Positions 1-35,872 of a DNA stretch of 35,872 nucleotides are shown piece after piece; position 1 is the first letter of the stretch; every line of letters starts with the position of its first letter. Location: assembly GCA_012689375.1 (NCBI GenBank), contig JAAZLO010000010.1:1-35872 (forward strand), written 5' to 3'. The position numbers and the translations under genes were made by a program. The notes under the pieces are model-generated. The model had not been told where the DNA came from. It saw nothing but the letters and a program-made list of their open reading frames with translations, and made no database searches. The stretch comes from Bacillota bacterium (lineage in GTDB: Bacteria > Bacillota > SHA-98 > UBA4971).

Positions 1-1
1 A

Positions 2-3000
2 ATTAAAGGGCTTTATCCGGGTCCGGAATTAATGGGGGAAATAGAACTGTCCGGTGTAGATATAGAACACCCTATAATAAAGTTACCTGCGGAAAATGTT
101 CAGGGTAGAGTCAGGCTCCTGGGAAACGACTTAAACCTGGAACATCTCCTTATGAATTTCCTGGATTCCCCTGTTATTATTGAAGGTTCTGTAACGAATA
201 TTTTAAATCCCCAATTCGATATCAATGTGTTTTTTGAGGATATCAGTCTCACCCGTGCCAAAGAAGTATTCATCCCTGATATGGCAGGTGATATTCAAGG
301 TAGGGGAAAAGTAGATTTAAATATTATCGGCTCTCCCGCCGAAGTATGGGTAAACGGAGACTTTGCGTTATCTGATTTATCCTGGGATATTACAGATAAG
401 CCTATTAAAGCCGATGAAGCCAAGGGGAGATTCAGGTATGGAAATAACGCAATAACCCTCAATGAAGTGGCGATTTCCGCAATAGGCGGGGAGATTAATG
501 TCGACGGTGTTGTATTGCTTAAGGAAGCGGAAGATGAACCTGTTATAAATCCATGGACGCAGCTATCCTTTAATATTAAGGAGGCTTCAGTGGCAGATGC
601 AGTTTCATATATCCCACTAGAGGATATTGAGGCTTCAGGCGTTCTTAATGCTGGGGCTGTTCTTGAAATTGAAAAGGGTGTTTACAGTCTCATAGGATCA
701 TGCAGTGTGACATCAGGGAGTATCCAGGGCTATCCGTTTGATAATATAAAGGCGGAATTTAAAGCTGATAACAATAGGATAATGATTGATCGGCTTGATA
801 TGATAAGCTTTGGCAGTCAACTAAGAGGTAAGGGCATAATCTACGACAGCACCAACTATAATTTGGAACTGGCTGCGGAATTAGTTGATCTTAAAAAAAT
901 AGAGGAGATATTCGGGTATGAAGGAATTTCCGGTACCGGAAGTTTCGCAGGGACTGTTTCAAGTAAAAATAAGGATATTTCTTTAAAAGGCCTGGTCGAA
1001 ATTACCGCCCCTGTAATTAACGGAATCAAATTAGATTCAATAACCGGCTGGGTGGGCTTTAAGGACTCCGCTGTCAGTCTTTCAAATATCTTAATTACAC
1101 AAGGGAATGCCGGGTGTCAAGTCAGTGGATTAATAAAATTGCATCCTGAAGATCCAAGCCTGGATTTATCAGCTAATTTCAAGGGGCTCCCCGTAGATGA
1201 AATATTGCCCCTTATAAATAAAGAAGAAATTCCGTTGGAAGGGCTTCTCTCGGGGAAAGTAGATATAAAAGGGACCTTAGGAAACCCTGAAATTAACGGG
1301 AATATCAGACTTTCGGAGGGTGAGGTATTAGGAACAAAATTAGATAATATCAGCACAGGTTTTAAATATGCAGCCGATATAATTGATATCTATGATCTTA
1401 ATGCTGTAATAGGTTCTCTGAGGATTGCTTCATCAGGCTGTATCAGCCTAGGGGGTACGCTTGATCTTACCGTTAATATACAGGATTTTGATTTATTAAA
1501 GTTCCCTTTGGAAATACCCGGTGATTTCTTAAAGGGGGGGTCCGCCGGTTTTGGAGGTAATATAACCGGAGAAATCACTTCGCCTAGGATTGAGGGAAAG
1601 GTTTCAGCTAAAAATGTAATGATATCCGATGCAATTATCCCTGATATAGTATGTGATTTAATATGGGGTGACGGGGAAGTCCGTATAACGGATGCAAGGG
1701 TTTCCGATGGGACCGGGGTTCTTGAAATTGAAGGGGGTATTCAGCTTATCGGAGATCACCCCATGGATTTTGTTCTTAACGCCCAAGGGCTGGATGTAAA
1801 AACTGTTCTTGCTGTTTTAGCTCCCGGCAGGAGTGATCCGGTGGAAGGTACACTCACAGGCAAAATTAATATATCCGGGGCTTTACCGGAGCCTATTGTG
1901 GATCTTGAACTTAATACCGATAATCTGGCTATAGGAGGGATTCCCTTCAAATCCGCATCACTTAATGCAGGAGTGGCAGAGGGCTCCGTTGATATCAAGC
2001 TGTTACAATTATTCCAAGCTGAAAACAGATACTTAGAAGCAACGGGTAATGCGGATATAGACGGGGCGGTATCCCTTATTGCTTCTGCAAGGCATTTTGA
2101 TATCAGTGTTTTATCATCTGTTGCAGGGTGGGATTATCCGTTTAAGGGTGATGCGGATTTTGCTATGAAAATTGAAGGGGAATTCAAAGATCCGTCTGTG
2201 GTCTTATCCCTCAGGATCTCAGAAGGCAGTATTAGCGATATAGGTTTTCATCTTATAACTGCTGAGATGGCATTTAAAAACGGGACAGTTATTATAAGCG
2301 ATGGTGAAATCCTGCAAGGGGATTATAGGGCTACTATACACGGCACTATACCCATTCCGAAAAAGGGGCTTGAAGCAATAGGGATAACAGCTTATCCGCC
2401 CACTGAAGATCTGGATATAAAAGTGAGGATAATCAAAGCAAGACTTGGGCTTATCTCTACGTTTCTTAAGGAAGTCGAATGGGCGGAAGGCGAGACAAAT
2501 GTTGATCTCCATATTACAGGGACGGCCGCAGCCCCAAAATTATACGGTTCCGCTGAAATAAACAACGGAACGATAAAATTCTCTCCTATTATTAATACTT
2601 TTACAAAAATTGATGCCGGAGTTAAGTTTAAAGGGACATACGCAGAAATCGAAAGATTCGTATGCCTCGCCGGGGACGGGGAAATTAGGGCCCGGGGTGA
2701 GGTTGTATTTTCAGATCAGGAAAGGCAATCAGGGTTTAATTTGGACTTAACGACAGAGGATGCCCTTATAAATACAGGTGTTTTCCATAGCCTTATTTCT
2801 TCTGATATCAAAGTATCAGGCCCCTTCAACCACCCGTTGATTTCCGGCAGCATTAATTTGATTAAGACGATAGCTTCACCTGATACATGGTCTTTCACAG
2901 GAATGCCCCTGTTTAATGCTGATTTAGATTTGGATGTGGCAACTGAAGGGGATCTTCGCCTGAGGACCAGAATTATGGATATTCCGGCATCAGGTTCAGT

Positions 3001-3643
3001 AAAAATCAAGGGTACACTTGCGGAGCCTAGGATATCAGGTACGATGGAAGCCCGGAGAGGATGGTTTGCTTATGTTGGAAATGAATTTGCCATACGCCGG
3101 GCTGTTGCCGAATTTTCTGAACAGCGCGGTGTTATGCCTCAGCTTGAAATTGAAGCAGATACGACCTCAGCTGAAGTGAAAATCTTTGTTGAACTTCATG
3201 GGATTCCCCCTGACGATCTAATCCTGGAATTATCATCAAGCCCTCCTATGGCTTATGATGAAATTTTGGCCTTATTGAATTACCCAGGTGCTCTGACAAA
3301 AATACTCAGCGGTGATATCGAGGGCGCTGTTAAAGAGGAATTGGCGAGAATTTTTGAACAGGAACTCCGTCTCAGAATGACAGGGGGTATAGGGAGGGCA
3401 TTCGAGGATCTTTTGGCTTTGGATGAATTCAGATTCAGAAGGAGTACATCCAATGAATTGACATTAAGGATAGGGAAATACATTATAGATAGTTTATATC
3501 TCAGTTATGAAAAATCATTGGGTCCAGAATCACACGGAATTCTGAAATTTGATTATTTCTATAGGCCGGGTATAGTGTTGACCGGTAGGTTTGATGAAAG
3601 AGGAGAGAAGATATTCAGTATTGAAGCCCGATTTAAATTTTAG
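2..3643 (+). CDS. tamB: TamB / DUF490 family envelope protein, 5'-truncated by window
   Basis: The frame is open from base 2, upstream of the first ATG at 32, so the gene starts before the window; 1213 residues are visible. The protein is a long run of AsmA/TamB-like beta repeats with recurrent 'G.i.i.G....P.i.G.i' units, as expected of the hydrophobic beta-taco that spans the periplasm. The last ~350 residues match the DUF490 C-terminal domain, including a stretch reading PPDDLILELSSSPPMAYDEI that resembles the family's conserved 'SsPpls.deilalL' segment. The protein ends in phenylalanine. TamB family proteins help insert outer-membrane proteins and are implicated in moving phospholipids between membranes. 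The neighbour downstream is bamA, the usual partner arrangement in diderm Firmicutes. N-terminal anchor not visible. Confidence 0.93.
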   Translation: MKGLYPGPELMGEIELSGVDIEHPIIKLPAENVQGRVRLLGNDLNLEHLLMNFLDSPVIIEGSVTNILNPQFDINVFFEDISLTRAKEVFIPDMAGDIQGRGKVDLNIIGSPAEVWVNGDFALSDLSWDITDKPIKADEAKGRFRYGNNAITLNEVAISAIGGEINVDGVVLLKEAEDEPVINPWTQLSFNIKEASVADAVSYIPLEDIEASGVLNAGAVLEIEKGVYSLIGSCSVTSGSIQGYPFDNIKAEFKADNNRIMIDRLDMISFGSQLRGKGIIYDSTNYNLELAAELVDLKKIEEIFGYEGISGTGSFAGTVSSKNKDISLKGLVEITAPVINGIKLDSITGWVGFKDSAVSLSNILITQGNAGCQVSGLIKLHPEDPSLDLSANFKGLPVDEILPLINKEEIPLEGLLSGKVDIKGTLGNPEINGNIRLSEGEVLGTKLDNISTGFKYAADIIDIYDLNAVIGSLRIASSGCISLGGTLDLTVNIQDFDLLKFPLEIPGDFLKGGSAGFGGNITGEITSPRIEGKVSAKNVMISDAIIPDIVCDLIWGDGEVRITDARVSDGTGVLEIEGGIQLIGDHPMDFVLNAQGLDVKTVLAVLAPGRSDPVEGTLTGKINISGALPEPIVDLELNTDNLAIGGIPFKSASLNAGVAEGSVDIKLLQLFQAENRYLEATGNADIDGAVSLIASARHFDISVLSSVAGWDYPFKGDADFAMKIEGEFKDPSVVLSLRISEGSISDIGFHLITAEMAFKNGTVIISDGEILQGDYRATIHGTIPIPKKGLEAIGITAYPPTEDLDIKVRIIKARLGLISTFLKEVEWAEGETNVDLHITGTAAAPKLYGSAEINNGTIKFSPIINTFTKIDAGVKFKGTYAEIERFVCLAGDGEIRARGEVVFSDQERQSGFNLDLTTEDALINTGVFHSLISSDIKVSGPFNHPLISGSINLIKTIASPDTWSFTGMPLFNADLDLDVATEGDLRLRTRIMDIPASGSVKIKGTLAEPRISGTMEARRGWFAYVGNEFAIRRAVAEFSEQRGVMPQLEIEADTTSAEVKIFVELHGIPPDDLILELSSSPPMAYDEILALLNYPGALTKILSGDIEGAVKEELARIFEQELRLRMTGGIGRAFEDLLALDEFRFRRSTSNELTLRIGKYIIDSLYLSYEKSLGPESHGILKFDYFYRPGIVLTGRFDERGEKIFSIEARFKF

Positions 3644-3830
3644 CTTTATAGATATGGGACGATTTACTGGTAACATCAATATTTGGATAAGCAAATGGGA
3701 AGGATTTACGTAAGGCAGATAGAAGATGATAGCCATGCTTCTATCCGATCCGGCAAGAATAATCGCTTTCCCGGAGAACGTTAAACGCTTTAACAAATGA
3801 ATACATGTGTGTCGAATAGGAGGGACAAAT

Positions 3831-5642
3831 GTGAGTCTATTATCTGCGCAACCACGAAGAGCCGGAGGGGGTATCCGGCCCCGCGCTATTATAATGACAG
3901 CCCTTATTCTGGTCTCTGTTATAACCTTTGCTGGTTTACTGTCCCCTTGTGTCCTGGCGCAGGTGCCGACAGGTGAGAAAATAGTTGCGGTAGATGTTGA
4001 GGGGCTTCAATCTATTTCCCAGGCAACAGTCACAGAGGTCATTAAAGTAAAACCCGGAGACTTGCTGACAGAGGAAGCAGTAAGAGCTGATCTTGAAGCT
4101 ATCAGTGAGATCGGGTTGTTTTTTGATGTCGGGGCCAGATTTTATCCTCATTTAGGTGGAATAAAGCTTGTATATGAAGTAGTGGAAAACCCCAAAGTGG
4201 CATCGGTTAACTTTGAGGGTAATAAAGCAATCGGCCGGGATAAACTTGATCTTTTAATGAGTGTAAGGCCAAAGGAGATCTTAAATCTCAAAAAACTCAA
4301 TGGTGATCTCGAGCGGATCCTAAAGTACTACTACAATGAAGGCTATTCTGCGAAAATAAGGGACATAGACATATCGGAACAGGGAGATATCACAATAAAG
4401 CTTATGGAGCTTCGTATAGCTGATGTCAGGATTGAGGGACATAAAAAAACTAAGGATCATGTCATACGAAGGCACATAACAGTTAAACCCGGTGAATTAC
4501 TAGATATAAATAAACTTCGTGAAGATCAACAAAGATTAGGAAACCTCGGAATATTTGAGGATATAGATATAAAGTTAGATGTGGCGGATACAGGGGATGA
4601 CTACATAGTAACTTATGTTCTTAAAGAAGCAAGGACAGGCTCAGCGGTAATAGGTGCGGGATACAGTACCACTGAAAAGTTTATCGGATATATTGAAGTA
4701 TCTGAATCTAATTTTCTCGGAAGGCATCAGACTGTAAATGTCAACTGGCAATTTGGAAAAGGCCGCAGCGCTTATAGTTTAGGGTTCTATGATCCATGGA
4801 TTGATTCTAAACAAACCTCCTTCGGTATTAATCTTTACAGCAGTACCCAAGTGATAACTAAGAATACTGATAATGATAAAATCTGGGAGGATGAACTTGA
4901 ATGGAAGGGGGATGGATCCACTCCCGGCAGGGTTAGGTATAACGAACTCACAAAAGGTGGAAATATTACCGTGGGGAGGCCTTTAAAAGAGAATTTAAGA
5001 CTGTCCTTATCCCTCAGAATTGACGGGACTGAGTACGAGCCATTACCTGCAGAGGGCAGCAGCAGTGATAAAGCAAAATGGGCATGGAAAGAAGATCCAG
5101 GCGGAGATACAAGGAGTCTTACATTAGCCCTTGCTGGGGATACAAGGGATTACTATATGAATCCGACTAAAGGCTATTACTGGAAGACCTCCGTAGAAAC
5201 TGCAGGCGGGATTCTCGGAGGTAGCTACACTTTCTCCAAGTACCAAGGAGAAGGCAGTATGTATAAAGAGGTCAGGCCTAATCAAGTGCTTGCATTAAGA
5301 GTATCAGGCGGTACATCTTCAGGGTCCCTTCCTCCGCACGAAAAATACCGTATCGGGGGCTCTGAAACTCTACGAGGATATAATTACGGCGAATTCAGCG
5401 GGGACAGTATGTTCTTTGCCAATGCTGAATATAGATTCCGGATATTAAAAGGTGTCCAAGGTGTAGTTTTTGTAGACGCAGGCACTGTATGGATTAAAGA
5501 TGTAATAAATGAGCAAAGCAGTATTTCAACAGGTGCAGGTGTCGGTGTCAGGGTGGAAACTCCCATTGGAATGCTTAGGGTGGATTATGGGATAGGAAGA
5601 GAGGGGGGCCAGGCTTACCTCGGGTTTGGTCAGACATTCTAA
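3831..5642 (+). CDS. bamA: BamA outer-membrane protein insertase (Omp85 family)
   Basis: Central channel of outer-membrane protein assembly. I chose the GTG at 3831 because AGGAGGG at 3818-3824 lies six bases upstream; an in-frame GTG at 3807 would add eight residues but lacks such a site. The 603-residue product has a signal peptide (hydrophobic core then CVLA before Gln), then about three POTRA repeats across roughly residues 38-280 (EKIVAVDVEGLQ, PKVASVNFEGNK, LRIADVRIEGHK starts), and a C-terminal 16-strand-type barrel. The barrel carries the loop-6 motif of Omp85 proteins as LRGYNYGEF and ends in GQTF. Fewer POTRA domains than the five of E. coli, usual for this lineage. Preceded by a 187-bp gap after tamB and followed by ompH. 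Confidence 0.96.
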   Translation: MSLLSAQPRRAGGGIRPRAIIMTALILVSVITFAGLLSPCVLAQVPTGEKIVAVDVEGLQSISQATVTEVIKVKPGDLLTEEAVRADLEAISEIGLFFDVGARFYPHLGGIKLVYEVVENPKVASVNFEGNKAIGRDKLDLLMSVRPKEILNLKKLNGDLERILKYYYNEGYSAKIRDIDISEQGDITIKLMELRIADVRIEGHKKTKDHVIRRHITVKPGELLDINKLREDQQRLGNLGIFEDIDIKLDVADTGDDYIVTYVLKEARTGSAVIGAGYSTTEKFIGYIEVSESNFLGRHQTVNVNWQFGKGRSAYSLGFYDPWIDSKQTSFGINLYSSTQVITKNTDNDKIWEDELEWKGDGSTPGRVRYNELTKGGNITVGRPLKENLRLSLSLRIDGTEYEPLPAEGSSSDKAKWAWKEDPGGDTRSLTLALAGDTRDYYMNPTKGYYWKTSVETAGGILGGSYTFSKYQGEGSMYKEVRPNQVLALRVSGGTSSGSLPPHEKYRIGGSETLRGYNYGEFSGDSMFFANAEYRFRILKGVQGVVFVDAGTVWIKDVINEQSSISTGAGVGVRVETPIGMLRVDYGIGREGGQAYLGFGQTF

Positions 5643-5772
5643 ATAATTCACCCCGGGAAATTTAAGTAAATAATGTATATTTTAATATATCCTTGATAAA
5701 GGCATAAGCCTGGAAAGTTATTAAGAATGTATGGTAACATTAGTGTGAATGTCGGTGAAAGGAAGTGTAGGA

Positions 5773-6315
5773 ATGTCGAAATTCCGTACAAGGCTCCTGA
5801 GTTTGTCGGTAGTTATTATTGCCGCTGTGGCAGTCGTTTTAAGTTTTGTTGGTGATAAGGGCCTGAAAGCCGCAGATGGGGCAGGACCAATTGGCTATGT
5901 ATATTCACCAAAAATAATTGCAGCAGTGGAATCCTCGCCTGAATACACAAAGGCGCAAAAGGATTATGAGGAGTTTGCACAAAAGCTCCAAAAAGAATAT
6001 GAATCCGAGGCAGAAGGCCTTGATGATCAGACCAAACAGAAAAAGCTTTTCGATCTTGAAATGAAATTAGCTGAAAAGCAGGTTGGCTTAAACAAGCCTT
6101 TCCAGGATAAAATCCAAGGAGCAATAGAGGAGATTGCTAAAAACGAAGGTTGCTCTATCGTTCTTAGCCAGCGGGTGGAATTTGAGGCGCTTGTCCCTGT
6201 CCGTGATAACAGCGCAAATGTTATGGCACAACCTATGCCTATATCTATACCTATTGTTGTCACTGGCGGTAAGGATCTCACTGATCCTGTTCTGAAGAAG
6301 CTTGGGGTGAAATAA
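5773..6315 (+). CDS. ompH: OmpH/Skp family periplasmic chaperone
   Basis: Periplasmic holdase for unfolded outer-membrane proteins. The ATG at 5773 is favoured because AAGGAAG lies about eight bases upstream; the in-frame ATG at 5749 has no ribosome site. The 180-residue product has an N-terminal membrane/signal segment (residues ~8-28, ending near KAADG), then the family's first strand (GPIGYVYSPKII), a Lys/Glu-rich coiled-coil arm, and a returning strand. It ends with the characteristic GGKDLTDPVLKKLG, matching the 'DLTDeVlkkL' tail of OmpH proteins. There is a ~30-residue insertion rich in Pro and Val (VPVRDNSANVMAQPMPISIP) just before the tail. Lies between bamA and a much larger Skp-like gene. 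Confidence 0.9.
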   Translation: MSKFRTRLLSLSVVIIAAVAVVLSFVGDKGLKAADGAGPIGYVYSPKIIAAVESSPEYTKAQKDYEEFAQKLQKEYESEAEGLDDQTKQKKLFDLEMKLAEKQVGLNKPFQDKIQGAIEEIAKNEGCSIVLSQRVEFEALVPVRDNSANVMAQPMPISIPIVVTGGKDLTDPVLKKLGVK

Positions 6316-6366
6316 TAGATAACTGATTTCGGCGAATTTAAAATACCGGGCCTTGGCGGGATATTG

Positions 6367-7854
6367 ATGAAGCGGTTTATCTTCGGTATAATAATCGGAA
6401 TTGTAGGGGTCTTGGCTCTGGTTTTAATCAGGCTTCCGTCAGTACAGGAGACTTCACAAACGGATAGTTTCTATGATCCTTATGGGAGCCGGTATCTTTA
6501 TGATTTTCAAAATGAATTTGAGCCTTTGGCTCCTCTCGTAGTTGATAAAAAAACCCCAGCCCTTCCCAGCTTATCTTTGGGAGATCCCGGAGCTGACGGG
6601 TTGGGTGCTTTTCTTTTGCCGGGTGAGGCAGTATCGCATCTATGGGATCGGGTAGCAAACCAACAGGAAAAAGAAAAGGAACTTTATAAAAAACCGGATC
6701 TGCCGGGTACGGGGTTTTCTGTCTTTACAGATATTAAACTTAATATTCCTGATACAATATATAATTTTCCTTCCCCTGAACAAGAACTCGGTATTCCTGA
6801 ACCTGGTAGTTTAGGGGTCGGGGGGAAATATTTTGTCCTATTGGATAATGTAATTAAGGCACACCCGCTTTGGGTGGAAGTAGTCCGCCTTGATAACGAT
6901 ATAGAGGCTTGTAAGGAGCAGTGGCGGACCTATGTCGATGAATCAGTATCGACTGAAGAAGATATATTTCAATGTTTAGGTGAGGCAGAAGAAGTTCTCG
7001 GTGAATGTACTGCTGTTGATTCCAATAAAAGCCCGGTATTATCCGGGTTTTCTGATGTATTTGAACCGGGTCTTGCTTTTATAGAATCTTCCCTCTCAGA
7101 GGAAATCAAAATCCGTATTGAGACCAAAAGAAATGAGATCAAGTCAAGTTTAGAGGACAAGCTATATGCGGAAAGAGCCCGCCTTAATAATAAATTTGAC
7201 AAATTTAAAGACAGGGTAATAAAAGAAACCTATGTAACCGTTATCAATATAAAAATGAAACTGCAGCTTTTAGATTTATCAGAGGATGAAAGGGTGTCTC
7301 TTGAAAAGGAGCTTGAATCAGTCAATAACATCATTGAAGAAAGGCTTGGTTCTGAACAAAAGGCATTGGATGATATTTATAAAGAATATGAAGCCTGGGA
7401 AATAGCTGCTGCTGAGGAAGAGCTTATAAGATATGAAAACGAGCAGGTCGCTTGGATGTATTCTGAGCTTGAGAAGGAAAGAGAAAGACTTTCCAAGGAA
7501 ATTAAAAATATGTTTTCCGGTATGGATAATAATGATTTGAAGATTCCCGATGCATGGAAGGAAGAAGTTTACAGAAGGAGGCTGATTGAACTCTCAGAAA
7601 GATATACAAAAACATCTGAGGAGTTTAAGAAAAAAGAGATTAGGTTTGCAGAGGAATTAGAAGATCTCACTTCCCGGCGTGAACAAGCCAAAGAGCGTAT
7701 TATGGGAGATATACGTGATGCAATATTAAACCTCGAAATTGGGCTGGGTATTTCTATGGAAACAGTTGAGGATAACCTTGGGTATGAAGAAAATAAATTT
7801 AAAAATAATGATGTTACGCTTGATATCATCAAAGAGATCCAGACTTACAAGTGA
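6367..7854 (+). CDS. Large Skp/OmpH-like coiled-coil envelope protein
   Basis: I do not recognise a named family with certainty. The 495-residue product starts with an uncleaved-looking membrane anchor (residues ~4-22), then ~130 residues of Pro/Gly-rich linker. At residues ~155-169 comes YFVLLDNVIKAHPLW, which closely resembles the first strand and 'v..aHP.y' motif of OmpH/Skp proteins. A long charged coiled coil follows (residues ~225-465), and the C-terminus DVTLDIIKEI resembles the OmpH tail 'DlTdeiik.l'. So it looks like a Skp-type hairpin with a much longer arm and an anchored extension. ATG 6367 chosen; an adjacent TTG at 6364 is an alternative. Directly follows ompH (51-bp gap) and precedes lpxD, which supports an envelope role. 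Skp relationship is an inference. Confidence 0.85.
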   Translation: MKRFIFGIIIGIVGVLALVLIRLPSVQETSQTDSFYDPYGSRYLYDFQNEFEPLAPLVVDKKTPALPSLSLGDPGADGLGAFLLPGEAVSHLWDRVANQQEKEKELYKKPDLPGTGFSVFTDIKLNIPDTIYNFPSPEQELGIPEPGSLGVGGKYFVLLDNVIKAHPLWVEVVRLDNDIEACKEQWRTYVDESVSTEEDIFQCLGEAEEVLGECTAVDSNKSPVLSGFSDVFEPGLAFIESSLSEEIKIRIETKRNEIKSSLEDKLYAERARLNNKFDKFKDRVIKETYVTVINIKMKLQLLDLSEDERVSLEKELESVNNIIEERLGSEQKALDDIYKEYEAWEIAAAEEELIRYENEQVAWMYSELEKERERLSKEIKNMFSGMDNNDLKIPDAWKEEVYRRRLIELSERYTKTSEEFKKKEIRFAEELEDLTSRREQAKERIMGDIRDAILNLEIGLGISMETVEDNLGYEENKFKNNDVTLDIIKEIQTYK

Positions 7855-7866
7855 GTGTGTATAAAC

Positions 7867-8910
7867 ATGAGTGACGGAATTACTCTGGGGGAACTTGCAA
7901 AGGTGGCTGAAGGTGTCTCGGTTGGGGATATCCGGCTTTGTATTTCAGGGGCAGCACCTGTAGAAAATGCAGGCAAAGATGAGATAACCTTCGCGGAGAA
8001 TACAAGGCTCCTTAAGATTGCCATAAAGAGCAATGCAGGTGCCGTTATTGCTAAGCATGGGGAAGACCTCCAAGGGAAACCCGGTATACTCGTTGAAAAT
8101 CCGAGGCTTGCTTTTGCAAAGGTACTCAAATTATTTGCACCTCCTATTCCCCGCCCTGCAGAAGGAATTAACAAAACCTGTAATGTGGCTGAAGATGCAA
8201 TTATAGGCAAGGGAGCCTGTATCGGTCCGAAAGTGACTATCGAATCCGGTGTGGTTTTAGGGGAAAAGGTCATTTTGTACCCAGGTGTTTATATAGGAGA
8301 AAATACGAGGATCGGTAAGGGAACCATTATATATCCAAATGTAGTTATAAGAGAGCGTATTACTATCGGTAAAGGCGTTATCATTCACAGCGGGGCAGTA
8401 ATCGGCAGTTGTGGGTTTGGTTTTGTAACTTCTGAAGACAAACATTATAAAGTTCCGCAAGTAGGAACTGTAATTATTGAAGATGATGTTGAAATTGGGG
8501 CAAATACATGTATAGACAGGGGTACAATGGGTGAAACAGTTATCGGTGAAGGTTCGAAGATAGATAATTTAGTTCAGATAGGACATAACGTAAAAATAGG
8601 TAAACATTGTATTATAGCCGGCCAGACTGGTATAGGTGGATCCAGTGAGATTGGTGAGGGTTCTATTCTTGCAGGCCAGGTTGGTGTAGTTGATCATATC
8701 AAGATTGGATCTTCCAGTATTATCGCCGGCCTCACATTAGTATCAACAAGCTTACCTCCGGGTTCATTTGTTTCTGGCAGGCCTGCCAGACCCCACAAGG
8801 AACAGTTAAGGATGGAGGTGGCATCCAGGAAATTACCGGATGTCTTAGAGGAATTGCATAACCTTCAAAAAAGGCTTGAAGATATAGAACGTTCCATAAT
8901 TGAACCCTGA
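7867..8910 (+). CDS. lpxD: UDP-3-O-acylglucosamine N-acyltransferase LpxD
   Basis: Third step of lipid A synthesis: adds the N-linked hydroxyacyl chain to UDP-3-O-acylglucosamine from acyl-ACP. The 347-residue product has the N-terminal uridine-binding domain (residues ~1-100), a left-handed beta-helix of hexapeptide repeats (I/V-G-x-x-x-x, ~105-300) and a C-terminal helix. The catalytic histidine is visible in VQIGHNVKIG (H240) and a second conserved histidine in GVVDHIKIG (H277). SGRPARPHKEQLR is the typical post-helix segment. ATG 7867 gives the usual N-terminus; a GTG at 7855 directly after the previous stop would add four residues. Neither has a strong ribosome site, suggesting translational coupling to the upstream gene. 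Confidence 0.95.
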   Translation: MSDGITLGELAKVAEGVSVGDIRLCISGAAPVENAGKDEITFAENTRLLKIAIKSNAGAVIAKHGEDLQGKPGILVENPRLAFAKVLKLFAPPIPRPAEGINKTCNVAEDAIIGKGACIGPKVTIESGVVLGEKVILYPGVYIGENTRIGKGTIIYPNVVIRERITIGKGVIIHSGAVIGSCGFGFVTSEDKHYKVPQVGTVIIEDDVEIGANTCIDRGTMGETVIGEGSKIDNLVQIGHNVKIGKHCIIAGQTGIGGSSEIGEGSILAGQVGVVDHIKIGSSSIIAGLTLVSTSLPPGSFVSGRPARPHKEQLRMEVASRKLPDVLEELHNLQKRLEDIERSIIEP

Positions 8911-9026
8911 ACAGAATAGATTCAGCCGGCTTTTCCCCCATATAGGTGAAGGGGTTTAAGGAAGCAAAATAAAAATAATATGCCAAGGGGCGGAAACAAT
9001 TTGGATCTTGCAGTTGTCCCCAATCA

Positions 9027-9034
9027 AAGGTGAT
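9027..9034 (+). promoter_or_regulatory. Shine-Dalgarno site that fixes the non-AUG start of the first LptF/G gene
   Basis: The sequence AAGGTGAT at 9027-9034 is a strong anti-SD match. The LptF/G reading frame has a stop (TAA) at 9038-9040, so initiation must occur at ATT 9041 or CTG 9044 (or further in), six and nine bases after this site. Confidence 0.6.
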
Positions 9035-9043
9035 GGTTAAATT

Positions 9044-10144
9044 CTGAAAATAATCGACAGATACATATCAAGAGAATTCATTCCGCCCTTTCTTGGATGT
9101 ACAGGTGGATTTATATTAATAATCCTCGCGAGCCGGTTATTTTGGCTCGCAGATTTAATTATTGTGAAGAAAGTTGCTGTTTTTACCGTTACCAAGCTGC
9201 TTTTTTATAAGATCCCGGATGCTGTTGCCCAGTCTGTCCCTATTTCCGTGCTTTGCGGGGCCATACTCTCACTCCTCCGTTTAGGGAAAGACAGTGAGCT
9301 GCTTGCTTTGCGGACAGGTGGGATTCGGGTTTTGAGGCTTCTTCTTCCTCTCCTTGCCTTGGGTTTTATGGCAAGCATTATCGTCTTCGCTCTTAACGAA
9401 CATATAGTTCCCCAGGCTAATCATGAGTTTGAAAATATAGTAAGAAAGATTATCCTACAGGAAGCCTTACCATCTGCTGAAGAAGATGTATTCTTTAAAG
9501 GTACCGGAGATCGGTTTTTTTATATAAGAAAGGTAGATGCTTCCTCACGGACATTAAAGGATGTTTTAGTGTATGAAATCCCTAAAGAAGGTTTACCGAG
9601 GATTATAACAGCTAAAACAGGGAAAGCAGACGGGGATGTATGGACTCTCTCAGATGGTATGGTACATGATTTGGATTCTGATGGATATGTGATTTATGAA
9701 GCCAGGTTCGGGGAAATGAGCCTGCATATGGATGAAAAACATGAATCCTTCATCGACGGGCAAAAAACCCCTGATGAAATGAACAGGAAGGAACTGAAAT
9801 CATACATTGATCTTTTCCAAACAGGCGGTATGAACGTTACTTCATTGGTTGTGGATTATAAATTTAAACTGGCTTTGCCTTTTGCTGCATTTATATTTGC
9901 CTTAACAGGGGCTCCCCTTGCCGTAGCTGCTGCAAGTCCTAAAACCGGCAGGTTTACCGGGATTGTTATCAGTGGGTGCATTGCCTTTGCCTACTATGCC
10001 TTTTCCTCAATATTGCGTTCTCTTGGGTGTTCACATATTTTATCACCGTTCATTGCGGCTTGGTCAGGTAACATTGTATTTGTTTTTGTGGGGATTGCAT
10101 TGATTATCCGTAGTGAACATACATTGCGGAGCGCCGGGATATAG
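9044..10144 (+). CDS. lptG: LptF/LptG family LPS-export permease, apparent CTG start
   Basis: Six-helix permease subunit of the LPS-extracting LptB2FG transporter in the inner membrane. From CTG 9044 the product (366 aa) begins with residue 1 then KIIDRYISREF, the classic LptF/G N-terminus, followed by TM1 (~13-37). TM2-3 follow (~50-116), then a periplasmic jellyroll (~125-265) and three C-terminal helices (~275-358). The first ATG/GTG/TTG in frame is GTG 9164, which would delete 40 residues including all of TM1; hence I extend to CTG 9044 (ATT 9041 is the alternative), behind AAGGTGAT. A one-base error joining the frame to ATG 9033 is also possible. Stops two bases before lptD. F versus G cannot be told apart here. 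Confidence 0.85.
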   Translation: MKIIDRYISREFIPPFLGCTGGFILIILASRLFWLADLIIVKKVAVFTVTKLLFYKIPDAVAQSVPISVLCGAILSLLRLGKDSELLALRTGGIRVLRLLLPLLALGFMASIIVFALNEHIVPQANHEFENIVRKIILQEALPSAEEDVFFKGTGDRFFYIRKVDASSRTLKDVLVYEIPKEGLPRIITAKTGKADGDVWTLSDGMVHDLDSDGYVIYEARFGEMSLHMDEKHESFIDGQKTPDEMNRKELKSYIDLFQTGGMNVTSLVVDYKFKLALPFAAFIFALTGAPLAVAAASPKTGRFTGIVISGCIAFAYYAFSSILRSLGCSHILSPFIAAWSGNIVFVFVGIALIIRSEHTLRSAGI

Positions 10145-10146
10145 CT

Positions 10147-12366
10147 ATGCATAAGAAAAAAACTGGTTGCGGGATAACTGTATTACAAAGGGTATTCCTT
10201 ATATCGATCTTAACACTTTTGATTGTTTTTTTACCAACAACAAGCTATGCTGATGATTCAAATAAAAGCGCGAAACTAACAGGCGATAGCTTAAGTGTTG
10301 ATTTGGAAAAAAGATTTGTATGTGCAAAAGGCAACATCGTCTTAAAATACAAAGAATTTGTAATCTATTGTGACTCGTTGGAAATAAATACGATATCAGG
10401 GGAAATCTTCGCCTCGGGGGACGTTAGATTTCACGACGGTGAAGATATGGTTCAAGGGGAAAGTCTTATTTATAACTTAATGGAAAGAACAGGGGCTTTG
10501 GAGTTAGGGACTGCAATTATTAAAGATAATCATATGAAAGGCCCAATATATGTTACAGGTTCTAAATTTCTGACTTTACCCGGTAAAATACAGATAGAAG
10601 GTGGAAGCCTTACCACATGTGATCTGGAGTCACCCCATTATCGGCTTGAGGCGGGGGAAATAGAAATTTATATCGGTGACAAGATGGAGCTTAGGAAGTT
10701 ATCATATTGGGAAGGTAATTTATGTATATTTCATTGGCCTTACCTTGTTATTCCGCTCAGGGAGGAAAACAGGCCGGAGATGCCCCAGATAGGGTATGGT
10801 ACGGAAGAGGGCTGGTTCATAAAAACTTCCTATAACTATTACAAAGATCCTTCCTTTCGCGGGTTTTTATATCTGGATTACTTTACTAGGTTAGGTTTAG
10901 GCCTAGGAGTAACACACTTCTACGATTTTGAAAACCTTGGCAGGGGTTCCTTATACGTGTATGAATTAATGAACAAAAATACAAACCATATCCAATCTGA
11001 TTTAAAATTATCCCACGAATTACCTATGATTTTCGGTACCACGTGTACTTTAGGATTTAATTATTCCAATAAAATGTCGCTCCCGGGGGTACCGGATATA
11101 GAAGTATCCGGTACAGCAAGATTAGGGTACAGTACAGATAAGGGATTTGCCGATCTTCTATTGGAAAGAACTCGAATGACAGGAACTGAAACATCAGATG
11201 AAGCGGGAATCAGTCTCCAAAGTAAATGGAAAGCATCTGAGGGTTTATCTCTTTCTGGAGATGTCAGGTTTTTTAATCGTCAGGTTTATGGTACAGGCGA
11301 AGGAAATGATAGATATCTAAATTATAAGGTTGAGGCTATAGAGAATTTCAAGCTTGCATCTGTCCGGGTTATAGCTGAGCAATATGTAAAATCTGTAGAA
11401 AGGCGGGAAAAAGAGAAAGAAGGAGAGGTTGATCCGCTTCCATACGAAACTATAGGCCGGGCTCCTGAAATAATTATCGAAGGCTATCGGCTTTCATTGG
11501 GGAGGTTCCCTTTAGAGATCCAATGGACTCTGGGGTTTGGGAGATATGCGGAAAGAGCCTCCGTATGGGAAGGTACTCCCGTTATCCGGGCGAACAAAAT
11601 CCATGCAGGAATTAATACTGTGGAACAAACATACGATCTTGGGACTGCTTTTAAAACGACGTTGTCAGCAGGAGCAAGCTTTGATAGATATACCACAGGT
11701 GACGAAAGATACGTGTTACAGGGGGTGCTGGCTTCGGAAGCCCAGATTTTAAAGGATGCGATAACCTTGTCGGGAAAATATGATTATTGCGGTGTTTTTG
11801 GCAATACACCCTTTGCATTTGACAAGGAAGAGCGGAAGGGCTTGCTAACTGGAAGATTGAATCTTTCCAAAGGGATTTTTACTGCATCGGTAGACTGCGG
11901 ATATGATTTTTATACGCAAACCTATGAGAATGTTACAGGGGGGGTTCGGCTTTCATCCGGTGGGCTTTGGTCAGTGGATGTTTCCGCTACTTATGATCCT
12001 ATATCTTTCTGTATGCAGGATGCTGTCGGAAGGCTGGAAGTAGATATGGAGGATAAATATTTTATTAAAGTAGGGGCAAGATACGATTTCTCAGCAGAAG
12101 CCTTAGATAGAATAGAAAGCCAGGTTGCGCTGGAAATATTTGATACCTGGGGTCTGGAATGGCGGTTAATATACGGACCTTCATCAAAATCTGGGCTTCC
12201 TTCTGTTCTTAGGGGGGATGTAGCAATAGTCAAAGATATGCATTGCCGGGAATTTCGACTTTCATACAACCATACTAAAAAGCAGGTATGGCTTGAATAT
12301 AAAATTAAGGCTTTCCCTTACGACAGTCTGAAATTCGGAGTGGCTGAGGAAGGCGTGCTTTTTTAA
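10147..12366 (+). CDS. lptD: LPS-assembly protein LptD
   Basis: Outer-membrane translocon that receives LPS from LptA and inserts it in the outer leaflet. The 739-residue product has a signal peptide (core ~16-32, TSYA before Asp). An OstA/LptA-like jellyroll follows (~40-140: GDSLSVDLEKRFVCAKGNI, then IFASGDVRF), then the conserved TTCDLESPHYRLEAGEIEIY segment and YWEGNLCIFHWPYLVIPL before the barrel. The rest (~220-739) is strand-rich and ends in F. It lacks the exact two-disulfide Cys pattern known from E. coli; the visible Cys residues are scattered. No LptE-like gene lies beside it, as is common outside Proteobacteria. Starts two bases after the previous stop. Confidence 0.93.
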   Translation: MHKKKTGCGITVLQRVFLISILTLLIVFLPTTSYADDSNKSAKLTGDSLSVDLEKRFVCAKGNIVLKYKEFVIYCDSLEINTISGEIFASGDVRFHDGEDMVQGESLIYNLMERTGALELGTAIIKDNHMKGPIYVTGSKFLTLPGKIQIEGGSLTTCDLESPHYRLEAGEIEIYIGDKMELRKLSYWEGNLCIFHWPYLVIPLREENRPEMPQIGYGTEEGWFIKTSYNYYKDPSFRGFLYLDYFTRLGLGLGVTHFYDFENLGRGSLYVYELMNKNTNHIQSDLKLSHELPMIFGTTCTLGFNYSNKMSLPGVPDIEVSGTARLGYSTDKGFADLLLERTRMTGTETSDEAGISLQSKWKASEGLSLSGDVRFFNRQVYGTGEGNDRYLNYKVEAIENFKLASVRVIAEQYVKSVERREKEKEGEVDPLPYETIGRAPEIIIEGYRLSLGRFPLEIQWTLGFGRYAERASVWEGTPVIRANKIHAGINTVEQTYDLGTAFKTTLSAGASFDRYTTGDERYVLQGVLASEAQILKDAITLSGKYDYCGVFGNTPFAFDKEERKGLLTGRLNLSKGIFTASVDCGYDFYTQTYENVTGGVRLSSGGLWSVDVSATYDPISFCMQDAVGRLEVDMEDKYFIKVGARYDFSAEALDRIESQVALEIFDTWGLEWRLIYGPSSKSGLPSVLRGDVAIVKDMHCREFRLSYNHTKKQVWLEYKIKAFPYDSLKFGVAEEGVLF

Positions 12367-12394
12367 TAGGCTGTTACAGCCGGAGGTGGAGGCT

Positions 12395-12970
12395 ATGTCA
12401 AGAAAACTTGTTATTCCGGCTATAGTCGTTGTTCTAGGCATTATATGCCTGTTTGTGACTTTAACGATTTATCGAAAAATAATACCGGGTAAGAACCCCT
12501 TGAATATAGAAAATTCACCAGGACATATTGACAAGGATTGGGATAAACCAGGGATTTTAGCGGAATCCACCCATTTCATAGGCAGATCAAAAGGTGAAAA
12601 GCGTTGGGAATTCAGGGCTGAGAGGACATTGTCGGCTGATGATAGTGACTGGATCAGGCTGGAAAATATTCAAGACGGTATTTTTTATAATGAAAATGAG
12701 GCCTGGGCATATTTCTCAGCGGATCAGGCTGTAGTTAATATAAAAACCGGCAACCTGGATTTGGACAATGTTATTTTTCGATCTTCGTCAGGCGACAGCT
12801 TGATTGCCCGCACCCTCACGTGGGATAAGGATTACGGTAAGGCTGTATTGGAAGGTAATGTCTGCATGAGGCAAAGCGAAAACTCTATACTTACATGTGA
12901 TCGGGCTGAATACACTCCCGGTGATAATATATTGGAATTCGTAGGGGAGATCGTATTTAAAATAATATAA
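12395..12970 (+). CDS. lptC: LptC-like LPS-export protein (copy 1)
   Basis: ATG 12395 is chosen because GGAGGTG at 12382-12388 sits six bases upstream; the in-frame GTG at 12386 overlaps that site. The 191-residue product has one N-terminal membrane helix (~6-26) and an extracytoplasmic domain of short strands with alternating hydrophobics (VIFRSSSGDSLIARTLTWD, AVLEGNVCMRQSENS, ILEFVGEIVFKII), as in the LptC/OstA jellyroll. LptC docks on LptB2FG and hands LPS to LptA. Sits between lptD and an lptA-like gene. Sequence conservation in LptC is low, so the call rests on topology, strand pattern and context. Confidence 0.8.
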   Translation: MSRKLVIPAIVVVLGIICLFVTLTIYRKIIPGKNPLNIENSPGHIDKDWDKPGILAESTHFIGRSKGEKRWEFRAERTLSADDSDWIRLENIQDGIFYNENEAWAYFSADQAVVNIKTGNLDLDNVIFRSSSGDSLIARTLTWDKDYGKAVLEGNVCMRQSENSILTCDRAEYTPGDNILEFVGEIVFKII

Positions 12971-12993
12971 GGGGGAAAGCGGGGAGAAAACCG

Positions 12994-13689
12994 GTGGGTA
13001 CCCTATTAAAATTAAAATCCAATAAATTTAGGTTATGTTTTATATCAGCCCTTATTGTCCTAATTTTATCTTTAGGTTTAGTATCGCATCAGGTTGAGGG
13101 GAAAGTGAAGGTAACTGCCTCGGAAAGGGTAATCCTCGATTTAGATACGGATATTGCAGTATTTGAAGGTAATGTGACGATTATTTATGAAAATATTAAA
13201 ATAACGGCTGATCGGGCCGAAGTAAAAGAACGAAAAATTGCTGTTTTAACGGGAAACACAAAACTTGTTCAAATTGATATGATCCTTACGGGTAAAAATT
13301 TTATTGTCTATATTAATGAAAATAAGATTATTGCAGAAGGTGATGTTTTTCTTATAAAAGGCGAAACTGAAATAGACGAAATACAAAACAGCCATGGTGA
13401 AGAGAATATTACAACTATTGCATGTGAAAAAATGATGCTTTTTACAAAAGAACGGGGGTTTACAGCAGAAGGTGATATAGAAGTGAGGCGGGGTCTATCC
13501 CTTGCTAAAGCAGATTATGCTACATATAAAGAAGAGGAAGAAAAAGTAATCTTAACAGGTAATGTAACTGCAGAGGGTAAAAACGGGGAAAAAATAGAAT
13601 GCAACATGTTAATATTCGGAACTGATAAAGATTATATGGAAGCAGAGGCAGAGGTGGTTTTCGAATTTTCCATTGACAGGGAAGATTAA
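12994..13689 (+). CDS. lptA: OstA/LptA-like periplasmic protein (copy 1)
   Basis: GTG 12994 lies seven bases after GGGGAG (12981-12986). The 231-residue product has a signal or anchor segment (~12-34) and then repeating strands of the LptA/OstA jellyroll: AVFEGNVTIIYENIKITADR, IAVLTGNTKL, KIIAEGDVFLIKGE, GFTAEGDIEVRRG, VILTGNVTAEGKNGEKIEC. The pattern 'G(d/n)V....g.....a..a.y' is that of LptA bridge proteins. Longer than the ~185-residue E. coli LptA, so it may stack more jellyroll strands. Last gene of the lptG-lptD-lptC-lptA set; a 140-bp gap with a promoter-like sequence follows. Confidence 0.85.
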   Translation: MGTLLKLKSNKFRLCFISALIVLILSLGLVSHQVEGKVKVTASERVILDLDTDIAVFEGNVTIIYENIKITADRAEVKERKIAVLTGNTKLVQIDMILTGKNFIVYINENKIIAEGDVFLIKGETEIDEIQNSHGEENITTIACEKMMLFTKERGFTAEGDIEVRRGLSLAKADYATYKEEEEKVILTGNVTAEGKNGEKIECNMLIFGTDKDYMEAEAEVVFEFSIDRED

Positions 13690-13718
13690 AAAGCAAAGGT
13701 GAGCAATATAGGCAGGAT

Positions 13719-13746
13719 TTGCATAGCCGTTCCTAGCAGGTATTAT
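13719..13746 (+). promoter_or_regulatory. Candidate sigma-70-type promoter before the permease/ATPase pair
   Basis: TTGCAT (13719-13724) and TATTAT (13741-13746) are separated by 16 bases. A TATAAT lies at 13749-13754. The 10-mer-like TTTGCATAG occurs at 13718-13726 and again at 13755-13763, flanking the -10 region, and could be an operator. It is the only gap of this size between lptD and the ABC pair, so a separate transcription start is plausible. Confidence 0.4.
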
Positions 13747-13829
13747 GCTATAATTTGCATAGTACCATACGTAATTTCGCCTGGATGAATTACCCGGGTG
13801 TTTGCAAAGGATAAATAGGAGGCGGCTGT

Positions 13830-16403
13830 GTGCGGGGATTAATGAAAGAACGGTTCGCATCGGACCTTCTCGTTGTCATAATCCTGACTGTGCTTTTAGG
13901 CGCCTTTGTGGCAAAAGGTGTAGCCTTTGCAGTTAATATATACCTTGGCCAACAAGTTACAGGTGTCTTGGGCGATCTGGGAGAATACGATCTAATCCTT
14001 CATGTGCGTGAGGAATCCTCGGATGCTGCAGAAGTTGAAATCCAAAGAGTTATTTCATCCGATTTTAAAGAAGTCGGCATAAAAAAAGGCCCCATAGTCC
14101 TGGGAAAAAGCAATTTTTTTATAGGACTTCCCGATCATATCCGGAGCAGATCCACACTGGAAAACCTTGCAAAGGCTCTGACGGAACTTCCCGGAGCAAG
14201 CGGGGTGACATTTATAATTGAACCCAGGCTTACCTTAACAGGGGTTGAACCTGGTGCCTTTCATATTATCCTAAGTGAAGCCGAAAAAATAGACGGGGTC
14301 AGGTTCTGTTTCCGGGATGGGGGCAGGATTGCAGTTTTATTAAAGCCTGATGCTGATATGCGGCAGGTATCCAATGATCTTACTGCTCTGATCGAAAGGT
14401 ACCGCCTCATCGAGGTAAGGTTTCCTGTCGGGTATGAAATGGAGGATTCTGTAGGATCAGGTGAGGCCTATATTAAAAAATTATTATCGTCAGCGGGAGC
14501 GGGTTTTGCCCGGGACATTACACGCCGCGGTGGAAATCAGGATCTCGCTGATTTGTTTAATACTTTAACTGAAATGAAAAGGTTCCTTAGAAACTATTCG
14601 GCGTATGCCGATATTTCCATTACCGATAATACGATTCTTGAAACAGGTGATACAGTATTATTGTTACCTTGGGAGGATCCAACATCTAAAAAGACCCAGG
14701 ATATACCGAAGGAAGATGGCTTATTGGCTGTTATTGAAAAAATCAACAATGGAACAGTGCAGGGCATGGTAATTCAGGGGGATACCGGTGATATTTCAGA
14801 ACCTAATCTTAAGGTATTTTCCGTTGATAGAAATAACAAGGCCAAGGATTATATCGGAACTGCCGTTGTGGTAAGTGAAAGTAAGAAAATCGGGTACGCG
14901 GTAGACGAGAGCATTCGACTTTTATATGAGCTAGAAGAGTTTAGGGGTAATGCTTATCTTGCTGCAATTAATACCTTGGATATATTAGGTATGTACGATG
15001 AAACCATAGACAGGCTGATTAATGTCCAAAGGGCCCTTGAAATTTCAATGGAGTCTCTTGGAAGAACCTCTGACAGGACAGTCGGCCGGCAGGAAACAGC
15101 TGCCTTAGAAAAGGCGATAGCCGGAGCTATGGGTATTATGGATTCACTGGAATCTGCAGTCCGGGGAATAGACACATTCGAAACTCAGGCAAAGCAAATC
15201 ATTGAAATATTATCCTTAAAGGAAGATGAACTCCATGAAGATATCAGATCTTACGGAGAAGTATCTACAGAGCTCCAAGAAAAAATTTATATGGTAAGTA
15301 ACCTTTTGGATCTCGCAGGAATCAAGGCTTTGGAAAGGGCAAAGGCAATTGATGAATTTGTGGAAAGCGCAAGACCTGTTACATCCCAATTAATAAAATG
15401 GAAATCTGACCTCGAAAGTCTCTTCCGCAGGATATCAGGAATCAGGCAGGTGTTAGCTACAGATCAGGCCGGTCAAATAATATCCGAAATGATGGATGCC
15501 ACAAATAATGTCCTTATTCAAGCTCAGGCAATGGATATCCCAAGTATGGAAAGGGCTATTAATGAGGCTGCAAAAAACCTGGAAGCTGTTAAGACAATTG
15601 ATACAGAGGCAATAATCCGGGAGCTTCAGGAAGTAAAAGCATCATTGCCTAAACTTCGTGATGAGGAAGTAGGGAGATCCATTTGTCTGATTGATCGATA
15701 TATAGGCGGTGAAGTGATTCCAGGTGATAGTCTTCAAGTTATGGTCGATAAAAGTACAGATCAAAACGAGTTGAAGGTTTTGGCAAGGGAGATGTTCGGA
15801 AAGGAAGTCCGTGTATATACAGGTCCTATAGGATTTTTAGAACCCGGAGTCAGAGGTGAGGTATACAGGGTCCTTCGGGAAGCAAGGGCTTCAATTACAG
15901 CCATAGTTTTAATTATTGTAACCCTTTTCGCACTTATCTTAGATCATGCCGCTGTCATCAGCGCAATGAAGGAATTCAATTCGGGTTTAGGTGTCATTTA
16001 TTCCGTAATTGTCGGCACAGTGATTCTTATTTCACAATTTATTATTACCGGGGCAAAAGTCCCGTATGTTAGTCATTGGCATGTAGCCGGAATCGGGGCC
16101 TTGTTAGGTTTTATAACAGCGACCCAATCAAATAAGATCAGCCCCTTACCAAAGGATGAATTGATTGCCGGGATTGTCATGGGTTTAACATATACACAGA
16201 TAATGCGTGAAATAGTGGTACCTTCTTCGAGGCCCGGGCTTCTGTCACTTCTTAATAAGCCTAAGACTGTACTAAGATTGAAAAGGAGGGGGGACCTTGG
16301 GGACAGGTTCTCATTCCGTAATACAAAGCCGAGATGTGCCGGTTCTGGAAATCCGGAATCTATCAAAAAGTTATGGAAAGAATCAGGCTCTATCAGGGAT
16401 TGA
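13830..16403 (+). CDS. Large membrane protein with MacB/LolE-like topology, partner of an ABC ATPase
   Basis: Not recognised. GTG 13830 follows AGGAGG (13817-13822) by seven bases. The 857-residue product has one N-terminal helix (~9-34) and a ~650-residue extracytoplasmic region. That region has an alpha/beta first half (~40-330) and a heptad-rich helical second half (~370-640). At the C-terminus are three to four helices (~690-710, ~720-742, ~753-768, ~777-793). One helix, a large outer domain, then a helix cluster is the layout of type VII ABC exporters (LolC/E, MacB, FtsX), though the outer domain is far larger and I see no clear sequence match. Its last ~35 codons overlap the ATPase gene by 107 bp, so it is probably that ATPase's permease. 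Role in lipid or lipoprotein traffic is inferred from location only. Confidence 0.85.
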   Translation: MRGLMKERFASDLLVVIILTVLLGAFVAKGVAFAVNIYLGQQVTGVLGDLGEYDLILHVREESSDAAEVEIQRVISSDFKEVGIKKGPIVLGKSNFFIGLPDHIRSRSTLENLAKALTELPGASGVTFIIEPRLTLTGVEPGAFHIILSEAEKIDGVRFCFRDGGRIAVLLKPDADMRQVSNDLTALIERYRLIEVRFPVGYEMEDSVGSGEAYIKKLLSSAGAGFARDITRRGGNQDLADLFNTLTEMKRFLRNYSAYADISITDNTILETGDTVLLLPWEDPTSKKTQDIPKEDGLLAVIEKINNGTVQGMVIQGDTGDISEPNLKVFSVDRNNKAKDYIGTAVVVSESKKIGYAVDESIRLLYELEEFRGNAYLAAINTLDILGMYDETIDRLINVQRALEISMESLGRTSDRTVGRQETAALEKAIAGAMGIMDSLESAVRGIDTFETQAKQIIEILSLKEDELHEDIRSYGEVSTELQEKIYMVSNLLDLAGIKALERAKAIDEFVESARPVTSQLIKWKSDLESLFRRISGIRQVLATDQAGQIISEMMDATNNVLIQAQAMDIPSMERAINEAAKNLEAVKTIDTEAIIRELQEVKASLPKLRDEEVGRSICLIDRYIGGEVIPGDSLQVMVDKSTDQNELKVLAREMFGKEVRVYTGPIGFLEPGVRGEVYRVLREARASITAIVLIIVTLFALILDHAAVISAMKEFNSGLGVIYSVIVGTVILISQFIITGAKVPYVSHWHVAGIGALLGFITATQSNKISPLPKDELIAGIVMGLTYTQIMREIVVPSSRPGLLSLLNKPKTVLRLKRRGDLGDRFSFRNTKPRCAGSGNPESIKKLWKESGSIRD

Positions 16404-17073
16404 TATAAAAATTATGTCAGGGGATTCAGTGGTGGTTACAGGCCCATCCGGGTGTGGCAAATCCACTCTTCTAAGATGTATTGTCCGATTGATTAATCCT
16501 GATTCAGGAAGAATTATAGTGGAAGGGAAAGACATAACAGATCTTTCTTATTTAAATTTATTGGATATCCGCAGGCGCATTGGATTTGTTTTTCAGCGCT
16601 CTAACCTTATCCAAAGGCTTTCTGCCATGGAGAATGTCATTCTTCCGTTGTTGGCTGCAGGTGTATGCCGGGACGAAGCAGATGAAAGAGGAATCCGGGC
16701 ATTGGGACGTGTCGGGCTTGCCGGGAATATAATTTACAGGAAGCCTCCGCAATTATCAGGAGGTGAATGTCAGCGTGTGGCAATAGCCAGGGCTTTGGCA
16801 CCTGAGCCAGTTTTGATGCTTTGGGATGAACCTACCGCTTCCCTTGATCCCATCCTCGTTATGGAAGTCCTTGAAGTCATGGAAAGCCTTATAAGACACA
16901 GTGAAACTGCAATGGTTATTGTAACCCATGAAATGAGGTTTGCGCTTCGCGCCGCTAATCGGCTTATTCTCCTCAACGAAGGTAGAATAGTGGAGCAAGG
17001 TACCCCTGTTCAGATATTCAGTAATCCTAAATCCGAATTAGGAATGGGGTACAGTCGTTTGGTTAACTTATGA
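16297..17073 (+). CDS. ABC transporter ATP-binding protein, partner of the upstream membrane protein
   Basis: TTG 16297 is chosen because AGGAGGG (16284-16290) lies six bases upstream and the product then carries a full ABC domain. Of 258 residues: Walker A GPSGCGKST (~49-57), Q-loop FVFQ (Q100), signature LSGGE (~153-157), Walker B VLMLWDEP with Glu178, and H-loop VTHEM (H211). All catalytic elements are intact. By sequence it is closest to GlnQ-type (polar amino acid) and LolD/MlaF-like ATPases, yet no amino-acid permease or binding protein is nearby. Overlap with the preceding 857-residue protein argues they form one complex. A 138-bp gap separates it from lpxC. Confidence 0.92.
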   Translation: MGTGSHSVIQSRDVPVLEIRNLSKSYGKNQALSGIDIKIMSGDSVVVTGPSGCGKSTLLRCIVRLINPDSGRIIVEGKDITDLSYLNLLDIRRRIGFVFQRSNLIQRLSAMENVILPLLAAGVCRDEADERGIRALGRVGLAGNIIYRKPPQLSGGECQRVAIARALAPEPVLMLWDEPTASLDPILVMEVLEVMESLIRHSETAMVIVTHEMRFALRAANRLILLNEGRIVEQGTPVQIFSNPKSELGMGYSRLVNL

Positions 17074-17211
17074 GGTATGTAATGCTTAATATCTAATTCA
17101 TGGGAGACTCTTTATCGGAGTGCCATGTATATGAAGGGAAAACTATGTAAGCGTAGAAATAGTGAAGAATTAGTGGAGATAATAACCTAAGCAGAAAGTG
17201 GGTTTGTTTTA

Positions 17212-18099
17212 TTGGGTAAAACAGGGTTGAATTATCAGACTACAATATTAAAACCTATGAGGTATGAAGGGCTGGGGTTACATACAGGTAAACGATCACG
17301 TGTTACTGTGTTGCCCGCTTTGCCTGATCAAGGCGTATGCTTTGAAAGATATGATCTCCCAGAAGCTCAGGTTATACCTGTTTCCCCAGGAAATATCAAA
17401 CGCTCACGGCGTGCCACTGATCTGGAATGTAACGGGGTGACCGTTCGTACGGTAGAGCACATTATGGCAGCAATTGCCTGGTCAAACATTGATAACATCA
17501 TTGTCCGGCTGGAGGGTGAGGAGGTACCTTTAGGAGATGGGAGCGCCCTTACCTACGTAGATCTTTTTGAGGAAGCGGGTTTGGCAGTCAGTGATGTGAG
17601 AAGGCAGGAGATTAACGTTGCATGTCCCCGAAGAGTTACCCGGGGTATGAGCCACCTTATAGCTTTACCCTACGAAGGAACTAGAGTAACTTTTTTATTT
17701 CTTCACAATAGGTTTCAACAGGGGGATGGATATCCGAATTCCGAATACATAGATACAGAAGTGACTCCGGAGACGTTTAAAAAAGAAATAGCTCCCGCTC
17801 GAACCATAGGGTTTCAATGGGAACTTGGGACTATCCAAGAACAGGGGCTTGCCCTTGGGGCAACTCTCCGACAGGCGGTAATTATCGGAGAAGACGGGTA
17901 TATAGGCTGTACCAGGTTTTCTAATGAGGCATGCCGTCACAAGGCTTTGGATCTGCTGGGGGATGTTGCTCTACTTGGCCGAATCCAGGGACATTTTATT
18001 GGCATAGGTTCCGGGCATTCCATGAACCATGAGCTTATCAAAATGATTGCCGGTGATTTAGAAGTTAAAAGGGGTGTGCAGACTGGAAGTTGCAATTGA
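17212..18099 (+). CDS. lpxC: UDP-3-O-acyl-N-acetylglucosamine deacetylase LpxC
   Basis: Committed, zinc-dependent step of lipid A synthesis. From TTG 17212 the product is 295 residues and carries the expected N-terminus (YQTTILKPMRYEGLGLHTG). The zinc ligands are visible: His83 in TVEHIMAA, His243 and Asp247 in RHKALDLLGD. The catalytic His269 is in GSGHSMN, and Thr-Ile replaces the usual Thr-Phe in the ARTIGF motif. Length fits stand-alone LpxC, with no FabZ fusion. The ribosome site before TTG is weak; no better start exists upstream without a stop. Its end overlaps fabZ by 26 bp, suggesting coupled translation. Confidence 0.96.
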   Translation: MGKTGLNYQTTILKPMRYEGLGLHTGKRSRVTVLPALPDQGVCFERYDLPEAQVIPVSPGNIKRSRRATDLECNGVTVRTVEHIMAAIAWSNIDNIIVRLEGEEVPLGDGSALTYVDLFEEAGLAVSDVRRQEINVACPRRVTRGMSHLIALPYEGTRVTFLFLHNRFQQGDGYPNSEYIDTEVTPETFKKEIAPARTIGFQWELGTIQEQGLALGATLRQAVIIGEDGYIGCTRFSNEACRHKALDLLGDVALLGRIQGHFIGIGSGHSMNHELIKMIAGDLEVKRGVQTGSCN

Positions 18100-18529
18100 T
18101 ATAAAAGAAATCCAAAGGGTATTACCTCACAGGTATCCGTTTCTTTTAATTGACAGAATTATAGAATTTGAACCTGACAAACGTGTTGTTGGTATTAAGT
18201 GTGTCAGCTGCAATGAGCCTTTTTTTCAAGGGCATTTTCCAGGAAATCCGGTGATGCCGGGGGTTTTAATTATTGAAGCAATGGCCCAGGTAGGAGCATA
18301 TGCTTCATTGGATCATGTGAGGGCCATGGGTAAAATTGCATATCTTGCCGGAGTGGACAGGGCAAGATTTCGGAAACCTGTAATTCCTGGTGATGTCCTC
18401 AGAATTGAAGTGGAAATAGTAAAGATCCGCGGCAACCTGGGAAGGCTTGCGTGTTCATCATATGTCGGGGATGAGCCGGTTGCAGTTGCAGAGCTTATAT
18501 TTGCTTTAGTAGACGGGGAAGAAGAATAG
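18074..18529 (+). CDS. fabZ: 3-hydroxyacyl-ACP dehydratase FabZ
   Basis: Dehydrates beta-hydroxyacyl-ACP in fatty acid elongation and so competes with LpxA/LpxD for hydroxyacyl-ACP. Hot-dog fold of 151 residues with the diagnostic HRYPFLLIDRI, catalytic His54 in QGHFPGNPVMPG and Glu68 in LIIEAMAQ. Start uncertain: GTG 18074 is listed, but AAAAGGGGTG (18067-18076) would serve CTG 18083 at six bases; the true N-terminus may be three residues shorter. Overlaps lpxC and is followed by lpxA 38 bp later; the lpxC-fabZ-lpxA order is conserved in many diderms. Confidence 0.96.
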   Translation: MCRLEVAIDIKEIQRVLPHRYPFLLIDRIIEFEPDKRVVGIKCVSCNEPFFQGHFPGNPVMPGVLIIEAMAQVGAYASLDHVRAMGKIAYLAGVDRARFRKPVIPGDVLRIEVEIVKIRGNLGRLACSSYVGDEPVAVAELIFALVDGEEE

Positions 18530-18567
18530 ATATATAAACAAGGACTTTGCCGGCGGGAGGCGCTTAA

Positions 18568-19386
18568 ATGAAAGTCACTGGGACTCGTAGCTTCCGTGTG
18601 AGAAAGATACATGCCACAGCAATAATACATCCTGATGCAATTATCGGGCAAAATGTTACAATAGGCCCGTATTGTGTTATAGGTGAAGGTGTTGTGATTG
18701 GGGACTCTTCAAGGCTGGACAGCCACGTTGTTATTCACGGACCGACTACTGTCGGACAAAATTGCAGCTTTTCATCAGGGGCGGTAATCGGTGGTGAACC
18801 GCAGGATCTCCGTTATGAGGGAGAGAAGACTACTCTTATAATCGGTAATAATAATGTTTTTCGTGAGTATGTCACAATTAACAGAGGGACCGTTAAAGGC
18901 AAAGGTGAAACCCGTATAGGTAATGATAACTATATAATGTCGTACGGGCATATTGCCCATGACTGTGTTATCGGTAACAATGTAATCATTACAGGCGGAG
19001 CGGCCCTGGCGGGACATTCCACAGTTGACGATTATGCAATAATTGGAGGGCTTGCAGGTATTCACCAATTTGTTAAAGTAGGTAAAATGTCAATGATTGG
19101 TGGAATGGCAAAGATCTCAAGGGATGTTCCTCCTTACATGCTTGTGGACGGAAACCCTGCTTATGTTTTAGGTGTTAATATAGTAGGTATGCGAAGGCAT
19201 GGAACCCCTCAGGAAATACGTGAGGCCATGAAAAATGCTTATAGGATTCTTTATGATTCAGGCCTTACCCTTGCAAAGGCTATCGGGAGGATTGAAAGTG
19301 AATTATCCGGATCGTCTGAAATTGAAGTTTTCGTGGAATTTTTAAAAGGTACAACTAGAGGGATTATCGGAGGAAGGCGTTTTTGA
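18568..19386 (+). CDS. lpxA: UDP-N-acetylglucosamine acyltransferase LpxA
   Basis: First step of lipid A synthesis: transfers a 3-hydroxyacyl chain from ACP to UDP-GlcNAc. GGGAGG (18555-18560) sits seven bases before ATG 18568. The 272-residue product has a left-handed beta-helix of hexapeptide repeats (~14-200) and a helical C-terminus (~205-270). The catalytic histidine is His131 in YGHIAHDC with His128 three residues before, and GIHQFVKVG and SRDVPPYMLVDGNPA are typical. Full length, no gaps. The stop overlaps the TTG start of lpxI. Confidence 0.97.
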   Translation: MKVTGTRSFRVRKIHATAIIHPDAIIGQNVTIGPYCVIGEGVVIGDSSRLDSHVVIHGPTTVGQNCSFSSGAVIGGEPQDLRYEGEKTTLIIGNNNVFREYVTINRGTVKGKGETRIGNDNYIMSYGHIAHDCVIGNNVIITGGAALAGHSTVDDYAIIGGLAGIHQFVKVGKMSMIGGMAKISRDVPPYMLVDGNPAYVLGVNIVGMRRHGTPQEIREAMKNAYRILYDSGLTLAKAIGRIESELSGSSEIEVFVEFLKGTTRGIIGGRRF

Positions 19387-20228
19387 AAAGGCTTGGGCTC
19401 ATAGCGGGTGAAGGGGAATTACCCGCTGTTATAGTACGAAATGCACATTTAAAGGGTCAGGAAGTCGTTGTAATATCAGTATCGGAAGAACTTGACCCGG
19501 ACGTAGTCAGGCTGGCTAATTGTATCCACAAAATAGACTTAAGTGAAGTACCGAAGGCTTTAGAGATCCTCAAAAAAGAGGGTATAAACAGAGTTGCAAT
19601 GATTGGAAAGGTCTGGCGTAAGGAAGCGTACAGATCTGATGTTGAGAAGACTATCGAGGGAATAGCCCGGTCCCAACCGGATCGGGCTGATACATCTCTC
19701 CTTGCCGCCCTTATTAAAAACCTGGAGCAAGCGGGAATAAGTGTTGTAAATCAATTGGACTATTTGGGAGACGCAGTACCTGAACCCGGTGTTCTCGGCG
19801 ATCTCAACCCATCACTTGATGAATGGAAAGATATATTGTTCGGCTTTAAAAAAGCCAAGATTATTTCAGGGGCAGGAGTCGGTCAGACGGCTATTATAAA
19901 AAACCTTCCAGTTGTGGCAGTGGAAGCCGCTGAAGGTACAGATGAGGCTATTATAAGAGCAGGGCGCCTTACCCAAGGATGTATTGTTGTTAAGGTGGCA
20001 TGGCAAGATCAGGACAGAAGATTTGATATTCCGACTGTAGGTCCTGGTACGGTAGAAGTCATGGTTAAGGCTGCAGCCCGTGTCCTTGCTGTTGAAGCCC
20101 GAAAAACCATAATTGTCCGGCGAAAAGACACCTTGGCTCTTGCCGGTAAGGCGGGGATTCCCATAGTTGCAGTGGGAGAGGTGGAGCCCTTTGAAAATAA
20201 TGATGAGCGCCGGGGAAGCATCAGGTGA
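19383..20228 (+). CDS. lpxI: UDP-2,3-diacylglucosamine pyrophosphatase LpxI
   Basis: Cleaves UDP-2,3-diacylglucosamine to lipid X and UMP, the job LpxH does in E. coli. TTG 19383 overlaps the lpxA stop, and MKRLGLIAGEGELP is the typical LpxI (DUF1009) N-terminus. The 281-residue protein has both halves of the family: an N-terminal part with the RVAMIGKVWRKE segment, and a C-terminal part with GTDEAIIRAG and the RFDIPTVGPGTVE motif, whose Asp (residue 215) corresponds to the catalytic Asp of Caulobacter LpxI. The last 38 bp overlap lpxB. The adjacency to lpxA and lpxB fits a pathway unit. Confidence 0.95.
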   Translation: MKRLGLIAGEGELPAVIVRNAHLKGQEVVVISVSEELDPDVVRLANCIHKIDLSEVPKALEILKKEGINRVAMIGKVWRKEAYRSDVEKTIEGIARSQPDRADTSLLAALIKNLEQAGISVVNQLDYLGDAVPEPGVLGDLNPSLDEWKDILFGFKKAKIISGAGVGQTAIIKNLPVVAVEAAEGTDEAIIRAGRLTQGCIVVKVAWQDQDRRFDIPTVGPGTVEVMVKAAARVLAVEARKTIIVRRKDTLALAGKAGIPIVAVGEVEPFENNDERRGSIR

Positions 20229-21324
20229 CATTTACGGTGCATATCTTGCTGAGGAGTTGATCCGGTTAAACCCTGATATCAGGGTTTTTGGAATCGGGGG
20301 TCCTGAAATGAGAAAGAGGGGCGTTTCAATCCTTGAAGACCCGACTTCCTTTTCCGCTGTTGGGTTCACCGAAATCCTGTCAAGCCTTTCTTTTCATCGC
20401 AAAACCCTGAACAGGGCCCTTCAGGAATTAATTAAGGCCTCACCTGATTGTCTTGTGCTGATCGATTTTCCTGAGTTTAATATGAGATTAATGAGGCAAG
20501 CGGTTAAACACAATATCCCAAGAATTTACCTATTTCCCCCGACAGCATGGGCATGGCGTAGAGGACGTGCCGAAACTCTTGCAAATTCAGGTGCAATCAT
20601 TGCCTCAGTTTTCCCTTTGGAGGCAGATACTTATCTGAGGGCAGGAGCCGATGTTAGATTCGTAGGGCACCCTCTTTTGGATCTTGTGGATCCTTCGAAT
20701 CCCGAAATTAAGGAATCTTTACGTAAAGATATGGGGTTAGATTTCAAAGAAGTTATTGGGATTTTACCCGGGAGCCGGGATCAGGAAGTAAGAAGGATCC
20801 TCCCTACGATGTTAAAGGCGGCTGCTTTGATAAAAGAAAAAAGACCTGGGGTGGGATTTGTACTCCCTTTGTCCCACACTGTATCCTGGGGTACAGTTGA
20901 AGAAAATATTATAAAGTCAGGTCTCCCCGTACGCATTGTATCCGGGGATTCCCATCTTTGTATGGCTGTATCAGATGTGCTTACAGTGGCTTCAGGCACT
21001 GCAACCATGGAAGCTACTATAGTGGGAACCCCGATGGTTGTTGTTTATAAAACTTCCAGGCTGACCTATTTATTAGCCAGATCGTTTATAAATATACCCT
21101 TCGTTTCATGGCCTAACATTCTAGCGGAAAGGCGCATTGTACCTGAGCTTTTACAAAGAAAAGCAAAGCCCAGGGCAATAGCTGGGGAAGTCTTTACAAT
21201 GTTGAATAATCCCGCACTTTTGTTAAAAATACAAAATGATTTGGCTGAAGCCCGGAATAAGCTTGGTTCACCTGGTGCTATTATGAAAATAGCTAAGCTA
21301 ATATTGGAGGTGGCACGCAAGTGA
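20191..21324 (+). CDS. lpxB: Lipid-A-disaccharide synthase LpxB
   Basis: GT19 glycosyltransferase joining lipid X and UDP-2,3-diacylglucosamine. TTG 20191 gives the standard N-terminus (KIMMSAGEASGD) and follows AGAGGTGG by six bases; the open frame extends back to 20167 inside lpxI but those residues are not LpxB-like. The 377-residue product is GT-B in shape. Motifs seen are SAGEASGDIYGA, DFPEFNMRL, YLFPPTAWAWRRGR, FVGHPLLD, GILPGSRDQEVRRILP and ASGTATMEATIVGTPMVVVYK, all expected of true LpxB. It is the canonical one of three LpxB-family proteins here. Confidence 0.95.
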   Translation: MKIMMSAGEASGDIYGAYLAEELIRLNPDIRVFGIGGPEMRKRGVSILEDPTSFSAVGFTEILSSLSFHRKTLNRALQELIKASPDCLVLIDFPEFNMRLMRQAVKHNIPRIYLFPPTAWAWRRGRAETLANSGAIIASVFPLEADTYLRAGADVRFVGHPLLDLVDPSNPEIKESLRKDMGLDFKEVIGILPGSRDQEVRRILPTMLKAAALIKEKRPGVGFVLPLSHTVSWGTVEENIIKSGLPVRIVSGDSHLCMAVSDVLTVASGTATMEATIVGTPMVVVYKTSRLTYLLARSFINIPFVSWPNILAERRIVPELLQRKAKPRAIAGEVFTMLNNPALLLKIQNDLAEARNKLGSPGAIMKIAKLILEVARK

Positions 21325-22718
21325 AAGAAAGCTGTGCCACTGTTATAATTGTAGCAAACAGCCCAGGTGAAATCAGCGGGTGGGCCTCACCTGTCGTAGC
21401 CGGTTTGCGTGCTTTGGAAAATAAGATTACGCATAGGTTGAAAAGAATATTTATTGTAGTTATATTGCCACCCTGTGCTTTTGCCACCGGTAATGAAGCA
21501 GTTGTGGCCAAGAATATCCAAGGGGTGGATGCCATTGTTACGCCTTCTGAATACCTGAGCTTTGCTATACTGGGTTCATTGCCGGAAGGCTTAAAGCGCT
21601 TTATGGCGGGAGGGAAAGGGAAAGCCCGGCAAGGAGTTGTTTTACATCTTGGTGGGGATCATCTCCATTCGGCTATTATTGCCAGAAGGCTTGGGTTCCC
21701 CGCAATTGCATATAGTGATCGCACAATAAAGTTCCAGAATCGATTTAAAAAAATACTAGTTGAAGACTCAAGAGTGGCTAAGAAACTGGGAGAAAAAGGA
21801 GTCCCTGATGAGAAGATAAGTATTGTTGGCAATCTTATGGTTGATAGTGTTTCAGGGGGTAAAATTCAAAAGAATATAAAAGACGTATTAGGAATCACCG
21901 GGGATAAACAGGTAGTATGCCTTTTACCCGGGAGCAGAAAGCAAGAGATTCGATATGTAATGCCTTTTTTTCTAAGGGTTGCGGAAATTATGGACAGATT
22001 CTGCGAAAATACAGAATTCGTTATCCCCCTTTCTCCCTTTGTTAATATGGATTTGATTCAATCAGCCCTGATCGATTCAAGTACCGAAATCGACAGGTAC
22101 GGAAACAAAGCAAAGAATAGGGGGGCAAAACTTGAAGCTTCCACAGGTGTACTCTCCGAATTAAAAGGTATGGGGAAGGGTGGTCTTCTGTCGACAGCAA
22201 CTATCAAGACTTCCGGGGGTGTACAAGTCCTTGTGGTTTTGGGATCCCGTTATTCCGTTATGGCTGCCTCTGATATTGCATTATGTATTCCAGGTTCTGT
22301 TACTGCAGAATTAGGATGCCTCGGTATCCCCACCGTAGTATCTTTGCCCCTTAATATACCTGAAGAAATCCCGCTTACCGGTGTGTTTGAATATATTGGG
22401 AGATTACCTGTAATCGGGGGCCCCATTAAAAGGGTGGCATTACAGAATGTGAATAAACGTATAGAGTTTACTGCAATCCCCAATAAAAGGCAAAGGAAAT
22501 CCATTATGCCTGAAATCCGCGGAGTTCTCACTGCTCAGGATGTTTCTATAAAGGCTTTGGAGCTCTTGCAGGATACAAAAACACGGGATAGAATCTCTTT
22601 AGAATTAAAGGCCGCTATGGGCAGGCCGGGAGCGGCGGATAAAGTTGCTTCCACAGTATTTAATATGCTTACAATGACTGGAGGCCGGTATTTTGTGCCG
22701 ACGAAAGAGTCCGGTTAG
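21321..22718 (+). CDS. LpxB-like GT-B glycosyltransferase, diverged
   Basis: GTG 21321 overlaps the lpxB stop, with GGAGGTGG (21306-21313) seven bases upstream. The 465-residue product resembles LpxB in the donor half (VVCLLPGSRKQEIRYVMPFF; IPGSVTAELGCLGIPTVVSLP) but opens with ANSPGEISGWASPVV instead of SAGEASGD. That 'gPGE...W..PVv' form is found in LpxB-related proteins of cyanobacteria and diderm Firmicutes. About 80 residues longer than LpxB, with an insertion around residues 255-310. The acceptor is unknown; position between lpxB and msbA suggests it glycosylates the lipid A-type product or makes a different glycolipid. Overlaps the next gene by 26 bp. Confidence 0.87.
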   Translation: MKESCATVIIVANSPGEISGWASPVVAGLRALENKITHRLKRIFIVVILPPCAFATGNEAVVAKNIQGVDAIVTPSEYLSFAILGSLPEGLKRFMAGGKGKARQGVVLHLGGDHLHSAIIARRLGFPAIAYSDRTIKFQNRFKKILVEDSRVAKKLGEKGVPDEKISIVGNLMVDSVSGGKIQKNIKDVLGITGDKQVVCLLPGSRKQEIRYVMPFFLRVAEIMDRFCENTEFVIPLSPFVNMDLIQSALIDSSTEIDRYGNKAKNRGAKLEASTGVLSELKGMGKGGLLSTATIKTSGGVQVLVVLGSRYSVMAASDIALCIPGSVTAELGCLGIPTVVSLPLNIPEEIPLTGVFEYIGRLPVIGGPIKRVALQNVNKRIEFTAIPNKRQRKSIMPEIRGVLTAQDVSIKALELLQDTKTRDRISLELKAAMGRPGAADKVASTVFNMLTMTGGRYFVPTKESG

Positions 22719-24459
22719 AAGGCTGCTGGGGTATGTTTCACCATATGCATACCTACTTATGATAGGTTTATTATGCACGATAATGGCAAGTCTTTTAAAC
22801 CTGGTGGTATACTGGATTGTAAAAGAACTGGTAGATACTGTCCTTATAGGCAGTGATGCCGTTAATATGAACAGAATGCTGAATACCACTGTTGTAGGGG
22901 TTATTATACTGTTTGCGGTAAAGGGTATATTTGCTTACGGACAAGTCTACTTTATGTCCTTTGTCGGGCACCGGGTTGTAACGGATCTACGGGGGGAAGT
23001 ATATAACCATCTTCAATATATGCCCATAGAATACCATGAAAGCAAACATACCGGTGAGATGATATCCGGAATTACTAACGATGTAGCTGTTTTACAGGCA
23101 GGTGTATCGTCAGGCCTGGCGGATCTTATATCACAGACTGTAATGAGTGTAGGTATTTTAGGGCTCATGTTTTATTTAGATTGGAGACTTTCTTTGGTTA
23201 CCCTCAGTATAATGCCAGCTGTGGTATGGGTGGTAGGCAAAGCCGGCAATAAACTCAGGCGTATAACTGGTCTTATCCAATCAGCAATTGCCGATGTTAC
23301 CACTGTACTCCAGGAAACCCTTTCAGGAATTAAAGTGATTAAGGCTTTTACCATGGAAGCTAGGGAGATGGAAAGGTTCAGGCGGGAAAATGAGGGTAAC
23401 TTTGAAGCATCAATGCGTGGGGTAAAGGTGCATGCTTTCATATCGCCGCTCATAGAGCTTTTATCAGTTTTAGGGCTTGCGGGAGTTCTGTGGTTTGGGG
23501 GGAGAAGGGTTATACAGGGGGGTCTCACAGTAGGTGAATTTATGGCATTCCTGGGTGCCGCAGGTACCCTTCCGACTCCCCTTGCCAGGTTCTCCTCTTC
23601 GTACGGCGGGCTTAATCAGGCATTAGGTGCTGCTTTGAGGGTTTTCGGTTTACTGGACCAGAGCCCTGAAATTATTGATTTCAAGGATGCTATATCTATC
23701 CCTGGGCCTATTGAAGGCAGAATAGATTTTGACAGTGTCAGTTTTGAATACCGTACTGATGAGCCTGTATTGCACGATATAGAGTTTACAGTAATGCCAG
23801 GGGAGATTGTTGCACTTGTCGGTCCCAGCGGATCCGGGAAAACTACCATTGCAAACCTTATCCCCAGGTTTTACCAGCCAGAATCAGGTAAAGTATATAT
23901 CGATGGCTATGACATAAGTAAGGTTACTTTGCGTTCTTTGCGTAGTCAGATAGGATTGGTCCCTCAGGAGACTGTTTTGTTCAGTATGAGCGTAAGTGAA
24001 AATATTGCGTACGGTAACCCTAATGCCGGTATGGAAGATATTATAAATGCTGCTGGGCTGGCTAATGCCCACGATTTTATTATGGGGTTGCCTTTGCAAT
24101 ATGATACGGTTGTAGGGGAAAAAGGTGCAACGCTCTCAGGTGGCGAAAGACAAAGAATTGCAATTGCAAGGGCAATTCTCAGGGATCCCAGGATATTAAT
24201 ACTCGATGAAGCAACGTCATCATTGGATCCTGAATCTGAGGCTGAAGTCCAAGAAGCCTTAACCAGACTGCTGCGGAATAGAACAACCCTTGTTATTGCC
24301 CATAGAATGTCTACAATTCAGATGGCCGACAGGATTCTTGTAATTGATAAAGGGAGAATTGTAGAATCGGGTAATCATGAAGAACTTATGGCAAAAGGGG
24401 GCCTCTATTCAAGACTTGCTTCCCTGGGGTTTAGCAGTGGTTTTAAGGGGGGAGCCTGA
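22693..24459 (+). CDS. msbA: MsbA-type lipid ABC exporter (half-transporter)
   Basis: Homodimeric flippase fusing a six-helix membrane domain (~1-330) with an ATPase (~345-588), 588 residues. TTG 22693 lies eight bases after GGAGG (22680-22684). ATPase motifs are complete: Walker A GPSGSGKTT (~377), Q-loop LVPQE, signature LSGGERQR (~482), Walker B ILILDEATS with Glu, and H-loop IAHRMST (~535). The coupling-helix region EYHESKHTGEMISGITNDV is typical of the family. Substrate cannot be read from sequence, as MsbA and other lipid or drug exporters look alike; location after the lpx genes supports flipping of the lipid A core. The next gene starts one base after its stop. Confidence 0.9.
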   Translation: MCRRKSPVRRLLGYVSPYAYLLMIGLLCTIMASLLNLVVYWIVKELVDTVLIGSDAVNMNRMLNTTVVGVIILFAVKGIFAYGQVYFMSFVGHRVVTDLRGEVYNHLQYMPIEYHESKHTGEMISGITNDVAVLQAGVSSGLADLISQTVMSVGILGLMFYLDWRLSLVTLSIMPAVVWVVGKAGNKLRRITGLIQSAIADVTTVLQETLSGIKVIKAFTMEAREMERFRRENEGNFEASMRGVKVHAFISPLIELLSVLGLAGVLWFGGRRVIQGGLTVGEFMAFLGAAGTLPTPLARFSSSYGGLNQALGAALRVFGLLDQSPEIIDFKDAISIPGPIEGRIDFDSVSFEYRTDEPVLHDIEFTVMPGEIVALVGPSGSGKTTIANLIPRFYQPESGKVYIDGYDISKVTLRSLRSQIGLVPQETVLFSMSVSENIAYGNPNAGMEDIINAAGLANAHDFIMGLPLQYDTVVGEKGATLSGGERQRIAIARAILRDPRILILDEATSSLDPESEAEVQEALTRLLRNRTTLVIAHRMSTIQMADRILVIDKGRIVESGNHEELMAKGGLYSRLASLGFSSGFKGGA

Positions 24460-24460
24460 A

Positions 24461-25615
24461 ATGCGCGCCATGATAATGGCTGCAGGGGTAGGGTCCCGAT
24501 TGGAGCCCCTTACAATTAATGTGCCGAAACCTATGGTACCTGTAATTAATAAACCTGCTATGGAACATATTATTAATCTTTTAAAAAGCCATGGGATAAC
24601 AAAGATTGTGGTTAACCTGTGGTACCTCCCGCAGCATATTGAAGCTTACTTCGGCGATGGCAGTAATTTCGGAGTAAAATTGCGTTATTCCCGTGAGCGG
24701 GAGCTCCAGGGGACGGCAGGAGGTGTGCTTTTCGCCGAGGATCTTCTCCTTTGCCACAGTTGGTCAGGGCAGATGGAGACAACGCCCTCCCAAGGGACAT
24801 TTATCCTTATGGCAGGGGATGCCTTAACCACTGCAAATCTAACAAAACTTGTGAAATTCCATAAATCCCGGGAAGCTTTGGTAACAATAGGGCTCAAGCG
24901 TGTAACCGATGTATCTGGATTTGGAATAGTTGTTACGGACAAACAGGGGAGAATCCTTAAATTTCAGGAAAAACCCTTACCTTCCGAAGCAGAAAGTGAT
25001 CTTGCCAATACTATGATATACGTATTTGAGCCTGAGATCTTTAAGTATATCCCACCCTATGGGAAACCTGATTTCGGTCGTGATATATTTCCTTTATTAA
25101 TTCAGGAGAATGTACCTTTTTACGGTTTTCCCATAGATGAATACTGGTCTGATATCGGGACCCTTGCCCAGTATCATAATACACACAAGGATATCCTCTG
25201 CGGCAATGTGGGTATTGCCTTACCGGGTAAAGAAATAAAACCCGGGATTTTTATATCTGAAGATACAAGAATAAGTTGTGATACGGAGTTACGTCCGCCT
25301 GTATTTATAGGGAAGCATGTAAAAATAGATAAAAACACAATTATAGGACCGTACACTGTTATAGGGGATAGGTGTGAAATTTCTGAGCATGTATATATAT
25401 CCGGGAGTATAGTCTGGAATAATACAAAGATTGGATCGGGAGCAAACCTTAAGGATTGTATTGTAGGAAGTGATTGCTGTCTTGCTGCCGGTTCCTCTCT
25501 TGGTGAAGGTGTTGTGCTCAGTGATGAATGTATTGTGGAAGAAGGCAGTATAATCAGGGAAAATGTAAGGATAGATCCGGGGAGGATTATCAGAAGAAAG
25601 GCGGCAAGGCGGTGA
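24461..25615 (+). CDS. Sugar-1-phosphate nucleotidyltransferase with beta-helix tail
   Basis: Makes an NDP-sugar from a sugar-1-phosphate and NTP. ATG 24461 follows GGGGGGAG by about six bases; the frame is open upstream to 24377 but that part lies in msbA. The 384-residue product begins RAMIMAAGVGSRLEPLT then PKPMVPV, the nucleotide-binding signature and its Lys. ILMAGDALT is the metal-binding Asp region and DEYWSDIGTLAQYHN the typical end of the Rossmann-like domain. Residues ~255-384 are hexapeptide repeats. Looks like ManC/GDP-mannose or glucose-1-phosphate (NDP) pyrophosphorylases; the sugar is not predictable. Context suggests a sugar for an outer-membrane glycan. Its stop overlaps the next start (GTGA). 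Confidence 0.88.
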   Translation: MRAMIMAAGVGSRLEPLTINVPKPMVPVINKPAMEHIINLLKSHGITKIVVNLWYLPQHIEAYFGDGSNFGVKLRYSRERELQGTAGGVLFAEDLLLCHSWSGQMETTPSQGTFILMAGDALTTANLTKLVKFHKSREALVTIGLKRVTDVSGFGIVVTDKQGRILKFQEKPLPSEAESDLANTMIYVFEPEIFKYIPPYGKPDFGRDIFPLLIQENVPFYGFPIDEYWSDIGTLAQYHNTHKDILCGNVGIALPGKEIKPGIFISEDTRISCDTELRPPVFIGKHVKIDKNTIIGPYTVIGDRCEISEHVYISGSIVWNNTKIGSGANLKDCIVGSDCCLAAGSSLGEGVVLSDECIVEEGSIIRENVRIDPGRIIRRKAARR

Positions 25616-26250
25616 GAAGCCCGATCCCTAAGACAAACAAATCAAGATGGCCTATTATGATTATCGTATGTGTATGTGTCATCGTTTTGGGATTGGGAAT
25701 TTATCATTATATTATACCGGCGAGGGATAATGGCAAAGAAAGTGATACTGCTGACAAAGGCGCAACCCCTGTTTTAGGTAGATCAGAACCCGATGAATTT
25801 GGGAGAGAACTCAAACCCGGTATAACCCTGGAAGGAACAAAAATAATCCTGCCTGAACCTGGTGGGGCTTTGGGATGGGAATTCTGTGCCGAAAGAATTG
25901 AATATGATTCTAAAAACAACCATGTTTATCTTGTGGGGGCCGAAGGGGAAAAGTTTATAAACGGTAAGCCGGATATTAAAATTCAAGCCGGATATATAGG
26001 ATTGGATTTAGAGTCTGATCAAATAGATCTTAAGGACCGCGTTATAATAGAATCTAAACAGGACCAGGGCTTCAGTGCAGAATGTGCAGTATGGGATTCC
26101 TGTGCAAGAAAGTTTAAGGCATATGGAAACGTCCTATATAAAAATAACTCCTCTGAGATTTCTGGAGACGAAATGGAAATTGATTTAGAATTTGAAAAAG
26201 CCCGGGTTAAAGGAAATGTAAGGCTTCATATTTATGCATCCTCGGATTAA
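25612..26250 (+). CDS. lptC: LptC-like LPS-export protein (copy 2)
   Basis: GTG 25612 overlaps the stop of the nucleotidyltransferase; the open frame extends to 25528 but that part is within the preceding gene. The 212-residue product has a short basic N-terminus, one membrane helix (~14-37), a flexible linker (~40-75) and then a strand-rich domain. Strand motifs are GWEFCAERIEYDSKNNHVYL, KIQAGYIGLDLESDQIDLKD, FSAECAVWDSCARKFKAYGN and ISGDEMEIDLEFEKARVKGN. This is the LptC/OstA jellyroll pattern, and membrane anchoring separates it from LptA. Second such gene in the window; the first (12395) is only distantly similar. Confidence 0.78.
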   Translation: MRSPIPKTNKSRWPIMIIVCVCVIVLGLGIYHYIIPARDNGKESDTADKGATPVLGRSEPDEFGRELKPGITLEGTKIILPEPGGALGWEFCAERIEYDSKNNHVYLVGAEGEKFINGKPDIKIQAGYIGLDLESDQIDLKDRVIIESKQDQGFSAECAVWDSCARKFKAYGNVLYKNNSSEISGDEMEIDLEFEKARVKGNVRLHIYASSD

Positions 26251-26276
26251 GGGGGGTTGCCGATCAGGCAGAATGT

Positions 26277-27479
26277 ATGGTGGTTTTTTTAAGTAACGGC
26301 CATGGTGAAGATTTGATTGCAACCATGATTGCCCGGGAAGTGAGTATAAAACGTGAATCTTTTGATATAGCTGGTTTTCCTTTGGTGGGTCTCGGGAAGG
26401 CGTACGCAGATGCAGACATTAAAGTGATTGGGGTCCAGAAAACCATGCCCAGCGGAGGCTTTTTGAGACACGGTTTATCCATAATGCTAAAGGATATTAA
26501 GGCAGGACTTATAGGCCTTACCTTAAAGCAAATAAAACATCTGAAATCACTGAAGGAAAATGTGAGGTTGATTGTGTCGGTAGGGGATATTCTTCCATTA
26601 TTTCTCGGAGGCCGCTACGTTAAGGCGCCGATGTTGTTTCTTTCCACTGCAAAGTCTGAATATATAAGGGGGCACCTTGGTATTGAATGCAGGCTTATGC
26701 GTAAATATGCAGATCTTGTTTTGGCAAGGGATGAAAAAACAAAAACAGCCCTTTCTGAACTGAACGTACCTGCGGAATATCTAGGAAACGTTATGATGGA
26801 CGGGTTTTCAATAACCGGTGAAAATTTTGGGCTTACCCTTCGAAAAAAGGTGGTAGGTATTCTCCCCGGTTCCAGGGAAGAAGCATATAGGAATATAGGG
26901 ACGATTCTCGGAGTTATTCAACACCTTGTCAGGCTCAGCAATAATAATTTGGATTTCATAGTAGGGCTTGCGCCCAATCTTGATGAAGAAAGACTCAGGA
27001 GTGCAGTTGACAAAGGCGGATGGCACTATAAAATACAAGATCCAGAGCACGGAAGGCAAGGTGTTACCGGATGTATTTACCTGGATTCAGGGGAGGAGAC
27101 ACCTTGTGTTATAGTATCCCAGGGTTGGTTCGGAGATGTCTTAAACATCAGTGATATTGTAATTGGTCTGTCCGGGACAGGTAATGAACAGGCAGCAGGG
27201 CTTGGTAAGCCAGTTATAACCTTTCCCACCGAGGGGCCTCAATTTAGTTTGAAGTTCGCTCTTGCACAGAAGAGGCTTTTGGGTGAAGCGGTATCATTTG
27301 TTGAATCCGGCGATGCCCAGGATGTTGCATCCGAGGTAATGAGAATTCTCGGAGACTCTACGCTCATTGCCGAAATGCGTGAGGCAGGTTACATGAGAAT
27401 GGGAAAGCAAGGGGCGGCTGCGAGAATAGCGGAAATTATTATTAATTACCTCGAGGCAGGAAATTGGGAGGGATCATAA
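26277..27479 (+). CDS. LpxB-related GT-B protein (TIGR03492-like)
   Basis: The 400-residue product opens with VVFLSNGHGEDLIA, the signature start of the lipid-A-disaccharide-synthase-related family (TIGR03492) known from cyanobacteria and Deinococcus. Other GT-B features are LSTAKSEYI, YLGNVMMDGF (LpxB has vGHPlld), VVGILPGSREEAYRNI and IGLSGTGNEQAAGLGKPVITFP. Function is not established for the family; it is assumed to be a glycosyltransferase on a lipid acceptor. The start is uncertain: ATG 26277 has no clear ribosome site (GGGGGG at 26251 is 20 bases off), and GTG 26280 is possible. Between lptC and lptA, which ties it to lipid export. Confidence 0.85.
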   Translation: MVVFLSNGHGEDLIATMIAREVSIKRESFDIAGFPLVGLGKAYADADIKVIGVQKTMPSGGFLRHGLSIMLKDIKAGLIGLTLKQIKHLKSLKENVRLIVSVGDILPLFLGGRYVKAPMLFLSTAKSEYIRGHLGIECRLMRKYADLVLARDEKTKTALSELNVPAEYLGNVMMDGFSITGENFGLTLRKKVVGILPGSREEAYRNIGTILGVIQHLVRLSNNNLDFIVGLAPNLDEERLRSAVDKGGWHYKIQDPEHGRQGVTGCIYLDSGEETPCVIVSQGWFGDVLNISDIVIGLSGTGNEQAAGLGKPVITFPTEGPQFSLKFALAQKRLLGEAVSFVESGDAQDVASEVMRILGDSTLIAEMREAGYMRMGKQGAAARIAEIIINYLEAGNWEGS

Positions 27480-28060
27480 TGTCCCGAAAACATATACTAT
27501 TTTTTTCTTTGATTATTATTTTAACGGTAGTCCCATGCTTTTGTGCCTTTGCCGGAGAGGTATCCGAAGAAACCTCCCGGGAGACGGTTGATATTACTGC
27601 TGATGAACTTGTCTATGACAGAAAAGGCGGCCTTGCCGTTGCGACGGGGAATGTAGAAGTGTTATCTGAATCGTTTCTAGCCACAAGTGATTCAGCTGAG
27701 TATGTTGAAAGCAGTTCTACTGTTACCATGAAAGGCAATGTCAGATATGAAAATCTTCAAGAAGAAATTATATTCCTCGCGGAAAAGATTATATTCTCCC
27801 TTGAAAATAATAATATGGAGGCCAAAGGCGATGTATTCCTGAATCATAAGGACGGTGAGGTGATCGCTTCCGGGGAGGAGCTTTTTTATTTCAGTGAGGA
27901 TAACTATTTTGTCATCAAAGGTAACGCCTATGTAGATATTACCGGTAAAGTATTCCAGGCAGATATTATTACTGTATTCCCTGATGAAGAAAGGGTTATT
28001 GCTGAAGGGGGTACGAAAACAACTATACCCCGGGATGAATCATCAGCCGGAGGGACATAA
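27479..28060 (+). CDS. lptA: LptA-type periplasmic LPS-bridge protein (copy 2)
   Basis: ATG 27479 overlaps the previous stop by one base (TAATG) and follows GGGAGGG (27466-27472) by six. The 193-residue product has a signal peptide ending near CAFAG and the LptA jellyroll, with clear repeats: VDITADELVYDRKGGLAVATGNVEV is the standard opening (split here across residues ~37-61), then VTMKGNVRYE, MEAKGDVFLNHKDGEV, YFVIKGNAYVD. It sits directly before lptB, the order lptA-lptB being nearly universal. Probably the main LptA of the cell; the gene at 12994 is a second one. Confidence 0.9.
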   Translation: MSRKHILFFSLIIILTVVPCFCAFAGEVSEETSRETVDITADELVYDRKGGLAVATGNVEVLSESFLATSDSAEYVESSSTVTMKGNVRYENLQEEIIFLAEKIIFSLENNNMEAKGDVFLNHKDGEVIASGEELFYFSEDNYFVIKGNAYVDITGKVFQADIITVFPDEERVIAEGGTKTTIPRDESSAGGT

Positions 28061-28780
28061 ATGGGGATAGTATGTAAAGATCTAGTTAAGAATTACGGTA
28101 AGCGCAAGGTGGTCCAGGGTGTCAGTTTGGAAGTCCACCCCGGAGAAGTTGTAGGCCTTTTAGGCCCGAACGGGGCAGGTAAAACCACGACTTTTTATAT
28201 GATTGTCGGGTTGGAAGCAGCCCACGGGGGATCCATCTTCTTAAATGATTGTGATATCACGAAGGTTCCTATGCATAGGCGTGCAAGGCTTGGCATAGGT
28301 TACCTGGCCCAGGAGCCATCGGTTTTCAGAAAGCTCACAGTGGAAGAGAATATCCTGGCTGTCCTGGAACTTATCGGGGGTTCAAGAAAACACCAAACCC
28401 AAAGGATGGAGACACTTATAAAGGAGCTTGCAATAGAGCACGTACGCAAGCAGATGGGGTATACACTTTCCGGCGGTGAGAGAAGACGTGTGGAAATAGC
28501 AAGGGTTCTTGCGGGATCTCCTGAATATGTCCTTCTCGATGAACCCTTTACAGGTGTGGATCCCATTGCTATCTCGGATCTCCAGGAAATTATCGGGAGG
28601 TTTCGCAGCCATGGCCTTGGTGTCTTATTAACCGATCATAACGTAAGAGAGACCTTGGCTATTGTTGACAGGGCTTATATTATGCATGACGGGAAAATAT
28701 TGGTCAAAGGAGATCCTTCCTTGATAGCAGATGATCCTATAGCGAGGAAGTATTACTTTGGGGAGCGGTTTGCATTTTGA
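28061..28780 (+). CDS. lptB: LptB, ATPase of the LPS-export ABC transporter
   Basis: Drives LPS extraction from the inner membrane with LptF/LptG. ATG 28061 follows GGAGGG (28049-28054) by six bases. The 239-residue protein matches LptB throughout: Walker A GPNGAGKTT (35-43), the LptB-specific YLAQEPSVFRKLTVEENI, signature LSGGERRR (136-143), Walker B YVLLDEPFTGVDP (catalytic Glu161), H-loop TDHNVRETL (His193) and the C-terminal ARKYYFGERF. Only LptB in the window, so it would have to serve both LptF/G genes. The stop overlaps the TTG start of the next gene. Confidence 0.98.
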   Translation: MGIVCKDLVKNYGKRKVVQGVSLEVHPGEVVGLLGPNGAGKTTTFYMIVGLEAAHGGSIFLNDCDITKVPMHRRARLGIGYLAQEPSVFRKLTVEENILAVLELIGGSRKHQTQRMETLIKELAIEHVRKQMGYTLSGGERRRVEIARVLAGSPEYVLLDEPFTGVDPIAISDLQEIIGRFRSHGLGVLLTDHNVRETLAIVDRAYIMHDGKILVKGDPSLIADDPIARKYYFGERFAF

Positions 28781-29856
28781 AGCATCTGCAACGGTACACA
28801 TATAAAGAACTGCTTGGTCCTGTTCTTTTTTCAATCATAGCCTTCACTTTGATTATCGTGGCTGCTGATCTTCTTTTTATGTTGGCGCGTTTACTTGTTG
28901 ATGAAAGCGTTGGTTTAAACACAGTCCTTCGCTTATTTGTCCTTGGACTTCCACGCATTATGAGCCTTACTCTTCCTATGTCTGTACTTCTGGGGACTCT
29001 CCTTTGCTATAGCACACTTTCATCTTTTAATGAGATTGTAGCTATGCGGGCGGCAGGGCTGAGTTTAACCCGAATAATGATGCCTGCATTAGTGGTGGCC
29101 TTAGCAGTGGCTGGGATAACCTTTATTTTTAATGAAAAGGTCGTCCCCGGTGCCAACAGAAAATTTGAGGAAATTATATGGGAGATCGGTAGAAGATCAA
29201 GTCCGTTCATACAAAAAAATCCGGTGCTTCAGGAATTCGAAAAAGGGATTCTCAGCCGGCTTATTTCTGCAGAGGCGTACGATGCATCGGAGGAAGTTTT
29301 TAAACATGTTACAGTCCAAGAATTTGAAGGAGGAAAGCTTGCCCGTATTACCGAAGCTGCACAAGCAAAGTGGGATAACGGGGCCTGGGTGTTTCAGGAC
29401 GGTATTTCCTATAACGTAGTTGACGGTGATAGGGTGGTTTCAGTAAGGTTCATAAAACAGGAAGGCTCTATAGCCCATACTCCTGCAGAAGTTAAAAGGC
29501 ATGCTTTAAACCCTGATGAAATGCCTGCCCGGGAATTAAAGGGTTATATTCGTAGCTTGGAGCAGCAGGGAAAGGATACACTGAAGCTCCTGGTTGAATA
29601 TTATCTTAAATTTGCAATCCCCTTTGCAAGTATTATATTTGGTATTGTTGCTGCCCCGCTTGGCATAACTACGCGCAGGGCTTCGACGTCCCGGGGCTTT
29701 GGTGTGAGCATACTCATTATTTTCATCTACTATGTTATAATGAGCCTGAGTTGTGCTTTGGCTGAACGTGGCAGTATATTGCCGGTATTCGGGGCTTGGT
29801 TTTCTAACATGTTATTCGGTGCTGCCGGTGTCTGGATGATGGCTAAGAAGTCTTGA
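28777..29856 (+). CDS. lptF: LptF/LptG family LPS-export permease
   Basis: Inner-membrane permease subunit of LptB2FG. TTG 28777 overlaps the lptB stop and gives the standard start (KHLQRYTYKELLGP). Of 359 residues: TM1 ~15-38, TM2-3 ~55-115, periplasmic jellyroll ~125-265 (VTVQEFEGGKLARITEAAQAK region), TM4-6 ~275-355. VVPGANRKFEEI and ALNPDEMPARELKGYI are family hallmarks also seen, as VPQANHEFENI and KTPDEMNRKELKSYI, in the first LptF/G gene at 9044, so the two are paralogues. F or G identity is a guess. Confidence 0.94.
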   Translation: MKHLQRYTYKELLGPVLFSIIAFTLIIVAADLLFMLARLLVDESVGLNTVLRLFVLGLPRIMSLTLPMSVLLGTLLCYSTLSSFNEIVAMRAAGLSLTRIMMPALVVALAVAGITFIFNEKVVPGANRKFEEIIWEIGRRSSPFIQKNPVLQEFEKGILSRLISAEAYDASEEVFKHVTVQEFEGGKLARITEAAQAKWDNGAWVFQDGISYNVVDGDRVVSVRFIKQEGSIAHTPAEVKRHALNPDEMPARELKGYIRSLEQQGKDTLKLLVEYYLKFAIPFASIIFGIVAAPLGITTRRASTSRGFGVSILIIFIYYVIMSLSCALAERGSILPVFGAWFSNMLFGAAGVWMMAKKS

Positions 29857-29884
29857 TGTTGAATTCTCCGGTGGGAGGTGCGCG

Positions 29885-31078
29885 GTGTACGGGTTTGGAT
29901 TAGTTTTTATGCTGGTAGTCATCGGGGGAATAATTGCATTTATCGGTGACCGCATCGGCATGAAAATCGGTAAAAGAAGACTAAGCATTTTTGGTTTACG
30001 TCCTAAACATACTTCAATACTGATTACAGTTATTACAGGAATTATCGTAGCTGCCACATCAGTTTTAGTAATGAGTATTGTATCCCAGGACGTCAGAACT
30101 GCCCTGTTTAAAATGCATGAGATCCAGACTACCTTGGCTTCCACCCAGGATACGTTAGCTTCTACACAAGGCCAATTATCTGCTGCTTTTTCCGAGCTTG
30201 TAGTTAAGGAGGATGAACTCCGGAAAGGTGAGGAGCGGGTAACAGAACTCCAAGAAAAAATTAACGGTCTGACATCGGAAATTGACGGGTTAAGTACTGA
30301 ACTTATGAAAGTCCGTAAGGAACACCTCACCGCCAAGCACGATAAAGAGAGGTTGGAAGAAGAAAGCAGGGCACTGGAAACTTTAATCGGTGATTTAACC
30401 AAAGAAGCCAATGAACTCTATGAATTTATCGGGCTTATGCGTGAGTTTTTAGAAGGTCTTCAACTCAGTGATATTACTTATCGCGCAGAAGAAATAATTC
30501 TTGCCGTGGTAATGGACGGTAATGCCCAGCCTGAAGATATCCGTGATGAAATCTCCGGGTTCCTTCGGCAAGGGAACAAGCTTGCTTTAGGACGTAAGGC
30601 TAATATCGAAGGCAGCGAGGAAGAAGCCATAATCTTTTTTATGGATAACCTAGAGACAATTGCCGAGAAAGTGGCACAGGCTGAAGGTCCAGTTGTGATA
30701 AGATTGGTTTCTGCAACTAATGCATTTGTAGGACAACCTGTTTACGCTTATCTCCAGATTTTTGAAAACACACTCCTTTTTGAATCAGGTCAAACAGTGG
30801 CTGAACGAATCATTGACGGCTCCATGGGGCAGGATATAGTCCAGGATGAGCTTATGAACCTTCTCATGGCTGCCAATGATGAGGCGACCCACCTCGGAAT
30901 GGTAACAGATAAAGAGGGGCGGGTCGGCCAAGTTTCTTACTCCCAGTTTGATACAGCCAAGTCTCAAATCATAAATTCCGGTAAAAAAGTACGGGTTTTA
31001 GCTATAGCTCTCCAGGATACTTGGAATACAAAGCCCCCCTTAAAAATCGGCTTCAAGGTTGAAAGCCTGAAAGACTAA
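29885..31078 (+). CDS. DUF3084 membrane-anchored coiled-coil protein
   Basis: GTG 29885 follows GGGAGGTG (29873-29880). The 397-residue product starts with YGFGLVFMLVVIGGIIAFIGDRIGMKIGKRRLSIFGLRPKHTS, shown here as the usual DUF3084 layout: TM1 (~3-22), a conserved basic loop with GKRRLS and GLRP, TM2 (~44-66), then a coiled coil (~75-185). A C-terminal globular domain (~195-397) contains VVIRLVSATNAFVGQPV. Function unknown; the family is found in cyanobacteria and diderm Firmicutes and repeatedly sits in outer-membrane gene clusters. Last gene of the long co-directional run; 334 bp to ompM. Confidence 0.9.
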   Translation: MYGFGLVFMLVVIGGIIAFIGDRIGMKIGKRRLSIFGLRPKHTSILITVITGIIVAATSVLVMSIVSQDVRTALFKMHEIQTTLASTQDTLASTQGQLSAAFSELVVKEDELRKGEERVTELQEKINGLTSEIDGLSTELMKVRKEHLTAKHDKERLEEESRALETLIGDLTKEANELYEFIGLMREFLEGLQLSDITYRAEEIILAVVMDGNAQPEDIRDEISGFLRQGNKLALGRKANIEGSEEEAIIFFMDNLETIAEKVAQAEGPVVIRLVSATNAFVGQPVYAYLQIFENTLLFESGQTVAERIIDGSMGQDIVQDELMNLLMAANDEATHLGMVTDKEGRVGQVSYSQFDTAKSQIINSGKKVRVLAIALQDTWNTKPPLKIGFKVESLKD

Positions 31079-31412
31079 TGGGCTCACCCTGTTTATCCCT
31101 TAGTATCCTAATTGTAACTCAGTCCCCTTTTTATACCTCAATTCCCATTAATCCACGCCTCTACCTGCGGTTTTATAGGCAGGATTACATCTGTTTACGA
31201 AGTAAGTACAAGTCTTGCAAAGCTTAATTAGAGTTTTCTGCAAAGAAGACTAATAAAACGTAAAGGAGGGAAACTATATATTTTCGTCTTTATGCAGGAT
31301 ATTCCGATCCAGATCTGAAGGCTGGGGCAAGGAGGAAACATGGAAACTCCTGTGCAGAGGCTGGACTGTAACGGATAAGGCTTTGTCTGAAGTAAACAGG
31401 AGGTATTAAGTT
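31079..31412 (+). other. 334-bp gap: long leader of the first ompM gene
   Basis: No gene longer than a few codons is visible. The region holds three Shine-Dalgarno-like sites: AAAGGAGGG (31262-31270), AAGGAGG (31329-31335) and AGGAGGT (31398-31404, which serves ompM eight bases later). The middle one precedes a 12-codon mini-ORF (31340-31378, METPVQRLDCNG). Small inverted repeats include CCTGC/GCAGG (31164-31183), AGGAG/CTCCT (31330-31351) around the mini-ORF start, and CTTTAT (31288-31293) with ATAAGG (31375-31380). I see no convincing promoter or U-tailed terminator. Confidence 0.5.
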
Positions 31413-33938
31413 ATGAAGAAACATCTGGCAGTATTAATAACAGTGGCTATGGTTTTAGGGTTTGTACTGCCCGTTATGGCTAATCCCTTCACTGATGTCC
31501 CTTTAAATCATTGGGCATACGAAGCCGTAAAGCAGCTTGCTGCATACGGTTTAATAGAAGGGTTCCCTGACGGGTCCTATAAAGGGCAGGAGCCTATGAC
31601 CAGATATCAAATGGCAATTGTGGTTGCCCGATTACTTTCAGGTTTAGATGCAGAAATTAAAGATGTAAAAGATGTATTAGCCTCCGGGCTTGAACTTGAG
31701 AGGCAACAGCGGGTAGCAGAGCTGGAGGGAATTGACTCCGCTATTTCAGAGGCGAAGAGTGAAGCTGTGGAAATATCAGTGGCTATAGCTGAGGAACTTG
31801 CGCAAAAGGCCGCAAGGGAAGCTGCAGAGGCTGCTGTAGAAGCTGTCGATGCTTCTGTTAAAACAGAGGAAATTACAGAGGCGCCGATTATCGAGAAGAT
31901 CATAGAAAAGCATATCATTGAAAATGAAGGCCCGATTGATGAAGCTACTTTGGATGCGAAAGTATCTGAATCCATTGCTTTAATTGAAGTGGTAAAAGCT
32001 GAGTTTGCAATGGAACTTGCAGTCCTGGGAGTAAGAGTGAGCGATCTCGAAGAGGAGCTTTCCCTTGCAACAGCTAGGATTGATGATGTAAGAGAAGTCA
32101 CCCGTGAACTCAGTGTAAAATTGGCTCAGGCTTCATCCAAACTAGAAGAGACCAATGCAAAGCTGGATAAATACATAGCTCAGCATGAGAAAGTAAAAAT
32201 ATCCGGAGAAAGCAAAGTCTCTTTTGAAGACGTTAATTTGGGAGGACCGGGTACCCCATGGAAAGATCCTTTTGATGAAGAAAATGAAGCAGGTAATGAA
32301 GACTATCAATATATGCCGACTTCGAAGTTTGATCATGATCTTAGCCTGAAGTTAACTGCAAATGTAGATAAAGGCATAGTTGTGGAAGCAGGTCTTGACA
32401 CCATAACAAAAATCCTCGGAGGTGGTTGGGATCAGAGAGCTTTCAGGCTGAAAGACGGCGGCCTTTACCTTGATATCACTTCCCCGGGTATTATCAACCA
32501 TATACGTGTAGGTAATGTAGCTGAGCCTTCAGGCAGCTTTACTGATTTCACATTACAAGGCCATCTTCTCCGCGATGATGATGGGGATCCTGAAAATGAA
32601 GGTGCACTTGGTGAATTCAAATATAATGCATTATCAGGGACAGGACTCTTTTGGCGATTACAGGCTCCTATAGCAGGTGAAGATCCAAAGTACGCAAGGT
32701 ATGCAGCTGCAATAGACACCAAGCTTGCCTTAACTGAAGCTTTCTCTGCAGGCGCAACCTATGTAACTGTATTTGATGATGAAGGCTCACTAGAAGTAGG
32801 TCCTGAAACAGTAGAAAAAGATACTGTAATAGGTGTAAATGCAAAGGCAACTCTTGCCCCCGGCTGGGAAGCAGAAGGGGAAATTGCCAGACATACAGCT
32901 GACGGAGACCCAAGCCTTGCCTATAAAGTCGATCTTTCCGGACGTGTATGGCTTGTTGATCTGGACGGATCTTATATTCAGGTAGCTGAAGGATTTAGTC
33001 CGTATTTTGTAGAGGTACCCTATGATGAGGATGAAGAAGTTGGGGTTGACAATAACATAAGGATTGCACGAATCAGTGCAAGTCTCCCTGTCGGAAATGT
33101 CCCGGGCGGAGATTTAGTTGTAAGTGCAGGCCTTGAAAAGACCGGTAATGCAAAATGGTCCTTTGATAATGAGGATCTCATCACAAAAGGATCTGTCGGG
33201 GCCACATATTCAACAGGCTTTGCAGGCGCTGATATAGTGGCAGACGGGGGGCTTTCACTTGCCCATAATCATAATACCTCAGAGACTGCCATTGCTGATT
33301 CTTTTGAAATGTCAGGCTCAGTCCTTGCTGTCTATTCTCCCTTTACTGCAAGCTATGCCATTACCGATACCAGGGATACGGCAACCAGGGCTGTAGTTTC
33401 TAAAAAGAATGTGCTTGATCTCGGATTTGAATACGATATTACACCGAATATAGCACTGTCCGCAGGTTATAAATCCCATAACTTCAGTGTTGAGGATGAG
33501 AGGTTAGATGAAGTAAGCCAGGCTTACACAGTAAAAAGGGTAGGGATTGATACAGGCTTTGATCTCACACCTATTACGAAGGTAACCGGCTCCTATGGTT
33601 ACAGAAGGGTTGATTACAGTAGTACAACCCCTTGGACAGAAGACAGCGATGAAACAGAAGGTGTCAGAATTACTGCCAAGGCAGGATTAGAAATGGCTCT
33701 TTCACCTGCAACTAAGATCTTCGGTGAAGCAGGTATTGAATCAGGATCCTTAAGCCCTGCAGGCCTCCCTGTGGTAGACGGGCGTCTCACCGGCGGTAAG
33801 GTAGGCTTAACTCATGACTTTACCGAAAATGCCGGCCTTGAACTCGGCTATGAAATGGGTGTGTTTAGAGGTACTACTGATCCTGATACAGACTATAGAG
33901 TCAACAGGGCAACAGCATGCCTAACAGTGGGCTTCTAA
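31413..33938 (+). CDS. ompM: OmpM-type SLH-domain porin / outer-membrane tether (paralogue 1)
   Basis: Outer-membrane beta-barrel that also ties the outer membrane to the cell wall. The 841-residue product has a signal peptide (ending VMA before Asn). One SLH domain follows (~residues 27-75: FTDVPLNHWAYEAVKQLAAY, then GFPDGSYKGQEPMTRYQMA). Next come a long Ala/Glu-rich coiled coil (~80-265) that should span the periplasm, and a strand-rich barrel (~270-841) ending in the aromatic C-terminus TACLTVGF. AGGAGGT lies eight bases before ATG 31413. In Negativicutes such proteins bind polyaminated peptidoglycan through SLH; whether that holds here is unknown. Likely very abundant and separately transcribed from the upstream run. 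Confidence 0.94.
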   Translation: MKKHLAVLITVAMVLGFVLPVMANPFTDVPLNHWAYEAVKQLAAYGLIEGFPDGSYKGQEPMTRYQMAIVVARLLSGLDAEIKDVKDVLASGLELERQQRVAELEGIDSAISEAKSEAVEISVAIAEELAQKAAREAAEAAVEAVDASVKTEEITEAPIIEKIIEKHIIENEGPIDEATLDAKVSESIALIEVVKAEFAMELAVLGVRVSDLEEELSLATARIDDVREVTRELSVKLAQASSKLEETNAKLDKYIAQHEKVKISGESKVSFEDVNLGGPGTPWKDPFDEENEAGNEDYQYMPTSKFDHDLSLKLTANVDKGIVVEAGLDTITKILGGGWDQRAFRLKDGGLYLDITSPGIINHIRVGNVAEPSGSFTDFTLQGHLLRDDDGDPENEGALGEFKYNALSGTGLFWRLQAPIAGEDPKYARYAAAIDTKLALTEAFSAGATYVTVFDDEGSLEVGPETVEKDTVIGVNAKATLAPGWEAEGEIARHTADGDPSLAYKVDLSGRVWLVDLDGSYIQVAEGFSPYFVEVPYDEDEEVGVDNNIRIARISASLPVGNVPGGDLVVSAGLEKTGNAKWSFDNEDLITKGSVGATYSTGFAGADIVADGGLSLAHNHNTSETAIADSFEMSGSVLAVYSPFTASYAITDTRDTATRAVVSKKNVLDLGFEYDITPNIALSAGYKSHNFSVEDERLDEVSQAYTVKRVGIDTGFDLTPITKVTGSYGYRRVDYSSTTPWTEDSDETEGVRITAKAGLEMALSPATKIFGEAGIESGSLSPAGLPVVDGRLTGGKVGLTHDFTENAGLELGYEMGVFRGTTDPDTDYRVNRATACLTVGF

Positions 33939-34014
33939 AAGGATTTAGTTAATTCGTGTAAATATTATCCACGGATTAATTAAATAAAAGAAAGGCGAAC
34001 ATTGAAAATGTTCA

Positions 34015-34049
34015 GAGAAACCCCCACCCCCAATCGGTGGGGGTTTCTC
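34015..34049 (+). terminator. Rho-independent terminator-like hairpin after first ompM
   Basis: A perfect 14-bp stem: GAGAAACCCCCACC (34015-34028) pairs with GGTGGGGGTTTCTC (34036-34049) around a 7-base loop (CCCAATC). It is followed by GTTAATAT, so the U-run is weak, but TTTC lies in the 3' arm. It sits 77 bases after the ompM stop. Confidence 0.75.
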
Positions 34050-34206
34050 GTTAATATGGGTTGTGTAAATAATGCGGTTGTAGTATATTTATTTAACCGT
34101 AAAGAAGGAATTTTAGGCTTTGATGGCGAATATTTCAAACCCGTTATTACTAAATAATATTAGAAAAAATTATGCCGGACGCATATATAAATAAAGGAAT
34201 AATGAA
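34050..34206 (+). promoter_or_regulatory. AT-rich stretch with candidate promoter for second ompM
   Basis: TTGTGT (34061-34066) and TATATT (34084-34089) are spaced by 17 bases, just downstream of the terminator, where the second ompM needs its own start. Other AT-rich boxes (TTTCAA 34133 with TAATAT 34155) are alternatives. Transcription from here would leave a leader of about 350 bases. No gene seen. Confidence 0.35.
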
Positions 34207-34447
34207 TTAGGTGGAGAATAAACGAATATGAACCTAATTTTAGGTTTTGTGCCAAGCTTATCCTGGTACGGCAGTGGGCGAAAGGAGGTGCACCTTAAGG
34301 TTTCCCGCGTAGGCCGATAAGGGTAGGCAAAGGGTGTGCTTGTTAGTACATAGCTGCTATGTTTGAAATGAGGAAACAAGGTTACTCAATTCAGGCTTGC
34401 AGAATACAGCACACACCCTCATTATGAAATAACCTAGGAGGAATAAA
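34207..34447 (+). ncRNA. Candidate structured 5' leader RNA of second ompM
   Basis: Several complementary segments are visible. AACCTA/TAGGTT (34231-34236 with 34241-34246), CTTATC/GATAAG (34257-34262 with 34316-34321), palindrome AGGTGCACCT (34286-34295). AGGGTGTG/CACACCCT (34331-34338 with 34412-34419) encloses ACATAG/CTATGT (34348-34362) and GAAATGAG/CTCAATTC (34365-34372 with 34385-34392, one mismatch). It does not match a riboswitch consensus I know. A 30-codon ORF (34228-34320) with AGGTGGAG upstream lies inside. The ompM ribosome site AGGAGG is at 34436-34441. Confidence 0.45.
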
Positions 34448-35872
34448 ATGATGAAGAAGTATCTACCGATTGTGCTGTCTGTTCTGTTAGCGCTTGCGCT
34501 TGCAGTACCGGCATTCGCAGGTCCTTTTGCTGACGTGCCTGAAAATCACTGGGCATATGAGGCAGTAAAGCACCTTGCAGCTTACGGACTGGTTATCGGC
34601 TTCCCTGACGGTGAGTATAAAGGTAATGAGCCTATGACCAGGTATCAACTGGCCATGGTAGTCGCCAGAATGCTGGTATCTCTCGATGCGCAGATTAAGG
34701 CGGAAGTTGAAGCTGTAAAGACAGCGGTCCCTGAAGCCGAAAAGCCTGCTGTTGAGAAGGTAGTTGAAAGAACAATAGTTGAAACTGCAGATAACGAAAG
34801 GCTTGAGTGGCTGGAAGAGGTACTTGCCGCGCTCGAAGATGAAGTCGACGCGCTTGATGCCGATACAAAAGCTAAGCTTGCTGAACTCGAAGTAGCCCTC
34901 GTTAAAGGCGACGTAGACAATGCTATGGCAATTGCTGCGCTGAGATCCGAACTTGCTGAACTGGATATACCTGTCATGCCTGAAATTCCAGATGTTGATG
35001 CAGCAGTTGCAGAGGCTATTGTTCTCATTGATGCTTTAAGAGACGAATTTGCAGTTGAGCTTGATATTCTGAATGCCAGAGTTACTTATCTCAATGACGA
35101 GCTTCAGGATGCAGTAGCAAGAATTGATGAACTCAGAGATGACTTCGCAGTTCTTGATGAAGAAGTGTTTACCATTGGTGCTCTTCTTCACGAGCATCTA
35201 AGTAGCCATGAAAAGGTTAAAATCACAGGCTCCAGTGAAGTAGTTATTGAGGATGTGGATATTCGTTCAGCTGCTATTGATGGTTGGCTTGAGGAAGGGG
35301 AATTTAAATCTAAAGCATGGAAAGATCCCAGTGATATATTTGAAGATGATGCAGAAGATAACCACGATGACGGTGCCTATGAGCCGTCTTCAGACTTCAA
35401 ACACAAGCTGGACTTAACTCTTACTGCTTACCCGGCTCACGGAGTAACTGTGGCTGCAAATCTTACCACTGTTACAAATCTGTTTACCGGTAAAAGCGCA
35501 CCTTTCGGAAGCGGTAATCTGGAAGTAGAAGGCTTATCCCTTGAAATAACTACACCAGGTGTCCTTCAGCGGCTCTATGCAGGAGGTCTTACCCTTCCTG
35601 AAGGAACATTCACAGATTATACTTTCTGGGGAAGCCAGATTCTTGATGATGATGACGATCCGATGTACAGAGGTATTGTAGCCGAGTTAGGTTATGATAA
35701 GTACTCCGGAACAGTGTTGTTTACGAGGCTGGATGGGGTAGGGTTTGCACAGGTGGAAGAGGAGGGGGAGGAGCCCGAAGAACCCGAAGAAGAAAAAGTG
35801 CTGTACGCAGCTGCAGGTGAAGCCAGAGTCGGTCTGCTTGATGGCCTGAACCTCGGAGTAGCCTATGTAAGG
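34448..35872 (+). CDS. ompM: OmpM-type SLH-domain porin (paralogue 2), 3'-truncated by window
   Basis: Open to the last base (475 codons). AGGAGG (34436-34441) sits six bases before ATG 34448; ATG 34451 is next. Signal peptide (~1-24, PAFA before Gly), SLH domain (~26-74: FADVPENHWAYEAVKHLAAY, then GFPDGEYKGNEPMTRYQLA), Ala/Glu/Asp-rich coiled coil (~80-255), then the start of the barrel. The SLH domain, the HEKVKI.G.S junction and the KDP...DF.H.L.L.LTA segment match the upstream ompM, so the two are tandem paralogues. It differs by an acidic run near residue 438 (VEEEGEEPEEPEEEK), probably an exposed loop. Own terminator-bounded unit with a long leader. Confidence 0.94.
   Translation, partial: MMKKYLPIVLSVLLALALAVPAFAGPFADVPENHWAYEAVKHLAAYGLVIGFPDGEYKGNEPMTRYQLAMVVARMLVSLDAQIKAEVEAVKTAVPEAEKPAVEKVVERTIVETADNERLEWLEEVLAALEDEVDALDADTKAKLAELEVALVKGDVDNAMAIAALRSELAELDIPVMPEIPDVDAAVAEAIVLIDALRDEFAVELDILNARVTYLNDELQDAVARIDELRDDFAVLDEEVFTIGALLHEHLSSHEKVKITGSSEVVIEDVDIRSAAIDGWLEEGEFKSKAWKDPSDIFEDDAEDNHDDGAYEPSSDFKHKLDLTLTAYPAHGVTVAANLTTVTNLFTGKSAPFGSGNLEVEGLSLEITTPGVLQRLYAGGLTLPEGTFTDYTFWGSQILDDDDDPMYRGIVAELGYDKYSGTVLFTRLDGVGFAQVEEEGEEPEEPEEEKVLYAAAGEARVGLLDGLNLGVAYVR

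Follow-up and report, generated by a model that had tools for sequence, protein, structure and literature searches.

A permease-ATPase pair of diderm Bacillota, encoded in an outer-membrane gene cluster and bearing an apparent EAA-type coupling motif

Among described ABC systems, the closest points of comparison for the locus reported here are the type VII machines (MacB, LolCDE, FtsEX, YbbAP), the type I importers (BPD_transp_1 permeases with PAAT/GlnQ-type ATPases), MlaEFD and LptB2FG. MacB has four transmembrane helices (TMs), a periplasmic domain inserted between TM1 and TM2, long TM1/TM2 helices and a C-terminal minor coupling helix, and its Porter domain, named for its likeness to AcrB, contributes beta-alpha-beta motifs on either side of the Sabre domain (PMC5985334). 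In type I importers it is the EAA motif that forms the coupling helices, through which the permease docks on its ATPase (PMC3150292). MlaEFD of diderm Firmicutes includes a long trans-envelope MlaD, and Mla is lacking in Halanaerobiales and occurs in few members of the Limnochordia (PMC10665443); Lol genes have been reported in Halanaerobiales (PMC5007114). Diderm Bacillota occupy a central place in discussions of outer-membrane gain and loss in bacteria, and one study names three uncharacterised genes of the cluster, including DUF3084, the pair described below not being among them. A search of open papers, among which the main paper on Firmicutes outer-membrane clusters (Taib et al. 2020) does not figure, turned up no account of the pair.

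The pair was found in a 35,872-nucleotide stretch of DNA from a Bacillota bacterium, referred to here in its entirety as the window. The window is an outer-membrane gene cluster that reads TamB, BamA, Skp-like, LpxD, LptG, LptD, LptC, LptA, the pair, LpxC, FabZ, LpxA, LpxI and LpxB, and continues with an MsbA-like ABC protein, LptC/LptA in a second copy each, LptB, LptF and an SLH-porin (Skp, LpxD, MsbA and LptB were named by reading). Pfam and NCBIfam profiles confirmed the position, proposed in an earlier note on this DNA, between an upstream Lpt block (LptG1-LptD-LptC-LptA, 9164..13689; all features are on the + strand) and lpxC-fabZ-lpxA downstream (lpxC and fabZ at 17212..18529), and reading of the loci identified these as the usual neighbours on each side. 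The permease gene (13830..16403, GTG start) encodes 857 residues of no known family, and the ATPase gene (16297..17073, TTG start) encodes 258; the two open reading frames share exactly the 107 bp given in the earlier note, which had described a membrane protein overlapping the gene of an intact ABC ATPase. The ATPase is indeed intact, and carries by reading the Walker A (GPSGCGKST), signature (LSGGE) and Walker B (MLWDEP) motifs expected of the ABC transporter superfamily and an H-switch (VTHE), with an E-value of 8e-33 against Pfam ABC_tran. Its true start is uncertain, the N-termini preceding the VLEI..LSKSYGK stretch not being conserved. Its best NCBIfam score is to GlnQ and on average it lies nearest to PAAT ATPases, although its class is left unsettled by a tree with long branches. 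The permease gave no match at E<=1e-3 in Pfam or NCBIfam and no sequence relative in the PDB, where a profile search returned coiled-coil noise only. It likewise gave no match in a plasmid search, and no relatives in a single-protein scan of genome contigs, the rescan of which used an alignment of close relatives. It represents a new permease family inside the known ABC superfamily, one in which layout and coupling are combined in an unusual way.

Hydropathy and the alignment of relatives place one TM at the N-terminus of the permease and three at its C-terminus, in agreement with an AF2 model built on a 55-sequence alignment (mean pLDDT 83.4, pTM 0.55). The anticipated layout of an N-terminal helix, an outer part of ~650 residues and three to four terminal helices thus holds for the first helix, with the C-terminal helices numbering three and the periplasmic part between TM1 and TM2 comprising ~630 residues. 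TM1 occupies a long helix (residues 9-47, 13854..13970) formed by the membrane span and a stalk-like extension, and is followed in the model by two tandem beta-alpha-beta-beta-alpha-beta, ferredoxin-like units (residues 55-128 and 133-197, 13992..14420, pLDDT mostly >90) and a beta-rich domain (residues 258-349, 14601..14876). Antiparallel long helices forming a coiled coil come next (residues 350-605, 14877..15644; AF2 and alignment), and a conserved junction (SLPxLxDEEIGRSIxLIDxY..) with a further beta-alpha-beta unit (residues 634-672) leads into TM2 (15630..15845; AF2 and alignment). The membrane part then consists of TM2 (674-716, with an invariant D705), TM3 (718-740) and TM4 (749-770; 15849..16139 for all three), after which the model shows only short helices (775-783, 788-799 and 804-812). 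The mean net charge is +3.8 for the TM2-TM3 loop, +0.2 for the TM3-TM4 loop and +3.2 for the C-terminal block; the strongly positive TM2-TM3 loop is therefore taken to be cytoplasmic, and prediction supports a protein of four TMs with both termini in the cytoplasm.

The helical region is the least conserved part of the family, ranging from ~100 to 260 residues across relatives. In the window protein its longest helices (350-412, 418-473 and 480-535, or 63, 56 and 56 residues) are followed by shorter ones, and at 1.5 A per residue the 56-63-residue helices would reach ~9 nm. Given this variation and reach, the suggestion that the coiled coil extends across the periplasm finds no support as a conserved property. 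A natural short homologue of 616 residues (AF2 pLDDT 85.5, pTM 0.62) preserves the overall order of elements with a much shorter helical region. The idea that the coil is encoded by a separate gene in the short-coil lineage was discarded, since the upstream gene there reads as an aminotransferase.

The most conserved part of the permease is its C-terminal block, within a 44-residue segment free of length variation, and it is here that a coupling element overlooked in the earlier note appears (residues 772-812, 16143..16265; xEIxAGxALGLxYxxIMREIVIPxGRPGLLxLLN; alignment and hhalign). When weak C-terminal matches of the family profile in unrelated genomes were followed up, all nine permease frames checked belonged to PF00528, and hhalign aligned the family with these BPD permeases at a probability of 95.9 (E 5.3e-9), a value not fully independent of the weak-match result, since the nine had themselves been picked by the family profile. 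PF00528 is also the only Pfam family to recur widely among the members (27 of 55 at E<=1, best 2.9e-4). The window permease itself scores below the cut-off (E 0.07, 13.3 bits against 26.4), its residues 700-808, covering TM2-TM4 and the motif, aligning with profile positions 43-114 of 184. On this sequence evidence the block reads as the EAA coupling motif of type I importers. The complete BPD_transp_1 core is absent: apart from a genus-level tail the permease ends after the motif, so that it lacks the two core TMs found beyond the EAA loop in type I permeases. Thus the likeness to type I importers consists of the motif, the weak TM2-TM4 profile match and an ATPase that scores best against GlnQ, whereas the permease differs in lacking the last ~70 profile positions (two TMs), in its giant periplasmic domain, in its sub-cut-off Pfam score and in the absence of a substrate-binding protein gene from the window cluster. 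An ordinary nutrient importer that came to lie in the cluster by chance would share the EAA motif and the GlnQ-like ATPase, but such a reading is highly improbable for a pair with no binding protein gene in the window cluster, an incomplete BPD core, a strictly diderm distribution and a conserved genomic position.

The resemblance to type VII exporters put forward in the earlier note stands with regard to topology and fails at the level of sequence profiles. Both have four TMs, a large domain that lies in the periplasm and is inserted between TM1 and TM2, extended TM1 and TM2 helices, and a C-terminal contact region. The permease differs in that its periplasmic part is far larger and includes a long helical coil, in its C-terminal coupling motif of EAA type, and in giving no profile match. 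In the profile comparison with LolE/MacB/FtsX and MlaE that the note had called for, hhalign returned probabilities of 0.98% for the MacB/Lol type, 0.19% for FtsX and 0.14% for MlaE, none amounting to a match, and Pfam placed no PF02687 in the permease, nor does this family figure among those shown for the family members. Neither the window model nor that of the short homologue matched any PDB entry in Foldseek at E<=1e-3, so that among these structures the predicted fold did not coincide with that of a known transporter. The top matches of the full protein were mostly helical noise, and those of the short homologue were RND pumps and porters (non-significant, E from 2e-3 upwards, prob ~0.25), with ACT domains ranking next. 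This weak, non-significant likeness to ACT and RND-porter folds concerns the tandem ferredoxin-like units. Since the MacB Porter domain is AcrB-like, these porter matches hint at, without demonstrating, a type VII-like arrangement of the periplasmic part, which in the AF2 model is flanked by beta-alpha-beta units. A genuine member of the MacB/FtsX/LolCE class that has diverged strongly, moves lipoproteins or lipids and acquired its EAA-like ending by convergence would account for the common topology with its long TM1/TM2 helices, for a best (non-significant) hhalign match to MacB/Lol located at the TM4 end of both, and for the RND-porter matches, that fold having given the MacB porter domain its name. 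We consider this unlikely, given the contrast between hhalign probabilities of 0.98% (MacB/Lol) or 0.19% (FtsX) and 95.9% for BPD permeases, a main coupling site that appears C-terminal and not between TM2 and TM3, and the presence of separate FtsX-family genes in the source genome.

The distribution of the pair follows the outer membrane. In a sample of 300 genomes spread evenly over the phylum, tblastn detected the permease in 58, and a profile of 55 relatives, used as a second search, recovered the same 58 at E below 1e-30; weak HMM matches elsewhere, which map either to the coiled coil or to the motif at the C-terminus, were not counted as members. With LptF/LptG (PF03739) above cut-off taken as the diderm marker (73 of 300 genomes), the permease occurs in 56/73 marker-positive and 2/227 marker-negative genomes (Fisher p 8e-43, not phylogenetically corrected). 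Both marker-negative carriers (G235 and G281) are fragmented assemblies, and the locus in G235 has LptD, LptB and OmpM-type genes. Two of the 17 apparent absences (G003 and G169) are contig breaks before the pair; the other 15 comprise ten genomes with MlaE (families f31, f61 and f72), which are probably Negativicutes, together with G095, G237, G260, G051 and G304. Within this sample the pair is confined to diderm members of the phylum, and the possibility raised beforehand, that it might be equally common in monoderm relatives, is not borne out. The description in the earlier note of an unrecognised ABC system associated with the outer membrane is upheld.

Forty gene neighbourhoods of relatives were inspected. 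Wherever the contig extends far enough, the permease gene is followed by that of the ATPase, and lpxC is next downstream in nearly all LpxC-positive loci read, with LptA, LptC or LpxD-type genes usually preceding. Relatives down to ~17% identity retain the pair in order, and the pairing is far beyond chance. In G201, G308 and G309, of one family, permease and ATPase are fused in one chain of 967-976 residues, while G310, assigned to the genus of G309, has them in different frames. Conserved adjacency and natural fusion together indicate, on genomic evidence, that the two proteins constitute one unit. The order LptA-pair-lpxC-fabZ-lpxA itself spans many genera, and could point to a dedicated part of lipid A or LPS production or export, such as a flippase or a regulator beside lpxC. 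Co-occurrence with the Lpt permease of the adjoining block, LptG1, fits the same idea. Each Lpt permease was scored against both window copies and classed by the higher bit score, with tallies made by hand, and LptG1 was found in 54/58 pair-positive and 3/15 resolvable pair-negative diderms, as against 44/58 and 13/15, respectively, for LptF2. Presence of the pair thus tracks LptG1 and not LptF2, a lead only, as there are exceptions both ways (the pair without LptG1 in G027 and G047, LptG1 without the pair in G051, G304 and G260), few clades, and p-values that ignore shared ancestry. However, 13 pair-positive genomes (families f56, f63 and f74) are without LpxC, so that the pair does not depend on lipid A. 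It is also absent from a number of LpxC-positive genomes, and the window cluster already contains MsbA-like and LptB-type genes, leaving a lipid A-dedicated function with a low probability. As for LptB2FG, it shares the gene cluster and is likewise an ABC machine acting on the periplasmic side, but its genes are separate and co-exist with the pair.

MlaEFD and the pair are both ABC systems found in diderm envelopes, each with a long helical portion in the periplasm, but the permease has neither an MCE domain nor any relation to MlaE, and the distributions are partly complementary. MlaE is present in 9/58 pair-positive and 10/17 pair-negative diderms (p 8e-4, ignoring shared ancestry), a contrast confounded by phylogeny, as most pair-negative genomes appear to be one large clade and the co-occurrence counts are accordingly not independent. 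A retrograde phospholipid transporter, standing in for MlaEFD and using importer-type coupling to pull lipid from the outer to the inner membrane, would be in keeping with the EAA motif, with the rarity of MlaE alongside the pair and with the reported absence of Mla from Halanaerobiales and its scarcity in Limnochordia (PMC10665443). Against this are the missing MCE domain and MlaE relation and the confounded contrast, while strict replacement of Mla is weakened by nine genomes that have both systems and three (G095, G237 and G260) that have neither despite LpxC. This places the retrograde reading among the rather improbable ones. With respect to the Lol pathway, LolA (PF03548) was detected in 0/75 diderm genomes by a profile that a diverged LolA could escape, and in view of the Lol genes published for Halanaerobiales (PMC5007114) it cannot be concluded that the pair replaces Lol.

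The explanation we favour, by a modest balance of the evidence, is a diderm-specific inner-membrane ABC machine that would use ATP hydrolysis to set in motion a periplasmic apparatus involved in outer-membrane assembly. It would be built from two copies each of permease and ATPase, with the C-terminal EAA helix pair predicted to dock on the ATPase. ATP binding would close the ATPase dimer and displace the EAA helices, and this motion may be relayed by TM2-TM4 and by the extended helices of TM1 and TM2 to the ferredoxin-like units, beta domain and helical coil, which would do their work on the periplasmic side. Such mechanotransmission would resemble that of MacB or FtsEX but use another coupling element. 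The work itself is most likely the handling of an envelope lipid, or of some other constituent of the outer membrane, in coordination with Lpt transport; the lipid or lipoprotein cargo proposed in the earlier note is putative, with an envelope lipid the leading guess from genomic context. Counting against this machine are the absence of a significant fold match to type VII and the failure of the profiles to match MacB/Lol or FtsX, and the EAA motif and GlnQ-scoring ATPase could reflect inward transport instead. A wider claim, that the pair represents a distinct structural type of ABC system (a type VII-like four-helix permease driven by a type I-like C-terminal EAA element, with a fold not in the PDB) and an unrecognised part of outer-membrane assembly in diderm Bacillota other than Negativicutes-like lineages, is credible at somewhat less than even chances. 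A permease that joins a type VII layout to type I coupling would also shed light on the relationships among ABC permease classes. Located in an outer-membrane operon, restricted to diderms and kept where lipid A synthesis has been lost, the pair is a candidate for a missing outer-membrane assembly component, and its role is accessible to gene deletion in cultured members.

The 107-bp overlap of the two genes is a genus-level oddity; in relatives the genes overlap by 4 bp or by other lengths, or are separated by a small gap. It arises from the C-terminal tail of the window permease (16275..16400), its last ~42 residues, which are of low confidence in the AF2 model and, by the alignment of relatives, present at the genus level only. 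Those relatives of the permease that carry a name are Bacillota MAGs, including a Limnochordia bacterium.

At five loci of relatives LptD continues LptG in frame, the run-on giving single ORFs of about 1050-1095 aa: L177 (10044-13283) and L078 (4258-7536) on the plus strand, and L069 (12292-15477), L079 (11884-15042) and L081 (9555-12842) on the minus strand. The joint between LptG and LptD in these ORFs has one basic and one hydrophobic segment along with an AxA-like site, and the product looks as if it were a polyprotein cleaved by signal peptidase. An LptF_LptG match was clear in all four of the ORFs scanned from these five loci, and LptD-like or LptA-like matches to the second part were weak and confined to two of the four. 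In the window itself, a single cluster contains two LptC-like and two LptA-like genes (12386-13689 and 25528-28060), with LptG and LptF present once each, in separate blocks.

A second LpxB-related protein (465 aa, window 21321-22718), encoded after LpxB, is conserved among relatives, and its gene is retained, adjoining the permease/ATPase pair, in genomes devoid of LpxC. In genome G163, assembled as a single contig, LpxC occurs in two overlapping frames (C1:2530119-2530926, minus strand, near locus L066), reflecting a frameshift, a pseudogene or an assembly error.

The ORF at window 6364-7854 (496 aa) is predicted to form a coiled coil and begins with a hydrophobic N-terminal segment; it has no Pfam match, and recurs in several relatives flanked by BamA/Skp and LpxD. 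In family f9 (L065, L082, L083), the lineage with the shortest permease helical region, an aminotransferase-like gene (458-459 aa, identified by reading) lies immediately upstream of the permease.
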